Assembly: GCA_019419865.1 (NCBI GenBank)
Contig: JAHZIG010000004.1
Location: 91,094-155,093 of the forward strand
Length of the DNA stretch: 64,000 nt
Direction: 5' to 3'
DNA from: Clostridiales bacterium
Lineage (GTDB): Bacteria > Bacillota > Clostridia > Monoglobales > Monoglobaceae
Below, in pieces: positions 1 through 64,000 of the stretch. Under the pieces are notes generated by a model. It saw nothing but the letters and a program-made list of their open reading frames with translations, searched no databases and had not been told where the DNA came from. Both the position numbers and the translations under genes were made by a program. The first letter of the stretch is position 1. Every line of letters starts with the position of its first letter.

Positions 1-23
1 TTACATAGAGATGAGGTGATGTC

Positions 24-335
24 ATGGCAAAGGAATTGTTTCTATTAGCCGAAAAAATCAAAACCATTCGTGAACAACTGGGAATGACACAAGCGGAACT
101 CGCTCGAAAACTGGGATTGACCCGCTCCAGTATAAACGGTTGGGAAATGGGCTTGTCTGTTCCATCTACTCAATATATAGTTGAATTGGCGAAACTGTTT
201 CGTGTATCTACCGATTATCTGCTCGGCATGGAACAAGGAGCGGTATTAAATATAGATGATTTAACCGAAAAGGAAGTATCTGTTTTACTTGACGTAGCAA
301 ACTGTTTTCGTGCAAGACATACAAATGATGAATAA
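24..335 (+). CDS. XRE-family HTH transcriptional regulator of the element
   Basis: A 103-residue cytoplasmic DNA-binding protein. A Cro/CI-type helix-turn-helix fills residues 9-67 (TQAELARKLGLTRSSINGWE, then the typical STDYLLG end). The last 35 residues are an acidic tail of unknown role. The start has a purine-rich ribosome binding site (gatgaggtgatg). It is most likely a repressor controlling the mobile element, as in phages and integrative elements. It converges on the DUF6076-like gene, with a shared hairpin terminator between them. Family assignment is sure; the target genes are inferred. Confidence 0.88.
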   Translation: MAKELFLLAEKIKTIREQLGMTQAELARKLGLTRSSINGWEMGLSVPSTQYIVELAKLFRVSTDYLLGMEQGAVLNIDDLTEKEVSVLLDVANCFRARHTNDE

Positions 336-455
336 CCTTTATTTTGTCCTCTAAACCGTCTACCACTTATATACGGCAACCTGCCCGATGAAATAGATTA
401 CAACGGTTTAACGTCCTCTTAACACGTCAAGAGCAGGACAATACATAGGCATAAG

Positions 456-485
456 AAAACGCCTCACAATGAAGTGGGGCGTTTT
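456..485. terminator. bidirectional intrinsic terminator
   Basis: The inverted repeat AAAACGCC (456-463) / GGCGTTTT (478-485) has T-rich ends in both directions. It sits between the stop of the plus-strand XRE gene and the stop of the minus-strand gene at 487, so it can serve both convergent genes. Confidence 0.8.
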
Positions 486-486
486 A

Positions 487-1635
487 CTATTTATACTGGC
501 TTTTTGGTTTTTTATATTGCTGTTTTCTTGCTTTCGTATTATCTTTGACTTCTTCCCAATATATATCCATCCAGTTTATATATTCTTGTTCTGTTATTTT
601 CTCTTTGGCAACTAAAGAACGTTTCTTTTTAGCTTGTTGCTTGAAGTTTTCAAGGTCTTTTTCACGTCTGTTTAATTCTCTTTGAGTAATGTAAGTTCCG
701 CTTATTCGATTAGATAACATTGTATAGATGGTTTTATATTTTCGTCTACTTGCTTTAGACCTATCCCCGGATAATTTTTGTTCATGTTTTACCTGGAGCT
801 TACAAGTTCTATTATAATTTTCTGGGCTGGGATTTTCACAATATTTTTGTTTTGCATTCATTGCTACAAAATAATTATTACAATGTTGACACACTTTGAT
901 ATGATACCTATCATAAAATATTTCCTGTAGTGAAGCAAACAATAATTCTTCAATGCTATTTATATGGTAACTGACATTACACAAATATTCTGATTGATCA
1001 GAAGTTTTTTCTAACTTATCACATAATTGTGATTGGTTGTATTTTCTGATTTCTGAAAATTGTATGCTTTTAAAACCATTTAATTGAACGCCAAGAATGC
1101 TTGAAACACTATACAAAGTATTCATAGTGCAATATTTATTTTCCGAAACACAAATTTTTATAAAATTTACACAATTCTCCATTCTGCTATATATATCTAA
1201 GCGTTTCGGCATATCTCTGTGGGGAGGATTATTCGAAAATAAAAGTTGTTTTACAACACAAAAGGTTAAAAAATACAATATATCCTTGTTCAAAGGAAAA
1301 TGTTGTTTTTTAAAAAAGTGTTCTGTAAATAAACATTTATCTACATTTTGAAAAGGAAAATTATCATACTCATGTTCAAAAACTTCAAAACAAAGTTCAT
1401 AAGCAGCACTTTGATTTGCTCTTATAAAGCCAATCATAGCTGGTACTAAATGCATACAAGCTGAAAGAATTGTTCCAATAGGATAAGTTGTGTCTTTAAA
1501 CTCAATACCAGTTTTATCAGCCATATATGAAAAGTACATTTCTATTTCTTCCGATGGTACATCATCAGGAATAACCACCAAATTTTCTCTATTATTAATT
1601 CTATCTACAACGTAATATAATTGCTTTTCTTGCAT
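487..1635 (-). CDS. DUF6076-like zinc-binding protein of mobile elements
   Basis: About 382 residues. The start at 1635 is preferred over a GTG at 1644 because GAGG lies 8 bases upstream of this ATG. The body is helical and unrecognised. Near residues 255-285 there is a cysteine cluster, CQHCNNYFVA followed by KYCE and TCK, which resembles the short zinc ribbon of CGNR/DUF6076-type proteins. The C-terminal 100 residues are very Lys/Arg-rich and likely bind nucleic acid. Similar proteins are common in Clostridia integrative elements, but no function is established. A consensus promoter lies directly upstream, so it is probably expressed on its own. Confidence 0.6.
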   Translation of the reverse strand: MQEKQLYYVVDRINNRENLVVIPDDVPSEEIEMYFSYMADKTGIEFKDTTYPIGTILSACMHLVPAMIGFIRANQSAAYELCFEVFEHEYDNFPFQNVDKCLFTEHFFKKQHFPLNKDILYFLTFCVVKQLLFSNNPPHRDMPKRLDIYSRMENCVNFIKICVSENKYCTMNTLYSVSSILGVQLNGFKSIQFSEIRKYNQSQLCDKLEKTSDQSEYLCNVSYHINSIEELLFASLQEIFYDRYHIKVCQHCNNYFVAMNAKQKYCENPSPENYNRTCKLQVKHEQKLSGDRSKASRRKYKTIYTMLSNRISGTYITQRELNRREKDLENFKQQAKKKRSLVAKEKITEQEYINWMDIYWEEVKDNTKARKQQYKKPKSQYK

Positions 1636-1670
1636 AAATCTCACCTCAAAATTTCATTGTTCCCCTTATA

Positions 1671-1699
1671 ATTATAATATAAAAGCGAATAACTGTCAA
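1671..1699 (-). promoter_or_regulatory. sigma-A promoter of the DUF6076-like gene
   Basis: On the minus strand TTGACA (1694-1699) is followed after 17 bases by TATAAT (1671-1676). Both boxes match consensus, about 40 bases upstream of the start at 1635. Confidence 0.85.
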
Positions 1700-1860
1700 T
1701 AGTAAGTCGATTAAGTGTATGCTATACTAATTCCAGAATCGATTCAAACCTTTACGGTAAGTGCTTATCGTTAAAAGAAACGGAGGTATGTGGTATAAAC
1801 AACTATTTTTGTGAAAGCAAGTATCTATCTGTATCAGCAATTTTATAGGAGGATTTTAAA

Positions 1861-2079
1861 ATGAGTAAAAACTTTGAGTTTTACAACTATTCAGACGAAA
1901 GATCTGATGAGCTTGAATTTTCAAAAATGCTTAGGATAGAGATGAAAGTGATGGATTTCTTCGTTAAAGAAGCACAAGATGCATTGACAAATCATGAAAT
2001 TTCTTTAGCAGATGAAATGCTATCATTTATTAAAGAAGTCATTAAACGAGACATGGAGATCATAGAATCTTCCCTATAA
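1861..2079 (+). CDS. small acidic protein of the element, unknown function
   Basis: A 72-residue protein with a strong ribosome binding site (aggagg, spaced before ATG). It is largely helical and acidic, with no recognised domain, membrane segment or metal motif. It lies between the DUF6076-like gene and the primase, 85 bases before the latter, and is probably co-transcribed with the replication block. Real by RBS and position; I do not recognise the family. Confidence 0.6.
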   Translation: MSKNFEFYNYSDERSDELEFSKMLRIEMKVMDFFVKEAQDALTNHEISLADEMLSFIKEVIKRDMEIIESSL

Positions 2080-2164
2080 TTTCTATATTTTAAAATCAAG
2101 GCTCTGCTATAAGGAGCCGATTGTTCTTTGACAACTGAATAGCAGAGCCAGAAAGAGGTGTATC

Positions 2165-3592
2165 ATGACGCAAGATGAAATCATGCGGTCAAAATGGGTG
2201 GCAAGGAATGCAGACGGTAAGGTATATATCGTAACGCAGGAGCTTTATAAATATCTCCACGATTTTGTCCATCTAATTACAACAGATAGCGGTAACATAT
2301 ACCTTTATGACGGCAGCGGGGTTTGGAAACGAATTACACCCAACACATGCAAAGGTATCATCAAAGAGTTTCTCCCCATTAGATATCGAACGTATAGGCA
2401 TTGGAATTCCATTTTTGAGGAATTTATGACGGATTTGTCTGATGTTGAAGAAAAAGACTTCAACTCCGACGAAAACATCATTAACTTCCAAAACGGAATT
2501 CTGGATTTGAGGACAATGGAATTAAATCCACACAGTCCAAAGTGCCTATCAACAATTCAAATACCTTGTGCATACAATCCAGATTTAACTTGGGATAATG
2601 CACCGGTATTCAAGAAGTATCTGACGGATTTACTTGGTGATGATGAAGTTACTAAAGTATTTTTACTGGAATTCCTCGGTGCTATTATTTCCAATATCTA
2701 TGGCTGGCGATACAAGAAAATGTTGCTTATGGTTGGTGATGGAAACACAGGCAAGTCAGTTCTTCGAGAATTGGCAATGCACTTGGTAGGATTGGATAAT
2801 TGTGTATCAATCGAGCTAAAAAGGCTTGGCGAACGGTTTGGCAGTTCTGCCCTATACGGAAAGCGCTGCTCAGGCAGTGGAGATCTCGGATTTGTTGAGT
2901 TACCAGAAGTTAACATTATCAAGCAACTAACTGGCGGAGATGAATTATACGCTGAGTTTAAAGGTAAAGATAGCTTCACCTTTAGATATGACGGTTTTTT
3001 ATGGTGTAACTGCAATCGTTTACCATATTTCCGTTCAGACCGTGGGCAATGGGTGTATAACCGTTTCTGCATTGTGAGATGTGATAATGTCATTCCACCA
3101 GAAAGGCAGGATAAACAGCTAATCGACAAGCTGATAGCTGAAAAAGAAGCTATCGTAAATATAGCACTTCAACACTTCCGCAAGACAATCGAGCGTGGTT
3201 ATCGTTTTACCGAAAGCGAAAGCATGAGGATAGAACGAGAACGGTACACCATTGAAAATAATTCGTTATTAACATTTGTTAAGGAGCGTTGCATACTGTT
3301 GAAAGGCTATACAAAACGTTCAGAATTTAACGAATCATATGTAAAATGGTGTCAGCAAAATCTTGTTAAACCAGAACGTCAACGAGATGTTGGTCGTCAA
3401 CTGGAAGAAACATTTGGCATTACAGCTACTAAGAGAAACGGTTATTTTATATATAATCTAAGCATTCCCGATGAAGATTATGAAGCTATGGCAGAATACA
3501 GTTATAATCAACTAAAAGCCATCACGAAAAGCAAAGAAAATCAAAACAACTCCTCGGGTTCTAACGAACCCTCAGAGGGAAAAGAGCGGTAA
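2165..3592 (+). CDS. phage/plasmid primase-helicase, D5/P4 family
   Basis: A 475-residue SF3-type replication protein. An N-terminal D5_N-like region (residues 1-150) precedes the ATPase core. Walker A is GDGNTGKS at about residue 191. The Walker B/sensor region includes GSGDLGFVELPEVN, followed by the C-terminal P4-type winged-helix part (residues 370-450). Such enzymes unwind and prime the origin of phages, plasmids and integrative elements after excision. The N-terminal prim-pol domain of long P4 primases is missing, so this is a helicase-type protein. The final 25 residues are a low-complexity polar tail. The RBS is aaagagg. Confidence 0.88.
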   Translation: MTQDEIMRSKWVARNADGKVYIVTQELYKYLHDFVHLITTDSGNIYLYDGSGVWKRITPNTCKGIIKEFLPIRYRTYRHWNSIFEEFMTDLSDVEEKDFNSDENIINFQNGILDLRTMELNPHSPKCLSTIQIPCAYNPDLTWDNAPVFKKYLTDLLGDDEVTKVFLLEFLGAIISNIYGWRYKKMLLMVGDGNTGKSVLRELAMHLVGLDNCVSIELKRLGERFGSSALYGKRCSGSGDLGFVELPEVNIIKQLTGGDELYAEFKGKDSFTFRYDGFLWCNCNRLPYFRSDRGQWVYNRFCIVRCDNVIPPERQDKQLIDKLIAEKEAIVNIALQHFRKTIERGYRFTESESMRIERERYTIENNSLLTFVKERCILLKGYTKRSEFNESYVKWCQQNLVKPERQRDVGRQLEETFGITATKRNGYFIYNLSIPDEDYEAMAEYSYNQLKAITKSKENQNNSSGSNEPSEGKER

Positions 3593-3603
3593 CAAAGACA
3601 CAA

Positions 3604-3688
3604 GGGCGTAAAGGGCGAGTGTAACAGACTTTGGAACGAGTTTTGAAAAAGCTGAAGCGAAAAGATGACAGAACTCGCCCCAACGCCC
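3604..3688 (+). other. two-stem long hairpin after the primase gene
   Basis: Nested inverted repeats GGGCGT (3604-3609) / ACGCCC (3683-3688) and GGGCGAGT (3613-3620) / ACTCGCCC (3673-3680) enclose a 52-base loop. There is no T-run, so it is not a simple terminator. It lies in the gap between the primase stop and the next start and could be an origin structure, RNA-processing site or leader. Confidence 0.55.
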
Positions 3689-3714
3689 CTAACACAAAGA
3701 AAGGCGGAATTAAC

Positions 3715-3987
3715 ATGCCAATAACAGTATTGGGAAAAAAGAGCGTCAACGGTATAAGTCAAAAAACAGGAAATCGCTATCAGGGTACAATCATTCAGTA
3801 TTCCTATGATGATGCCAATAGTGAACGTGGTAAATCCGTTGGTTCAGCTTATGTTAGTGAGATACTGCATTTTGGGGACAACATCAACATTTTTAGTGAT
3901 TACGAATTAGAATTAGACCCAGTTAAAAAATATGCTACACGATTTGAACTTGTGGAACTGGATAGCTATTTTAAACAATTAAAATAA
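3715..3987 (+). CDS. small element protein, unknown function
   Basis: About 90 residues, starting at ATG 3715 behind AAAGGCGG. The reading frame is open back to 3631, but that part runs through the hairpin and lacks an RBS. The sequence begins MPITVLGKKSVNG and is predicted mostly beta-strand, with GNRYQGTII and a YELELDP turn. It resembles small hypothetical proteins that follow primases in Clostridia elements. No function is known. The next gene begins 16 bases later, so the two are likely one operon. Confidence 0.6.
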   Translation: MPITVLGKKSVNGISQKTGNRYQGTIIQYSYDDANSERGKSVGSAYVSEILHFGDNINIFSDYELELDPVKKYATRFELVELDSYFKQLK

Positions 3988-4003
3988 AAAGGAGGTAATT
4001 ATC

Positions 4004-4261
4004 TTGAAGAAAACAGTGCAAATTAAAGTACTCAATGCTGAGGTCAGAACGAAAGGTCGCAGACATGATAATATTATAACATTTAAAAAATTCCCTTTTG
4101 GAATTAAAAAGCGCACAACCTGGGTAGGTGGTTATGTCATCCGCCCCGTTGAACTTGTTGTTGGTGGAATCTATTGCTTTGAGTATGCACCATCTGGGCA
4201 TATCAGTAAGATGGAACTTCTCGAAAAAAGAAATCGGAAGACTTCTTTTTGGCAGTCATAA
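4004..4261 (+). CDS. small basic element protein, unknown function
   Basis: An 85-residue protein starting at TTG, justified by a strong aaaggaggt 7 bases upstream; no nearby ATG has one. It is Lys/Arg-rich and beta-rich (VGGYVIRPVELVVGG), with no recognised domain. It probably shares a transcript with the primase and the preceding small gene. Confidence 0.55.
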   Translation: MKKTVQIKVLNAEVRTKGRRHDNIITFKKFPFGIKKRTTWVGGYVIRPVELVVGGIYCFEYAPSGHISKMELLEKRNRKTSFWQS

Positions 4262-4307
4262 ATGATATTGTAAACGGGATAAATGAGGTCTTTGTTTAAA
4301 CTGACAT

Positions 4308-4547
4308 ATGGTACAAGTTATCTTGAATATAAATAACATAGCAAGAAAGGGGGTAGAGCCAATTTTGGAAGTGATTGTTCACTACCCTAAACAAGAATCA
4401 GATAAACAAGCCTTGCGGCAAAAAGTATCCGAAGTTCAAGCCGAGGCAGTCACAAAATACATTTCAAAATTGACTTGCCCCCTTGAACAAAAACGAAAAC
4501 TGGTGCAAGCCATCCAAGAGAAAACGAGAAACGGTCAGAAAAATTGA
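4308..4547 (+). CDS. small helical element protein, unknown function
   Basis: 79 residues from ATG 4308. A TTG at 4365 sits 11 bases after a GGGGG stretch and may be the true start, giving about 60 residues. The C-terminal half is a charged helix with paired Lys/Glu. It is the last gene of the plus-strand run and ends at a strong terminator. Small proteins like this often sit beside recombinase genes, but I cannot assign a role. Confidence 0.5.
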   Translation: MVQVILNINNIARKGVEPILEVIVHYPKQESDKQALRQKVSEVQAEAVTKYISKLTCPLEQKRKLVQAIQEKTRNGQKN

Positions 4548-4558
4548 CCGTTTCTTTT
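4529..4558 (+). terminator. intrinsic terminator of the element's replication operon
   Basis: AAACGGTCA (4529-4537) pairs with TGACCGTTT (4545-4553) around a 7-base loop, followed by CTTTTTC. It overlaps the stop of the last small gene and separates it from the converging XRE gene. Confidence 0.88.
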
Positions 4559-4585
4559 TCTATTTTCGGCTATTATATAAACTTT

Positions 4586-5134
4586 TTATAAATTAGCCGA
4601 AGTTTTGACATTGAGTTTTAACAATTTCTCCCATGTTCCCTTAAACATACGCACCTTATCCTGCTCCCAGCGTTTGACCTTGTATAAATCAACATTCATC
4701 ATAGCGGCAAGCTGTTTCTGTGTGATATGCAAACGTTTGCGAATAGCTTTTATCTGCTGACCTTGCCCGTCATACAGAAAACGATTGTAATCGTCCAGCA
4801 GTTCATAGACGTCAATGTGATACAACGCCGCCAGCTTATCCACCATAGCGGCTGGGTAAAAATCCCGTTGGTTATCTTCATAATCGCCATACGTCCCTCT
4901 ATCCATTCCGATATACGCCGCAACGTCCTTTTGGTGCATGGCTTTTTGATAGCGGTAGTATTTCAGCTTGTCCGATATATTGGTAATATCCGCCGGATTG
5001 GTATAGAGCAGATTGAACTTTTCACCCTCTCTATTGGTGGACGGTTTCAGTAGTCGAATGGTATGGATATACATGGGCATGAAAATCGTTCCGTTTGCCC
5101 GATGGCTGTACAACAGATACATTTGACCGTTCAT
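4586..5134 (-). CDS. double XRE-type HTH regulator next to the sigK junction
   Basis: 182 residues with two helix-turn-helix regions. One is at about residues 58-110 (QKDVAAYIGMDRGTYGDYED). The other is at about 127-175 (ITQKQLAAMMNVDLYKVKRWE). The first 50 residues are unassigned. The start lies only 5 bases after the stop of the truncated sigK frame, on the same strand, and I see no promoter between them. It may therefore be read from the sigK promoter, that is, in the mother cell. This makes it a candidate regulator of element excision or maintenance; that role is inference. Only a weak GGCGG-like ribosome site precedes it. Confidence 0.8.
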   Translation of the reverse strand: MNGQMYLLYSHRANGTIFMPMYIHTIRLLKPSTNREGEKFNLLYTNPADITNISDKLKYYRYQKAMHQKDVAAYIGMDRGTYGDYEDNQRDFYPAAMVDKLAALYHIDVYELLDDYNRFLYDGQGQQIKAIRKRLHITQKQLAAMMNVDLYKVKRWEQDKVRMFKGTWEKLLKLNVKTSANL

Positions 5135-5139
5135 TTTGG

Positions 5140-5547
5140 TTAAAATCCGCCAGTTTCTAAAATAGGGGGCTGAATTTCCCTCTTTTTGTTCAAAAAGAGC
5201 CGCTGCGAGCGTATTGTTTTTTCAACGCATCTTGCCGCATACGTGGCGAGCCGCGTTCCTTTCGACGGATCGAAACTGTTGATCCCCTTTATCAATCCTA
5301 TGGTTCCTATCGAGATCAAATCCTCGCTGTCCCTTGTGGACTGAGAATATTTTTTCGCTATATGCGCGACCAATCTCAAGTTGTGCTCTATCAGTTTGTT
5401 TCCGGCTTCAACGCTGCCGTTCATAAATTCGTCGATGCATTTCTTTTCCTCCTCCGGCGGCAGCGGTTTGGGGAACGAGTTGTTGTTCGATATATATGAG
5501 AGCAGCGCGACGAGAGATTGAAGCAACGCGTCGAAAAAAAATAACAT
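5140..5547 (-). CDS. sigK: sigma-K 5' part, interrupted by the element
   Basis: Residues 1-109 match the N-terminal half of the late mother-cell sigma factor sigma-K. A hydrophobic pro-sequence-like start precedes the NNSFPKPL cleavage region. Then come LIEHNLRLVAHIAKKY, the region 2 motif DLISIGTIGLIKGI and LATYAARCVE. At the point where an intact protein reads ENEIL, the frame enters foreign sequence (26 residues) and stops. Regions 3 and 4 (-35 recognition) are absent, so this product cannot be an active sigma factor unless the element is excised. The pro-sequence implies processing by SpoIVFB, unlike C. difficile SigK. RBS is GGAGG. Confidence 0.9.
   Translation of the reverse strand: MLFFFDALLQSLVALLSYISNNNSFPKPLPPEEEKKCIDEFMNGSVEAGNKLIEHNLRLVAHIAKKYSQSTRDSEDLISIGTIGLIKGINSFDPSKGTRLATYAARCVEKTIRSQRLFLNKKREIQPPILETGGF
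5180..5199. repeat. inverted repeat beside the sigK junction
   Basis: CTCTTTTTG (5180-5188) and CAAAAAGAG (5191-5199) form a near-perfect palindrome with a 2-base centre, about 20 bases inside the element from the junction. It could be a recombinase half-site or chance structure. Confidence 0.4.
5215..5227. other. sigK/element junction (one attachment site)
   Basis: On the minus strand sigK identity runs through codons TGC GTT GAA and the first bases of AAA (about 5229-5219). The intact gene would continue AAY GAR ATH. The crossover therefore lies within GTTGAAAA. This is the same sigma-K position (ARCIEN-EI) that holds the skin junction in B. subtilis. The exact core needs the left junction or an excised copy. 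Confidence 0.65.
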
Positions 5548-5575
5548 ATAATTACCTCCGTTAATCAGTCTGGTA

Positions 5576-5584
5576 ATTTATATG
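5576..5584 (-). promoter_or_regulatory. possible mother-cell -10 box of sigK
   Basis: The minus strand reads GCATATAAATT 29 bases before the sigK ATG. The same 11 bases occur in the spoIIID promoter. It resembles the sigma-E -10 consensus (CATACANT). No good -35 is visible 13-15 bases further upstream, and a GGACTTG near it only loosely resembles a SpoIIID site. Confidence 0.45.
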
Positions 5585-5644
5585 CTAAATATCTTTCTTC
5601 TTTGCAAGTCCTAATTTATTTTGAGTTATTTTCAATTATGAAAT

Positions 5645-5780
5645 GATCAAAGGTGCATCTTTAAGAATAAAAAATATTCTCTGAATATTTAAGCAGGCCA
5701 GCCAAGCTAAAGATGCACAACCGGTCAGGTCTCCAACCTTTTGGCTTATTGAAAGATTTTGGGAAGAAATCTTCTTTTTA
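5645..5780 (+). ncRNA. candidate structured RNA ending in an intrinsic terminator
   Basis: Between sigK and trpB2 there is no reading frame, but the plus strand shows nested pairing. GTGCATCTTTA (5653-5663) pairs with TAAAGATGCAC (5708-5718), enclosing an AT-rich hairpin. AGCCAA (5700-5705) can pair with TTGGCT (5741-5746) as an alternative or pseudoknot-like partner. A terminator follows directly. Both flanking genes are on the minus strand and start or end away from it, so this would be a free-standing small RNA. I do not recognise a known family. The 5' end is not defined. Confidence 0.5.
5753..5780 (+). terminator. intrinsic terminator of the candidate RNA
   Basis: AAGATTT (5753-5759) pairs with AAATCTT (5767-5773) around TGGGAAG-type loop bases, followed by CTTTTT. 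The T-run is on the plus strand only, which sets the direction of transcription. Confidence 0.75.
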
Positions 5781-5907
5781 TACTACATATTATAAATTAT
5801 AAATTTCTAAATTTCAATTAATATTTTGTATACAAAGATTTTTTGTCTAAAATATCTATATAATTTATAAATTTTTTATGCAATTATACCAAAACGCTTA
5901 TCAAAAA

Positions 5908-5945
5908 TCAAAAGCCCCGGGCGCGACGCTAACGGTCCGGAGCTA
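5908..5945 (-). terminator. terminator of the trpB2 gene
   Basis: On the minus strand AGCTCCGG and CCGGGGCT form a stem just past the trpB2 stop and are followed by TTTTGATTTTTG. Confidence 0.7.
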
Positions 5946-5950
5946 AAATA

Positions 5951-7321
5951 CTAATCGATCTGCGGCAATGAATCAAAACCTTTTTGCAAGTCCTCGTCCG
6001 TCGGAATATAGTCGGTCATCGCTCCGTCATGATACGCGGTATACGCCGACATATCGAAATATCCCGTACCGGTCAGGCCGAACAGAATATTTTTCGCCTC
6101 TCCCGTTTCCTTGCATTTTAAAGCTTCGTCTATAGCGACCTTGATCGCGTGAGACGACTCGGGCGCGGGCAGCGTTCCTTCGGTTTTGGCAAATTCTATA
6201 GCGGCGTCGAACACCTTTGTCTGTTCTACGCTTCTTGCGGTTATATAACCGTCGTGATACAGCTTAGACACGATAGGAGACATGCCGTGGTATCTGAGTC
6301 CGCCGGCATGGTTCGGCGAGGGGATGAAACCGCTTCCTAAAGTATACATTCTCATAAGCGGCGTGGTCTTGCCTGTATCTCCAAAGTCGTACGCGTACCT
6401 GCCTCTCGTCAAAGACGGACACGAAGCGGGTTCGACGGCTATAAACTCGATATCGTTTTTGTTTAATATTTTTCCTTCCATAAACGGCGAGATCAATCCG
6501 CCCAAATTAGAACCGCCGCCCGCGCAGCCGATTATGATATCCGGCTCCACGCCGTATTTATCGAGCGCCGTTTTAGCCTCTAAACCTATCACCGTTTGAT
6601 GGAGCAGTACGTGGTTCAAAACGCTTCCCAAAACATAACGGCAATTCTCCGTCTTTAAAGCCAGTTCCATCGCTTCGGATATGGCGCAGCCCAACGAACC
6701 GCCGGTATTGGGATTCTCAGCGAGTATCTTGCGTCCGACCTCGGTAGTATCCGACGGCGACGCTATCACTTTTCCGCCGTAGGTCTGGATCACAGCGCGT
6801 CTGTGCGGCTTTTGCTCGGCGGATACCTTGACCATGAAAACGGTCAGATCGACGTTATAGAACGCGCAAGCCATCGCGAGCGCCGTTCCCCATTGTCCCG
6901 CTCCGGTCTCGGTCGTAAGATGCGTAAGCCCCTGCTTCTTAGCGTAATAGACCTGAGCGACCGCCGAATTCAACTTATGCGAACCGGACGTGTTCTGCCC
7001 TTCAAATTTATAGTATATCCTCGCGGGAGTGTCGAGCGCTTTCTCCAAATTATACGCTCTGACCACCGGCGAAGGTCTGTACATTCTGTAAAAATCCCGT
7101 ATCTCCTCGGGGATGTCTATATATAGATCCGTAGTATTCAATTCCTGAGCGATCAGATCGTCGCAAAATACCGGCCTTAGGTCGTCGGCCGTGCAGGGCT
7201 GACGCGTAGCCGGGTTTATAAACGGATCCGGCAGTTCTTTCATTACTGCGCGCACGTTATGCCACTGCTTCGGAAGCTCTTCCTCGGTCAAAAATATCTT
7301 ATATGGGATATCATATTTCAT
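5951..7321 (-). CDS. trpB2: tryptophan synthase beta chain, TrpB2 type
   Basis: About 456 residues from the ATG at 7321, which has GAGGAGG at proper spacing; the frame's first Met, 7 codons upstream, has none. It is a PLP enzyme that joins indole and serine. The PLP lysine lies in GSHKLNSA (near residue 115). The phosphate-binding loop is GCAGGGSNLGG and the core has ETGAGQWGTA. The longer N-terminal region and length are typical of the TrpB2 subgroup, not of the TrpA-bound TrpB1. No other trp gene is nearby, so it may salvage indole. Convergent with nothing; own terminator downstream. Confidence 0.9.
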   Translation of the reverse strand: MKYDIPYKIFLTEEELPKQWHNVRAVMKELPDPFINPATRQPCTADDLRPVFCDDLIAQELNTTDLYIDIPEEIRDFYRMYRPSPVVRAYNLEKALDTPARIYYKFEGQNTSGSHKLNSAVAQVYYAKKQGLTHLTTETGAGQWGTALAMACAFYNVDLTVFMVKVSAEQKPHRRAVIQTYGGKVIASPSDTTEVGRKILAENPNTGGSLGCAISEAMELALKTENCRYVLGSVLNHVLLHQTVIGLEAKTALDKYGVEPDIIIGCAGGGSNLGGLISPFMEGKILNKNDIEFIAVEPASCPSLTRGRYAYDFGDTGKTTPLMRMYTLGSGFIPSPNHAGGLRYHGMSPIVSKLYHDGYITARSVEQTKVFDAAIEFAKTEGTLPAPESSHAIKVAIDEALKCKETGEAKNILFGLTGTGYFDMSAYTAYHDGAMTDYIPTDEDLQKGFDSLPQID

Positions 7322-7474
7322 ACTGCGATTCCTCCTCGTCATATAAAAGGTCTATATTGATCCCAAAATGTCGTTCAAGCTATAAAATAAGCGAACGGAC
7401 TTTATGATTCCATATTATATCCAAATTCTTAAATTATGTCAAGGATCTACGGCCGCGCGTTTACAAAGCGCTTG

Positions 7475-7654
7475 TCAGTCGCCGCAGAGTTCGTCAAGCG
7501 ACACGGAAAGCTCCTCGGCAAGCTTTTTGGCGGTCGAAACCTTACAGTCGCCGCGGCGTTCTATATCTTCTATAGTCCGTATCGGGACCTCGGACAGTTT
7601 TGACAGCTCCGGAACGCTCAGCCCTTTATCTTTTCTTATAATTCTAAGTTTCAA
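7475..7654 (-). CDS. minimal XRE-type HTH protein
   Basis: A 59-residue protein starting at TTG 7654 behind GAGGAGG. Almost the whole chain is one Cro/CI helix-turn-helix (LSVPELSKLSEVPIRTIEDI, ending SVSLDELCGD). It lies between trpB2 and spoIIID on the minus strand. It is probably a small DNA-binding regulator. Very short XRE proteins of this kind are common in Clostridia, with unknown targets. Confidence 0.7.
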   Translation of the reverse strand: MKLRIIRKDKGLSVPELSKLSEVPIRTIEDIERRGDCKVSTAKKLAEELSVSLDELCGD

Positions 7655-7825
7655 TTTTACGCCTCCTCTTTTATAACGATCAAATTCAATAAAACTCGTA
7701 TTTATGCGCAGACGTCCGCTCTATAAATATACCGTAACGCGCAAAATTTATCAAGAGTTATTTACGAATACTTCTGCGTCCTGGGAGCGGCTCGCTCAAT
7801 TTATCCGGTTCAGAACGCCGCGCCC

Positions 7826-7856
7826 GGAATATATAGCGGCGGCCGCGCATATAAAT
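7826..7856 (+). promoter_or_regulatory. probable sigma-E promoter of spoIIID
   Basis: GGAATATA (7826-7833) resembles the sigma-E -35 (ATATT-like). After about 14 bases comes CATATAAAT (7848-7856), close to the -10 consensus CATACANT. It is 35 bases before the spoIIID start. spoIIID is sigma-E dependent in B. subtilis. Confidence 0.6.
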
Positions 7857-7890
7857 TGAGTAAAATGTAAAATATAGGGAGGCTGTTTAT

Positions 7891-8340
7891 GTGAATATGA
7901 ATGGCGTATTCGACGATTTAAACAACAACGACCGCCAAAACGACGCGGCAAGCGACCTTTTCCGTCAAGATACGAGCGTCCGTGAAAGTAATACATACGG
8001 CGGCGTCTATGCCGATAAGGATAAATTGGATAGGCTGAAAAACGCGGCGTATAAATATACTCGAGAGGGAAGACCGAGGGACATTGAATACAGAACAGTC
8101 TGCTTGGCGAATTATATAGTCGAAAACAAATGCACGGTCAGAGACGCCGCCAAAGCCTTCGGCGTTTCCAAATCCACCGTACATAAGGACGTTACTCAGA
8201 GACTCGGCAAAATTAACAGGCGGCTCGCGGAAGAAGTCGGCGCCGTTTTGCTGAAGAACAAAAGCGAAAGACATATACGCGGCGGCTGCGCGACGAGAGA
8301 AAAATATAAACAAAGACGGAAAACTCCGGCCGCAGGATAG
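7891..8340 (+). CDS. spoIIID: stage III sporulation DNA-binding regulator SpoIIID
   Basis: 149 residues from a GTG behind AGGGAGG (an ATG two codons later is possible). Residues 62-140 match SpoIIID: LANYIVENKCTVRDAAKAFG, then VSKSTVHKDVTQRL and the basic RHIRGG..ATREKYK end. SpoIIID is a small mother-cell activator and repressor that sits between sigma-E and sigma-K and switches on sigK. Usual length is 80-95 residues. This copy has about 60 extra N-terminal residues, polar and probably disordered. It lies 2.3 kb from sigK, and a sigma-E-like promoter precedes it. Confidence 0.9.
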   Translation: MNMNGVFDDLNNNDRQNDAASDLFRQDTSVRESNTYGGVYADKDKLDRLKNAAYKYTREGRPRDIEYRTVCLANYIVENKCTVRDAAKAFGVSKSTVHKDVTQRLGKINRRLAEEVGAVLLKNKSERHIRGGCATREKYKQRRKTPAAG

Positions 8341-8400
8341 GCATATATATCGATCCAAATATTTATAAACCAATATAGGAATTTCTTCCCGATCTAAATA

Positions 8401-8426
8401 GCCCGCCGCAAATAAACGCGGCGGGC
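8401..8426. terminator. GC-rich hairpin between spoIIID and the MATE gene
   Basis: GCCCGCCGC (8401-8409) and GCGGCGGGC (8418-8426) form a perfect stem with an 8-base loop between convergent genes. T-runs on both sides are weak. Confidence 0.65.
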
Positions 8427-8441
8427 GCAACTATTAAATTT

Positions 8442-9842
8442 CTATTTTGCAGTCTTGGCTTTTCTTATACCCAACGTATCCTTCTCCCAGCCGCGGAGAC
8501 GGTATAACACGTAGAGTACTGCCGCCGAAATACCGTTGCTCACCACTACCGAATACCATATGCTTTCAACTCCCATATGCAATATATTCTGGCAGAAGAA
8601 TATCGTCGCGAACCTAAACACCCACAGTCTCGCCGCTTCTACGAGCATCGTAGCCTTCGTCTTGCCCGAACCGTTCAAGAGACCTATTGTGCAGTTGTAC
8701 ACGCCGTTGGTGAAGCACCATGTAGCCATAATGGCGATGAAATCGACCGCCATAGGAACTACCGCGTCGTCGCTCGTAAATATATTTACCATCAGCGTTG
8801 CAACCGGCTCTCGAGCCAGGATCATCCCAAGAACAAACAGGAATACGACCGCGAAGTTTCTCGCGTATTTATAACCCCTTTCCGCTCTGTCCAGCTGTCC
8901 CGCTCCGAGGTTCTGTCCGACTATCGTTGACGTCGCGGAGCCGAGCGCGTTCGCGGGAAGGGTGACTACAGAGTTGATCTTATTCCCCACCCCGTACGCC
9001 GCCATAGCCTCGGCGCCGAATACGTAGACGTTCTTCGACATGAGCACAAATCCGAATTGCATCGCGCTGTTGCCTACGGCCGTCGGGAAGCCAACCGTGA
9101 TTATCTTTTTTATTTTCTTCCAATCCGGTCTCATACTCCTAAGGTCGAGATGTATATAGTTCTTTTTATTGAGCAGCGAGATCAGGCCTATCGCCGCGCA
9201 CGGGATCTTAGCGCCCAGCGTTGCCAGCGCGGCTCCCGCTATCCCCATATCGAGACCGAACATCAGAAGCGGATCGAGGCACATATTTATAAATATTCCT
9301 AAAAAGTTGACCAGCATCGGCGATATGGTATTTCCCTGAGCCTGATTTACCGCCGAGTAGATGTTCATTATAAACAAAAATGGCATATCCAGAACCACTA
9401 TTCTAAGATATGTGTTGCTCGGCGCCATGAGCTCGGCGTCGGCGCCCATCCAGCCGATTATGAGCGGAGAGGCGGCGCATAAAACCGCGGCGCACACTAT
9501 TGAAAATATCATGGAACACAGAAATATCTGGTTCGCCATTCCTTTTCCGTTTTTCTCGTCGCCCGCGCCTATGTACTGCGAGATCAATATAGACCCCGCC
9601 ATCGTTATGCCCTGCCCAAAGCTCATTACCGTGCTTTGCACGGGCGACACAAGAGAGATGGCCGCCTGAGGGATCGTGCCTATCTTCCCCAGCCAAAATG
9701 TGTCGGTCAAATTATACATGCTCTGCAGAAAATTAGTAATGATTATCGGTACGGCCAGCATTATCAAGGCCTTAGATATCTTACCGTTTAGTATCAGTTC
9801 CTTATTGTTCTTAACTGTAAATATACTTTTTAGTCCGCCCAT
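8442..9842 (-). CDS. MATE-family multidrug/sodium exporter
   Basis: 466 residues, about 12 membrane segments, typical of MatE proteins (two repeats starting near residues 24 and 245). It expels organic cations or other drugs in exchange for Na+ or H+. The N-terminal QSMYNLTDTFWLG segment and the QGITMAGSILISQYIGAG loop are characteristic. RBS is GGAAGGCGG. It is divergent from an AraC-type regulator 203 bases away, which may control it. The substrate cannot be read from the sequence. Confidence 0.9.
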   Translation of the reverse strand: MGGLKSIFTVKNNKELILNGKISKALIMLAVPIIITNFLQSMYNLTDTFWLGKIGTIPQAAISLVSPVQSTVMSFGQGITMAGSILISQYIGAGDEKNGKGMANQIFLCSMIFSIVCAAVLCAASPLIIGWMGADAELMAPSNTYLRIVVLDMPFLFIMNIYSAVNQAQGNTISPMLVNFLGIFINMCLDPLLMFGLDMGIAGAALATLGAKIPCAAIGLISLLNKKNYIHLDLRSMRPDWKKIKKIITVGFPTAVGNSAMQFGFVLMSKNVYVFGAEAMAAYGVGNKINSVVTLPANALGSATSTIVGQNLGAGQLDRAERGYKYARNFAVVFLFVLGMILAREPVATLMVNIFTSDDAVVPMAVDFIAIMATWCFTNGVYNCTIGLLNGSGKTKATMLVEAARLWVFRFATIFFCQNILHMGVESIWYSVVVSNGISAAVLYVLYRLRGWEKDTLGIRKAKTAK

Positions 9843-10045
9843 ACGTACCGCCTTCCAATCTGTTTTTAAGATAGACTAAGTATACGGCAAAAAAAGAATA
9901 AATACCTCTAATTATTTATCCAATTTATCTAAAACTTAATTTTTTTGTCTATATTCACTATATACTTTTAATTTATTTGTGCTATACTTATCTCAAAGGT
10001 CGATCTAAGTTTACTAAAATATATTATTTTATGAGGCGATAGGTT

Positions 10046-10879
10046 ATGAAAACGGCGCAACTTCCCAAAATCAAAGTCTCGCGTACGCTGCGGCTCGGCA
10101 ATTACAGCATGCACGAGTCGCACTACCACGACGATTACGAGCTGTATTATCTCGAAGAAGGGCGGAGCCGACTGTTTCTCGACAACAAGATATATACGCT
10201 GAGAGAGGGCGACTTGGCGCTGATCCCGCGCGGGATGATACACCGGGTCACTTCGATAAAAAATATCAGTCATACCCGCGTTGTGGCGATGATACCGTAC
10301 GACTTTATCGTATCCGTATTGGAGTCGCTGGGCGCCGAAGACAAAGACGAGTACCTCTCGGCCAAGGTAATATCTATCCCGGACAGCAAGATACACGAGT
10401 TTCAGGAACTTATCGACAATATACTTTTTGAAGAAGAACACAACGATAATATTTCGGGAATGATGATCGAGAGCTATATCCGTATTCTGCTCCTTACCAT
10501 GTTCCGCTATTATCAGCTTGAAAACGAGACCGCGCTGAAGTCGCCCAATACGACCGACGAGATCATACAACTTATGGCGCGGTTTATAAGTAAGAACTAT
10601 CAGAAAAATATAACCTTGAATATGGCGGCGGAAATGGCGAATCTGAGTCCGACGTATTTTTCAAAAAAGTTTAAGCAGAAAACCGGGTTTGGATTTAAGG
10701 ATTATCTGGTCAAGGTGCGGCTGATGGAAGCCGCAAAAATGCTGAAAAACTCCGACAAGTCGGTGACCGAAGTGGCTCTCGAATGCGGATTCAACGACAG
10801 CAATTACTTTGGCACAATGTTTAAAAAAGAGTTTAGCATACCTCCCGCAAAATTTAAGCGTACCAGCAAGTTGATCTGA
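10046..10879 (+). CDS. AraC-family transcriptional regulator with cupin sensor
   Basis: 277 residues. The N-terminal half is a cupin-like ligand domain (HYHDDYELYYLEEG, then GDLALIPRGMIH). The C-terminal 100 residues carry two AraC helix-turn-helix motifs (LNMAAEMANLSPTYFSKKFK and VTEVALECGFNDSNYFGTMF). Such proteins respond to small ligands, often sugars. It is divergent from the MATE exporter and likely regulates it or itself. The ligand is unknown. RBS is gaggcgata. Confidence 0.9.
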   Translation: MKTAQLPKIKVSRTLRLGNYSMHESHYHDDYELYYLEEGRSRLFLDNKIYTLREGDLALIPRGMIHRVTSIKNISHTRVVAMIPYDFIVSVLESLGAEDKDEYLSAKVISIPDSKIHEFQELIDNILFEEEHNDNISGMMIESYIRILLLTMFRYYQLENETALKSPNTTDEIIQLMARFISKNYQKNITLNMAAEMANLSPTYFSKKFKQKTGFGFKDYLVKVRLMEAAKMLKNSDKSVTEVALECGFNDSNYFGTMFKKEFSIPPAKFKRTSKLI

Positions 10880-10890
10880 CATATAAAAAC

Positions 10891-10924
10891 GCCGCAGAAA
10901 CAGTGTATAATCTGCTTCTGCGGC
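10891..10924. terminator. hairpin terminator shared by the AraC and fruA genes
   Basis: GCCGCAGAA (10891-10899) pairs with TTCTGCGGC (10916-10924). It sits between two convergent stop codons; both flanks are moderately T/A-rich. Confidence 0.75.
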
Positions 10925-10960
10925 TTTGCGTTTGATTTATATCTCTATCAATAATAGATA

Positions 10961-12901
10961 TTAATTTTCTTTCTTAGGCTTTTTGAGGATCGCCAGCAAT
11001 AACATTCCCACTACTGAGCCGGCTATAAGCGAGATTATATATCCGCCTACGTTTCCGACGACCGGGAATACGAATATCCCGCCGTGAGGAGCCATAAGCG
11101 TACAGCCGAACGCCATCGACAACGCTCCCGAGACCGCGCTTCCGATTATACAGGACGGCAGCACGCGAAGAGGATCCGACGCCGCGAACGGGATAGCGCC
11201 CTCGCTTATAAAGCAAAGACCCATGATATAGTTTACTACGCCCGACTTTCTCTCGTTGGCGGTGAATCTGTTCTTGAAGAAGGTCGTAGCCAGCGCGATA
11301 GCGAGCGGCGGAACCATGCCTCCGACCATTACGGCCGCCATTATATCATAGTTGCCCTCGGATATCGCCGCGGTGCCGAATACGTACGCCGCCTTATTGA
11401 ACGGACCGCCCATATCTATCGACATCATGCCGCCCAGAACCATGCCCAAAACTATCTTACTCGCTCCGTTCATCGCGTGCAGTCCGTTGCTGAGCAGAGT
11501 ATTGAGCCATGCTATTATCGGGTTGAATATACACATCACGACGCCCATGATAAGTATGCCGATAAGCGGATACAGAAGCACCGGTTTGATCCCTTCGAGA
11601 CTCTGCGGCAATTTTGCAAACAACTTTTCAAGACCTAATGTGATATAGCCGCCTACAAAACCGGCGAACAACGCTCCGAGGAAGCCCGCAGTAACTCCGC
11701 CCGACGGTTCCGCGAACGTCATGCCCGAAACCGCTAAGGCGCCGCCTACGAAACCTACCGCAAGACCGGGTCTGTCCGCGATACTCATCGCTATGAATCC
11801 CGCGAGTATCGGGAGCATAAATCCAAACGCCGTATCTCCTACCGTTTTAAAGAACGCGGCGAGAGGGGTATTGGTACCGAAGTTGCTCGGATCTATCGAA
11901 TAGTCGTCCAACAGAAAGGCCAGCGCTATCAAGATACCTCCGCCTGTGACGAACGGCAGCATATGAGATACGCCGTTCATCAAATGCTTATATATCGTAT
12001 GACCTACTCCGTCGCCGCCTTTGCTTTCGGACGAAGCCGCCGCGCCGCCGCCTTTATGGTTATATACCCCGGCGGAGCCGCTCGTTATTTTCTCTATAAG
12101 CTCTTTGGGTTTATGGATACCGTCCGAGACCTTTGTCTGGACCATTCTCTTGCCGTTGAATCTCGCCATCTCGACGTTTTTATCCGCCGCGATTATGACG
12201 CCGTCGGCTTCGGCGATCTCCTTGCTTGTCAGCTCGTTCTTGGTTCCGCCGCTGCCGTTTGTTTCGACCTTGATCTCGACTCCCATTTCAGCGGCCGCCT
12301 GTTCGAGCGCCTCCGCCGCCATAAAAGTATGGGCTATTCCGGTCGGACATGCGGTGACGGCTACTATCTTTACGTTCTTTTTCGCCGCGGCGCCTGCCGG
12401 AGCGGAGCTCTTCGCTTCGCTTTGACCGCCTTCGTCGCCGTACTTTTCCTTTTCTTTTTTATCGATCAGCTCAAGGAATTCCTTAGGAGATTTCGCCGCC
12501 AAAAGACTGGCTCTGAAGTCCTCGTTCATAAGCATTACCGTAAGTCTCGACAATACCTCGAGATGCGTATCGGCTCCCGACGCGGGCGCGGCTATCATAA
12601 ATATCAGGTTCGACTTTTCGCCGTCCAGCGCGTCAAGGTCTATCCCGCCGGGAACGGTTACCGCCGCGAGACCGGGTCTCCTTACGGCTCCGCTCTTGGC
12701 GTGCGGTATCGCTACTCCGTCGCCTATAGCCGTAGGCCCCTCTTCTTCTCTCTTTAAAATATCCGCCTTAAACTGTTTCTTATCCGAAATCGTTCCGGCT
12801 CCGTCGTGCAGTGAGATCAACTTGTCGTATAGCTGTTCTTTAGATCCCGGAGCGTAATTTAACGCTATTGAGTTGGGTTTCAGCAAGTCGATGATCTTCA
12901 T
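10961..12901 (-). CDS. fruA: fructose PTS transporter, EIIABC fusion
   Basis: 646 residues in the order IIA-IIB-IIC. The IIA domain (1-150) has the phospho-histidine in AIPHAKSGA. The IIB domain (175-275) has the phospho-cysteine in TACPTGIAHT. The IIC membrane channel (300-645) has about nine segments. It imports fructose and releases fructose 1-phosphate, the substrate of the upstream FruK. It is the last gene of fruR-fruK-fruA. Clean start with GGGAG. Confidence 0.95.
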   Translation of the reverse strand: MKIIDLLKPNSIALNYAPGSKEQLYDKLISLHDGAGTISDKKQFKADILKREEEGPTAIGDGVAIPHAKSGAVRRPGLAAVTVPGGIDLDALDGEKSNLIFMIAAPASGADTHLEVLSRLTVMLMNEDFRASLLAAKSPKEFLELIDKKEKEKYGDEGGQSEAKSSAPAGAAAKKNVKIVAVTACPTGIAHTFMAAEALEQAAAEMGVEIKVETNGSGGTKNELTSKEIAEADGVIIAADKNVEMARFNGKRMVQTKVSDGIHKPKELIEKITSGSAGVYNHKGGGAAASSESKGGDGVGHTIYKHLMNGVSHMLPFVTGGGILIALAFLLDDYSIDPSNFGTNTPLAAFFKTVGDTAFGFMLPILAGFIAMSIADRPGLAVGFVGGALAVSGMTFAEPSGGVTAGFLGALFAGFVGGYITLGLEKLFAKLPQSLEGIKPVLLYPLIGILIMGVVMCIFNPIIAWLNTLLSNGLHAMNGASKIVLGMVLGGMMSIDMGGPFNKAAYVFGTAAISEGNYDIMAAVMVGGMVPPLAIALATTFFKNRFTANERKSGVVNYIMGLCFISEGAIPFAASDPLRVLPSCIIGSAVSGALSMAFGCTLMAPHGGIFVFPVVGNVGGYIISLIAGSVVGMLLLAILKKPKKEN

Positions 12902-12988
12902 GGAAATACTCTCCCTTCATATATATTTTTATAATAATTAAAATAATTTCCGCATACGTCTGTTTCCGCTTTGATCAAATTAATCGGG

Positions 12989-13891
12989 CTACAGAGTTTT
13001 AAGCAGCTCCTCGACCAGATCCTTTTCCGCCAAACCGGGCGAGAACGCGGTCGCGCTGCCGCAGGCCGTGCCGAGCTTTAAAGCTTCGCCGTAGTCGCCG
13101 GACTTCATATATCCCATCACAAAACCCGCTACCATCGAGTCTCCGGAGCCGACGGAATTTACGACCTTGCCTTTGGGCGCCCCGCTCTTTAAAGGCTCGC
13201 CCTTTTCCGGAACGAGTATCGCGCCGTCTCCGGCTCTTGAAATCAATACGTTCCTCGCTCCCTTATCCTGGAGCTTTTTCGCGTATTCGATAAGTTCGTC
13301 CTCGGTCTTTATCTCTATCCCGAATATCTCGCTAAGCTCGTGATTATTGGGCTTAATCAGGAAAGGCCGATACTTGAGAACGTTTACCAAAAGATTTCCC
13401 GTAGCGTCTACGACTATTTCGACGCCCTTACCTTCAAGCCTGCTCATTATCCTCTCGTATATGTCGTCCGGTAAACTCTTCGGCACGCTGCCCGCGAGGA
13501 TCAGCGTATCTCCGGCGCCTAATCCGTCTATCTTATCCATCAGCGCCCCGATAGCTTCGTCCGATATTTCCGGACCCTGACCGTTTATCTCGGTCTCTTC
13601 TCCGGCCTTTATCTTGACGTTAATCCTGCTTATACCCGTATTTAATTTTATAAAATCAGTTTTAACGCCCGACTTTGTCAGATATTTCTCGATCGCGTCG
13701 CCGGTAAATCCGGCTATAAATCCGAGCGCGGTATTTTCAACGCCCATATTCCTCATTACTACCGAAACGTTGATCCCCTTGCCTCCGTAGAACACTTCCT
13801 CGCCGCGGGTTCTGTTCACGGCTCCCGGTATTATCTCGTCCATGCGAACGACGTAATCTATCGCCGGATTAAAAGTAACAGTGTAAATCAT
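12989..13891 (-). CDS. fruK: 1-phosphofructokinase
   Basis: 300 residues, PfkB family. Signature regions are the N-terminal GGKGINVSVVMRNMG and the C-terminal GSGDSMVAGFVMGY with the catalytic aspartate. It phosphorylates fructose 1-phosphate to fructose 1,6-bisphosphate. It overlaps fruR by four bases (ATGA) and lies 87 bases before fruA, which supplies its substrate. RBS AGGAGG lies inside the end of fruR. A tagatose-6-P kinase is the only close alternative; the operon settles it. Confidence 0.94.
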   Translation of the reverse strand: MIYTVTFNPAIDYVVRMDEIIPGAVNRTRGEEVFYGGKGINVSVVMRNMGVENTALGFIAGFTGDAIEKYLTKSGVKTDFIKLNTGISRINVKIKAGEETEINGQGPEISDEAIGALMDKIDGLGAGDTLILAGSVPKSLPDDIYERIMSRLEGKGVEIVVDATGNLLVNVLKYRPFLIKPNNHELSEIFGIEIKTEDELIEYAKKLQDKGARNVLISRAGDGAILVPEKGEPLKSGAPKGKVVNSVGSGDSMVAGFVMGYMKSGDYGEALKLGTACGSATAFSPGLAEKDLVEELLKTL

Positions 13892-14640
13892 AGCATGACC
13901 TCCTTTATAACAGTCTTTTCTTTAAACTCGCCGCTTGGCGCTCTGTCGGTTATGATACAGCATTGATTAAGTTCGGCGAAAGTGACGGCCGAGGTTTTTT
14001 CAAACTTACTGCCGTCGGATAAAATATAGGTCACGAAGGCTCTTCCGACAGCCTCCGACTTGACCAGCGCCTCCTCGACGTCCGGCGTCGTAAAACCGAA
14101 ACTGAGATCGATCCCGTTCGTTCCGATAAACGCCTTGGTAAAATTATACTTCCTCATGTTATTTATACATTCGGCGCCGACGACCGCCTCGGTGGTCAGC
14201 TTGATCCGGCCGCCCACGATATACGCCTTAAAACCCATCTGCAAGAGCTTTTTGGCGTGGGCGATACCGTTCGTCACAAACGTCGCCTGAGTCCGCTCCG
14301 GGATAAAATCTATCATCGCGGCGGTCGTGGTGCCCGCGTCTATAAACACGAAATCCGAATCCTGTATAAACTGCGCCGCGTATTTGCCGATCGTCCGCTT
14401 CTCCTCGATATGCAGCAGCGATTTAGTGTTAAAATCCGGCTCGAATATGTTGCCCTCTTCGGTCAGCGCGGTCGCCCCGCCGTGCACCTTTTTAAGCTTT
14501 CCCATCTTCGACAGCGCGATGAGATCCCTCCGCACAGTGGATTCGGAAACCTTCAAAGCGTCCGTGAGCTCGTGGACGTCTACGGTATTCTGTATCTTTA
14601 TCAATTCAAGTATCTTTTTATGCCTCTCTTCCGTAATCAT
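13888..14640 (-). CDS. fruR: DeoR-family fructose operon repressor
   Basis: 250 residues. The N-terminal winged helix (residues 6-58) has the DeoR signature VSESTVRRDLIALSKMGKLK followed by HGGA. The C-terminal sugar-phosphate sensor domain has DAGTTTAAM. It is the first gene of the fructose operon and is expected to repress the promoter at 14785-14813, with fructose 1-phosphate as inducer by analogy with other FruR proteins. RBS is AAAGGCGG. Confidence 0.92.
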   Translation of the reverse strand: MITEERHKKILELIKIQNTVDVHELTDALKVSESTVRRDLIALSKMGKLKKVHGGATALTEEGNIFEPDFNTKSLLHIEEKRTIGKYAAQFIQDSDFVFIDAGTTTAAMIDFIPERTQATFVTNGIAHAKKLLQMGFKAYIVGGRIKLTTEAVVGAECINNMRKYNFTKAFIGTNGIDLSFGFTTPDVEEALVKSEAVGRAFVTYILSDGSKFEKTSAVTFAELNQCCIITDRAPSGEFKEKTVIKEVML

Positions 14641-14784
14641 ATTTTTCCACCGCCTTTCACGATTAAAAACGCTGCGATTCTTAATTCCCGTCCGCTCAAC
14701 CTGAATTTAGGATTGTATATTATTATTATCTCTATCCAGATGTTATATGTGCGTTTAAAAAATTTATCTCCTTGATTTAATTAT

Positions 14785-14813
14785 ATAATACATTCACGCT
14801 CAGTCATTGTCAA
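14785..14813 (-). promoter_or_regulatory. sigma-A promoter of fruR-fruK-fruA
   Basis: Minus strand TTGACA (14808-14813), 17-base spacer, TATTAT (14785-14790). It lies about 145 bases upstream of fruR, leaving a fairly long AT-rich leader. The rest of 14641-14979 shows no gene. Confidence 0.85.
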
Positions 14814-14975
14814 GCACAATTTTATAGATTTTATTCATTTTAAATCATAATACTTCAATTTCGTGCATTTGCATAATATTAGTCTTGAAATTTATGCATT
14901 ATATACATATCCCTAAACGCATATATGATTTCAAACGGTCGAGTCCTACGCTTTAAAATCGGATTCGACGCACGC

Positions 14976-15008
14976 TAAAAAGACGGCGGGCGTATCGCTC
15001 ACCGTCTT
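14976..15008 (-). terminator. terminator of the transglutaminase operon
   Basis: On the minus strand AAGACGG (15002-15008) pairs with CCGTCTT (14980-14986) and is followed by TTT. The stem overlaps the stop codon region of the last operon gene. Confidence 0.8.
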
Positions 15009-17326
15009 ATACTGCGAATAAAACTTAACCAGTTATTTTCAAAAAATATCTTGATATAAAGCTTTCTATACCATTTGGAATTTTTATAGATAAAGTCTAA
15101 AATTTTCTTATAAACCGTATCTACAAATTCGTTTTCGGCCTGCGTCGGCGGGACCGACCCGTACGCCGCTTTATTTACAATATCGACCGTTTTTGCGGCT
15201 TCCTCGTATGATACCGCCGCGATCGAATTTGAAAGTTCTTTTGCAAATTCGCGCTCGGATCCGTCATATTCGAGCATATATCCCGAAAAGTGCAAAAACT
15301 CTATCAGCTGTGAAAATACTACGCGGCACGGAGCCGTATCGCGTTTTCGGTTTTTTCTGAGTCTGACAAGCAAAACCGGGATCAATACGGCCAATACGCA
15401 GACGCAAATAATAAATATTAGCGTATCCGCATTATCCGGGGCGTCGATATCCGTCCGGCTATATTCGCCGTCCGTTTCAGTTTCTTCGGGCGCCGCCGTC
15501 TCGGGCGCGGCCTCGTCGGCCTGAGCTTGTTGTCCTTCCTCTCCCGCGAGTCCGGATATATTTACGTTCCAGCCGTGCTCTGCGACCAGATTGTTTATAT
15601 CGAAGTTACTGAGACCCGGATAGATATCCGTTTCCTGTTCGCCGGACGAAGGCGTTACTTCGATAGGCGTCCAGCCGTAATTATCTATAAATATCTCCGT
15701 CCAGGCATGAGCGTATTCGTCTGTCACGCTCGCGCTGTATATCCTGTATTCCTGCCGCTCAAATTCGGACGGCTCTATCATATATCCGGTAGCATATCTC
15801 GCCGGGATCCCGTAAAGCCTGTACATCAAAGTCGCGGCTGACGCAAAATGAACGCAGTAACCGCTCTTTCTTTCGAACAGGAAGTCCTCCACCACGTCGC
15901 CGTTTAACGCCGACCATCCCGGAGTCTGGGAATATACGGCGTTGCTGTTTAGCGTATATAAAATAAACGCCGTTATGTCCTCGAGATTATTGAGCGGATT
16001 CTCCTCGCAAAGTTTTACAAGACGAGGCAGCCGCTCCTCGGGAACGCTTGTGTACAGCTTCTCGGCTTCTGCTTTATACAGCTCCTGAAGTTCGTAATAC
16101 CTGTCCCTTCTCTGAGTAAAACCGTTCGATACGTTGTTCCAGTCAATATTCATCTCGCCTTGTTCAAAGTACTGATACCTATATCCGCCGTATACTCTGG
16201 CGTTTTCATATTGGCTGTAATACGGGATATAATAATTCTTATTATCGATATTACTGTATCTTATAAAAATATCTCTCGGAGTCTGTCTGTATTCCTTCTG
16301 CATGCTGTTGTTCATAACAAAATACATTCTCGCATACATATTGTCTATACCGATCATACCCCAGTTATTCCTGGTTTTAGCCTCGATCTCGTCAAGCGCG
16401 TCGTCGTCGTTTGCGGGCGACCACCTGTTTCCCAAGTAATCTCCTCCGGCAAACCCGCGCAAATACAGCGGCTCGTTAGGCTGCCTTGTAAGGTTTACAA
16501 CAAGCTGTTCGTTTCCTGTCTGATAGTTGTTGAACTGGCTCACGCGGGCGCCCTGGACAAAGTCGTCGGGCGAATTCGTCGCATTGCCGACTATTCTATA
16601 CACTTGCCCCTCTATGTTATATAAAAAACCATACATACTATCCGCGTTAAAATATACGATCGGAGCGGCTATAGCAAGAACTATCGCCGACATTATTATG
16701 GTAATAACTCCGCACTTCACCGCAAGACGGGAACGTCCGTCTATATGAAACGATTTTCTTCTGAATTTAGCTCCCGTAGCCCGGTACGCCAAAAACGCCG
16801 TCTGAAACGCCGCTAAGAATATCACGGCTCCGGTTTCGGATTCGACGCCCAACAGCGGCCCCGACAGGAGCAGACCGGTAGTCAGCAGATACAGCGCAAA
16901 ATGGTTTTTAATAACCGCTTCAAGGAAAAAGATAATAAAAACCAGAAACGGCAGCAGTACTATTACCAAATATGTGATCGAAACGGTTTCTTCGCTCTCT
17001 ATCCCTCTGAAACCGTCTGTCAGCGCCGTCAGCTGAGGATACGTCGCGCCATATCCCGCCGCTCCTACCAAGACGCATACCAAGAACGTTATTATTACCG
17101 TTCTGTAAAATATGCTTCGCTTATATGAATATATATACCATATCGCGCCGCAAAAAGCCGCGGCGACGGGATAGACCAGCCAGCGGTTTATCTCGGTCCC
17201 TCTAAATCCGCTTATCAGCATAATAACGCCGTATACGCCGGACAGCAAAAACAACAACATAAATACAGAGCGCTCGCCGTCTTGGGTCTTTGGTTTCTCA
17301 GCTACTGAAATTTTTATATTTCCAAT
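14999..17326 (-). CDS. membrane transglutaminase-like protein (TgpA type)
   Basis: Residues from the ATG at 17260 number 753. The N-terminal quarter has about six membrane segments. A large extracellular part with the transglutaminase core follows: Cys in KSGYCVHFASA, His in EYAHAWTEIF, Asp in DNYGWTPIE. One membrane segment near residue 635 leads to a cytoplasmic DUF4129-like tail. The start is odd. ATG 17260 has no RBS, but 22 codons upstream an in-frame ATT (17326) lies 8 bases after GGAGG. I give the longer form; it may be a rare AUU start. Partner of MoxR and DUF58 proteins; likely envelope or stress related. Confidence 0.85.
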   Translation of the reverse strand: MGNIKISVAEKPKTQDGERSVFMLLFLLSGVYGVIMLISGFRGTEINRWLVYPVAAAFCGAIWYIYSYKRSIFYRTVIITFLVCVLVGAAGYGATYPQLTALTDGFRGIESEETVSITYLVIVLLPFLVFIIFFLEAVIKNHFALYLLTTGLLLSGPLLGVESETGAVIFLAAFQTAFLAYRATGAKFRRKSFHIDGRSRLAVKCGVITIIMSAIVLAIAAPIVYFNADSMYGFLYNIEGQVYRIVGNATNSPDDFVQGARVSQFNNYQTGNEQLVVNLTRQPNEPLYLRGFAGGDYLGNRWSPANDDDALDEIEAKTRNNWGMIGIDNMYARMYFVMNNSMQKEYRQTPRDIFIRYSNIDNKNYYIPYYSQYENARVYGGYRYQYFEQGEMNIDWNNVSNGFTQRRDRYYELQELYKAEAEKLYTSVPEERLPRLVKLCEENPLNNLEDITAFILYTLNSNAVYSQTPGWSALNGDVVEDFLFERKSGYCVHFASAATLMYRLYGIPARYATGYMIEPSEFERQEYRIYSASVTDEYAHAWTEIFIDNYGWTPIEVTPSSGEQETDIYPGLSNFDINNLVAEHGWNVNISGLAGEEGQQAQADEAAPETAAPEETETDGEYSRTDIDAPDNADTLIFIICVCVLAVLIPVLLVRLRKNRKRDTAPCRVVFSQLIEFLHFSGYMLEYDGSEREFAKELSNSIAAVSYEEAAKTVDIVNKAAYGSVPPTQAENEFVDTVYKKILDFIYKNSKWYRKLYIKIFFENNWLSFIRSIRR

Positions 17327-17380
17327 CGCCCGCGCCTCCTTTCAGTATCAATATAATAAAATCGTCTCGGACTTCGATCT

Positions 17381-18475
17381 CTATATGGTTAACCTCAGTT
17401 CTTCTATTTCGTCAAACAGCCTATCTCTGTCGAAACTATATATCAAATTATTGTTATAATAGAGCTCTAAGTCCGTATTTAATCTTAAAAAATCCCTTTC
17501 CGCGCCGAAAAATTCGCCGCTTTCCTCGTCGGGTTCGGACTCTTTCGCGTTTAGTTTATACAGTCTAAACAGCATATTTTCACAGTCCTTTACCCCTGTT
17601 ATATCCGCCGACTCGAATCCGTTTTTTTCATAGTCGTACCAATGCGTCTTTACCTCTGATACGCTTCTCAGCAGTCCCAGAACCAGCGCGGACAGAACCT
17701 CGTAAAAGGCGTCGAGCGTCTCGACGGTCGGTTGCTCCTCCTCGCCCGAAGGCTTAAACTCCAATAACAGATCTATCGAACGTTCGGACTCCTTTTCAAA
17801 CTCCTTGATCCAAAGCTTATCCGTCTTCGCGCTCTGATTCCAGTGCACGTACCTTGCCGAATCCCCGGTCCGGTATTCCCTGAGCTGTCTGACCTCGCGG
17901 CTGTCGCTGTCGGCGCTCGAAAGAGAACGCGTCCACTCAAAACCGTCGGCGTCGTACGCGTAGGACGGCAGTTCGACCGCTATCGCCTTGCTCCGCGGGA
18001 AAACCGCCATATCGAGTCTTAAGCCGTCATCGTCTTTCTTCTTAGCCGTAAACAACGACAGATAATCGCTTACGTATACGCGGTCTATTCGTATTGAGAC
18101 TATACCGCAATACGGAGCCTTAACGGTAAATTTCAATTCGCTCTCGCTTTTTCCGTCTATGGCGCCGTATATTACTTTGCCGGTTTTGACCGAGTTTCCG
18201 TACCCGTATGTAAAACGCGCCCCAAACCTGCCGATAGGAAACGCTCCTCCGTTTACCGCTGTCAAACTGCAAAGCTGCTCCTCGTTTTTTATCATCGAAC
18301 CGTCGTTCTTTTTAAAAACGAGTTTAAGTCTTCGCTTAAAGTGTCTGGACAGTATAAACATGCCTATAAACAGCGCCGCTTCGATCAAAAATAATATCAT
18401 CAGCGGCATGGACTGATACATACTCGCAACATAGTAGGTGAGCGCGGCGATAATTAAGAACACAGCCTTTCTCAT
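17381..18475 (-). CDS. DUF58-domain membrane protein
   Basis: 364 residues. Two N-terminal membrane helices (residues 3-42) precede a soluble part with the DUF58 core, including REYRTGDSARYVHWNQSAK near residue 205. DUF58 proteins are vWA-like and nearly always sit beside MoxR ATPases and TgpA-type transglutaminases, as here. The start overlaps the moxR stop by four bases. Its precise role is unknown. Confidence 0.9.
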   Translation of the reverse strand: MRKAVFLIIAALTYYVASMYQSMPLMILFLIEAALFIGMFILSRHFKRRLKLVFKKNDGSMIKNEEQLCSLTAVNGGAFPIGRFGARFTYGYGNSVKTGKVIYGAIDGKSESELKFTVKAPYCGIVSIRIDRVYVSDYLSLFTAKKKDDDGLRLDMAVFPRSKAIAVELPSYAYDADGFEWTRSLSSADSDSREVRQLREYRTGDSARYVHWNQSAKTDKLWIKEFEKESERSIDLLLEFKPSGEEEQPTVETLDAFYEVLSALVLGLLRSVSEVKTHWYDYEKNGFESADITGVKDCENMLFRLYKLNAKESEPDEESGEFFGAERDFLRLNTDLELYYNNNLIYSFDRDRLFDEIEELRLTI

Positions 18476-19425
18476 CGCCCGCTATCCCCCATCGGAGGCT
18501 TTTCTACGCTCTGTATTATGTCGTAGATAGCCTGCTCTTTCGATACGCTCTCCATCCTTGCGGTCATGTTCATAGAAAGCCTGTGCGAGACCACATAGGG
18601 AAATCTCTCCATTACATCGTTCGGAGTCGCGAACTCTCTGCCCTCGTACCACGCCGCGGCCTTCGCCAGCTTGACGAGCGCAATAGTCGCCCTCGGGCTG
18701 ACGCCCCTCTCGAAATACCTGTACTCTCTGGTGGCGCTTATCAGATCCAATATGTATCTGTATACGCTCTCTTTGATATATACGCCGTGGATCTCGCTCT
18801 GCATTTCAATAAGCGCGTTCTTATCGACTATCGGCTCTATCGTATCCAGCCTGTTTCGCTCCTCTATCGACATTGCCATCTTAAGCTCGCTCTCGTAGTC
18901 GGGATAGCCGAGCGACATAGACGCCATAAACCTGTCGAGCTGAGCCTCGGGCAGATACTGCGTTCCGGCGGCGCCGTACGGGTTCTGCGTAGCTATTACC
19001 AAAAACGGTTTCGGGACGTCTCTGGTCGTACCCTCTACCGACACCTTCCTCTCCTCCATTACCTCAAGGAGCGCGGACTGCGTTTTAGGAGAGGTGCGGT
19101 TTATCTCGTCCGCGAGCAGCAGATTACAAAAAACGCTGCCCGGCTGGTAGACGAACTTTTCCTCGTCCTTTCTGTACACAGAAAATCCGGTCAGATCGGA
19201 CGGCATAACGTCGGGCGTAAACTGCACCCTTCTGCAATCCAAGCCGAGCGTCTTTGAAAACGCGAGCGCCAGGGTCGTCTTGCCCACTCCGGGTATGTCC
19301 TCAAGCAATATATGCCCATTTGCCAAAAACGCCAGCATTATCTCCTTTACGATCTCTTCCTTGCCTATGATGATCTTATTCACCTGCTCGACCACTTCGC
19401 GGGCTTTTTTTACGTGCGCGTCCAC
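18472..19425 (-). CDS. MoxR-family AAA+ ATPase
   Basis: 317 residues from a GTG with AGGAGGT. Walker A is GVGKTTLA near residue 45, Walker B LLADEINR near 106, and an arginine-finger region lies in QLDRFM. A C-terminal AAA lid follows. MoxR proteins act as chaperone-like ATPases for co-encoded vWA or DUF58 partners. First gene of a three-gene operon with the DUF58 and transglutaminase genes. Confidence 0.93.
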   Translation of the reverse strand: MDAHVKKAREVVEQVNKIIIGKEEIVKEIMLAFLANGHILLEDIPGVGKTTLALAFSKTLGLDCRRVQFTPDVMPSDLTGFSVYRKDEEKFVYQPGSVFCNLLLADEINRTSPKTQSALLEVMEERKVSVEGTTRDVPKPFLVIATQNPYGAAGTQYLPEAQLDRFMASMSLGYPDYESELKMAMSIEERNRLDTIEPIVDKNALIEMQSEIHGVYIKESVYRYILDLISATREYRYFERGVSPRATIALVKLAKAAAWYEGREFATPNDVMERFPYVVSHRLSMNMTARMESVSKEQAIYDIIQSVEKPPMGDSGR

Positions 19426-19597
19426 TGTAATACCTCCTTTCTCTTAAATACTTATATATTTAAAATACCTGCGTATAGCTCCCTCGCTCTATTGCGTCGT
19501 AATATTACTCTCTAAGCTCTTTGACTTTAGCTGTTATTTACAAAAAATGTCTTTATGCAGCGCGATAAAATAAGTAATATTAACAACGCTTTCTTAA

Positions 19598-19628
19598 ATT
19601 ATAACACTTAAAGTTTACTATAAGTCAA
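19598..19628 (-). promoter_or_regulatory. possible promoter of the moxR operon
   Basis: Minus strand TTGACT (19623-19628) and TATAAT (19598-19603) are 19 bases apart, a longer spacer than usual. It is about 170 bases before moxR. The 19426-19732 gap shows no other feature except the terminator at its right end. Confidence 0.45.
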
Positions 19629-19688
19629 GAGTATAATGTTACGTTACTGTAAACATTTATATCCTATGTAAATAAAATTATTTATAAA

Positions 19689-19717
19689 TAATCCCGCCCT
19701 GATAAACAAAGGCGGGA
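19689..19717 (-). terminator. terminator of the cupin-acyl-CoA synthetase gene
   Basis: On the minus strand CTCCCGCC and GGCGGGAT form a stem around TTTGTTTATCAG just after the stop codon. A T-rich stretch follows. Confidence 0.75.
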
Positions 19718-19732
19718 GTATGTATTGTTAAC

Positions 19733-22042
19733 TTATTTATTATCTTGTTCTCTTATCTCGACTCTTCTTATCTTACCGCTGATAGTCTTGGGAAGCTCGT
19801 CGACGAACTCGACTATTCTCGGATATTTATAGGGCGCGGTGTGGGTCTTGACGTAGTTCTGGATCTCCTTCTTCAGATCGTCTGATTTCTCCGTTCCTTT
19901 TACAAGCACGATCGTCGCCTTTACGACCTGACCCCTGATCGGATCCGGCGCCGGGGTTATAGCGCATTCGAGCACGTACGGAAGCTCCATGATAACGCTC
20001 TCTATCTCGAACGGGCCGATCCTGTAGCCCGAAGATTTGATAACGTCGTCGGTCCTGCCCACGTACCAGAAATATCCGTCCTCGTCGTACCACGCGGTAT
20101 CTCCGGTATGATATACGCCGTCGTGCCACGCCTCTTTTGTAAGCTCCTCGTTGTTATAGTATCCGGCGAACAGTCCGCACGGTACTTTCTTATCGGTGCG
20201 TATAACGATCTCGCCTACTTCGCCCGGCTTAGCCTTCTGTCCGTCCGGCATGATTATGTCGACGTCGTACAGCGGGCTCGGTCTTCCCATAGAACCCGGC
20301 TTGGGATTTGTTCCGACCAGATTCGCCACTATGAGCGTGGTCTCCGTCTGACCGAAGCCCTCCATCAATTTACATCCGGTGTGCTTATAGAACTGCTGGA
20401 ACACCTCGGGGTTAAGCGCTTCGCCCGCGACCGTGCAGTATTCGAGCGAGCTGAGGTCGTATTTACCGAGATCCTCTTTTATAAAGAACCTGTACATCGT
20501 CGGCGGCGCGCAGAACGTCGTTATACGGTACTTAGCGAACAGCGGCAATATATCGTCGGCTTTGAATTTATCGAAGTCATACGTAAACAGCGGCGCTTCG
20601 CACATCCACTGACCGTACAGCTTGCCCCAGAGCGCCTTCGCCCAGCCTGTATCCGAGATCGTCAGATGCAGGCCGTTCGGGTTAACGTTATGCCAGTATT
20701 TTGCGGTTATAAAATGTCCGAGCGGGTATTTATGATTATGCATAGCTATTTTGGGATAGCCCGTCGTTCCCGAAGTGAAGAACATCACCATCGGCTCGTC
20801 TCCGCAGGCGGTCTCGTCGCCCGAAGGTCTCGGGAACTCGTCGCTGCATTCCTCTATCCCCTTATCAAAGTCGAGCCAGCCCTCTCGCTCGCCTCCGACC
20901 ATGATCTTCTTTATATCGAAGTCGCAGTTGCCCGCGCCCAGCTCGGCCTGATGCGCCGCGTCGCCGTCGGCGGTGCATACTATTGCCGAAACCCCCGCCG
21001 ATTTAAATCTATAATCAAAATCGTGTTCGACCAATAAGTCGGTCGCCGGGATCGCGATCGCGCCTATCTTATGAAGCGCGAGCATCGAGAACCAGAACTG
21101 GTAGTGACGCTTGAGGACCAGCATGACCTTGTCGCCCTTTTTTATACCGATAGACTTGAAATAGTTCGCGGTCTTTGCGGAATATCTCTTCATATCCCCG
21201 AACGTGAATCTGCGCTCGTCCTTGTTATGCGAAAGATGCAGCATAGCGAGCTTGTCCGGCTCCTTCTCCGCGATCTTGTCCACGATATCGAACGCAAAAT
21301 TAAATTTATCATCGTTTAAAAATTCTATACTCTTTAATACTCCGTTCTCGTCCGTTTCGGTTTTCACAAACTGCTCGTACACTCTTCCCTTTTCGTCGTC
21401 GCGCAGCTTGCTCGTCTCAACCTTCTCCGGCTGTACGTCGCCCGAATAATCCGCTTTCTTACCCGGCGGGGGCAGAACTATAGCGTAAAACTTACAGGCC
21501 TCGCCGCCCACGGCGATCATCCCGTGCGGGGTGAGACTGTCGTAGTATATAGAATCGCCCGCGTTTAAGACCTCGACGTTTTCGCCTATCTGTACCTTGA
21601 GCTGACCGCTCAGCACTATATCGAGTTCCTGACCTCTGTGGCGCGCCATCTTTATCTCTGCGTTCTGCTCATCCTCAGAATAGGGCGCGGTTACCAAAAA
21701 CGGCTCCGCGGTTCTGTTTTTGAACCTGGACGCAAGGCTGTTATATATGAACTCCTTGCGCCTTACCATCTTGGTACCCTCGCCGCTTCGCGTAAGTTCG
21801 TAAGCGGACAGCGTAGGGCTCGAGCCTTCGAGTATATCCGTAACGTCTACGCCTAAGCTATGCGCGCATAAATATATAAACGAAAAGCTAAAATCCTTCT
21901 TTCCGCTCTCGATCGCCTTATATTCATCCAACGTGACGGACGTATTATTCGCCATCTCCTCCTCGGACAGCCCTACTATCTCGCGCAGCGTCTTTATGCG
22001 CTCCGATACCACTTTCAGTCTTCCTTCTAACAACTCGTTCAT
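19733..22042 (-). CDS. XRE-cupin regulator fused to an acyl-CoA synthetase
   Basis: About 769 residues from the ATG at 22042 (GGAG spaced 8; the frame also offers TTG 22048). Residues 10-75 form an XRE helix-turn-helix, and 125-185 a cupin barrel (RHRGQELDIVLSGQL, then PHG). The rest, from about 235, is an AMP-forming ligase: MVMFFTSGTTGYPK, EGFGQTETT, YHTGDTAW and the lysine of PKTISGKIRR. It should activate a carboxylic acid to acyl-AMP and acyl-CoA; acetate or medium-chain acids are likely. The two halves usually exist as separate proteins. No frameshift or stop is visible at the join. It has its own promoter. Confidence 0.88.
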   Translation of the reverse strand: MNELLEGRLKVVSERIKTLREIVGLSEEEMANNTSVTLDEYKAIESGKKDFSFSFIYLCAHSLGVDVTDILEGSSPTLSAYELTRSGEGTKMVRRKEFIYNSLASRFKNRTAEPFLVTAPYSEDEQNAEIKMARHRGQELDIVLSGQLKVQIGENVEVLNAGDSIYYDSLTPHGMIAVGGEACKFYAIVLPPPGKKADYSGDVQPEKVETSKLRDDEKGRVYEQFVKTETDENGVLKSIEFLNDDKFNFAFDIVDKIAEKEPDKLAMLHLSHNKDERRFTFGDMKRYSAKTANYFKSIGIKKGDKVMLVLKRHYQFWFSMLALHKIGAIAIPATDLLVEHDFDYRFKSAGVSAIVCTADGDAAHQAELGAGNCDFDIKKIMVGGEREGWLDFDKGIEECSDEFPRPSGDETACGDEPMVMFFTSGTTGYPKIAMHNHKYPLGHFITAKYWHNVNPNGLHLTISDTGWAKALWGKLYGQWMCEAPLFTYDFDKFKADDILPLFAKYRITTFCAPPTMYRFFIKEDLGKYDLSSLEYCTVAGEALNPEVFQQFYKHTGCKLMEGFGQTETTLIVANLVGTNPKPGSMGRPSPLYDVDIIMPDGQKAKPGEVGEIVIRTDKKVPCGLFAGYYNNEELTKEAWHDGVYHTGDTAWYDEDGYFWYVGRTDDVIKSSGYRIGPFEIESVIMELPYVLECAITPAPDPIRGQVVKATIVLVKGTEKSDDLKKEIQNYVKTHTAPYKYPRIVEFVDELPKTISGKIRRVEIREQDNK

Positions 22043-22126
22043 CGCCAATTCTCCTTTACTCTCGGTTTCGTTTACAACAATTTTATTTAGATACTTTTTA
22101 AGTTATATAAACAAACTTTACTAACA

Positions 22127-22155
22127 AGTATATCAGTTTGAACAAATCTTGTCAA
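22127..22155 (-). promoter_or_regulatory. sigma-A promoter of the cupin-synthetase gene
   Basis: Minus strand TTGACA (22150-22155), 17 bases, TATACT (22127-22132), about 85 bases before the start codon. The protein's own HTH suggests autoregulation here (inference). Confidence 0.85.
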
Positions 22156-22268
22156 CGAAATCCGTCTATTTTTTTGCAGTTTTTAAACATAGACGGCCTG
22201 TAAGAAGATCTGTATATCAATATGTTAGCCATACTATCGACGCCCGGAGCCTCGGCGCTCCCGGCCGC

Positions 22269-22309
22269 AAAAAAGCCGCCGCCCCAAGGAAATTCCCGCA
22301 GGCGGCGGC
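22269..22309 (-). terminator. strong terminator of the secreted dockerin protein gene
   Basis: GGCGGCGGC (22301-22309) pairs with GCCGCCGCC (22275-22283); read on the minus strand the stem is followed by TTTTTT. The remaining 22160-22268 holds no gene that I can support. Confidence 0.88.
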
Positions 22310-22364
22310 CTAATATTCAACTTTTATCTATAAGTCCGAGCTATTTGCAAAGCGTTTTATAAAA

Positions 22365-25058
22365 CTATTTTCCCCAGGATACGAGTACCATAGCAACGTC
22401 CTTAGAGTCTATCTTGCCGTCGCGGTTTAGGTCGTACTTCGCGTAGCCTTCGTTATAGGTTTCACCTTCAACGTTCAGATCAATTTCACCGAAGTAGGAT
22501 ACTACCGCCGACAGATCGTAGATATCTATCTTGTTATTCATAACTATATCGCCCGCAAGATAGGTCACGTTCGCCTCGCTGTCGTCGTTACCCATTTCGA
22601 TCGCTACTGCCGCGTCCTTAACGTTGTTCCAGAAGCTCAGCGTCTTGTCCTCGTTTAAGTTGACAGTATAGCGCGCGGTTCTGTAGCCCTCGCCCTCGAT
22701 CGTCACATTATAGGTAAGGTTCTTGACGAAGGCGCCTGTGTAAGTATACGTGCAGGTATCCGGGTCAAAGCTGAACGTTTCGGTTTCAGGATCCGTAACG
22801 GCTGCGTCCGTACCAAACGCTATCACTCTCGGCTCAGTCAGCGTTCCGCCGGATATGGTAGCTCTCATCTGCTGATAAGCCGCCGGGTTGTTCTCGATCG
22901 CGTTCGGGAAGTTCACGTTTATCGTAAGAGCGCTCGTCTCGGGCTGTAAGTTGAGCTCGATAGCTTCGCCGAATGTCAACAATCCCGTATCTGTACCGTC
23001 GCCGGTCGGGATATACGTATCGACAATATTATCGCTGTACTCCGCGGTATTCACCTTAGCGTCAGGATACTCGACGCACGCGAACGTACCCGAGCCGTAG
23101 CCGGTGAATACGACGCTGCCGACGCATAAGGACTGGCCCGTAGCGTCCGCTTCGTTTATTCCGTCGAAATAGAAACCGTAAATATTCTCTCCCAGATCTA
23201 CGATATTTATATTTGCGGCGGGGACGATCTCATAGTCCACGGCGCCCTCTGTCAAGGTAAGCGCAAACTTAAGCTCCGCGGATGAGAGACGGTTGATATA
23301 TCTCCCATCCTCGGCTACCAGCATAAGGTCGTATGTATTCGCGTCCGCTCCCGGCGTAAGCTCGACGGAGATCTCGCTCGTGATAGCGCTGTCGCCCGAG
23401 CCTTCCAATACGACGTTAGTTCCGTCGCTGTTTTGAACCATAGTATAGCCCTCCGCGACATATGCGGATATGTCGTCTGTAAAGCTTCCCGCTGTGATCG
23501 CTATAGACGGATCGTTAGCTTCCGCGGTAATATTATTAAACTCGCCCTCAAAAGTACCGCCGTTGATGTTCAACTGCAGTAAATTAGACAGATTGTCTTC
23601 TGTATCGCTATACGTACTGATCTCGACGTCGCCGTCTATCACGCCCGTCATGCTCTCGTCCACCGTTACCGAAACGCCGCTCGAATATGTAGAGTTGGGC
23701 CAGTAACACACGTCGAACGCCACGTTACGCGCCTTGATATTTGTATTTCCTTTAAGCGTAATATTACCGTAATTGTTGCTCAGGACATAGCTGCATAAGA
23801 ATGGAGAATTTCCTGTAGTTCCGTCCAGGGTCATGTCCTCGAGAGTCAAATTACTGTAATTTTGGATCAATATATAAGCGGACAATGCGCCGCGCTCAAT
23901 CGTACCGTTCTTAAAAGTAAGATTGGAATCCTTAAGCAGCTGCATACCGTTAGTTTTCGTACCCGTCGATCCCACAGTATTCAAGATCCAATACGAATGT
24001 CCGCCAAAATCGATCGTAAAATCACTGCCCTCGGGTACGACTATACCGTCTCCCCTGGCATCCTTTAAAAGCAGTATAGTCTCGCCGTCTTCTACTTCCG
24101 CAATAGCGTCTACAAGAGAATTATAGTAATAAGTAAGTCCATCCCTCTCGATAGAAGTCATAGCGTTCTCCTGAGAGATCGGAGTTACGACTCCGGTATC
24201 CGGATCGTAAGCGGCCGCCTTGGATACATAATCCGATACGTCGGCGACAAAGCTGCCCGCCATGATCGTTATATCCGGGTTTTTATCAGCCGAAATATAA
24301 CTTGTGAACTCGCCCTCAAAAGTACCGCCGTTGATGCTCAGCTGCACTTTTTCCGACAGATCCTCAGCCGTCGTATCGCTCGTAGCAATCTCAATATCGC
24401 CGTCTATCGTGCCGGTCATGCTCGAATCTATCGTGACGGAAACGCCGTCCGCATATGAAGGCGGCCAATAATACACGTCGAAAGCTACGCCGGTAGCATT
24501 GATGTTTGTATCTCCTTTAAGAGTAATATCGCCGTAGTTATTGCTCAGGACATAGGCGCACGAATTCGCGCTTTCTCCCGTAGTTCCATCGAGCGTTATA
24601 TTTTCAAGAGTCAGATTACTGTAATTTTGGATAAGAATTTGTATGCCTGCTGCAGCGCGCTCTATCGTACCGTTCTTAAATATCAGGTTAGAATCCCTAA
24701 GCAGTTGCATACCGTTAGTTTCCGTACCGGTAGATCCCACAGTAGTCAAGATCCGATACGTATGTCCGCCAAAGTCGATCGTAAAATCACTGCCCGAGGG
24801 AACAACTATTCCGTCTCCCTCAGTATCCTTTAAAAGCGTAATAGTCTCGCCGTTTTGCACGTCCGCAACAGCGTCTACAAGAGAATCATAGTAAACAACC
24901 CCGTCAGCCCTTGTAATGGAAACCGCGTCATCCTCTGCGAGAGCTACATTCGAGTCGATTTCCGTTCCCGCGCCGTCTAACCCCTCCGCGCTCGCCGTGA
25001 CCGCCGTAAGCGTCAGCAAAAGCGTCAGCATAGCGATACTTAAAATAATTTTTTTCAT
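22365..25058 (-). CDS. secreted two-repeat protein with C-terminal dockerin-like module
   Basis: 897 residues. A signal peptide (about 1-24) leads to two homologous blocks of roughly 235 residues (47-283 and 302-540). Each block has DSLVDA.., IDFGGH, NYSNLTLE and LSNNYG motifs of a right-handed beta-helix type. A middle region (about 560-690) looks like a cohesin/beta-sandwich linker. The C-terminus (about 832-897) has paired calcium-loop segments, NNKIDIYDLSAVVSYF and DLNRDGKIDSKDVAMVL, as in type I dockerins. It is exported, and could bind polysaccharide or a cohesin partner. No catalytic residues are evident. Clean GGGGG RBS. Confidence 0.8.
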   Translation of the reverse strand: MKKIILSIAMLTLLLTLTAVTASAEGLDGAGTEIDSNVALAEDDAVSITRADGVVYYDSLVDAVADVQNGETITLLKDTEGDGIVVPSGSDFTIDFGGHTYRILTTVGSTGTETNGMQLLRDSNLIFKNGTIERAAAGIQILIQNYSNLTLENITLDGTTGESANSCAYVLSNNYGDITLKGDTNINATGVAFDVYYWPPSYADGVSVTIDSSMTGTIDGDIEIATSDTTAEDLSEKVQLSINGGTFEGEFTSYISADKNPDITIMAGSFVADVSDYVSKAAAYDPDTGVVTPISQENAMTSIERDGLTYYYNSLVDAIAEVEDGETILLLKDARGDGIVVPEGSDFTIDFGGHSYWILNTVGSTGTKTNGMQLLKDSNLTFKNGTIERGALSAYILIQNYSNLTLEDMTLDGTTGNSPFLCSYVLSNNYGNITLKGNTNIKARNVAFDVCYWPNSTYSSGVSVTVDESMTGVIDGDVEISTYSDTEDNLSNLLQLNINGGTFEGEFNNITAEANDPSIAITAGSFTDDISAYVAEGYTMVQNSDGTNVVLEGSGDSAITSEISVELTPGADANTYDLMLVAEDGRYINRLSSAELKFALTLTEGAVDYEIVPAANINIVDLGENIYGFYFDGINEADATGQSLCVGSVVFTGYGSGTFACVEYPDAKVNTAEYSDNIVDTYIPTGDGTDTGLLTFGEAIELNLQPETSALTINVNFPNAIENNPAAYQQMRATISGGTLTEPRVIAFGTDAAVTDPETETFSFDPDTCTYTYTGAFVKNLTYNVTIEGEGYRTARYTVNLNEDKTLSFWNNVKDAAVAIEMGNDDSEANVTYLAGDIVMNNKIDIYDLSAVVSYFGEIDLNVEGETYNEGYAKYDLNRDGKIDSKDVAMVLVSWGK

Positions 25059-25078
25059 TTGTTGATATCCCCCTTACA

Positions 25079-25102
25079 TTATTATATTATTATATTATTA
25101 TA
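25079..25102. repeat. ATT-rich 8-bp repeats in the leader
   Basis: TTATTATA-type units repeat about three times shortly upstream of the secreted protein's ribosome site. This short microsatellite could vary in length. Confidence 0.5.
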
Positions 25103-25279
25103 ATTTTTAATTTTTTCTGTTTAAATTGTCTAAATATTCGCAGATCAGAAGACTTTGGGCGATAATTCTCCCTATTCCATTTTGTGATTATAAAGATATT
25201 CTATTTTACCTTTTATCCAACTCTTCTGCGCGCACGATCCATGCCCGCGCGAATCGATTAAAATTTTGTCATTTTTTTC

Positions 25280-25308
25280 ATTATACACAACCTCTCGCGC
25301 TTTGTCAA
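25280..25308 (-). promoter_or_regulatory. consensus promoter of the secreted protein gene
   Basis: Minus strand TTGACA (25303-25308), 17 bases, TATAAT (25280-25285), both perfect. It implies a 5' leader of about 215 bases before the start at 25058. I see no known riboswitch in that leader. This explains 25059-25308, where a frame on the minus strand is not a gene. Confidence 0.85.
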
Positions 25309-25393
25309 TAAAAAACAAATTAAATGCGAAAGCCGTAAATATTATAACAGAGATCGCTTTAAAAAGTCTGATATTGCCGATAAATTTTATCCA

Positions 25394-25432
25394 AAAACAG
25401 CAAAAAGCGATACGCCATAAAGACATACCGCT
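25394..25432 (-). terminator. terminator of rpsB-tsf
   Basis: On the minus strand AAAGCGGTA and TATCGCTTT form a stem with loop, followed by TTG and T-rich sequence, about 45 bases after the tsf stop. Confidence 0.65.
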
Positions 25433-25475
25433 TTCCGTAAATATTGATCCGTTATAAATCTTAAGCCGATCCGAC

Positions 25476-26393
25476 TTATTTTATCATCGAAGCCACTTCG
25501 TCCGCAAAATCGTCCTGCTTCTTCTCAATGCCTTCGCCCGTCTCGAAACGTACAAAGCTCTTTAAAACGATATCGGAACCGATCTCTTTAGAAACCTGCT
25601 TAACATACTGCTCTACGGTCTCCTTGTTAGTAGCCTTAACGTATTCTTGCTCGAGCAGGCAAACTTCTTTGAGCTCTTTTGCAAGACGGCCGGTTATCAT
25701 CTTCTCTATGATATTATCCGGCTTGCTCGCGTTCTTGGGATCGTTCTTAGCCTGAGCCATGAGGATCTCTTTTTCGTGGTTCTTGTACTCTTCCGAAACG
25801 TCCGCACTCGAGAGATACTTAGGATTGAGCGCCGCTATCTGCATAGCTACGTTCTTGAGACACTCTCTTACCTGATCGTTGTCGGGAGCCGAAGCCTCGA
25901 CCAAAACGCCGATCTTGCCTGCGGCGTGGATATAGTCTACAACAACGCCGTCGGTGTCGATCCTTGCGAAACGTCTGATGTTCATGTTCTCGCCGATCGT
26001 AGCGATCTTCTCGGTAAGCGCCTCGCCTACGGTATTAGATCCGCCGCTGATCGTCATAGCCTTAAGATCCTCGACGTCGGCCGGAGCTCCGTCAGCGATC
26101 GTCTTAGCGACGTCGGAAACGAAGTTCTGGAAATCGTTGTTCTTAGCGACAAAGTCGGTCTCCGAGTTGACCTCTACCACAACGCCTACGCCGCCGTTTA
26201 TATAGGATTTAACGATACCCTCCGCAGCTATTCTGCCCGCTTTCTTAGCGGCCTTGGAAAGACCTTTTTCTCTCAAATATTCAACGGCCTTGTCCATATC
26301 TCCGTCCGTTTCCTGAAGAGCCTTTTTGCAGTCCATCATTCCGCAGCCGGTCATTTCTCTGAGCGATTTTACATCTTGTGCTGTAAATGCCAT
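25476..26393 (-). CDS. tsf: translation elongation factor Ts
   Basis: 305 residues. An N-terminal UBA-like domain (LREMTGCGMMDCKKAL) is followed by the EF-Tu-contacting motif SETDFVAKN near residue 80 and the dimerisation core. It exchanges GDP for GTP on EF-Tu. It follows rpsB after 63 bases. The usual next genes, pyrH and frr, are missing here; a terminator and unrelated genes follow. Confidence 0.97.
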   Translation of the reverse strand: MAFTAQDVKSLREMTGCGMMDCKKALQETDGDMDKAVEYLREKGLSKAAKKAGRIAAEGIVKSYINGGVGVVVEVNSETDFVAKNNDFQNFVSDVAKTIADGAPADVEDLKAMTISGGSNTVGEALTEKIATIGENMNIRRFARIDTDGVVVDYIHAAGKIGVLVEASAPDNDQVRECLKNVAMQIAALNPKYLSSADVSEEYKNHEKEILMAQAKNDPKNASKPDNIIEKMITGRLAKELKEVCLLEQEYVKATNKETVEQYVKQVSKEIGSDIVLKSFVRFETGEGIEKKQDDFADEVASMIK

Positions 26394-26456
26394 TATCTGA
26401 TACTCCCTTTCATGTTTTAGCTTATCAAACGTAACTTTAAGTTTATTGTCCCGAAA

Positions 26457-27200
26457 TTATTCGTCTATCATGTCGAGGTTTACGTCCTCGTCTTCAGCGG
26501 CCGAATCTTCCATCTGCTCGCCCTGTTTTCCTTCCAAGATAGCGTTGCCTATAGTATTTACTATAAGTTTTACCGCGCGGATAGCGTCGTCGTTGCCCGG
26601 TATCGGGAAATCCGCTTCCTCAGGATCGCAGTTGGTATCTACTATTGCGATTACGGGTATGCCCAGCTTGTGAGCCTCAGCTATAGCGTTCTTCTCTTTT
26701 CTCGGGTCTACTACGAACATAGCCTGCGGCAGATCCTGCATGTTCTTGATACCGCCGAGGAACTTCTCGAGCTTCTCTTTTTCAAGGTTGAGCTTGATGA
26801 CTTCCTTCTTGGGAAGAAGATCCATCGTGCCGTCCTCAGCCATTTTCTCAAGCTGGAACAGTCTGTTTATTCTTTGCTTGATGGTCTTGAAGTTTGTGAG
26901 CATACCGCCGAGCCATCTTGCGTTGACGTAGAACATTCCCGTTCTCTCAGCCTCTTCCTTGATAGCTTCCTGAGCCTGCTTCTTGGTTCCGACGAACAGA
27001 ACCGAACCGCCCTCCGCCGCGATGTCGCGCACGAAGTAGTAAGCCTCTTCTATCTTCTTAACCGTCTTCTGCAGATCGATTATATAGATGCCGTTCCTTT
27101 CCGTAAAAATGTACTCCGCCATTTTGGGGTTCCAGCGACGCGTCTGATGACCGAAGTGAACGCCCGATTCAAGCAGTTGTTTCATTTGAATTACTCCCAT
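26457..27200 (-). CDS. rpsB: 30S ribosomal protein S2
   Basis: 247 residues. The S2 signatures are [17 protein letters not shown] at the start and the central [10 protein letters not shown] and [11 protein letters not shown]. The C-terminal 25 residues are acidic and variable, as often seen. First gene of rpsB-tsf, with RBS TGGAGG and a consensus-spaced promoter 130 bases upstream. Confidence 0.98.
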
Positions 27201-27333
27201 GATTTACACCTCCATTTTGTTTATACCTCCGCCCGTACTCAACTCCCACAAGAACCGACATGGGACGCGGCACATCCTGTAAGATCGTACGGCGTGCGTA
27301 TTTTTTATTCGCGGCAAAGCCGCATACTGATAT

Positions 27334-27362
27334 AGTTTACCACAGCAAAACCGAGAATGCAA
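27334..27362 (-). promoter_or_regulatory. promoter and leader of rpsB-tsf
   Basis: Minus strand TTGCAT (27357-27362), 17 bases, TAAACT (27334-27339). The roughly 125-base leader contains a small GCGGCTTTGCCGC hairpin followed by AATAAAAAAT. This could be an S2-responsive leader, but that is a guess. Confidence 0.65.
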
Positions 27363-27427
27363 GGATTATTTTTATAACTTAATACAAATTTTTCAGGTTT
27401 GTACAATTTGCACACCCTAAAGCAAAA

Positions 27428-27483
27428 TTAAAGCGGCCGGCATAAGGAAATGCATAATATATCCCTAAAAATCCGTCCGCTTT
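27428..27483. terminator. hairpin after the DUF5050-like gene
   Basis: AAAGCGGCCGG and CCGTCCGCTTT pair across a loop of about 30 bases. T-runs are present on both sides. It ends the minus-strand gene that stops at 27520. Confidence 0.6.
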
Positions 27484-27519
27484 TTATTGCGTCCAAGCGC
27501 GCTTAGATGTCTTGCGCGA

Positions 27520-28617
27520 TCAATATTCGTTCCAGGCGCCGATATATTCTTTCTCGCCGCCCTCAATCGGGACGCGGTAGTAATACGTATCGTACTCCTT
27601 TTCCGCCGCGCCGTCGGCCGCTTCTTTATAGTATAAATACTCGCCCGCTACCATAAACGAATACGCTTCTATATTATCCTCGTCCATATTCGCCAGCAGG
27701 CGCTCGTCAACTCCGTCGATATTGGCGCTGTACACGTCCGACCCCGCGTTGAAATATATGCGTCCGTCCAAGACGTCAAACGAATCCGAGGGGCACTCAA
27801 ATACATACTCGTCAATGTATCCGTCCCCGTTTTTCGGCGAACGGTATATCTTAAAGCACTTATCAGCCTGACTGTAAGCCGAAAAGAAAATGTAATCCCC
27901 ATCTACAACAATCGAGTTTGAATTAGTGGAATACTCCAAGACAGTAGATATATCCCCGCCGTCGAAATTCATCCTTTTAAGGTGCAGAGTATTCGACGTA
28001 CTCTCCTCTTCTTCCACGTAATATATATAGTTCTCGTCGTAGCCGTATATATGATATCTGCCGGACGCCACCCTCTCCGGGAAGTCGGTCCCGAGCCTTA
28101 CCCGGCAGATGCAGGAATTATCCTCGGCGTCCTCGCCGTCGTCGTAATACGCGGCGATTATATAATCTCCGACTATCGCCGGGGAGCCGACGTTCGAGGC
28201 GTATTCGCTGACTAAGCTGTCGTCCTCGCCGTCGTAGCCGCACCTGCGTATCTCATACGGAAACTCGGACGACCCGTCCTCGGACTCCGCTATATAATAT
28301 ATCCCGTCTTCGGTCGGACAAAACAGCTCGGCGTCTACAGGGATCTCGGTAAACTCGTCGATATCCTCCGAATTATCGGCGATCGTCGGACTTACGTATA
28401 TTCTGTCCTCAAAGCTCGCCGCCTGGGAAAACGGATATATTTTAAACTCGACCGCCTCGTCCTCGGTCGGCGAAACGCCCGTCTGGGTCTCGGTATTGTT
28501 CGACGTATCCTGCGTCCTGTTTATATTGATCTCGACCGCGCATATTATCAATACGGCGGTTATGCAAACTATCAAGGAAACGACCAGCTTTTGCCAAAAT
28601 TTTAATCTGTACGGCAT
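27520..28617 (-). CDS. membrane-anchored DUF5050/beta-propeller-like protein
   Basis: 365 residues. One N-terminal membrane helix (residues 9-30) is followed by an extracellular acidic domain. That domain has repeated short units of the type DGDYIFFSAY, EDGIYYIAE and LDGRIYFNAG, typical of DUF5050 or YncE-like propeller blades. No catalytic residues are seen. Such proteins are common surface proteins of gut Clostridia, with unknown ligands. Probable operon partner of gtrA, which lies 39 bases upstream. Confidence 0.7.
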   Translation of the reverse strand: MPYRLKFWQKLVVSLIVCITAVLIICAVEININRTQDTSNNTETQTGVSPTEDEAVEFKIYPFSQAASFEDRIYVSPTIADNSEDIDEFTEIPVDAELFCPTEDGIYYIAESEDGSSEFPYEIRRCGYDGEDDSLVSEYASNVGSPAIVGDYIIAAYYDDGEDAEDNSCICRVRLGTDFPERVASGRYHIYGYDENYIYYVEEEESTSNTLHLKRMNFDGGDISTVLEYSTNSNSIVVDGDYIFFSAYSQADKCFKIYRSPKNGDGYIDEYVFECPSDSFDVLDGRIYFNAGSDVYSANIDGVDERLLANMDEDNIEAYSFMVAGEYLYYKEAADGAAEKEYDTYYYRVPIEGGEKEYIGAWNEY

Positions 28618-28656
28618 AATATCTCACCTCGCGCTAAATAACATTCCCATTCATTT

Positions 28657-29121
28657 TTATTTGTCGGTATCCTTCGGCTTAGTATTGAATATCCACAGCT
28701 TACTGAAAACGTAGTTCAGTATTATCACGATCACGTTCGAAACAAGCTTTACAATAACTTGATCGATCCCCATCACCGTCGCGCCCAGCCACATCAGAAC
28801 TATCGCCAAGATCAGAGTCAGCGCGCGCGCCGAGAAAAAGCTGAGCATCTCGCGTATAACGCCCTTTGTAGTGGTCGCCGTGTTCTCGAAAACAAACATG
28901 CGGTTGGTTATATATGCGAATATGATCGCCAAAACGGTCGCTCCGATATTGCAGACCTGCAGCAGGACCGGGTTGTTGTCCAAGTCCAGCAGAAGATCCA
29001 TGATCGCGAACGATCCCGTATCCACGCAGAATGTCAAAAATCCGAATATACAGTATAATATCAGTTCTTTATATTTTATTATCAGTTCCTTTATAGTTTT
29101 AAAAAACATCGCCGTTATCAC
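28657..29121 (-). CDS. GtrA-family membrane protein
   Basis: 154 residues with four membrane segments. The characteristic first segment region is YCIFGFLTFCVDTGSFAI, and positively charged loops follow. GtrA-like proteins help flip lipid-linked sugars during cell-surface glycan modification. The GTG at 29121 and an ATG at 29109 are both possible starts; neither has ideal RBS spacing. A clear promoter precedes it. Confidence 0.88.
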   Translation of the reverse strand: MITAMFFKTIKELIIKYKELILYCIFGFLTFCVDTGSFAIMDLLLDLDNNPVLLQVCNIGATVLAIIFAYITNRMFVFENTATTTKGVIREMLSFFSARALTLILAIVLMWLGATVMGIDQVIVKLVSNVIVIILNYVFSKLWIFNTKPKDTDK

Positions 29122-29229
29122 TGCCTTTCTTTCGTAGCTTAAACCTTTCGCTTTATCGAGAGCCGGTCGTCGTACGACAAAACCGCGCTTTTAGTAACCG
29201 TTCTCCGCCTAATACCTATACGTACACTG

Positions 29230-29258
29230 ATGATAATATACCGAAAAATATTTGTCAA
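29230..29258 (-). promoter_or_regulatory. promoter of gtrA
   Basis: Minus strand TTGACA (29253-29258), 17 bases, TATCAT (29230-29235). Confidence 0.75.
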
Positions 29259-29314
29259 GAAGTTAGGCGAACTTGTTGATTAAATTTAATATAACTCGCT
29301 TTTTAAAGCGGTTA

Positions 29315-29343
29315 TTGTATTCATTCTTCAAAAGCGCTATAAT
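29315..29343 (+). promoter_or_regulatory. promoter of the GNAT gene
   Basis: TTGTAT (29315-29320), 17 bases, TATAAT (29338-29343), 37 bases before the start codon; divergent from the gtrA promoter. Confidence 0.75.
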
Positions 29344-29379
29344 ATTATCGAAAACTATATCAAAAGGACGTGATACATC

Positions 29380-29904
29380 ATGATAGAAAACCTAAAGATC
29401 GAAAAGGCCGAAAGCGATAAGGACTACAAAGACGTCGCCGCGCTCGCGGAAACCGTCTGGCATTTCGCTTACGACGGACTTGTAAAGACCGGCGGAGTTA
29501 AGCCGGGACAGGTCGAATATATGATAGATAAATTCCAGAGCGAGGACGCTCTAAAGCGGGATACCAAAAATAACGGTTACATATACTACTTAGCCCGGCT
29601 CGGCGATAAGCTCGCGGGCTACTGCGGCGTGCGCCCGGAAGATAAAAGGCTGTTCGTCAGCAAGGTCTACGTATCGCCCGAGTACTTCAGAAACGGCATA
29701 GCCAAACGCTTCATGCATATGCTCGCGGAGGAGTTCTCAGGCAAAGACGACTTCTACCTCACTGTAAATAAACAAAACGAAAGGGCCGTATCCGCGTACA
29801 CGGCGCTCGGCTTCAAAAAGATCGACGAAGCCGTTTCGGATATAGGAAACAGTTACGTCATGGACGACTATATCATGTCGGTCGAGCCGTCGGCGCTGAA
29901 ATAG
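29380..29904 (+). CDS. GNAT-family N-acetyltransferase
   Basis: 174 residues. It has the acetyl-CoA binding loop around VYVSPEYFRNGIAKRFM (R/Q-x-x-G-x-A type), the beta-4 strand VSKVYV and a C-terminal AVSAYTALGFKKIDE motif. It transfers an acetyl group to an amine, perhaps a small molecule or protein N-terminus; the substrate cannot be predicted. Stands alone between divergent and convergent genes. RBS is AAAGGACG. Confidence 0.88.
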   Translation: MIENLKIEKAESDKDYKDVAALAETVWHFAYDGLVKTGGVKPGQVEYMIDKFQSEDALKRDTKNNGYIYYLARLGDKLAGYCGVRPEDKRLFVSKVYVSPEYFRNGIAKRFMHMLAEEFSGKDDFYLTVNKQNERAVSAYTALGFKKIDEAVSDIGNSYVMDDYIMSVEPSALK

Positions 29905-30109
29905 GTCGCTCGCGCCTTACGCCAAATATACCGCCCTGCAAGATATTAAACCTTCGCGTTAAAGCGCCGCGCCGACTGACGGCTCAAAGCCGCCGGCGCA
30001 TGGGTTTCTTTTTAGGCCCCGGAAATAAACTTTCGCTTATTTCGGCTTAAGGAATAATTTTTCCGGCGCCTCGGTCGCGTTTTCGCGGTTACCGGCGGTA
30101 CCGCCGCTT

Positions 30110-30838
30110 TCAGCCGCGCATCAGCTTATTCAGGTCGGCGCGAAGTCTGCCGATTATGCGTTTTTCCAGCCTTGAGATATACGACTGGGATATACCGAGC
30201 ATATCGGCGACTTCCTTTTGGGTGAGCTCCTCGCCGTCCTTTGCGTCGATCCCAAACCTCAGCTTGATTATCTTCTGTTCCCGCGTCGAGAGATTCTCCA
30301 TCGCAGCTCTGAGCAGCTGGCGGTCGGTCTCCTCCTCTATCCCTTTCTGCGTGACGTCCTCGTCCGTGCCGAGGATATCCGAGAGCAGCAGCTCGTTGCC
30401 GTCCCAATCTACGTTTAAAGGCTCGTCGAACGAGACGTTCGTCTTCCCGGAGCCGTTCTTTCTAAGACACATCAATATCTCGTTTTCTATACACCTCGAG
30501 GCGTATGTGGCAAGCTTGATCTTCTTCTCCGGCTTAAATGTGTTTATCGCCTTTATAAGTCCGATGGCGCCTATCGATATAAGATCCTCGACGCCTATCC
30601 CGGTATTCTCAAACTTCCTCGCTATATACACCACGAGCCTTAAGTTGCGCTCGATCAATACCTCTCTCGCCTTTTTGCGTTCGGACTCTATGCCGAGCGC
30701 CCGAATCCAGCGCTCCTCTTCCTCTTTATCCAGCGGAGGCGGCAGCCTGTCTCCGCCGCTTATGTAATTTACATGCTTGGCCCTGAGCTTTAAAAAACGG
30801 GCGTATATGCCGACGACAAACTTCTTGAACCGATTCAC
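30110..30838 (-). CDS. sigE: sporulation sigma factor sigma-E
   Basis: 242 residues. It has an N-terminal pro-sequence of about 27 residues, region 2 motifs ([31 protein letters not shown]) and the region 4 helix-turn-helix ([20 protein letters not shown]). It directs early mother-cell transcription after cleavage by SpoIIGA. The GTG start overlaps the spoIIGA stop. It shares region 2 with the truncated sigK at 5221-5547 but is a distinct, intact gene. sigG, which often follows, is not here. Confidence 0.96.
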
Positions 30839-31800
30839 CTTTTCATTACCTCCATACCTTTATTTTTATCGCGATCGACCCCGATCCTTCTAAGCGCGCG
30901 ATCTACAAATCTTGACTCGCTTAGCCGTTTAAGACGGCCGCTCCGGCGGCGAGGTTCCTCCTCCAAAATATCCGGATTCAACACCGCGTTATACAGCCCG
31001 TCGCCGCAAAACTCGGCGTCGATAAGCCCCACGTAACACTCGCCCGCGATCTTATACCCTTTAGCCGAGATCTCATCCGGCCCCGCCCGAAACGCCTTTA
31101 TGACCGCGCCGCCTGACGCGGTGTTCATATATACGCTTCGGTATTTTAAGGAAGCGGCCGCGCTTTTAAAATCGTCCCCCGCCGCGCCCAAACTCGCAAG
31201 CATAACGGGCAGTCCGCTGAGCGGCTCGGTGAGCTCGCAGCCGGTGTCTATCAGCGCCGAAAGCTTCAGCTCCACGCCGTTCTTCTCGATCGTCGTTTCA
31301 ACGATCAATCTGTCCTTAGAATAATTACCGACGCAGGTCTTGGCCGTAAGACGAGCGGCGAACAATCCGATAATCGCCGCGATAAGCAGGAATTTTATAT
31401 CTATATTGAAATAGAACACCCCGTTCGAGATCACGGCGCCGGTCGCCGAACCGAGCCCGGTCGTGAAGAACGTCAAGAATATAACGCCGCCGAACATTGC
31501 CGATACCGCCGCGAACACGACGGCGCGCTTTATTATTTTCACAAAGCCGAAGCCCTTGTATGTAAACGCGGCGAGCGCTACCGTAAACGCCGCCTTAGCG
31601 GGATAAGAACTCAGGAATTTTAAGTCCGGTTCGAACGCGAATACCGCGTACAGCGCGGAGACCGCCGCCGCGGCGGCAAGCCTGAAACAGCCGAGCCTCT
31701 GCCTTAATATCAAGGCCGTTACGTATATAACGACCCCGTTCATCAGAAAGTTTACCATAAATAACAGATCTGCGTACACGACCGCGGTCAATCCGATCAC
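30835..31800 (-). CDS. spoIIGA: sigma-E processing protease SpoIIGA
   Basis: 321 residues. Five membrane helices (about residues 8-150) anchor a C-terminal aspartic-protease-like domain with the active-site region [15 protein letters not shown] near residue 184. It cleaves pro-sigma-E in the mother cell in response to the forespore signal SpoIIR. Start GTG 31800 is given; TTG 31791 behind GGGAG is an equal option. Operon with sigE (four-base overlap). Confidence 0.93.
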
Positions 31801-31892
31801 TCTCCCAAACCGCCCGCACGAACGAACCCCGGCGATATAACGCGGCGGCTCCGCTCGATTCGTCTCAGTTTAAACTTGTTTCTCTATCAGAA

Positions 31893-31925
31893 ATTATACA
31901 CCCGCGCCGCTTAGAAGTTTGTCAA
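31893..31925 (-). promoter_or_regulatory. spoIIG-type promoter with long spacer and possible 0A box
   Basis: Minus strand TTGACA (31920-31925) and TATAAT (31893-31898) are 21 bases apart. This is too long for a normal sigma-A promoter but close to the 22 of B. subtilis spoIIG, which needs Spo0A~P. TTTGACA at the -35 differs by one base from the 0A box (TTCGACA), and TGTCTAC lies just upstream. The rest of 31801-32056 shows no gene. Confidence 0.7.
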
Positions 31926-32054
31926 AACCGGTAGACAGCGGCAAAGATAAAAAATTTAATTCATAGATCAAGATACAGATAAATATTTAGATTAAACCGC
32001 CGCCGTTTTAACCGCTCGCGGCGCGCCCGGTATATGCCGAACTTGTGCGAACGC

Positions 32055-32090
32055 AAAAAGAGGGCGAGCGCGAAGCCCGATCCCCTCTTT
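32055..32090 (-). terminator. terminator of the asd-dap operon
   Basis: On the minus strand AAAGAGGG (32083-32090) pairs with CCCTCTTT (32057-32064) and continues into TTTTT. It lies 25 bases past the last gene's stop. Confidence 0.82.
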
Positions 32091-32113
32091 GGTTTCTGAA
32101 TATTATGTACTTT

Positions 32114-32569
32114 TTATTTCTCCAATATCTCTTTGGCTTTCTGAACGTCCTTGATATCGATCAGGCAGGAGATCTCAGTCTCGGCGGTCGTTATCAGCTT
32201 GACGCGGATATTCTCCTTGGCAAAAAGCGAGAACAGCTCGGCCGCGACGCCCGATTCGTGTCTCATCCCCGCGCCGGATAACAGGATCTTGGTGTTGTTG
32301 CCGTTAATGTCGGCCGTTATGCTCGGGTCGAGTTTTTTGAACTCGGAAGTCAGTCCTATCACGTCGCCGAGGTCGTCCTGGTAGATGGTAAACGACAGGT
32401 TTATATGATTCTTATACGGCGCCGTCTGGCTGATCATGTCTATGCTTATGTTCTTATCCGCGATTATATTGAGTATCTTTGAAATATTTGCGGGGTCGTT
32501 GGGTATCTTGTTAAGCGTTACCAGAGTGACCTCCGGGAAAAAGTCTATGCTTGTAATTGTTTTTATCAC
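32114..32569 (-). CDS. stand-alone ACT-domain protein of the DAP operon
   Basis: 151 residues from a GTG with AAGGAGG. It has two ACT domains like the regulatory tail of aspartokinase: VTLVTLNKIPNDPANISKIL at the start and ILLSGAGMRHESGVAAELF in the second half. It has no kinase domain. ACT domains bind amino acids; lysine or threonine is likely from its place at the end of asd-dapA-dapB. It may be a separate regulatory subunit or a free sensor; the catalytic aspartokinase is not in the window. Confidence 0.8.
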   Translation of the reverse strand: MIKTITSIDFFPEVTLVTLNKIPNDPANISKILNIIADKNISIDMISQTAPYKNHINLSFTIYQDDLGDVIGLTSEFKKLDPSITADINGNNTKILLSGAGMRHESGVAAELFSLFAKENIRVKLITTAETEISCLIDIKDVQKAKEILEK

Positions 32570-32600
32570 AGCTCGTCGCCTCCTTTTTATAGAAACAAGA

Positions 32601-33362
32601 TCATTCCGCGGCGTCTATAACGTCGCTCATATTGTACATCCCGTTTGGTTTGCCTACGATAAATTTCGCCGCTTTGACCGCGCCTACCGCGAAGATCTCT
32701 TTTGAGTTGGCCTGATGTTTTACCTCAAGAACTTCGTCCGTACCGGCGAAAATAACCGAATGTTCGCCGACGATAGTTCCGCCTCTTACGGCGTGTATGC
32801 CGATCTCGTTTTTATCCCTCTTGCGGCGCACGCTGTGCCGGTCGTAAGTGTATTCGGGATTATATGAGACCGACTCGGATATAGCGTCCGCTATAGCGAG
32901 AGCCGTGCCGCTCGGAGCGTCTATCTTTTGATTGTGATGCTTCTCGATTATCTCTATATCGAAGTTGCTCTCGAGTATCTTCGCCGCGCGGGAGACCAGG
33001 TCTATCATAAGGTTCACGCCTATCGACATATTGGCCGAGAAAAATACGGGTATCTTCTCCGAAGCGCTCTTAAGCTTTTGAGTCTGCTCGGCGGATAAGC
33101 CGGTCGTGCAGATTATTACCGGAACGCCCTTCTCCTGGGCGTACTCCATAAGCCCGTCGAACACCGCCGGGTTTGAGAAATCGATCACCGCGTCGATCTC
33201 CTCCTTGATCTCGCTGAAATCCGCGTATACGGGATAGCCCCCCGCCTGAGTGGTGTTTATATCGTATCCGGCGGCGATCCGCACGTCGGGAGACTCCGCC
33301 GCAGCCTTTGTTACGGCGCGGCCCATCTTTCCGTTAGCGCCGCATAAAAGTATATTTATCAT
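32601..33362 (-). CDS. dapB: 4-hydroxy-tetrahydrodipicolinate reductase
   Basis: 253 residues. The NAD(P)-binding start is LLCGANGKMGRAVTKA. The active-site EKHHNQKIDAPSGTA and the FSANMSIGVN region are complete. It reduces the DapA product in the lysine/diaminopimelate pathway, needed for peptidoglycan and for dipicolinate in spores. Follows dapA after 62 bases, with RBS GGAGG. Confidence 0.96.
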   Translation of the reverse strand: MINILLCGANGKMGRAVTKAAAESPDVRIAAGYDINTTQAGGYPVYADFSEIKEEIDAVIDFSNPAVFDGLMEYAQEKGVPVIICTTGLSAEQTQKLKSASEKIPVFFSANMSIGVNLMIDLVSRAAKILESNFDIEIIEKHHNQKIDAPSGTALAIADAISESVSYNPEYTYDRHSVRRKRDKNEIGIHAVRGGTIVGEHSVIFAGTDEVLEVKHQANSKEIFAVGAVKAAKFIVGKPNGMYNMSDVIDAAE

Positions 33363-33424
33363 TAGAATGACCTCCGTATCGTAGAATTATTAAGCCCTTT
33401 TTATCTTAAACAAAAGCTCCTGCG

Positions 33425-34312
33425 CTATTTTATAAGGCCGTGCTTTTGCATAGCCTTCTTAAGTATCTCGAGGTTCTTCTCTTCCATATCGCAGAGAGGC
33501 GCCCTTAAATTGCCTACGTTATAGCCCATTAATCTCAGCGCGGTCTTTACCGGAACCGGGTTGACCTCGACGAACAGCGCGTTTATAAGATCCAAAAGCT
33601 CAAGCTGCAGAGCCGCGGATTTTTCTACCTCGCCGCTAAGATACAGACTGCACATATCGTGCGTCTGCTTTGGCGCGACGTTTGCGAGCACGCTGATTAC
33701 GCCCTTTCCGCCGAGCGACATTATAGGTACGATTATATCGTCGTTGCCCGAATAGATATATATATCCGGAACGTTCGCCGCCACCTCGGCAGTATACGAA
33801 ATGTTTCCGCTCGCTTCTTTTATCGCGACTATGTTTTCGATCTTGCTCAGCTCTTTCAGAGCCGCAACCGAAATATTCATTCCCGTTCTCGAAGGAACGT
33901 TATACAATATCACCGGTATATCGACAGAGTTCGCGATCGTCCCAAAGTGGGAGACCAAACCTTTCTGCGTGGTCTTGTTGTAGTACGGGGTGACGGTCAG
34001 TATCCCGTCCGCGCCCAGCTCGGCGGCTTTTTTGGACAGCTCCACCGCATGCGCGGTGTCGTTAGAGCCGGTCCCCGCGATGACCGGGATACGCTTCGCG
34101 GTCTTGTTCACCGCGTATTCTATCGCGCTGAGATGCTCCTGATCCGGCATCGTGGACGCTTCCCCGGTCGTGCCGCAGATAATTATAGCGTCGGTGTCGT
34201 TTGCGATCTGCATCTCGATCAATTCTCCAAGCGCGTCGTAATTTGTTTTGTTTCCATCAAACGGCGTGACGATCGCCACGCCCGAACCTGTAAAAGGCAG
34301 AATTTTAGACAT
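33425..34312 (-). CDS. dapA: 4-hydroxy-tetrahydrodipicolinate synthase
   Basis: 295 residues, TIM-barrel aldolase of the DapA/NanA family. It has GTTGEASTM, the tyrosine of [10 protein letters not shown] and the Schiff-base lysine in VAIKEASG. It condenses pyruvate with aspartate semialdehyde, which the upstream Asd makes. RBS is AGGAGG. Confidence 0.96.
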
Positions 34313-34358
34313 ATCAGCGCCTCCTTATAATAGGAAAATAATATACTCTCAGTTTGTT

Positions 34359-35435
34359 TTAGTCAAAATATCCTTTAGCCGCGAGCAGCTCCGCCATCAG
34401 CACCGCGCCTCCGGCCGCGCCTCTGAGCGTGTTGTGCGAAAGGCATACGAATTTGTAGTCGTACTGCTTATCTTCTCTGAGACGGCCTATGGACACGGCC
34501 ATACCGCCTTCAAGGTCTCTGTCGAGCTTGGTCTGAGGACGGTTATCCTCTTCGAAATAGTTCAAGAACTGCTTCGGAGCCGACGGAAGCTCAAGCTCCT
34601 GCGGAACTCCGCTGAAGTTTTTCCAGTCTTCCTTGATCTGCTCTATCGACGGCTTATCTTTAAACTTCACGAACACCGCGGCCATATGTCCGTCCGACGC
34701 CGCGACTCTCAGGCACTGGGTCGTGATATTCGGACCGTCCGCGTCCACTATCTTATCGCCATCGATCTTTCCCCAGATCTTAAGCGGCTCTATCTCGCTC
34801 TTCTCCTCCTCGCCGCCGATGTAGGGGATAACGTTATCCACCATCTCCGGCCAGGTCTCGAAAGTCTTGCCCGCGCCCGATATAGCCTGGTACGTGCAGG
34901 CTAAGACCGCCTCGATACCGTACTTTTTAAGCGGGTGGAGCGCCGGCACGTAGCTCTGCAGCGAACAGTTAGACTTTACCGCCACGAAACCGCGCTTGGT
35001 CCCGAGACGTTTTCTCTGAGCGGCTATGATCTCCGCGTGTTCCGGGTTGATCTCCGGTATTATCATCGGCGCGTCGGGCGTGTGTCTGTGCGCCGAGTTA
35101 TTGGATACCACCGGGCATTCCGCCTTGGCGTAAGCCTCCTCCAAAGCCCTTATCTCGTCTTTCTTCATATCTACCGCGCAGAACACGAAATCCACCTTCG
35201 GGGCGATCTCTTCGACGTTCTCCGCATTATATACCACCATATCTTTAACGCTGTCAGGAATAGGAGTCTGCATCGCCCAGCGGCCGCCGAGCGCGTCGGT
35301 ATATTTCTTGCCCGCGCTTCTCGGAGAAGCCGCGAGTAATTCTATATTGAACTGAGGATGTTTATCGAGCAGGGTTATAAAACGCTGTCCTACCATCCCG
35401 GTCGCTCCTATAATTCCTACGTTGTACTGTTTCAC
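34359..35435 (-). CDS. asd: aspartate-semialdehyde dehydrogenase
   Basis: 358 residues from a GTG with AAGGAGG. The NADP site is GATGMVGQRF at residue 10. The catalytic cysteine lies in VKSNCSLQSYVPAL (near 155), and the histidine in SDGHMAAVFV. It belongs to the archaeal/fungal-like Asd subtype (about 355 residues) rather than the short E. coli-like form. It leads asd-dapA-dapB-ACT behind a consensus promoter. Confidence 0.95.
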   Translation of the reverse strand: MKQYNVGIIGATGMVGQRFITLLDKHPQFNIELLAASPRSAGKKYTDALGGRWAMQTPIPDSVKDMVVYNAENVEEIAPKVDFVFCAVDMKKDEIRALEEAYAKAECPVVSNNSAHRHTPDAPMIIPEINPEHAEIIAAQRKRLGTKRGFVAVKSNCSLQSYVPALHPLKKYGIEAVLACTYQAISGAGKTFETWPEMVDNVIPYIGGEEEKSEIEPLKIWGKIDGDKIVDADGPNITTQCLRVAASDGHMAAVFVKFKDKPSIEQIKEDWKNFSGVPQELELPSAPKQFLNYFEEDNRPQTKLDRDLEGGMAVSIGRLREDKQYDYKFVCLSHNTLRGAAGGAVLMAELLAAKGYFD

Positions 35436-35575
35436 TTAAGTTTCCTCCTTGAAATTCAATCGTTTGGGTGTCTTGACCGGCCGAATCCCCGCCGCCGCGA
35501 ATGAAACAAGCGGTTTAAATCGTCGCGCGGAGAATAGAAAGTTCAGCCGGATACAATTATTTATCGGTTCTTTTC

Positions 35576-35604
35576 ATTATATGCTATTATCGCGCTTATG
35601 TCAA
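35576..35604 (-). promoter_or_regulatory. consensus promoter of asd-dapA-dapB
   Basis: Minus strand TTGACA (35599-35604), 17 bases, TATAAT (35576-35581). The leader of about 135 bases shows no lysine riboswitch or T-box that I can recognise. Confidence 0.9.
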
Positions 35605-35724
35605 ATACTTTTGAGCAAATTTCTTATTATAGTTTCTAAACGTTTAATCGTCGAATCGAGCTTTTATACAGCGGAAACATATTTTTAATACAGCTCGGAT
35701 CAATGTAACGGAATGTTAATTTTA

Positions 35725-35981
35725 CTCCAATTCTTGAAAAATAATTTTCTTTATGTTAAAATTTGTGTTAGTCTATAATACGGTATAATTACGTTTTAAG
35801 TTTGATGTGAAGAATATCTTTTTTGGCGGCGAGGACGTTTTCTAAGCTAAAGTCACCGGCGCTATCTGCAATCGACGCCTGTCGCGAACGTCGCAGGCGC
35901 TGTAAGTCCGTATACGACGCCGCTCTCATCATATTCGGGAATAAATTTAGGAGCATAAAAAACAAAAAGGAGAGGGTCAAA
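35725..35981 (+). other. promoter/leader region of the DUF3089 gene
   Basis: TATAAT occurs twice (about 35774 and 35783), with TTTATG/TTGTGT as weak -35 candidates. The leader from about 35795 contains CGCAGGCGC-type repeats, and an in-frame extension of the next gene back to 35823 that lacks an RBS. Confidence 0.4.
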
Positions 35982-37763
35982 ATGAAATTTAAGAAAAGAA
36001 CTTTTTTAATCTTACTTACGGCGCTTATAACTCTGTCGTCGTCGGTACAGGCGGCGTATGTTCCGCTAAGACGCACGTTCGAGGATAAAGGTTATACGGT
36101 TACATGGACGGCGGAAAGACCCGACGACGTTCTCGTCGAAAAAGGGGATCACACTCTGGAGTTCCGGAACGGAACAAATACGATAGAAGCGGACGACGGC
36201 GTTTTTCACACTGAGCAAAATACATATATTGAAGACGGTACAACATATATTTCGGAAGATTCAATAGAGCTTTGCGATAACTTGTATCTGTACCATAACG
36301 CTATCGTTGACGCTATGCAGGCGGACGAGGATGAGATATTACCGTTACACCCGATCGATAAGTCCGCGGACGAGGTGTTGGTATGCGCATGGCATAGTTA
36401 TCCCGATTCATATCCGTCGGGCGAGGAAGTTACTATAAATAACGGCGACGTGCGGGTATTTGTAGCGGATGAAATCGAGCGCTTCGGAAAAACTAACGGA
36501 TATTCCGATAATATGACGTTGAGGATGGAGCAGCTTATCGGCGCTCCGCCGCAGTCAGGGAAAACTCACTTTACCTTAATGTGGGCGGATCCTGACGATC
36601 TTTACCGTCCGTGCGCCGACAGAAGTATCGATACGGCTACGGCGTCGCTCGAGTTCCCTGAAGGTACGGACGACGAATACATAGAGCGCTTTAATTCCAA
36701 AATAACTTCGTCCTATTATCCGCACAGATACCCATGGACTCGTCTTGGATATACGTACGACTGGGCTGATAACGGTACGGAATACGGTTTATCGGAATAT
36801 GTAATTAAAAACGGATCGACGGTAACAGTAGAAAGGACATATACAAACGAGGAATTTTTCGACTATATCACAGAGGTAGACTATTCGTCTGAAGACAATT
36901 GGGCGTATTGGAACGAGGGCGAAAACAAGCAGGCGGATTTGTTTATTGTGTGTCCCACGGTCGACATGGGACGAAGCGGAAACCTGAACGCAGATATTAC
37001 AAACGAGAATTATCGCGAAAGCTTTATCGGCGCGCTAAACATGGAGCTTGGCATTTATAATGACGAGGCGGCAATATATTCGCCCTATTACCGGCAGGCG
37101 GCGTTTCCCGTGTATAATATGACGGAAGAGGAACGCGAGCCGTATCTTGATTTCGCTTACGAGGATGTAAAGGACGCGTTTTTGTATTACGCAGAACACG
37201 CGGACGCAGACAGACCGCTTATTCTTGCCGGATTTTCACAGGGCTCCGATATGATCATAAGGCTGATGAAAGATTTGTTTGATGAAAAGGAATACGGCGA
37301 CCGTCTTGTAGCGGCGTACTGTATCGGCTGGAAGCTGACGTACGAGGACGTAAAAGAATATCCGCAGCTAAAGCCCGCGCAGGGCGAGAAGGACGCGGGC
37401 GTGATCGTAACGTTTAATTCAGAGGCTGAAAGCGTTACCTCCTCGCTTCTTGTGGGAGAAAATGAAAAAACCTATGCGATAAATCCGCTTAACTGGAAAA
37501 CAGACGGCTCCATAGCCGATAAAACTCTTAACCTCGGCGCTTGTTTTACAGATTACAGCGGCGCGATCACAAAAGAAATCCCCAATTTAACGGGCGCGTA
37601 TATCGACGAAAAAAGAGGAACGCTGAAAACTCCCGATATTACCCCGTCGGATTACGCGAACTCGCTGTTTGAGGACGGCGTATACCATCTTTACGACTAC
37701 CAGTTCTTTTACAGGAATCTGCAGGAAAACGTAAAAATAAGATTGAACGAATATCTCGGATAA
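35982..37763 (+). CDS. secreted DUF3089 alpha/beta hydrolase with stalk domain
   Basis: About 593 residues from ATG 35982, chosen for its AAAGGAGAGG and because a signal peptide (1-25) starts there. Residues 28-100 resemble the copper-amine-oxidase N-terminal 'stalk' domain. The C-terminal half has DUF3089 features: DLFIVCPTVDMG, the nucleophile elbow LILAGFSQGSDM (Ser near 420), and a C-terminal region with GACFTDY. Probably an extracellular esterase or lipase. Substrate unknown. No operon partners. Confidence 0.82.
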   Translation: MKFKKRTFLILLTALITLSSSVQAAYVPLRRTFEDKGYTVTWTAERPDDVLVEKGDHTLEFRNGTNTIEADDGVFHTEQNTYIEDGTTYISEDSIELCDNLYLYHNAIVDAMQADEDEILPLHPIDKSADEVLVCAWHSYPDSYPSGEEVTINNGDVRVFVADEIERFGKTNGYSDNMTLRMEQLIGAPPQSGKTHFTLMWADPDDLYRPCADRSIDTATASLEFPEGTDDEYIERFNSKITSSYYPHRYPWTRLGYTYDWADNGTEYGLSEYVIKNGSTVTVERTYTNEEFFDYITEVDYSSEDNWAYWNEGENKQADLFIVCPTVDMGRSGNLNADITNENYRESFIGALNMELGIYNDEAAIYSPYYRQAAFPVYNMTEEEREPYLDFAYEDVKDAFLYYAEHADADRPLILAGFSQGSDMIIRLMKDLFDEKEYGDRLVAAYCIGWKLTYEDVKEYPQLKPAQGEKDAGVIVTFNSEAESVTSSLLVGENEKTYAINPLNWKTDGSIADKTLNLGACFTDYSGAITKEIPNLTGAYIDEKRGTLKTPDITPSDYANSLFEDGVYHLYDYQFFYRNLQENVKIRLNEYLG

Positions 37764-37800
37764 AAAGCATAGCCGCGTTAAAACGGCCGTTTCAAAGTAA

Positions 37801-37932
37801 AAAAACGCGCTCGAACAACCGAACGACTCGATCTCGCCGAGAACGTATATTTTAGGCTTCGGCGAGCTTTCCGAATCCGAGATAAAAAACGACGCCAAAC
37901 CGCCGCTCGACACGTGGAATAATCTCATGTAA
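37801..37932 (+). pseudogene. possible remnant of a degraded coding sequence
   Basis: An open stretch of 43 codons with no start codon, ending in TAA. Its codon choice (third-position G/C) looks like host genes: the peptide includes SISPRTYILGFGELSESEIK and KPPLDTWNNLM. I do not recognise the family. It may be the tail of a deleted gene between the hydrolase and ileS. The rest of 37764-38027 holds nothing clear. Confidence 0.35.
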
Positions 37933-38027
37933 TATTTTCAGCCGATAACGCGAGTCGTATCTTGGCGCCGCCTTTGGGATCGAACTGCGTTTCGGCAATC
38001 TTTTTAGCGAAAGTTGGGCATTTAAAC

Positions 38028-38056
38028 TTGACACGTAATTGATTTTATTATAAACT
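38028..38056 (+). promoter_or_regulatory. promoter of ileS
   Basis: TTGACA (38028-38033), 17 bases, TAAACT (38051-38056), 63 bases before the start. No T-box leader fits in this short space. Confidence 0.75.
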
Positions 38057-38119
38057 ATTAAAGTTATTTAACAAAAATTAAGATAATTATTAATATAAGA
38101 TAGAATTGGAGGGATTTAA

Positions 38120-41100
38120 ATGTATCGCAAGGTATCCACCGACCTCTCCTTTGTAGACAGAGAGAAGGAAGTCGTTGATTTTTGGAAGAAAAACGATATA
38201 TTTAAAAAGAGTATAGAAAACCGCGAGGGCGCCGAGATATATACGTTCTTCGACGGTCCGCCGACGGCTAACGGCAAGCCGCATATCGGTCACGTTCTGA
38301 CCCGCGCGGTAAAGGATCTGGTACCCAGATACCGCACCATGAAGGGCTATAAGGTACTGCGCAAGGCCGGCTGGGACACGCACGGACTTCCGGTCGAGCT
38401 GGAGGTCGAAAAGTCGCTCGGCATAAGCGGCAAGCCTCAGATCGAGAAGTACGGCGTCGAGGATTTCATCAAGAAGTGTAAGGACAGCGTCTTCACCTAC
38501 CAGAGCGACTGGGAGGTCATGAGCGACCGCGTCGGCTTCTGGGCGGATATGGAGAACCCGTACGTCACCTACCATAACGACTATATTGAGTCGGTCTGGT
38601 GGGCGCTCAGACAGATCTGGGATAAAGGTCTGCTCTACAAGGGTCACAAGATCATGCCCTACTGCCCCAGATGCGGCACCTCGCTTTCAAGTCACGAGGT
38701 GGCTCAGGGCTATAAGGACGTCAAAGAAAATTCGCTTATCGCGAAGTTCCGCATAGTCGATACCGAAAACGAGTACCTGCTCGCTTGGACGACCACGCCG
38801 TGGACTCTACCGTCAAACGTAGGTCTCTGCGTAAATCCCGGCGAAAAATATGTGAAGATCCAGCTCGGCGACGACAAATATATCCTCGCCAAGGCGCTGG
38901 TTGAATCGGTATTTAAAGACGAAGAATATTCGGTTATAGAGGAATATATCGGGACCGACCTGTGCGGCATGCATTACGTGCCGCTGTTCGACTACGCAAA
39001 GCCGGAGGGCGACGCATACAGAGTCGTTGCGGACAACTACGTAACCATGGAAGACGGTACCGGTATCGTTCATATCGCTCCAGCGTTCGGCGAAGACGAC
39101 AGCCGCGTGGGCAAGGACAACGACCTGCCATTCGTAAACCTCGTCAACACCCAGGGTAAGTTCGTAGACGGCATGGGAGACCTTACAGGCATGTTCGTAA
39201 AGGACGCGGACAAGCTTATAATCAGAATGCTCAAAGACAGCGGTCTGCTGCTCTCGGTGATCCCGTTCGAGCACAGCTATCCGTTCTGCTGGAGATGCGA
39301 CACGCCGCTGCTGTATTATGCTTGCGACACCTGGTTCATCAAGATGACCGAAGTTCGCGACAACTTGCTTAAGAACAACGACACGGTCAACTGGCTGCCG
39401 GACAACATCAAGCACGGCAGATTCGGAAACTTTCTTGAGAATATAATCGACTGGGGACTCTCGCGTTCAAGGTATTGGGGAACTCCTCTGCCTATCTGGG
39501 AGTGCTCGTGCGGACACAGGCACGTGGTCGGCTCCATACAGGAACTTAAAGATATGGGTATAAACTGCCCGGACGACATCGAGCTTCACAAGCCGTATGT
39601 GGACGAAGTAAAACTCAGATGCGAAAAGTGCGGCGGCGAGATGCAGCGCGTTCCGGAGGTCATAGACTGCTGGTTCGATTCGGGCTCGATGCCCTTCGCG
39701 CAGTGGCATTATCCGTTTGAGAATAAGGAGCTGTTTAAGCAGAACTTCCCGGCCGACTTCATCAGCGAGGCGGTCGATCAGACGAGGGGCTGGTTCTATA
39801 CCCTGATGGCGATATCGACGCTGCTGTTCGATCAGGCGCCGTATAAAAACGTTATCGTACTCGGTCACGTCCAGGACGAGAAGGGCGTAAAGATGAGTAA
39901 GCACAAGGGCAACGTTATAGCGCCTATGGATATACTTAACGATCAGGGCGCAGACGCGGTGCGCTGGTATTTCTACTCCAATTCCGCGCCCTGGCTGCCC
40001 AACAGGTTCTCGGCCAAGAACGTATCCGAGGCTCAGAGAAAATTCCTCGGCACGCTCTGGAACACCTACGCGTTCTACGTTCTGTACGCCGAGATAGATA
40101 AGTTCGATCCCACCAAGCACGAGCTTGAGATCGATAAGCTGTCGGCGCTCGATAAATGGATACTGTCCAAGTTAAACGGGGTTATCGCCGACGTTGACAA
40201 GAACCTCGGCGAATATAAGATAACCGAGGCGACCCGTTCCATGATCGCTTTCGTTGACGAGCTTTCCAACTGGTACGTGCGCAGAAGCCGCGAACGTTTC
40301 TGGAACAGCGAAATGACTCAGGATAAGATAAACGCGTACATGACGCTCTACACCGCGCTGGTTGAATTCAGCAAGGTCTCGGCGCCGTTCATACCGTTTA
40401 TGACCGAACAGATCTATCAAAACCTGGTTCTCTCGGTCGATCCGAGCGCTCCGGAGAGTATTCACATATGCGACTATCCCGCGGTCGATCCGGCGTTCGA
40501 CTTCCCGCAGCTCGAAGCGGACATGGACGCTATACGCAAGATAGTAATGCTCGGCCGCGCTTGCAGAAACGAGGCCAACATCAAGAACAGACAGCCGCTG
40601 TCTAAGCTCTACGTGCAGGCGCCTTCGGCTGTGAACGAAAATTACCGCTACATTATTTTAGACGAGCTGAATATTAAGGCGGTAGACTTTATAGACGACG
40701 CAAGCTCTCTCATCTCGTATAAGTTCAAGCCGCAGATGAGAACCATGGGACCCAAATACGGAAAACTGATGCGCCCTATATTCGACGAGATCGCGAAGAT
40801 GGACGGCGCGGAGGTAATGGCCGTATTAAACAGCGGCGAGCCGCTCAGGCTCGTAGTTGACGGAACCGACGTCGAGGTCGGCAAGGACGACGTTTTGATC
40901 GAAACGACTCAGAAGGACGGGCTTGTATCCGACAGCGACAACGGCTACACCGTTATACTCGACACCAACCTCACGGACGAGCTTATAGAAGAGGGCTTCG
41001 TGCGCGAGATCCTCAGCAAGCTCCAGACGATGCGTAAGGACAGCGGATTCGAGGTACAGGACAAGATCGCGGTCAAGTATTCGGCTTCCGATAAGATCAA

Positions 41101-41233
41101 AAATATTATCGAAAACAATACCGACGAGATAGCGTCTCAGGCGCTGGCCAACAGTATTACGTTCGCCGAAAACAACGGTAAGGAATGGAATATCAACGGC
41201 GAAAAGGTCGTTATAGAGGTCGTTAAAGACTGA
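38120..41233 (+). CDS. ileS: isoleucyl-tRNA synthetase, type 2
   Basis: 1037 residues. The class I motifs are PHIGHVL near residue 54 and KMSKHKGN near 595. The editing domain has TTPWTLPSN, and the anticodon-binding tail follows. The TFFDGPPTANGKPHIGHVL and WDTHGLPVELEVEK wording, and the lack of a C-terminal zinc finger, place it in the IleRS2 group (eukaryote-like, known for mupirocin resistance) rather than the usual type 1. It charges tRNA-Ile. RBS is GGAGGG. Strong terminator downstream. Confidence 0.96.
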   Translation: MYRKVSTDLSFVDREKEVVDFWKKNDIFKKSIENREGAEIYTFFDGPPTANGKPHIGHVLTRAVKDLVPRYRTMKGYKVLRKAGWDTHGLPVELEVEKSLGISGKPQIEKYGVEDFIKKCKDSVFTYQSDWEVMSDRVGFWADMENPYVTYHNDYIESVWWALRQIWDKGLLYKGHKIMPYCPRCGTSLSSHEVAQGYKDVKENSLIAKFRIVDTENEYLLAWTTTPWTLPSNVGLCVNPGEKYVKIQLGDDKYILAKALVESVFKDEEYSVIEEYIGTDLCGMHYVPLFDYAKPEGDAYRVVADNYVTMEDGTGIVHIAPAFGEDDSRVGKDNDLPFVNLVNTQGKFVDGMGDLTGMFVKDADKLIIRMLKDSGLLLSVIPFEHSYPFCWRCDTPLLYYACDTWFIKMTEVRDNLLKNNDTVNWLPDNIKHGRFGNFLENIIDWGLSRSRYWGTPLPIWECSCGHRHVVGSIQELKDMGINCPDDIELHKPYVDEVKLRCEKCGGEMQRVPEVIDCWFDSGSMPFAQWHYPFENKELFKQNFPADFISEAVDQTRGWFYTLMAISTLLFDQAPYKNVIVLGHVQDEKGVKMSKHKGNVIAPMDILNDQGADAVRWYFYSNSAPWLPNRFSAKNVSEAQRKFLGTLWNTYAFYVLYAEIDKFDPTKHELEIDKLSALDKWILSKLNGVIADVDKNLGEYKITEATRSMIAFVDELSNWYVRRSRERFWNSEMTQDKINAYMTLYTALVEFSKVSAPFIPFMTEQIYQNLVLSVDPSAPESIHICDYPAVDPAFDFPQLEADMDAIRKIVMLGRACRNEANIKNRQPLSKLYVQAPSAVNENYRYIILDELNIKAVDFIDDASSLISYKFKPQMRTMGPKYGKLMRPIFDEIAKMDGAEVMAVLNSGEPLRLVVDGTDVEVGKDDVLIETTQKDGLVSDSDNGYTVILDTNLTDELIEEGFVREILSKLQTMRKDSGFEVQDKIAVKYSASDKIKNIIENNTDEIASQALANSITFAENNGKEWNINGEKVVIEVVKD

Positions 41234-41247
41234 TTTAGATCATACGC

Positions 41248-41285
41248 GAGGGCGGCGCTATCGTCGCCCTCTTAAGTTTATTTTA
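41248..41285 (+). terminator. terminator of ileS
   Basis: GAGGGCG (41248-41254) and CGCCCTC (41265-41271) pair, followed by TTAAGTTTATTTT. The following 41286-41520 holds no gene I can support, only GC-rich imperfect repeats. Confidence 0.82.
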
Positions 41286-41532
41286 AATAAATCAAATAAG
41301 ATCAAACCAAACAGCGTAAAATAAAACCGCCGACGCGAACGCGCGCAACGCCGCCTATCTTCGTAAAATGCGGTGGAATCGCGGCTCGGACGGCGGCGAG
41401 CTTATTCACAAATCGATCCCGCCGCCTCGTTCGACAGGCTGCGGCGGGCGAGCGCAGAGTTTTTTGCAAATGTTTCACGCTGTAAATCAAAGATTTCAAG
41501 ATCCAATTACTATTCAAGCGGGGTGATTATAT

Positions 41533-42288
41533 ATGAAAGCGCTGATTACGGGAGCCAGCTCGGGGATCGGACGCGACATGGCCAAAATTCTCGGGAACAT
41601 GGGCTACGACCTGATCCTTGTCGGGCGGAACAGAAAGCGGCTCGAGGAGACGAGCGCGGGCGTTAAAACGTCGTCCGCGATATACGAATGCGATCTTTCG
41701 GACGAGAACGCCTGTTTTGAGCTCTATCAAAATTTTAAATCTGAAAATATAGACGTGCTGATAAACAACGCGGGGTTTGGGCTGATAGGCGAATTTTATG
41801 AATCCGACCTTAATACGGAGCTTGATATGATCAAAACCAACGTCTCCGCCGTGCATATACTGACCAAACTGTTTCTTCAGGACTTTATCGAAAGGGATAG
41901 CGGATATATCCTGAACGTTTCCTCAGCGGCGGCGTTCCAGCCCGGACCGCTGATGGCGGCGTATTATTCGACCAAAGCCTACGTCTTAAGGCTGACGCAG
42001 GCGGTATACGAGGAACTTGGGCGCAAAAACAGCCGCGTCTATATAGGCGCGCTCTGCCCGGGACCGGTAGACACCAACTTCAACAATACCGCAAACGTCC
42101 GGTTCGCGCTTAAAGGACTGTCCAGCGAATACGTCGCAAGCTACGCGATAGACAAGATGTTCAGGCGCAGGCTCACGATAATCCCTGGGATACCGATGAA
42201 ACTTTCGCATTTATTCGAACGGTTTCTGCCGGATAAGATTTTGCTGAGGATAACCTATCATTTTCAGCATAAAAAGTCAAATAGATAG
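41533..42288 (+). CDS. short-chain dehydrogenase/reductase
   Basis: 251 residues, classical SDR fold. The cofactor loop is ITGASSGIGRDMAK, and NNAG is present. The active site has serine in LNVSSAAAF and YYSTKAY (Tyr-x-x-x-Lys). A hydrophobic C-terminus resembles the DltE/YqjQ-type subgroup. It oxidises or reduces an alcohol or ketone, substrate unknown. Own RBS (GGGGTG); no close operon partner. Confidence 0.9.
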   Translation: MKALITGASSGIGRDMAKILGNMGYDLILVGRNRKRLEETSAGVKTSSAIYECDLSDENACFELYQNFKSENIDVLINNAGFGLIGEFYESDLNTELDMIKTNVSAVHILTKLFLQDFIERDSGYILNVSSAAAFQPGPLMAAYYSTKAYVLRLTQAVYEELGRKNSRVYIGALCPGPVDTNFNNTANVRFALKGLSSEYVASYAIDKMFRRRLTIIPGIPMKLSHLFERFLPDKILLRITYHFQHKKSNR

Positions 42289-42371
42289 GGGGGATGTTTG
42301 AACGTTTGGAATTTAGCGCTATCGAGGAGTATAATAATCTAATAAAGTTTTTATTAATTCGAAATTTTATA

Positions 42372-42400
42372 TTGAAAATATACAGCAAATGCGATATAAT
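42372..42400 (+). promoter_or_regulatory. promoter of the kinase-carboxypeptidase pair
   Basis: TTGAAA (42372-42377), 17 bases, TATAAT (42395-42400), 40 bases before the kinase start. Confidence 0.78.
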
Positions 42401-42440
42401 TATAATCATTAAAGCTTTCATATAAAGGAGTGTTGTTTAA

Positions 42441-44429
42441 ATGAGTAAATGTATGGGATGTATGAAAGAAAAGGGGGATTCAAAAATTTGTCCGCATTGC
42501 GGCTACGAAGCTACCGATAAGGACGCTCAAAATGGAGCTTATCTTCCGGAAGGAACGATCCTTCAAAATAGATATTTATTAGGAAAGGTTCTCGGACAAG
42601 GCGGTTTTGGTATAACTTATATTGGATATGACAATACATTAAACATACGGGTTGCGATAAAGGAATATTACCCAAGCGATATAGCGCAAAGGACGCTTGG
42701 AAGCAAAACAATATCTCCGTTTACACAATTTCAAAGCGATTATGAGCATGGAAAAAAGAGATTTATAGAAGAGGCGCGCACGCTTGCTAAATTCTCGGAT
42801 TTTCCGGGCATAGTGAGCGTTAGCGACTGCTTTGAAGACGGCGGCAGCGCGTATATGGTCATGCAATTCTTAGAGGGCGTCACTCTCAAAGAATATTTGA
42901 ATCGTAAAGGGAATAAGATCGATCCAAACGAGGCGATATCTATCCTGACGCCCGTCATGGACGCGCTAAGAGAAGTACACAGAGCTGGAATAATACATAG
43001 AGATATTAGCCCCGATAATATTTTTATCACCTCTGACGGTCAGGTAAAGCTTATAGATTTCGGAGCCGCAAGAGAATCAATGGGCGGCGGAAAAAGTCTC
43101 TCCATTCAATTAAAACAAGGCTATGCGCCGGAAGAACAGTACAGAGCGCACGGAAATCAAGGCTCTTGGACGGACGTTTACGCTCTTGCGGCGACATTGT
43201 ACAGAATGGTGACCGGCGAAACTCCGCCTGAATCCATCGAACGTCTATCTTACGACACTCTTATCATCCCCGAAGATCTCCCTGAGAATATCCGTATAGC
43301 GCTACAGATGGGTTTAGCTGTTCGAGCCCCGGAAAGATACGCTACGGTCGAACAATTCCAAAATGCACTCAACGGTAAAGCGACCGTCTCAAGCATAGTT
43401 GTAGATACTAACAAAGATAACGAGTCGATCAAAAAACCGTCGGAAGATTCAAATAATAAGGATAAACCTCACATAAGCAATAAACTTATCGCGCTATTAT
43501 CTACAGTAGCGGCGTTGTCCGTCATCATTGCCATATCTTTAGCGATATATGTCAGTTCGTTGTCGGCTCCCGCGAATCAAAACGCAAACGAAGCGGTAAA
43601 CGGCGACGGCTCTGAAGCGACTCCGGCGCCTACGCAAGCCGCGGCAGATATAGCGTCCGCTCCCACCGTCGCTCCTGAAGCTCCGCCCGCCGCGCCTCCG
43701 GCAAACGCCGTTCCCGCCGCTAATACGGAAAACAATACTGTAAAATATCAACTATATGTTGTTAATTGTCGCGAAAGCATCAGTTTAAGAACTTCTCCGT
43801 CGACATCGGCAAACGTTATAACTATGATACCGCTTGGTTCTCAAGTCGGATTTATCGAAAACTCTTCAAACGGTTTTTATAAAATAATGTATCAAGGGAG
43901 CGTAGGCTATGCGCTAAGTTCGTATCTCGCAGATAGCATGACCGAACACGACAATACTGTTAAATCATATATGTATGTGGCGTATTGCGAATCGTATATA
44001 ACGCTGAGATCCGAACCGTCGTCATCCGCATCGGCTATTACAACAATACCTTTAGGCGAGCAGGTTGGATTTATAGAACAAACCACGAGCGATTTTGCAA
44101 AGGTCAACTATAACAATCTAGTCGGATATGTGATGAGCAGTTACTTAAGCAGCTCCGCGGCAAGTCAGAGCGAGTCCTCTGAAAGCGAGCTGGAAGGAGA
44201 GCCCGCTGATAACGAAGAGTCTCAGAGTTCCCCAGTCGGCGGATCTCTTACGGTGGTCAATTGCCAGGAATGGATCAGTCTGAGAAGTTCCCCTTCGACA
44301 TCCGCTTCCCGTATAACAGAAATACCGCTCGGCGCGACGGTTCAGTTTATTGACTACGCGTCTAACGGATTTTATCAGGTATCCTATAACGGTTATACAG
44401 GATATGCGCTTGCACAGTATTTAGCGTGA
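42441..44429 (+). CDS. membrane Ser/Thr protein kinase with zinc ribbon and three SH3b repeats
   Basis: 662 residues. An N-terminal zinc ribbon (CMGC..CPHC, residues 5-21) precedes the kinase domain (40-310): glycine loop GQGGFG, lysine in VAIKEYY, catalytic HRDISPDN and DFGAA. A membrane helix lies near 352-376. The outside part has a Pro/Ala linker and three bacterial SH3 repeats (starting about 433, 514 and 603). These usually bind peptidoglycan. It resembles PASTA-type receptor kinases, with SH3b in place of PASTA. Next gene, an M14 peptidase, starts 16 bases later. Confidence 0.92.
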   Translation: MSKCMGCMKEKGDSKICPHCGYEATDKDAQNGAYLPEGTILQNRYLLGKVLGQGGFGITYIGYDNTLNIRVAIKEYYPSDIAQRTLGSKTISPFTQFQSDYEHGKKRFIEEARTLAKFSDFPGIVSVSDCFEDGGSAYMVMQFLEGVTLKEYLNRKGNKIDPNEAISILTPVMDALREVHRAGIIHRDISPDNIFITSDGQVKLIDFGAARESMGGGKSLSIQLKQGYAPEEQYRAHGNQGSWTDVYALAATLYRMVTGETPPESIERLSYDTLIIPEDLPENIRIALQMGLAVRAPERYATVEQFQNALNGKATVSSIVVDTNKDNESIKKPSEDSNNKDKPHISNKLIALLSTVAALSVIIAISLAIYVSSLSAPANQNANEAVNGDGSEATPAPTQAAADIASAPTVAPEAPPAAPPANAVPAANTENNTVKYQLYVVNCRESISLRTSPSTSANVITMIPLGSQVGFIENSSNGFYKIMYQGSVGYALSSYLADSMTEHDNTVKSYMYVAYCESYITLRSEPSSSASAITTIPLGEQVGFIEQTTSDFAKVNYNNLVGYVMSSYLSSSAASQSESSESELEGEPADNEESQSSPVGGSLTVVNCQEWISLRSSPSTSASRITEIPLGATVQFIDYASNGFYQVSYNGYTGYALAQYLA

Positions 44430-44444
44430 CGCGGAGGTTGAGGA

Positions 44445-45593
44445 ATGAATAAACAAAAAATATTAGTTATAATACTATCGATCGTCACGGTCGTCGCCGT
44501 ATGCGCTATAATAGTTTGTTCGATCTCGATCTTCAACTACGCGCAAAGTATCAACGATACGCAGGCCGATAATTCTAACAACATCAAACCGACCGAAAGC
44601 GCGGTCGCAGACGACGTTATGGATAACAAAGAGGAAATTAGTTTGTTAATACAGCAGGATCCAGTAATATATACTTACGAAGATATGGAAAACGACGTTA
44701 AATCAATAGCGGAGCATTACTCCGATCTTGTTAAATACAACGTCTTAACAGAGACTTTCGATCAAAGAAACGTATATGATATTGTAGTAGGAGATGAATA
44801 CGCCGAGAATCATCTCCTTGTAACCGGCAGTATCCACGCTTGCGAATATATAACAACTAAACTGGTCATGAGACAATTGGACGATTTTTTAAAGGATCTA
44901 TCGACTGATGAAATCGTTTATAACGGATTAACGGCAAACGAATTATTAGATAATTGCGCTATTCATGTTATTCCGATGATAAATCCGGACGGAGTTAGCA
45001 TCAGCCAGAGCGGTCTCGACGGTCTTAAAACTGAAGCCGCCAAAAATAAAATAGCCGAAATCGCCGCTCTCGACGGTCAACAGATAACTGAAGATTATTT
45101 AACAACATGGAAGGCGAACGCAGAGGGGATCGACTTAAATCGTAACTTTGACGCAAGCTGGGAAGATTACGCCGGCGCGTCTCATCCGTCGTCGAGCCAT
45201 TACAAGGGCGCTTATATCGGCTGCGCGAACGAATCCAGAGCGTTGATCGAATTGACCGAGAAATATCCATTTAAAAGGACGATAAGCTATCACACGCAGG
45301 GCGAAGTTATTTACTGGTATTTTGGTCAAGAAGGCGAATTCAGAACGCAGACGGAAGAATTTGCTAAACTCATTTCATCCGAGACCGGTTACGTCTTAGA
45401 TGAAAATTATACCGCCTTAGATCCCGCCGGTTATAAAGACTGGGCGCTAGATAAATTGAATATTCCAAGCGTAACTATAGAGGTGGGAAAAGGCGTAAAT
45501 CCTGTTGAACATTCCCAAATAGATTCAATCTGGAAAAAGAATCAAAATGTGTGGTATGCGGCGCTATATAATATTAGACAACAAACATTATAA
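44445..45593 (+). CDS. membrane-anchored M14 zinc carboxypeptidase
   Basis: 382 residues. One N-terminal helix (residues 6-29) anchors it outside the cell. The M14 zinc ligands are H-x-x-E in GSIHACEY and histidine in SYHTQGEVIYW. The DLNRNFDASW motif and the catalytic glutamate in VTIEVGKG are present. This fits gamma-D-glutamyl-diamino-acid peptidases that trim peptidoglycan stem peptides. RBS GGAGG. The coupling with the SH3b kinase suggests both act at the cell wall. Confidence 0.88.
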   Translation: MNKQKILVIILSIVTVVAVCAIIVCSISIFNYAQSINDTQADNSNNIKPTESAVADDVMDNKEEISLLIQQDPVIYTYEDMENDVKSIAEHYSDLVKYNVLTETFDQRNVYDIVVGDEYAENHLLVTGSIHACEYITTKLVMRQLDDFLKDLSTDEIVYNGLTANELLDNCAIHVIPMINPDGVSISQSGLDGLKTEAAKNKIAEIAALDGQQITEDYLTTWKANAEGIDLNRNFDASWEDYAGASHPSSSHYKGAYIGCANESRALIELTEKYPFKRTISYHTQGEVIYWYFGQEGEFRTQTEEFAKLISSETGYVLDENYTALDPAGYKDWALDKLNIPSVTIEVGKGVNPVEHSQIDSIWKKNQNVWYAALYNIRQQTL

Positions 45594-45599
45594 GATAAT

Positions 45600-45620
45600 T
45601 ATAAGATAACGGATCTTATA
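45600..45620. other. palindromic hairpin after the carboxypeptidase
   Basis: TATAAGAT (45600-45607) and ATCTTATA (45613-45620). A second hairpin, GGCGGT/ACCGCC, follows at 45655-45671. Neither has a strong T-run; together they may end transcription. Confidence 0.4.
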
Positions 45621-45721
45621 CCAGAAACGTTATCGCTTCTGAAATTGAGTTGAAGGCGGTCCCCGACCGCCGACTTCTCACATTGCAAACTTTTTCTCTC
45701 CGCTTTCGACGGCCCTATTGC

Positions 45722-46393
45722 TTATTTCACCGCCAGTTTATAACTTTCGTCAATCCTTCGGCAAAGTTCTTCAAAGGAAACCGAGCCGTCCAAGATCATC
45801 GTATACCAGTTCCTTTTATTCATGTGCCAGCCGGGGAAATATGTTTTCCGGTCGATCAGCGAATCCATCTTTTCAGGCCTGATCCGCAGGTCTATTATCT
45901 CGGCCGCTTTTCCCGGAACGATACCCAGCTTATCGGTGGAAACAGAAAGTAAAGCCCCGTACCATTTCTTTGTATCCTTGCGGCGCCAGACGGCGTTGTC
46001 GGGGAACTTGGTCCATAAATATTCCGGTTCGTCGCCGTACGTATCGCGGACGTAGCGGATCAGTTCTTTCGCCTGCGCGCTTTTGAACACGTCCGGTTCA
46101 AAACATATATCGGCAATATCGCGCAGGGTTTCTTCATATTCCGACCGCACGCCGCCGACAAAACCGCCGACGGCGTCGTCTGAAAGGTGGAGAGTATACG
46201 GCTCGTTGGCGGCGGGATCGATAACGGCGGCCGAAACTTCCCCCTGCGGAGTTATCGCGACGTTCATCACAAATCCGCTGTCCGGCAAGACCGTATGGTA
46301 AGCGTATACCTCGGACTCATAAGTAAAGCCATAAGCGGGCAGTTTATTCAAAGCGACGGCTTTTCGCCGAAATATACTTTCGATCATATCCAT
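45722..46393 (-). CDS. MmcQ/YjbR-family protein
   Basis: 223 residues. The C-terminal 110 residues match the MmcQ/YjbR fold (MNKRNWYTMILDG and the PEYLWTKFP region). An N-terminal part of similar length precedes it. These small proteins are called DNA-binding but the biochemical role is unclear. It follows the HxlR regulator after 2 bases, so the two form an operon divergent from the esterase/adenylation operon. Confidence 0.82.
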   Translation of the reverse strand: MDMIESIFRRKAVALNKLPAYGFTYESEVYAYHTVLPDSGFVMNVAITPQGEVSAAVIDPAANEPYTLHLSDDAVGGFVGGVRSEYEETLRDIADICFEPDVFKSAQAKELIRYVRDTYGDEPEYLWTKFPDNAVWRRKDTKKWYGALLSVSTDKLGIVPGKAAEIIDLRIRPEKMDSLIDRKTYFPGWHMNKRNWYTMILDGSVSFEELCRRIDESYKLAVK

Positions 46394-46395
46394 AG

Positions 46396-46794
46396 CTATT
46401 CCTCCTCCGAACCGGCGTCGCCGTAGAAGTCTTTCTCATACTTATACCCCCAGTTCATCATCGCGTAAAAAATAGGGTATAGATCGCGGCCCTTTTCAGT
46501 AAAGGAATATTCCGTATGAGGCGGGATCTCGTTGAATTGTTCGCGGTGGACGATCCCTTTGGCCTCCAAATCCCTCAGCGTCGCCGTAAGCATGGTGTTG
46601 GTGATACCGGGCAGATTCTTCTTCAGCTCTCCAAACCGGATGGAATCGTAAATACAGAGGACGTATAGGACCTGATCCGTCCATTTTCCTTGAAACAGCG
46701 TCAGTCCGGGCGTGACCGGGCAGTTTCCGTTTTCGGTCACGATCCCCTCTTTTAACCGTTTTAAAAATTCCTCGTAGCTCATCATCTGTTCCAC
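46396..46794 (-). CDS. HxlR-family transcriptional regulator
   Basis: About 132 residues from GTG 46794, which has AAGGGGG upstream; the longer frame to 46890 runs through the promoter. Winged helix typical of HxlR: GKWTDQVLYVL, RFGELKKNLPGITNTMLTATL, and HTEYSFTEKGRDLYPI. Such proteins often sense electrophiles or redox stress. A cysteine (CPVT) is present near the N-terminus, as in many sensors. Likely controls the divergent operons. Confidence 0.88.
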   Translation of the reverse strand: MEQMMSYEEFLKRLKEGIVTENGNCPVTPGLTLFQGKWTDQVLYVLCIYDSIRFGELKKNLPGITNTMLTATLRDLEAKGIVHREQFNEIPPHTEYSFTEKGRDLYPIFYAMMNWGYKYEKDFYGDAGSEEE

Positions 46795-46851
46795 AGCCGC
46801 ATTCCCCCTTATAGTCAGTTTTTTGATACCATGTACAAAATTTCTGCGTAC

Positions 46852-46879
46852 TTGATTTCTTGCATAGATATAGTATAAT
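46852..46879 (+). promoter_or_regulatory. plus-strand promoter of the esterase operon
   Basis: TTGATT (46852-46857), 16 bases, TATAAT (46874-46879). It overlaps the opposite promoter. Confidence 0.7.
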
Positions 46880-46900
46880 ATAAATACCAAGAATAGTCAA
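46872..46900 (-). promoter_or_regulatory. minus-strand promoter of hxlR-mmcQ
   Basis: TTGACT (46895-46900), 17 bases, TATACT (46872-46877). The two -10 boxes overlap, so one bound HxlR could control both directions. Confidence 0.75.
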
Positions 46901-46917
46901 CAGGATGTGATGTTAGA

Positions 46918-47610
46918 ATGAACACAGAACGAATCGATAAACGCGAATTTGACGCGGCGGGCAAAAAGGTCGAAGTTTACCCATGCTCCGAGCCGGGCTG
47001 CGCGGTCGTGTATCTAAATACCTTCTCAAGCGAGGGCGATAACGTGCACAGGGCGCTGCGCGGCATGGACTGTCCGTCTTTTACCCTCGTCGCTATAAGC
47101 GGCCTTGAGTGGGATCGCGATATGGCGCCTTGGGATATTCCGCCGATCTCAGAAAACGACACCCCCTGCACCGGGGGCGCCGACGAATACCTGCGGCTTT
47201 TAACCGAAGAAATCAAGCCGCGGGCGGAGGAGAATTTGCGCGGCGTTTCGTGGCGGGGGCTGGCGGGTTATTCGCTCGCCGGGTTGTTCGCGGTATACGC
47301 TCCGTATCGGACCGACCTTTTTTCGAGGATCGCGAGCATGTCCGGCTCCCTCTGGTTTCCGGGACTCATTGAATATATCTCATCCCATGAGATGAAAAGG
47401 CTGCCCGAAAGCGCCTATTTTTCTCTTGGGGATCTGGAGAACAGGACGAGAAACCCTTATCTGAAACCGGTCCGCGAGAATACGGAAAAGATCCAAAGCC
47501 TTTACGCGGGCTACGGCGTCGATACGTTCTTTCAGCTCAATCCGGGAAATCATTATAAAAACGCCGTCCGGAGAACGGCGGCGGGCGTTTCGTGGATCTT
47601 GAGCAGATAG
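46918..47610 (+). CDS. small esterase, alpha/beta hydrolase fold
   Basis: 230 residues. The nucleophile elbow is GLAGYSLAGLFAVYA (Ser near 119). The histidine lies in NPGNHYKNA near the end, and an aspartate in SLGDLENRT may complete the triad. It resembles the esterase D/IroE group that hydrolyses esters or siderophore-like lactones. First gene of the esterase-adenylation-GNAT operon. Weak RBS (AGGATG). Confidence 0.75.
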   Translation: MNTERIDKREFDAAGKKVEVYPCSEPGCAVVYLNTFSSEGDNVHRALRGMDCPSFTLVAISGLEWDRDMAPWDIPPISENDTPCTGGADEYLRLLTEEIKPRAEENLRGVSWRGLAGYSLAGLFAVYAPYRTDLFSRIASMSGSLWFPGLIEYISSHEMKRLPESAYFSLGDLENRTRNPYLKPVRENTEKIQSLYAGYGVDTFFQLNPGNHYKNAVRRTAAGVSWILSR

Positions 47611-47640
47611 ACTGAATATAACCGATAGGAGGGTCGTACT

Positions 47641-49122
47641 ATGACAGACACGATTTACGCGCTTTTTGAGGATGTAGCGCGCAACTATAAAAACGAAACG
47701 GCGATCATTGAAAATAATAGGACGCTGACCTTCGGGGAACTTTCCGATCTGGTAGATACTATAGCGGATTGTTTTCCTCAGGGAATCGCGAGTATCGGTA
47801 TCGTTATGAGCCACCGCGCGGAAATGATCGCGTCCATGCTGGCGGCGCTCAAACGCGGAGCGAGGTACGTTCCGGCCGAGCCGAATTTTCCCGTCGGCAG
47901 GATCCGCTATATGATGGAGGAAGCGAACGTCGATTTTATTATCACAGAAAAGGAAAACGAGAACAAGCTTAAGGGTTTTCCGCTCCGTTTGATCGACTGC
48001 GAAATCTGCGGCGCGGAAACGCCCGCCGCTAAAGAACCGCATGACTGCGCCCCGGAAACGCCCGCCTATGCGCTCTACACTTCGGGCACTACCGGACGCC
48101 CGAAAGGAGTATGCGTGAGCAACCGCAACGTATGCCATTATGCGCGGGCGTTTGAGCATGAGTTTCATCCCTCCGTCGGGGATATTATCCTTCAATACTC
48201 CGTATGCTCTTTCGATATTTTCGTGGAAGAGGTTTTCGCGGGGCTGCTGAACGGGGCGGCTCTCGCCATTCCCTCGGAAGAGGATAAATCGGATATCAAT
48301 TCCCTGATGGATTTTATTGAGCGGCGCCGCGTCACCATCGTTACCGGCTTCCCCTATCTTTTGGCGGAAATGAACCATCTTGAGAAGATCCCGTCCTCGA
48401 TACGGCTATTGATCAGCGGCGGGGACGTGCTGCGCGGGGTATACGTGAACAATCTTCTGGGTCAGGCGGAAGTCTATAATACATACGGCCCTTCCGAAAC
48501 GACGGTCTGCGCCTCCTACTACCGCTGCAATCAGGGAACCGTCCTGCCGGACGGGACTTACCCGATCGGACGTCCGGTAAAGGGCGCGGAGATCCGTATT
48601 TTAGATCGGGACGGGAAAGAACTGCCCGACGGCGAAATAGGCGAGATATGCATTTACGGCGACGGCGTGTCGCTCGGATATATCGGAGACCACGAAGAAG
48701 AGAATAAGGCCTTTGAGACGACGGAAGACGGGAGCCGGATGTATCGCAGCGGCGATCTGGGCTACATTTTGCCCGACGGGAACATAGCGTTCCTGCATCG
48801 CAAGGATACGCAGATCATGATCTACGGAAAGCGAGTGGAGGTTTCCGAAGTTGAATCCCGCCTCTATCAGTGCAAAGGCGTGGGACAGGCGGTAGTCCGG
48901 GCGTTTAAGGACGAAGAGGGGCTTGCTTATATGACGGCTTACGTGACGCCGTCCGATCCGGATATAAAGGCGTCCGAGATCAAAAAGGAGCTTGCGGAAT
49001 ATCTGCCTTCGTTTATGATCCCGGAGTTTATCGTAAAAATGCCGCAGATCCCATTGAACGCCAACGGCAAGCCGGATACGGCGAAATTGTCCGTTGTGAT
49101 GAAAGCGGGGAAGGCGCAATGA
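47641..49122 (+). CDS. stand-alone amino-acid adenylation enzyme (NRPS/DltA-like)
   Basis: 493 residues, the size of a single adenylation domain. Motifs: A3 LYTSGTTGRPKG, A4 SFDIFVEE with the Asp that binds the alpha-amino group, A5 NTYGPSETT, A7 YRSGDLG, A8 HRKDTQIMIYG and the A10 lysine in NANGKPD. It should make an aminoacyl-AMP. No carrier protein or condensation domain is adjacent, unlike the dlt operon. Strong RBS (TAGGAGGG). It overlaps the downstream GNAT gene by four bases. Confidence 0.85.
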   Translation: MTDTIYALFEDVARNYKNETAIIENNRTLTFGELSDLVDTIADCFPQGIASIGIVMSHRAEMIASMLAALKRGARYVPAEPNFPVGRIRYMMEEANVDFIITEKENENKLKGFPLRLIDCEICGAETPAAKEPHDCAPETPAYALYTSGTTGRPKGVCVSNRNVCHYARAFEHEFHPSVGDIILQYSVCSFDIFVEEVFAGLLNGAALAIPSEEDKSDINSLMDFIERRRVTIVTGFPYLLAEMNHLEKIPSSIRLLISGGDVLRGVYVNNLLGQAEVYNTYGPSETTVCASYYRCNQGTVLPDGTYPIGRPVKGAEIRILDRDGKELPDGEIGEICIYGDGVSLGYIGDHEEENKAFETTEDGSRMYRSGDLGYILPDGNIAFLHRKDTQIMIYGKRVEVSEVESRLYQCKGVGQAVVRAFKDEEGLAYMTAYVTPSDPDIKASEIKKELAEYLPSFMIPEFIVKMPQIPLNANGKPDTAKLSVVMKAGKAQ

Positions 49123-49583
49123 ATATTGAGATCAAAAAAGCGGAACTTTCAGACCTCGATCTGCTCCTGAAATGGCGGATGACCGTTTTGCGGGAAGTAT
49201 TCTCCATCCCGGCGGACCGTCCGACAGACGAATTGGAGCGGGAGAACCGACGGTATTATGAGACCGCGCTGCCCAAGGGCGCTCATATCGCCTGTTTTGC
49301 CCGCTCGGGCGACGAGATCGTCGGCTGCGGCGGCGTATGCGTCTATCGGGAACTCCCCTCGCCGGACAACCCGAACGGTTACTGCGGCTATATCATGAAC
49401 GTCTATACCAGCCCGGAATACCGGGGACGGGGCGTAGGGAGAAAGGTTGTGGACTGGCTTATAGAACAATCCAAAGAAAGAGGTATTCAAAAAATCTATC
49501 TCGAAGCCTCTGAATCCGGTTATACGCTCTATCAAAAGATGGGCTTTGTCGATATGCGCGGATATATGAAGCTGAACGGTTAA
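49119..49583 (+). CDS. GNAT-family acetyltransferase
   Basis: 154 residues with a complete acetyl-CoA site: VYTSPEYRGRGVGRKVVDWL (Q/R-x-x-G-x-G type) and the C-terminal SGYTLYQKMGFVDM. The start (ATGA overlap) is translationally coupled to the adenylation gene. It probably acetylates the product of, or an amine related to, that enzyme; substrate unknown. Confidence 0.85.
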   Translation: MNIEIKKAELSDLDLLLKWRMTVLREVFSIPADRPTDELERENRRYYETALPKGAHIACFARSGDEIVGCGGVCVYRELPSPDNPNGYCGYIMNVYTSPEYRGRGVGRKVVDWLIEQSKERGIQKIYLEASESGYTLYQKMGFVDMRGYMKLNG

Positions 49584-49689
49584 ATGTGGCTTGCCGCGCG
49601 GCCCAACGGATCGGCGTTATGAACAAAGTAGATCGAATAAGTTGAAGCGTCGCTGATTCGCCCAAAGCGGCGCGGTTTTCAAACCTCAT

Positions 49690-49744
49690 AAAAAACGCGC
49701 CTTAGCAAGGACAACCTATCCCGCTAAGACGCGCTCGTTATTCA
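49690..49744 (-). terminator. terminator of the wecB-tagO operon
   Basis: On the minus strand CGCGTCTTAGC (49733-49743) pairs with GCTAAGGCGCG (49696-49706), followed by TTTTTT (49690-49695). Confidence 0.85.
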
Positions 49745-49768
49745 ATTATGATCGTAAATTCCGCATAT

Positions 49769-50893
49769 TTACGCGTTAAAACGCTCTAATATCGCCTTTA
49801 CTATCCTTTCGGACGCGTGGCCGTCTCCGTAGGGGTTTACGGCATGAGCCATTTTGTCGTATTCCGCTTTGTCCGTTATAAGCTCCTTGGCCATGTTATA
49901 TATCACGTTCTCGTCGACGCCCGCGATCTTTACGGTTCCCGCGTCGACGGCTTCCGGGCGTTCGGTCTCGTTTCTCAAAACCAGCACCGGTTTGCCGAGC
50001 GAGGGCGCTTCCTCTTGCAAGCCGCCCGAATCAGTGAGAACCATGTAGCCGCGCTTAATAGCGTTATGCAGCTCGTCCGCGTTTACCGGGTCGATAAGTT
50101 TTACGCGATCCATGCCGCCCAGGATACCGAAAGCGGTATCGCGAACGACCGGGTTTAGGTGGACGGGATAGACGACCTCGATATCTTCAAAATCTTCTAC
50201 CAGTCTCTTGACCGCCCTGCATATATTTTCGAGCGGCTCGCCTAAGTTCTCGCGTCTGTGCGCGGTCATGACTATTACCTTTTTACCGTTCCAGTCCATG
50301 CCTTTAAGACCGTCGTCTTTGAACTCGTAATCGTCTCTGACCGTCGTCTGAAGCGCGTCGATGACCGTGTTGCCGGTGACGAAGATATTCTCTTTCGGCA
50401 CGCTCTCGTTGAGCAGGTTCCGCTCGTTCCTCGCCGTGGGAGCAAAATGCATGTCCGCGATAACTCCGGTTATCCGCCTGTTTATCTCCTCCGGGTATGG
50501 GAAATACTTATCGTACGTCCTAAGCCCCGCCTCGACGTGACCGACCGCGATCCGGTTATAGAACGCCGCGAGAGCGCCCGAGAACGTCGTCGAGGTATCG
50601 CCGTGGACGAGTACGATATCCGGCTTCGCCTCTTTCATGACCTTATCGAGTCCCTCCAGAGCGCGCACCGCAATATCTACAAGCGTCTGTCTGTCCTTCA
50701 TGATATTTAGATCATAGTCCGGCTTGATATCGAAGATCTCAAGCACCTGATCCAGCATCTGCCGGTGCTGAGCGGTAACGCAGACTACCGACTCGATCTT
50801 GTCGCCGTTCTTCTCAAGCTCTTTTACGAGCGGCGCCATTTTAATGGCTTCGGGTCTTGTCCCGAATATAGTCATAACCTTAATCTTGTTCAT
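49769..50893 (-). CDS. wecB: UDP-N-acetylglucosamine 2-epimerase
   Basis: 374 residues, non-hydrolysing type: TIFGTRPEAIKM, HVEAGLRT, TAHRREN and SGGLQEEAP. It converts UDP-GlcNAc to UDP-ManNAc, used for teichoic-acid linkage units and capsules (MnaA/WecB). It overlaps the tagO-like gene by 14 bases, so both serve one envelope pathway. Confidence 0.95.
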   Translation of the reverse strand: MNKIKVMTIFGTRPEAIKMAPLVKELEKNGDKIESVVCVTAQHRQMLDQVLEIFDIKPDYDLNIMKDRQTLVDIAVRALEGLDKVMKEAKPDIVLVHGDTSTTFSGALAAFYNRIAVGHVEAGLRTYDKYFPYPEEINRRITGVIADMHFAPTARNERNLLNESVPKENIFVTGNTVIDALQTTVRDDYEFKDDGLKGMDWNGKKVIVMTAHRRENLGEPLENICRAVKRLVEDFEDIEVVYPVHLNPVVRDTAFGILGGMDRVKLIDPVNADELHNAIKRGYMVLTDSGGLQEEAPSLGKPVLVLRNETERPEAVDAGTVKIAGVDENVIYNMAKELITDKAEYDKMAHAVNPYGDGHASERIVKAILERFNA

Positions 50894-51995
50894 CTCTATC
50901 CTCTTCCTCCATAAGTTGCTCGTCCGCGTTGTATGTTCCGTTATCGCCGGGTTCTTTTATCTCCGCCATTACCTTGACCGAGATCATCACGATTATCAAT
51001 ACCGACACTATGAGGAGTATCCCTCTCATATAGCCCTTGATCGATATGACCACGGCCGTCATACACAGCACGGCCGTAAGCGTGTATAGTATAGCGACGA
51101 CCCGCCTTTGCGAAAATCCCATATCGAGGAGTCTGTGATGAAGATGACCCCTGTCCGGCGACATAGGCGAGCGGCCGGTGAGCAATCGCCTTACGATCGC
51201 AAAAGCCGTATCGAATATCGGCAGACCGAGTATGAGTATCGGAACCGCGAAAGTTATGACCGCCGACATCTTAAGCATACCCTGAATCGATACGCAGGCC
51301 AATATATAGCCCAGGAACAGCGCCCCGGTATCGCCCATGAAGATCTTTGCAGGATTGAAGTTATATGGCAAAAATCCCAAGCAGGCGCCCGCGACCGCCG
51401 CGATCAGGATCGACGCGTTGAGGTTCTGGCTGAGTATGGTAAGCGCGAGCATCGCGGTCGAGGCGATCGACGAGACGCCCACGGCCAAGCCGTCGAGGCC
51501 GTCTATGAGGTTGAGCGCGTTGCATATGCCCACTATCCAGAACATGGTCACGGCGCATGAGACCCAGTAGTTTAAAATTATATACGGAGGTCCTACCCAG
51601 TTTGAGAGCGGATTCGCTATATGCTCTATCCTGACTCCGCTGTAGACCACGACCGCCGCGGCGAGGATCTGACACAGCAGCTTCACAATCGCCTTCATAT
51701 CGGTGATGTCGTCGATTATACCGGTAGTTACGATTATGACCGCGCCTATCAGCACGCCCAACGTCTCTCTGTCCAGGGTGGCGAAGCAGAGCACGCTCAC
51801 AATAAAACCGTAGAATATCGCCAGACCGCCCATAAGCGGCGTAGGCTTTTTATGAACGCGCCGCGCGTCCTTGGGCACGTCTATCGCGTTCACCTTATGC
51901 GCCAGCGATATTACCATAGGCGTTGCGGAAAACGCGATCAGAAACGCCACGACAAGCGCCAAAAAAATATATATCTTGTTATCAAATAATAGCAT
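50880..51995 (-). CDS. tagO: undecaprenyl-phosphate GlcNAc-1-phosphate transferase (TagO/WecA family)
   Basis: 371 residues with about 11 membrane helices. The MraY-like motifs are NLIDGLDGLA (Asp-rich), FLPYNFNPAKIFMGDTGALFLGY and the histidine of DRGHLHHRL. It starts teichoic-acid or polysaccharide synthesis by placing GlcNAc-1-P on undecaprenyl phosphate. The C-terminus is acidic and soluble. RBS is AAGGAG. Confidence 0.93.
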   Translation of the reverse strand: MLLFDNKIYIFLALVVAFLIAFSATPMVISLAHKVNAIDVPKDARRVHKKPTPLMGGLAIFYGFIVSVLCFATLDRETLGVLIGAVIIVTTGIIDDITDMKAIVKLLCQILAAAVVVYSGVRIEHIANPLSNWVGPPYIILNYWVSCAVTMFWIVGICNALNLIDGLDGLAVGVSSIASTAMLALTILSQNLNASILIAAVAGACLGFLPYNFNPAKIFMGDTGALFLGYILACVSIQGMLKMSAVITFAVPILILGLPIFDTAFAIVRRLLTGRSPMSPDRGHLHHRLLDMGFSQRRVVAILYTLTAVLCMTAVVISIKGYMRGILLIVSVLIIVMISVKVMAEIKEPGDNGTYNADEQLMEEEDRDEQD

Positions 51996-52047
51996 AGTAT
52001 ATTCTCCTTAAGCGGCGGAAAACAAAACCCTGTCGCCGCCGACTCTG

Positions 52048-53082
52048 TTAAGGCTGTATAAAGCCGACCTTTCTGTAAACCTTAGCGACCGTCTTCGACG
52101 CCGTCCGCGAGGCAAGCTCCGCGCCTTTTTTGTATACGCTCTTTAAATATTCCTTATCGGACATGAGCTCCCTGTACTTCTCCTGCATCGGGCGCAGGGT
52201 CTCGACCACCGCTTCCGCGACCGCCGCTTTGAAATCGCCGTAGCCCTTGCCCTCGAACTCAAGCTCTATATCCTCGGGGGATTTATGCGTAACAGCCGAA
52301 TATATGCTGATCAGATTCTCTATCCCCTCTTTTCCCTCGCCGCGTCTTACCTCCGAACCCGAATCGGTAACGGCGCGCTTGATCTTCTTGACTATCTTAT
52401 CGATAGGATCGAGCAAAAGAATATACCCGTTCTCGTTGGGATCGGATTTGGACATCTTCTGGGTCGGATCCTGAAGGCTCATTATCCTCGCTCCGACCTT
52501 AGGTATATACGCCTCGGGAACTACGAAGGTCTCGCTGTAGGCGTTGTTGAACCTGTTCGCAAGGTCTCTGGTAAGCTCGAGATGCTGAGACTGATCGTGA
52601 CCTACCGGCACGAGATCGGCCTGATATAAGAGTATGTCGGCCGCCATAAGCGACGGATAGGTAAACAGCCCCGCGTTAAGGTTATTCGCGTGTTTCTTCG
52701 CCTTGTCCTTATACTGCGTCATCCTCGAAAGCTCGCCCATGTATGTATTGCACATTAAGACCCATGCGAGCTCCGCGTGCTCCGGCACGTGCGACTGAAA
52801 GAATATAGGACTCTTATCCGGATCGATCCCCGCCGCTATAAACAGCGCCAAAAGATCCATCGCGTTCTTCCTAAACTCCTTCGGCTCCTGCCTGACCGTT
52901 ATCGTATGCATGTCCGCAAGCATGAAAAAGCAGTCGTATTCGCCTGTCTGCTGAAGTTCCACCCAGTTTCTGAGCGCCCCGACATAGTTGCCGAGCGTCA
53001 GCGCTCCCGACGGCTGGATCCCGCTCAGTATACGTTTTTTCTTAACGCCGCTTCCCGCCGCGTTCGTCTCGCCAGTATTCAT
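52048..53082 (-). CDS. trpS: tryptophanyl-tRNA synthetase
   Basis: 344 residues. The class I motifs are QPSGALTLGNYVG (HIGH equivalent, TLGN) and KMSKSDPNE. An extra, low-complexity N-terminus of about 14 residues precedes the catalytic fold. It charges tRNA-Trp. RBS is GGAGG. The upstream 200 bases show no T-box. Confidence 0.97.
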   Translation of the reverse strand: MNTGETNAAGSGVKKKRILSGIQPSGALTLGNYVGALRNWVELQQTGEYDCFFMLADMHTITVRQEPKEFRKNAMDLLALFIAAGIDPDKSPIFFQSHVPEHAELAWVLMCNTYMGELSRMTQYKDKAKKHANNLNAGLFTYPSLMAADILLYQADLVPVGHDQSQHLELTRDLANRFNNAYSETFVVPEAYIPKVGARIMSLQDPTQKMSKSDPNENGYILLLDPIDKIVKKIKRAVTDSGSEVRRGEGKEGIENLISIYSAVTHKSPEDIELEFEGKGYGDFKAAVAEAVVETLRPMQEKYRELMSDKEYLKSVYKKGAELASRTASKTVAKVYRKVGFIQP

Positions 53083-53285
53083 ATTTATCCTCCGATTTAT
53101 TTATGTTCTGTTCTTATTGATGTAGTTGTTATTGTTTATTTATGCGTTCGCCGGATCGATACGATCGTTATCCCCGCGGCCGCATATCAGACTTCTAAAC
53201 GCTTTAACGCGGCTTCGCTTATACGCGCCGCGCCTTGATATACGCGTTATGTTTTATTCTATAATTTCCGTTATTATATATCCCG

Positions 53286-54482
53286 TTATTCGCCGACGAC
53301 TTCCTTTAATACGTCGCCCAAGACCTTTATTCCGTATTCGATCTGCTCCTTTGTCGCGGTCGAATAATTCATTCTGAATGTGCTGTATTTAGCTCTATCG
53401 TCGATCATCGTCGTAGAGCCGGGAACGAAAGCCACGCCCTTCTCTATCGCCTTTTCCAGTATCTCCTTGCTGTCGTACTGCTCCGGCATCTCGCAGAAAA
53501 GGAATATTCCGCCCTCGGGGCTGGTATGCGTGACGCAGGACGGGAAATACTTGTCCATGCACTCCTGCATAAGCGCGCACTTCTCGCCGTAGGACTTACG
53601 CAGCTTCTTGATATGATCGTCTATGGAATATCTCGTTACGTATTCGTACGCTATCATCTGAGAGAGCACGTTGGTGTGAACGTCCTGGACCTGCTTGCAT
53701 ATTATCATTCTCTCCATCAGATCCTTGTCGCAGGATACGAAACCTAAACGCATACCGGGCGACAAGATCTTAGAGAACGAACCAAGGTAAACCACTCTGC
53801 CCTCTTTGTCCATCGATTTTATGGTCGGAACGTCCTCGCCGGCAAACCTGAGTTCGCCGTACGGGTTGTCCTCAAATATAAAGAAGTCGTACTGCTCGGC
53901 CAGCTCAAGGAGCCTCTTCCTCTTCTCGAGCGACATGGTTATACCCGACGGGTTCTGGAACGTCGCTATCGTGTAGACGATCTTGATATTCGGATGTTCT
54001 TTTAAAAGCTCCTCGAGCTGATCTAAGTCCATTCCGTCGGAGAGGTTCTTGACCCCGTACAGCTCCGCGTTATATGAACGGTACGCGTTAAGTCCTCCGA
54101 CAAAGCTCGGCTCCTCGCAGACTACCGCGTCGCCGGGGTTGATAAGCGACTTCGCCGCAAGGTCGATACCCTGCTGACCGCCGCTCGTGATTATCGTCTC
54201 GTCGCGGTCGGATATTATCCCCTGTTTGGTCAGCCTGTCCTTGACCCAGTTCCTGAGCGGCTCGTAGCCCTCTGTAACTCCGTACTGGAGCGCTACCCGG
54301 CCTTGATTTCTGAGCACGTCGCTCGCAACCTCCGCCAGCTCCTCGCAGGGGAACAGGTTCGGGTCGGGAGCGCCGCCCGCAAAAGAAATTATGCCCGGCT
54401 TCGCCAAAAGCTTGAATATCTCTCTGATCGCCGACGCCTCTAAGTGCGATACCTTGTCTGAAAACTTTGTCTTAATGTCCAT
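53286..54482 (-). CDS. class I/II PLP aminotransferase (2-aminoadipate type)
   Basis: 398 residues. It begins like LysN/aromatic aminotransferases (FAGGAPDPNLFP). PLP contacts are SGGQQGID and EDNPYGEL, with the Schiff-base lysine in LGSFSKILSPGMR (near 238). It may act on 2-aminoadipate, branched-chain or aromatic acids. Lone gene between trpS and the small membrane protein. No GntR domain, so it is the enzyme and not a MocR regulator. Confidence 0.9.
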   Translation of the reverse strand: MDIKTKFSDKVSHLEASAIREIFKLLAKPGIISFAGGAPDPNLFPCEELAEVASDVLRNQGRVALQYGVTEGYEPLRNWVKDRLTKQGIISDRDETIITSGGQQGIDLAAKSLINPGDAVVCEEPSFVGGLNAYRSYNAELYGVKNLSDGMDLDQLEELLKEHPNIKIVYTIATFQNPSGITMSLEKRKRLLELAEQYDFFIFEDNPYGELRFAGEDVPTIKSMDKEGRVVYLGSFSKILSPGMRLGFVSCDKDLMERMIICKQVQDVHTNVLSQMIAYEYVTRYSIDDHIKKLRKSYGEKCALMQECMDKYFPSCVTHTSPEGGIFLFCEMPEQYDSKEILEKAIEKGVAFVPGSTTMIDDRAKYSTFRMNYSTATKEQIEYGIKVLGDVLKEVVGE

Positions 54483-54601
54483 TATTATACGCCTTCCTTT
54501 TTATCTATTTTTGTAATACCTGCCGCCCTGTATTCGCGACCAAAATATCAAGCATGGCGCCCGCGCGCCTATGTCCGCGCGAACGCCTAATACTTCATGA
54601 T

Positions 54602-55045
54602 CTACAGTGTGATATATCCGTTCTTCTGGTGGATCTTCTCTACCTCTTCCTCAAAAGACAGATTCGATTCTTCGTCGTCATCCTGCTCCGCAGTCTCCGT
54701 ATCTGCAGCGGCGTCCGAACCCGGCGCCTTATACGAGAACTGAGACGGATCGCTCTTAAACTTGACCTTAGAGCTCGAGCCGCGCTTTAAAACGAACTTT
54801 TGAACCAAGCCGAAAACAGCGAGCGCCGCCGCTATAGCTGCGGCTATTATAAGGATAGTCCCGACGACTCCGTCGAAGAATCTCTTGATCCGCAGTATCC
54901 TATTCTCTCTTTCGATGCGTTTTTTGCGCCTCGTATACATATCCGACGCTTTGTCCTTCACCGAGCCGATATAATCGCCCGCGCTTTCGATATACGGCGA
55001 TACGAAACCGGCGGCTTCGTCCGCGTATTCGCGTAATTTTTTCAT
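54602..55045 (-). CDS. small single-pass membrane protein, unknown function
   Basis: About 147 residues from ATG 55045, 7 bases after GGAGG (a TTG at 55051 overlaps the RBS). A helical charged N-terminus leads to one membrane helix (about residues 62-85), then an acidic disordered tail. It occupies the place where ftsH often follows hpt, but has no ATPase or protease motif. I do not recognise a family. Confidence 0.7.
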   Translation of the reverse strand: MKKLREYADEAAGFVSPYIESAGDYIGSVKDKASDMYTRRKKRIERENRILRIKRFFDGVVGTILIIAAAIAAALAVFGLVQKFVLKRGSSSKVKFKSDPSQFSYKAPGSDAAADTETAEQDDDEESNLSFEEEVEKIHQKNGYITL

Positions 55046-55111
55046 GTCCAAACCTCCTCTTTTTATCCGGCCGCGCTCTTTATAATTTTTCCGCGCCGCC
55101 GTCTATACTTT

Positions 55112-55645
55112 TTAATTTGCTGCTTTGATCTCGGCAAGATAGGGCAGGTTGCGGTACTGCTCCGCGTAGTCCAAGCCGTATCCGACCACGAATACGTCGG
55201 GAACCTCCAACCCTATGTAATCGGCGTCGCACTCGACCTCCCGCCTCGCGGGCTTGTCGAACATCGCGCAGAGCTTAAGGCTCGCCGGCCCGCGGCTGAG
55301 TAGCTCCTTTCTGAGCTTAGCGATCGTCCTGCCGCTGTCGATTATGTCCTCTATTATCAAAACGTCGCGGCCTTTTATATCGACCGTCAGATCCTTGAGT
55401 ATCTTAAGCTCGCCGCCAACGGTCGAGTCGCCGTAACTCGAAACCTCCATAAAATTCACGGTAACGTCGCGGCTCAGCGCCCTTATTATATCCGCCATAA
55501 AAACGAAACAGCCCTTTAAGACCCCGACGCATAACAGCTCCGTACCTTCCGCGTAATCGCTCTCTATCTGCCCCGCGAGACGCCGGACGCATTCGCGTAT
55601 CTCCGCCTCGCTGAACAGGACCTTATCTATCTTCATATCTTTCAT
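55112..55645 (-). CDS. hpt: hypoxanthine phosphoribosyltransferase
   Basis: 177 residues. The PRPP-binding motif VLIIEDIIDSGRTIAKL is intact, and VGYGLDYAEQYRNLPY is typical of bacterial Hpt. It salvages hypoxanthine and guanine to nucleotides. The start overlaps the end of tilS by 23 bases, as is common for this pair. Confidence 0.96.
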   Translation of the reverse strand: MKDMKIDKVLFSEAEIRECVRRLAGQIESDYAEGTELLCVGVLKGCFVFMADIIRALSRDVTVNFMEVSSYGDSTVGGELKILKDLTVDIKGRDVLIIEDIIDSGRTIAKLRKELLSRGPASLKLCAMFDKPARREVECDADYIGLEVPDVFVVGYGLDYAEQYRNLPYLAEIKAAN

Positions 55646-57110
55646 AGGTTATTACCAATACGTTTTCGGTCGAGCGGGTCTTTTTATACTTCTCGCTCGC
55701 CCTTACCCCTATGACCGCGAGTATCTCGCCTTCGCAGCACAGGAGCGGTATCCTTCCCCTTTCGTCTCTGTTTATCTTCAGATCGATAAAAAAGCTCTTT
55801 AGCTTCTTCGCCTTACCGTTTTTATACACGATAAAACGATCCCCGTCGCGCCTGTTCCGAATTATCAAGCCCCTGTCCAAAACTCCGTCCGAGACCAGTT
55901 TATCATAGTCGAGCGTCTGTTCTCCGCCCCCAAGGCTCAGGGCGTCCTTATGGACTACCTCGAGCGAGACCCGGGCGCCTATCTCTTCTATGTCGTAGCT
56001 CCTGTTCTTTATCGAAACCGCCGCGCTCTCATTATTATAACTCTTATTTAACTCAACTTCAATACAAAAATCATTTTTTAAGTTATTTGTAATATCCGTC
56101 TCCTTAACGAACTCGAGCCAGCCGTATCTGTTAAACGCGACGAGCCCGCCCGGCATGTTCAGTCTCGCGGGCGTATCCTTTTCATAAAGCTCGTGTATCT
56201 GTTCGATATGCTTCTTCTCCAGCTTATAGCTCTTGCCCATTACGTTTCTTGCGCTGATCAGGATCAGCCTCGACCGTATAGCCCTGTCGGTCATCTTAAG
56301 CGAATCGATATGCAGCGCCTCCACCCTCTTCCCGGGCAGGGGCGAATTGAGCCGCTTGTTGAGCCGCTCGGCGTAGCCGTCTATGAATTCGGCGTCCTCG
56401 GCTATCGTATCCGCCATGTTCGAGAGCGTCTCTATTATATTGGGATTAAACTCCCTTTGGATATACGGGATCAGCTCGTTTCTGATCTTGTTCCGCGTAT
56501 AATCGTTTTCAAGGTTGGTGCTGTCGGTCTTGTAGTCGAGTCCGTTCAGCCTGCAGTATTCCTCGATCTCGCTCCGCTTAAGGGCTAAGATAGGCCGCAC
56601 GACGCCGTCCTCGCGCCTGTACTTGATCCCGCGGAGCCCGTTTAGGCCGCTTCCGCGCATGATCCGCATAAGCTCCGTCTCGGCCTGATCGTTCATATTA
56701 TGCGCCGTCGCGATCCTGTCTATGCCATGCTGTCGCATCAGCTCGTGAAAGAACGAATACCGGGCCCGCCGCCCGGCCTCTTCGCAGGATATCTTCTTCT
56801 CCTTCGCGATACGCGGCACGTCTACGCATTTTACAAAACATTCGACGCCCAGCTCTTCGCAGAGCCGCTCCACATACTCCCGGTCTCTCTCGGCTTCCTC
56901 GCCGCGGATACCGTGGTTCAGGTGCGCCGCATAGACCTTAATACCGTATCTCTCGCGCAGTCTGTGCAATATATGCAGCATACAAACCGAGTCGGCGCCG
57001 CCGGAGACGGCCGCCAGGATCTTGTCGTTCTTACCGAAAAGCGAACGCCGGTCGATCGTATCCGCGACCTTCTCTATCAATCCACGGCTGAAATCGTCCG
57101 TCTTAATCAT
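55623..57110 (-). CDS. tilS: tRNA(Ile)-lysidine synthase
   Basis: 495 residues. The PP-loop is AVSGGADSVCML near residue 34. HLNHGIRGEEAERD and the lysidine-specific C-terminal domain follow. It modifies the CAU anticodon of one tRNA-Ile so that it reads AUA. AUA (ata) codons are frequent in this window. Overlaps dnaB by 8 bases. Confidence 0.95.
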   Translation of the reverse strand: MIKTDDFSRGLIEKVADTIDRRSLFGKNDKILAAVSGGADSVCMLHILHRLRERYGIKVYAAHLNHGIRGEEAERDREYVERLCEELGVECFVKCVDVPRIAKEKKISCEEAGRRARYSFFHELMRQHGIDRIATAHNMNDQAETELMRIMRGSGLNGLRGIKYRREDGVVRPILALKRSEIEEYCRLNGLDYKTDSTNLENDYTRNKIRNELIPYIQREFNPNIIETLSNMADTIAEDAEFIDGYAERLNKRLNSPLPGKRVEALHIDSLKMTDRAIRSRLILISARNVMGKSYKLEKKHIEQIHELYEKDTPARLNMPGGLVAFNRYGWLEFVKETDITNNLKNDFCIEVELNKSYNNESAAVSIKNRSYDIEEIGARVSLEVVHKDALSLGGGEQTLDYDKLVSDGVLDRGLIIRNRRDGDRFIVYKNGKAKKLKSFFIDLKINRDERGRIPLLCCEGEILAVIGVRASEKYKKTRSTENVLVITYERYEDR

Positions 57111-58506
57111 CTCTTATACCGCTCCAGTCAACAAATTTTGTATAATTGCCGAGCCAGGTCAGATACTCGTAGCCCGTCTCGCCGTTTCTGTGCTTGTCGA
57201 ACTTGACCTTGACCTTGTTCGGCTCCTCAGTCTCGGGGTCGTAATAGCCTTCGCGGTACAGGAACATTACCATATCCGCGTCCTGCTCGATAGCTCCCGA
57301 CTCTCTGAGGTCGCTGAGCACCGGCTCCTTGGTCTCGCGCTTTTCGACCGCGCGCGAGAGCTGGGACAGCGCTATTATCGGTATCTCCAGATCGTTGGCC
57401 AAGACCTTCAGCGTTCTCGATATCTCCGAAATCTCCTGCTGCCTGTTGCCGGCGCTCCTGCCCGAGGCGCTCATAAGCTGCAAATAGTCGATTATCACCA
57501 TGTCGAGTCCTCTCTCCATCTTCAGCTTCCTGCATTTCGCGCCTATCTCGGACGCGGTTATGTTTGAGGAATCGTCGATATATATCTTGGACTCGGCCAA
57601 AAGCGCCATCGCCTCGCCGAGCTTGCCCCAGTCCTCGTCCTTGATGTCACCGGTCTTGATACTCGCCGAATCGACGTTTGCCTGGCTGGAGAGCATCCTG
57701 TTGGCTATCTGTATGCCCGGCATCTCGAGGCTGAATATGGCCACGCAGGCGTCGCCCTTTATCGCGGCGTTTTGCGCGATGTTGAGCGCGAACGAAGTCT
57801 TTCCCATACCCGGTCTCGCCGCGATCAGGATCAGCTCGGACGAATGCAGCCCGGACGTCCTCTTGTCTATATCTATAAACCCGGTCGTTATCCCCGTGAG
57901 GTCGCCGTCAGTCTTGGACAGCTCCTCTATCCTGTCTATGCTCTGCTCGATATACACGCCCAGCGGAGTCAAGCCCTTAGCCGTTCGGCTCTGGGTGATA
58001 TTTATTATTCCCTGCTCCGCCATTCCAATTATGTCGTCTATATCGTTGTCGCCCCGGTAACAGGTCGCGGTTATCCCCTCTGTCACGGCGATGAGCTGCC
58101 GAAGCTCCGACTTATCCCTGACGATCGTCGCGTAATGCTTAACGCTGGCCGGATCGGTAGACGGCACCTCGTCGATAAGCCGCATCAAGAACCTGCCCGC
58201 GTCGATCTTATCGTAGACCCCGTTTAGCTTGAGCCTATTGGACAGCGATATATAGTCGATCGGCTCGCCGGAGTTATATAGAAAAACTATGGCGTCGAAC
58301 ACCTCTTTGTGCCTGTCTACATAAAAATCGTCCCGTCCGACTATCCCGATCGCCTCCGGGATGATCTCTTTTGAAATGATCATTGCGCCGAGAACCGCCA
58401 TTTCAGCTTCGTTACTAAACGGCATGCTCTTTTCAAATCCGACCGGCTCCCGCGCGTCGCCGCCCCGGTCGGAGGCTTCGATCTCGTCGAAATTCATCTC
58501 GTCCAT
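57103..58506 (-). CDS. dnaB: replicative DNA helicase DnaB
   Basis: About 467 residues from ATG 58506 behind GGGGTG. The N-terminal collar (30-130) includes EMAVLGAMIIS. The RecA-like core has Walker A ARPGMGKTSFALNIA and the Walker B IIDYLQLM. The hexamer drives chromosome replication forks. No intein is present, unlike many DnaB proteins. Followed by tilS-hpt. Confidence 0.96.
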   Translation of the reverse strand: MDEMNFDEIEASDRGGDAREPVGFEKSMPFSNEAEMAVLGAMIISKEIIPEAIGIVGRDDFYVDRHKEVFDAIVFLYNSGEPIDYISLSNRLKLNGVYDKIDAGRFLMRLIDEVPSTDPASVKHYATIVRDKSELRQLIAVTEGITATCYRGDNDIDDIIGMAEQGIINITQSRTAKGLTPLGVYIEQSIDRIEELSKTDGDLTGITTGFIDIDKRTSGLHSSELILIAARPGMGKTSFALNIAQNAAIKGDACVAIFSLEMPGIQIANRMLSSQANVDSASIKTGDIKDEDWGKLGEAMALLAESKIYIDDSSNITASEIGAKCRKLKMERGLDMVIIDYLQLMSASGRSAGNRQQEISEISRTLKVLANDLEIPIIALSQLSRAVEKRETKEPVLSDLRESGAIEQDADMVMFLYREGYYDPETEEPNKVKVKFDKHRNGETGYEYLTWLGNYTKFVDWSGIRDD

Positions 58507-58598
58507 CAATAATCACCCCTTTGCTAAAATTGTAATTTATAAATTAAGTACGTAAATCAAGTATAAAACTTAAATCGCGTTCCGGCTCCGCCCGCGGT

Positions 58599-58915
58599 TT
58601 CTAAGCTTCCGCCGCGTCAAATCCTGCGAGACCGCTTTGATACGACGCTTGTTCTAACTTCAAACGCGCCTCAGCTTCGCGCATACAAAGCCGTTCGGCG
58701 CTTCTCAAATCTCCGCGCGTCTCTCCTAAACTCCGCAATCCGCTTGGCATACGCCGCCGTTTATCACCCGGCGACCTGAGCCAAAACGTTCGTAAACTCT
58801 CGAATATAGGTCCGGTATCGTCTCTGTATTTCTGAGTTTCCGCCGCGTCAAACCCGGCTAAATCGCTTCGATACGACGCTTGTTCTAACTTCAAACGCGC
58901 CGTATAAAACCCGTT
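58599..58915. repeat. two copies of a 64-bp direct repeat between rplI and dnaB
   Basis: 58607-58670 and 58838-58901 are about 90% identical; the last 32 bases are identical. Both are followed within 30 bases by CCGTTCGGC. A 97-codon frame covers both but has no RBS and translates the repeat twice, so I do not call it a gene. Likely a dispersed repeat family. No other feature is seen in 58510-58921. Confidence 0.75.
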
Positions 58916-58921
58916 CGGCTC

Positions 58922-59368
58922 TTACTGCTCCGTGACCTGAACTTTGAACGTTCCGACGACGCCCGGGTAAAGCGTCACGTTGACGTCGCGTATCCCGCAG
59001 CTCTTGATCCCGTCCGGCAGGTCGATCTTGCGCTTATCCACGGTTATGTTATACTGATCCTTGAGCGCCTGCGCCACGTCCTTGGAGGTTATCGAACCGA
59101 AGAGCTTGCCCTCTTTCCCGGCTTTGGCCGTGAGCTTGACCGTAAAGTCCTTCATCCTGTCGGCTATGTTCTGAGCCTTAAGCTCCTCCTGATTCTTTCT
59201 GTACTGCTCCGCGCCCTTTTTGCTTTCAAGTTCGTTTATCGCCTGCTTGGTCGCGACCTTGGCGAGTCCTTTTTTAAGCAGGAAATTATTCGCGTAGCCG
59301 TCGCTTACGTTTATAAGATCCCCCTTCTTGCCCTGTGATTTAACGTCCTGAGTCAATATTACTTTCAT
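58922..59368 (-). CDS. rplI: 50S ribosomal protein L9
   Basis: 148 residues from ATG 59368 (AGGAGG upstream). The L9 signature is GKKGDLINVSDGYANNFLLKKGLA, and the usual two domains are joined by a long helix. It stabilises the 50S stalk. Order gdpP-rplI-dnaB is typical of Bacillota. Confidence 0.97.
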   Translation of the reverse strand: MKVILTQDVKSQGKKGDLINVSDGYANNFLLKKGLAKVATKQAINELESKKGAEQYRKNQEELKAQNIADRMKDFTVKLTAKAGKEGKLFGSITSKDVAQALKDQYNITVDKRKIDLPDGIKSCGIRDVNVTLYPGVVGTFKVQVTEQ

Positions 59369-59449
59369 TGCGTATGTCCTCCTAATCAATATAGTTTAGA
59401 TTGAATATCAATATGTTTTAGCTTAATTATAGCCGTGTTATCGTAATAG

Positions 59450-61474
59450 TTAATCGTCGTAGAGTACCGAATCGATCGCGGCCTTAAGCTGCATCTCGGC
59501 GATACCCAGCCCCGAATTGGAAAGCTGCGCCCCGGCTATCGTTATGTGACCGCCGCCGCCGAGCTTTTCGAGTATGAGCTGAACGTTTATGCTGTCGAGC
59601 GAGCGTCCGCTGATCACGATCTTATGCCCGATCTTCGCAAGTACGAAAGACGCCTCTATCCCGGAAACGTTCAAAAGCTCGTCGGCCGCCTGAGCCACGA
59701 CCACCTGACTGCCTTCGCTGCAGTCGCCGCACACGGCGATGGCTATATTATCCCTGTATATCTTCGCGCTCGCTATGATATCCGACTTTTTGACGCAGTC
59801 CTTAAAATCGTTCTTGAACAAGCGTCTGACCTTGACGGGATCGACTCCCATTCTTCTGAGATACGCCGCCGCCTCGAACGTCCTGACCCCGGTCTTAAAG
59901 GTGAAGCCCTTGGTGTCTAAGTAGATCCCGGCGTACAGCGCCTCGGCCTCCATGACGTTTATGCGGCCGTTGTCCTGAATGTACTGAAGTATCTCGGTCA
60001 CAAGCTCGGACGTGGAAGACGCGTACGGCTCGTGATAGGTCAGCACGGCGTCGTCGATGAAATCCTCCGAACGCCTGTGGTGGTCTATTACCACTACCGA
60101 CTTCGCGGCCTTTAAGACCTCTTTATATTCGACCATAGAACGCCTGTGGGTGTCTACGACTATCAGCAGCGTCTGCTTATCCATTACGTTGAGCGCCTTC
60201 TCGCCCGATACGATCCCGTTTTCGTATTCAGACTTTTTGATAAATCCGTCGAGCAGCAGCTTTGTGTTGTTCTTGTTTCTGTCGATCGCGATATACGCCT
60301 CTTTATTCCGGCTTTTTATCGCTCTGAACAGACCGATAGCCGCTCCGAACGCGTCCATATCGGCCGACTTATGGCCCATTATTATGACGTTCGACGCTTG
60401 GTTTATAGCCTCGCGCAGCGCGTGAGCTACGACTCTCGCTTTCACCTTGGTGCTCTTTTCGACCTCCCTCGACTTGGCGCCGAAGAAGTTGTACGAGACC
60501 GGCGTCTTCACAACGGCCTGATCCCCGCCGCGGCCGAGCGCCATATCCAGCGCGAGCCTCGCCATTTTCTCATTGTCGGGCAGGCTGTCTCCGCCCTTGC
60601 CCACGCCTATGCTCAGCGTGACCGGTATCTTATTCTCAAGATTTATATTCCTTACCGCCGTCAGCACGCTGAATTTATCTTTGAGTATTACTTCCTCGTA
60701 CTCCTTTTCCCTGAATATCACCAGGAACTTTTCTCTCTCGTACCTTGTGGAAATACCGCCGCCCGAAGCTACCCAGGCGTTGACGCAGCGTTCTATCTCG
60801 CCGATCAGCGCGCCGTGGTTGGAGTTCGGGGTCTCCTTAATGACTTCGTCGTAGTTGTCTATTATGACCATACAGTGCACCGGCTTGATGTCGTTGTACA
60901 TCCGCTTTAGATCGAGCTCGTCGGTCTTGTCGATAAAATACAGCCCTATCATGGTATTGATGGCTTCTTCTCTGTCGACCCGCTCCGTCTTGCCGTTTAT
61001 CTTATACGTACGCCCCTTATATTCCATGGTCTCGCTGACGAAACCGTCGCTTTCGATATATTTCGTAAGCTGTATATCCGGAAAAAATTCGCGTATATGC
61101 TCGCCGTAAAAATTATCCCTCTCGACCATCTGCGAAAACGCGTCGTTGTACCAGCATACCGCGCCGTCTACCGTTAAGACGACCATCGGCTCCGGAAACG
61201 TCTTTACCGCGGTCTTGGTCGTATCCTCCAAACAGAACGCATACGTCTGCATATACCTGAAAAACTTCAATTTTCTGATACGCAGGCTTATCAGACCGTA
61301 TATAAAAACTCCGGCCGCGGCGACGATCTCAATTATCCCGATAACGGGACGGTCGGCGAAAATGAGAGTAAGAACGCCGAAAACAAAGATCGCCGCAGAA
61401 AATATTACTGTATTCTTAAACGCGCTTGCAAACTCATAATTTGTCAGTTCCTTACTTATCTTCACCGCTATCAC
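59450..61474 (-). CDS. gdpP: cyclic-di-AMP phosphodiesterase GdpP
   Basis: 674 residues. Two membrane helices, a PAS-like domain (about 85-180), a degenerate GGDEF domain (180-310) and the DHH/DHHA1 phosphodiesterase are present. DHH motifs include MGHKSADMDAFG, DTHRRS, IDHHRRS and GGGGHITIAG. It degrades c-di-AMP and so affects wall and potassium balance. GTG start overlaps yybS by 23 bases. Confidence 0.95.
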   Translation of the reverse strand: MIAVKISKELTNYEFASAFKNTVIFSAAIFVFGVLTLIFADRPVIGIIEIVAAAGVFIYGLISLRIRKLKFFRYMQTYAFCLEDTTKTAVKTFPEPMVVLTVDGAVCWYNDAFSQMVERDNFYGEHIREFFPDIQLTKYIESDGFVSETMEYKGRTYKINGKTERVDREEAINTMIGLYFIDKTDELDLKRMYNDIKPVHCMVIIDNYDEVIKETPNSNHGALIGEIERCVNAWVASGGGISTRYEREKFLVIFREKEYEEVILKDKFSVLTAVRNINLENKIPVTLSIGVGKGGDSLPDNEKMARLALDMALGRGGDQAVVKTPVSYNFFGAKSREVEKSTKVKARVVAHALREAINQASNVIIMGHKSADMDAFGAAIGLFRAIKSRNKEAYIAIDRNKNNTKLLLDGFIKKSEYENGIVSGEKALNVMDKQTLLIVVDTHRRSMVEYKEVLKAAKSVVVIDHHRRSEDFIDDAVLTYHEPYASSTSELVTEILQYIQDNGRINVMEAEALYAGIYLDTKGFTFKTGVRTFEAAAYLRRMGVDPVKVRRLFKNDFKDCVKKSDIIASAKIYRDNIAIAVCGDCSEGSQVVVAQAADELLNVSGIEASFVLAKIGHKIVISGRSLDSINVQLILEKLGGGGHITIAGAQLSNSGLGIAEMQLKAAIDSVLYDD

Positions 61475-62456
61475 CAGCCTCTTTTATCTTCCTAAAATCA
61501 TATACCGCGTCGACCATCCCCGCTATCGTGAGCGCTATGAATATCAGATATATGAACATATACCCGAACAACGCGACGGCCGCGTAGATCCCAAACCTCG
61601 CGTAGCCCGACTTCACCATAGCCGACAGCTTGTAATCGATAAACGACAGTCCGCAGACCGCCATGATGAATACAAGTACCGTGACCGTGTTCTTAAGCCC
61701 CTGCGTGTACACCGTCGTATCGAACGAGAGCGACGCGACTATGAACAATATCGCCGATATATAAGCGAGCGGCTTCGGGAGCTTGAGCATGTTGAACTTG
61801 GTATAATTTATATTCTCTATCCCGGCTCTGCTCAGCACGAACACCGCGCACATATAAACCGCGTATCCTACGACCAGAGCTACGATCATGATTATCGCCG
61901 GCGTGTAGAAGGCCAGAGAATTTTTCGCCTCGTCTATGACCGCGTTAAATTGGTTTACCGCCGCCGAGACCGTCGCGTTTGTCTCTCCGAGACTTGCCGA
62001 GGCCGCGGCTACTATCTCCTTCATAGCGTCCGCCGACTGGTTTATCACGTCCAGCAGGATATTCCCGCTCGAAGTCGTCGCGTTCAGGATCAGTATTTGA
62101 AGCAGAAACCCGAACAATACCGTGACGATCGACGCCGCCGCGGACGCGCCGAATGAATATTTATTCTTGATACAATACCCTATCGCAATACCGGGCAGTA
62201 TCTTGACCGCGCTTATTATAAACCCGCCGAAGACGTCTCCGGTTATTATAAACATTATCAAAACCGCCGCAGCGTAGGATATGCACGAGAACGCAAACTT
62301 ATGTTTTACCGCCACGTAAGCTACCGGAGTTCCGATAAAAAACAGCGCTACGCCGCCTATTATGGGGACGTGAATATTTATCAATAATAAAACCACGGTC
62401 AGCGCCGCGCTCACGGCTCCGGCGCTAAGCCCCTTTATATTACTGCTTTTGCTCAT
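61452..62456 (-). CDS. yybS: YybS-like DUF2232 membrane protein
   Basis: 334 residues with eight or more membrane segments. It matches the YybS/DUF2232 type by size and by sitting before gdpP. A short C-terminal acidic tail overlaps gdpP. Function unknown; the ECF-transporter-like fold suggests a small-molecule transporter component (inference). Confidence 0.88.
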   Translation of the reverse strand: MSKSSNIKGLSAGAVSAALTVVLLLINIHVPIIGGVALFFIGTPVAYVAVKHKFAFSCISYAAAVLIMFIITGDVFGGFIISAVKILPGIAIGYCIKNKYSFGASAAASIVTVLFGFLLQILILNATTSSGNILLDVINQSADAMKEIVAAASASLGETNATVSAAVNQFNAVIDEAKNSLAFYTPAIIMIVALVVGYAVYMCAVFVLSRAGIENINYTKFNMLKLPKPLAYISAILFIVASLSFDTTVYTQGLKNTVTVLVFIMAVCGLSFIDYKLSAMVKSGYARFGIYAAVALFGYMFIYLIFIALTIAGMVDAVYDFRKIKEAGDSGEDK

Positions 62457-62567
62457 TTCGATCTTTGCCTTTCTTCTGATGATACAGATTTATCCATAAT
62501 GCCGATCCGGCTTCAGCCGCGTCCTAAACCGGACGCGCCAACTCCCAAACGGGCGCCGGCCGCTTTC

Positions 62568-62873
62568 CTACGGCTTTATATTCTCCAAAAGCCGGCTCAG
62601 ATCGCCGTATCTCTTCTCGAGGATATGATTATCCGCGATCCCCCGCCTCAGCGCCGCCGACATCATGGAATTGATATCGTCGTAATCCAAGCCGAGCCTG
62701 AACGCAAGTATATAGACGAGCGCGATCAGATTGGCCGAATCCTCGGTCAGGTTCGTCAAGGTTTCGTTGTCCGGCTCCGCGGCTATATCCCCCATCAAGT
62801 CCGTCAGCTTCTGCATGATCTCGACCTTGATCAGCTCCACCGCCTTAATATTGTTAGCAATATCTATTTCCAT
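62568..62873 (-). CDS. MazG-like family protein
   Basis: About 101 residues from ATG 62873 with AAAGGAAG; the longer frame runs into the repeat array. All-helical, like the small MazG-related proteins found near yybS in Clostridia (NLIALVYILAFRLGLDYDDI). The canonical NTP-pyrophosphatase acidic pairs are not complete, so activity is uncertain. The array of 19-bp repeats lies directly upstream. Confidence 0.7.
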   Translation of the reverse strand: MEIDIANNIKAVELIKVEIMQKLTDLMGDIAAEPDNETLTNLTEDSANLIALVYILAFRLGLDYDDINSMMSAALRRGIADNHILEKRYGDLSRLLENIKP

Positions 62874-62888
62874 AAAACATCTTCCTTT

Positions 62889-63098
62889 AATACGCCGCAG
62901 TATTCGCAATACATCGCAGTATTCGTAATACGCCGCGGTATTCGCAATACGCCGCGATATTCGTAACGCCCCGCGGTATTTGTAACGCATTGCAATATTC
63001 GTAATATCTCCGCAGTATTCGCAATACATCGCAGTATTCGTGATACGCCGCGGTATTCGCAATACGCCGCGGTATTCGTAATACTCTGCAATATCCGC
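62889..63098. repeat. eleven tandem 19-bp repeats with a higher-order duplication
   Basis: Unit AATACGCCGCGGTATTCGC repeats 11 times (one is 20 bp). Variants alternate, and a block of about 75 bp (units 1-4) recurs at units 7-10, offset by 115 bp. Each unit has inverted ends AATAC/GTATT, so the array can form a row of short hairpins. It is not a CRISPR (no spacers). It lies between the MazG-like start and dnaD. Confidence 0.9.
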
Positions 63099-63109
63099 GT
63101 CCGCATTTA

Positions 63110-63499
63110 TGCATTACTATAGTATTCTAATTATTTTACCAAACTTTTTAAGGTTTTTCAACTGTTTTATAAGAATTTTATTATATTAAGCGGATTTACT
63201 CCCCATATAGACGATACGAATCTTAAAGCGCAGATCGCGGCTCGACGATTACGATTCAGGACCCGAAAGCAAAGCGGTCGAATTTTTCCTAACCCTCGCC
63301 CGACTCGGCTGCGACGTTCGTTTCGGCGCCGCCCCTTCGCGCTCCCAAGCTCCGCAAAGAACGCCGGATAACTGTCAACTATTATAGCTTTACATATCGC
63401 CCGAACCCTTATATTCCCAGGATCCGCCTGGTCGCGTCGTAATCGCTACCCCCTTGTCTCCGCCGTCCGCCCGCTTCGCTCGTCGCCGCAACTCCTTGA
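63110..63499. other. gene-free stretch downstream of dnaD
   Basis: No supported gene, tRNA or riboswitch is seen. Part of it reads open on the minus strand just after the dnaD stop, but without a start and RBS. Confidence 0.4.
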
Positions 63500-64000
63500 T
63501 CAGCTTCCGTCTAAGTAAACGTCTAAAAGTCTGTCCAAATTTCTCTCTATCTCGTCGTAATCCGTCTTGTTTGTGTCGGTATAGTTGTTAAAAGCGTTCT
63601 TCTTGACCCCAAAGGCCTGATACGGATCCCTTTCCGACTTGCGCCTCTGATACGCTTCCTTTTGCCGCATGAATCCGTCTAAAGTCTTTATACCCAAGTT
63701 CAGTTTATCCTCGACTATCGCTTTGATATACGAAAACTTTTTCACTCCCTCCAACGCCGCCTCGTCTATCGCCGCGTTTATCATCTCCGGTTCCGCGCCC
63801 GCGTCTAACCATTCTCGAGCGCAGTCCATCTGTTCTTTAACGAGTCCGTAACCGATACGATCTCGATAGTGTTCCGTAACTTTATCTATTTCATAATTAG
63901 ATAGTATATCTGCATCGGCGGCTGCGGCAGCGGCGGCGGAGGCGTAAGCCGACGCTTCGCCTGCTTTACTTTCCTCTGCTTTACTTTCATTTACTTTACT
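63500..64000 (-). CDS. DnaD-family replication protein, 3' part (runs off the window)
   Basis: The frame is open from 63500 to the window edge, so the true start lies beyond 64000. The visible 166 residues hold a low-complexity linker (repeated ESKA units and an Ala run) and then the DnaB/DnaD C-terminal domain. That domain is VTEHYRDRIGYGLVKEQMDC..EWLDAGAEPEMI and FSYIKAIVEDKLNLGI. It probably helps load DnaB at the origin. Only the C-terminal half is in view. Confidence 0.85.
   Translation of the reverse strand, partial: SKVNESKAEESKAGEASAYASAAAAAAADADILSNYEIDKVTEHYRDRIGYGLVKEQMDCAREWLDAGAEPEMINAAIDEAALEGVKKFSYIKAIVEDKLNLGIKTLDGFMRQKEAYQRRKSERDPYQAFGVKKNAFNNYTDTNKTDYDEIERNLDRLLDVYLDGS

Follow-up and report, generated by a model that had tools for sequence, protein, structure and literature searches.

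A split sigK gene in a Clostridia genome and the skin-like element that probably interrupts it

The mother-cell sigma factor gene sigK is broken at codon 110 in the 64,000-nucleotide stretch of DNA analysed here (the window), and we consider it likely that the DNA beyond the break belongs to one end of a skin-like element that a large serine recombinase (LSR) has inserted and that is excised in the mother cell. Skin elements are a textbook example of programmed DNA rearrangement. The break point, the empty site in a relative, the genes in the visible part of the element, and complete related elements carrying both sigK halves together with an LSR were all observed directly.

The open reading frame at 5140–5547 on the minus strand encodes 135 amino acids and matches the spore_sigmaK profile TIGR02846 with an E value of 1.4e-46, the match covering only profile positions 5–115 of 227. 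Residues 1–109 close with ...ATYAARCVE at position 5221 and are followed by 26 foreign residues and a stop codon. The N-terminus of the fragment has what we take to be a resemblance to a pro-sequence, and the B. subtilis skin is presumably inserted at this same sigK codon. The G+C content is 36.5% to the left of the junction (1–5218) and 49.4% to the right of it. By tblastn, neither a sigK 3′ half nor an LSR was found elsewhere in the window. The window also carries SigE and SpoIIGA genes, and sigE (30140–30772) is its sole other good sigma factor match. The features around the junction are as follows.

5140..5218, minus strand: element end in the sigK frame, a 26-residue tail plus stop, of a type known from other sigKs
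5219..5222, minus strand: crossover point, the AA at the start of codon 110 (5220–5219), within an A tract; placed by the end of the blastn alignment at 5219
5221..5547, minus strand: sigK 5′ part, codons 1–109, from the TIGR02846 match and comparison with the relative L001
5951..7342, minus strand: TrpB-like gene (NF009057), host DNA that flanks sigK on its 5′ side and is placed likewise in L001

An empty version of the site is present in the closest relative found, Ca. Roslinia caecavium (L001), which has an intact sigK of 227 amino acids at 10001–10684 that likewise adjoins a TrpB-like gene. Window positions 5219–15507 align with L001 positions 10329–1 at 92.2% identity (blastn, 10.35 kb); the alignment starts at the junction, and the first base that differs is 5218. 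Read along the sigK strand, the sequence is GTTGAAAAAACAATACG in the window and GTTGAAAACGAAATCC at the same place in L001. An earlier note on this DNA had described the sigK frame as good up to ATYAARCVE and foreign, with a stop, beyond; the TIGR02846 match and the end of the L001 alignment at the junction bear this description out.

These data bear on whether the fragment is simply a decayed gene, the insertion having killed sigK, its 3′ half having been lost, and the lineage now losing sporulation. The missing 3′ half in the window would fit this account, as would the 8% DNA difference between the window and L001 over 10 kb, which makes a loss in a single strain possible. The 5′ part is nevertheless clean, with 16 synonymous and 2 non-synonymous differences from L001 (dS 0.27, dN 0.008); this low dN/dS may date from before the insertion, and the neighbouring TrpB-like gene has a similar dN/dS pattern relative to L001. 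Decay is further countered by the position of the break, which falls at the crossover point used in nine other elements, and by the existence of a Roslinia-type sigK 3′ half with a foreign start (P0121). We judge it very unlikely that decay accounts for the split gene.

Protein relatives of the fragment point in the same direction as the empty site. Among the best 120 of 8000 scored relatives, 31 are shorter than 180 amino acids and 11 carry the tail KTIxSxRLFLNKKRE after the same SigK residue. The tail-bearing SigKs are 61–99% identical to the window fragment, tail counted in; because the same tail occurs on different SigKs, the insertion is not a chance event. In P0001 (12 member sequences, 4 contigs) the tail sits on a second Roslinia sigK haplotype. 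P0002–P0008 are full-length Roslinia-type sigKs, two of which (P0002 and P0003) match the window sequence exactly over residues 1–109. A search with the 3′ half returned P0121, in which the foreign start ends SRYEGVA before NEIL. Similar starts occur on other sigKs (P0128, SRQEGVA; P0138, SRWEGVA; P0129, SQCEGVA), and the frame of the sigK 3′ half in a complete element (G002) reads SRCEGVE. Both types of element end thus occur with Roslinia-type sigKs, the tail in P0001 and the window and the start in P0121, on separate contigs in the sequences read.

The recurrence of the joint also weighs on the idea of an assembly artefact, in which a contig from another organism's element was joined to a Roslinia sigK. 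The window may come from a metagenome, where such a join is conceivable, yet the same joint appears independently in P0001 on the other sigK haplotype and, within the best 120 matches, in 10 further clusters on other sigKs, and related joints are present in the named records L002 and L004. We therefore give an artefact almost no credence. The proposal that sigK is cut by a skin-like element rather than decaying, also made in the earlier note, is upheld by the empty site, the intact sigKs, P0121, and the complete relatives with an LSR described below.

The visible part of the element, window positions 1–5218, contains eight open reading frames.

24..335, plus strand: XRE regulator (HTH_3, E 6.3e-18)
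487..1644, minus strand: DUF6076 protein (PF19553, E 7.3e-13)
1861..2079, plus strand: small ORF with no Pfam, NCBIfam or PHROG match
2165..3592, plus strand: P4-type primase/helicase (TIGR01613, E 7e-47)
3631..3987, plus strand: small ORF with no Pfam, NCBIfam or PHROG match
4004..4261, plus strand: small ORF with no Pfam, NCBIfam or PHROG match
4365..4547, plus strand: candidate recombination directionality factor (RDF) of 60 amino acids, from a family HMM; the ORF opens at 4308, and the TTG start at 4365 was picked by homology
4586..5134, minus strand: double-HTH XRE regulator at the element end (HTH_3, HTH_19, HTH_31)

Several of these genes have counterparts in other sigK elements. Homologues of the double-XRE gene lie beside the sigK 5′ half in G032, G002 and G004 (53, 51 and 38% identity, respectively), and the XRE regulator at 24–335 is 92% identical to one in the G032 sigK element and 45% identical to one in G002. 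The primase has a homologue of 46% identity in the complete element of G002 (L010), where the DUF6076 protein has a weak one (24% over 123 amino acids, E 5.5e-5). PHROG matches among the eight ORFs are confined to the regulators and the primase. No phage structural gene and no relaxase were found in the visible part, the element DNA had no match among phages and plasmids, and searches of viral contigs with the primase, XRE and LSR sequences returned no relatives. Transfer-type genes are present in the related elements of G004 (MobA_MobL) and G032 (REP_ORF2-G2P). With a P4-type primase, XRE regulators, a DUF6076 protein and no virion gene, the visible content looks like that of a non-phage integrative element. 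The element-end DNA gave only two matches of 26–30 bases in 391 genomes of the class (best two candidates per genome) and two weak matches in 51 genomes of the order; with matches this short or weak, a close complete copy of the exact element was not found among these genomes.

More distant relatives are complete. Both sigK halves lie on one contig around an LSR in 18 relatives, a set chosen for having both halves (17 from the class draw, with G004 added), with inserts of 1.6 to 27 kb. Three of them, Clostridia bacterium RGIG3131 (G002, insert about 15.5 kb), Ca. Mediterraneibacter stercoripullorum (G004, about 9.2 kb) and G032 (taken as Ructibacterium gallinarum, about 10.9 kb), each carry the sigK 5′ half, the double-XRE gene, other genes, the LSR and the sigK 3′ half on one contig. 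Their LSRs contain Resolvase, Recombinase and Zn_ribbon_recom domains. G002 shares with the window, in the same order, the double-XRE gene, the small ORF, the P4-type primase, the weak DUF6076 homologue and the XRE regulator of 24–335, with extra cargo interspersed; G004 has only the double-XRE gene and the small ORF in common with the window. Joined in silico and aligned to P0006, the sigK halves read without a stop over 220 codons in G002, 226 in G032, and 149 in G004, where sigK is cut at both contig ends. Across the set, the halves are open in 18 of 18 as far as matched; the two stops encountered, in G002 and G335, fall beyond the junction, within element sequence.

Insert sizes, taken as the distance between tblastn matches to the sigK halves, fall to 1.62–1.63 kb in G074, G225, G107 and G401 and to 2.05 kb in G335 (taken as R. 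hungatei). The next inserts measure 2.7, 2.9, 4.2, 6.5, 6.5, 6.6 (G185, taken as R. cellulolyticum) and 7.0 kb, and the largest 9.2, 10.9, 13.8, 15.5, 16.3 and 27.2 kb (G019). Between the sigK 5′ half and the LSR, the four 1.6-kb inserts and G335 have an ORF of 62–70 amino acids (counted from ATG) in the same orientation, and most of the remaining DNA is filled by the LSR. Elements this small have room for little beyond the LSR and the small protein.

The cargo of the larger elements is varied. The 27-kb insert of G019 (L050, L051; contig 1, 700–728 kb) encodes tail sheath, baseplate, holin and endolysin proteins, which means that phage-tail and non-phage elements are served by one LSR clade; the G019 LSR row contains one TGA. 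Metabolic cargo occurs in the sigK-intervening element of G185, which encodes a carbon-monoxide dehydrogenase catalytic subunit (L117:14993–19537; TIGR01702, over the cut-off) and nitrate/sulfonate-type ABC transporter-like genes. Part of the G002 cargo (L010:1560–4949) matches the candidate defence families PDC-S49 and AbiGii. On contig 33 of G036 (L052), a sigK 5′ half is followed, near the contig end, by a homologue of the window double-XRE gene with 48% identity; this is probably another member of the element group in the same order.

The junctions define a common crossover site. In nine complete elements with printed junctions, and on the 5′ side in the window, the sequences are consistent with a crossover at the AA with which codon 110 begins. 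A Glu or Asp codon precedes the AA on the 5′ side; the 3′ side reads GCAAATGA in eight of the nine and GAAAACGA in G002. A tree of 53 LSR rows, 27 of them adjoining sigK, requires five changes of the sigK label (5–7 in bootstrap trees, three forced by the starred branches, and a mean of 18 after shuffling). The LSRs of R. albus pRUMAL01, a C. difficile plasmid and a Terrisporobacter phage entered the analysis as tree rows only. In other LSR lineages, tblastn matches to the 5′ half extend to residue 112–119 and those to the 3′ half begin at 106–107; judged from these limits, their breakpoints would lie near the same codon. The LSR of the R. albus pRUMAL01 megaplasmid (L107, 6004–7719) is 50% identical to the sigK-site LSR of G032, and no sporulation gene is annotated in the 13.6 kb around it.

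The small protein at 4365–4547 recurs with these recombinases. An HMM seeded with the small ORFs of the window, G002, G004, G032 and G019 was used to screen 9396 ORFs of 101 sequences, many of which are LSR loci. Among the non-seed matches, the 15 best (E up to 0.35) were each located no more than 1 kb from the start of an LSR, in some cases an LSR away from sigK. After iteration, the HMM found one copy in the window and in 15 of the 18 complete elements, and none of 2765 background ORFs was included (best background E 0.44). In the three elements without a copy (G083, G230 and G112), the LSR belongs to neither of the two main sigK clades. The small protein thus accompanies 15 of 15 main-clade LSRs and 0 of 3 others (Fisher p 0.0012), a value that overstates the association because 4 of the 15 had served as HMM seeds and several of the genomes are closely related. 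Weaker matches stand beside non-sigK LSRs in L082, L085, L086, L092 and L099, L066 aside, which ties the small-protein family to the LSR family rather than to sigK. From this distribution, the protein of about 60 amino acids is a candidate RDF of the LSR. All 58 of its database relatives are hypothetical or unnamed, and none is named as a directionality factor or as CD1234. Its structural model has two helices (pLDDT 87) and no fold match in the PDB at E≤0.001. The top PDB sequence match, mitochondrial ribosomal L1 (E 0.0022), is weak and was taken as chance, and a single-sequence model of P0273 was discarded for its poor quality. Scanning for sigma-E-like promoters ahead of the candidate RDF gave 4 of 16 at p<0.05 and nothing in the window (p 0.25), where the region was set by a different start codon; this outcome was rejected as evidence. 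Transcription of sigK could drive the ORF/LSR pair in the mini-skins; in the window, the candidate RDF ORF runs opposite to sigK.

The G032 LSR was used as a query in 391 class genomes (best three candidates per genome). Matches at E≤1e-100 were obtained in at least 42 genomes and at least 47 rows. A sigK half lies within 1.5 kb in 26 of the 47 rows, represented in G245 by only 39 residues; in a 27th split genome, G350, the 5′ half is about 4 kb from the LSR, with the contig ending beyond. Full-length sigK (E≤1e-80) was listed for 219 of the 391 genomes (best seven candidates per genome), including 11 of the 15 whose LSR is away from sigK. Split genes thus make up 11% (27 of 27+219). A second intact sigK, which the earlier note had raised as a sign of a decayed copy, did not turn up in the relatives, 0 of the 27 split genomes being on the full-length list. 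Among 51 genomes from the order of Ca. Roslinia, a single contig carries both halves in G019 and in G032; G036 has a 5′ half close to the end of a contig, and in G049 pieces of sigK lie at contig ends. In G001 (Ca. Roslinia), sigK is full-length and no LSR of the sigK-element family was found at E≤1e-60.

Taking the steps known for skinBs and skinCd (PMC6957869, PMC5025042, as described there), we propose the following model. The rest of the element and the LSR would lie to the left of base 1, along with a minus-strand sigK 3′ half. The LSR would integrate the element at sigK codon 110, and silent carriage would follow. In the mother cell, during sporulation, the LSR and the candidate RDF would cut the element out at the AA dinucleotide and rebuild an open sigK, while the spore would retain the interrupted copy; the element could therefore be inherited without spoiling sporulation. 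Excision and its mother-cell timing are what we infer by analogy with those systems.

A true sigK-site integrant could also be excised at random, or be stuck, without developmental timing, its carriers sporulating poorly or relying on element-free siblings. The intact sigKs of the same haplotypes (P0002–P0008), which indicate that carriage is polymorphic, would be expected under such a scheme, and the sigma-E-like scan established no mother-cell promoter. The split genomes lack an entry on the full-length list, yet among 29 genomes searched for sporulation genes (the 27 split genomes, G001 and G004), spoIVA was found in 27 and spoIIID in 28, in some of them in pieces. The five smallest elements, with little beyond the LSR and the small ORF between open sigK halves, likewise speak against untimed excision, and we regard it as unlikely. 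Timed excision in the mother cell remains our preferred reading.

LSR elements that interrupt sigK are already known, Clostridia included. The window element resembles skinBs of B. subtilis, a defective prophage in sigK with the LSR SpoIVCA and the small RDF Skr, in the split sigK and, under the proposed model, in the pairing of an LSR with a small RDF and a mother cell that rebuilds sigK; compared by description, it differs in that its visible part has no phage structural gene (PMC6957869). With skinCd of C. difficile it shares, again by description, a location in sigK of a member of the Clostridia, and it would share an LSR (CD1231 in skinCd) with a small RDF (CD1234, 72 amino acids) (PMC5025042). 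C. difficile SigK has been published as lacking a pro-sequence, and skinCd as occupying another place in sigK than skinBs. Prophages in sigK of C. tetani, C. botulinum and C. perfringens strains (PMC5025042) and a 22-kb sigK insertion in B. cereus biovar anthracis (PMC10745906) also lie inside sigK, and are described there as prophages or as a large insertion. Skin elements reported before PMC5595907 held phage-related genes, according to that source, which describes gin, a non-phage element of 28.6 kb with three recombinases in gerE of Bacillus cereus ATCC10987. Like the window element, gin lies in a mother-cell sporulation gene; it has a serine recombinase and a directionality factor, as the window element is predicted to have, and its target gene, bacterial class and cargo are different (PMC5595907). 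The LSR-borne yin element in yabG of Clostridium botulinum, for which excision has been demonstrated, also interrupts a late sporulation gene but is prophage-like and has another target (PMC10747680). In the literature searched, which left most subscription journals outside, we found no description of sigK elements of such a make-up or of minimal skins. As far as that literature goes, the non-phage-like sigK element, the pairing of the LSR with a small protein, the mini-skins of two genes and the proportion of split sigK genes in Clostridia are new.

Taken together, we lean somewhat towards a broader interpretation, a portable sigK splice cassette that is a common form of control in Clostridia and consists of a codon-110 LSR and an RDF of about 60–70 amino acids from one undescribed family. 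The cassette would be the integration module of non-phage elements such as that in the window and of the phage-tail element, and would also occur bare, as the two-gene mini-skin of 1.6–2.0 kb. If this is true, a mini-skin would, in effect, serve its host as a sporulation checkpoint. With more than one LSR lineage involved and 27 split against 219 full-length genes, sigK rearrangement would be common rather than the exception that the skin element has been called in clostridia (PMC5025042). The LSR/small-protein pairing predicts the directionality factor, and whether sigK is a parasite's safe site or the element a host timing device is testable in the culturable Ruminiclostridium hungatei and R. 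cellulolyticum.

Other mother-cell genes also appear in pieces, and no description of a split spoIVA or spoIIID was found in the same literature. In G185, G247, G286, G403 and G112, spoIVA occurs as two pieces, covering profile positions 2–405 and about 398–492, that lie on one strand about 5.9–6.3 kb apart (about 39 kb in G112); spoIVA is among the annotation-missed genes of C. cellulolyticum H10 reported in PMC3533761. For spoIIID, residues 1–42 and 35–79 are about 65 kb apart on one contig in G185, and residues 6–41 and 34–79 about 20 kb apart on one contig in G339; the pieces are on two contigs in G112, and only the later part was found in G004. Several mother-cell genes may thus be interrupted within one genome.
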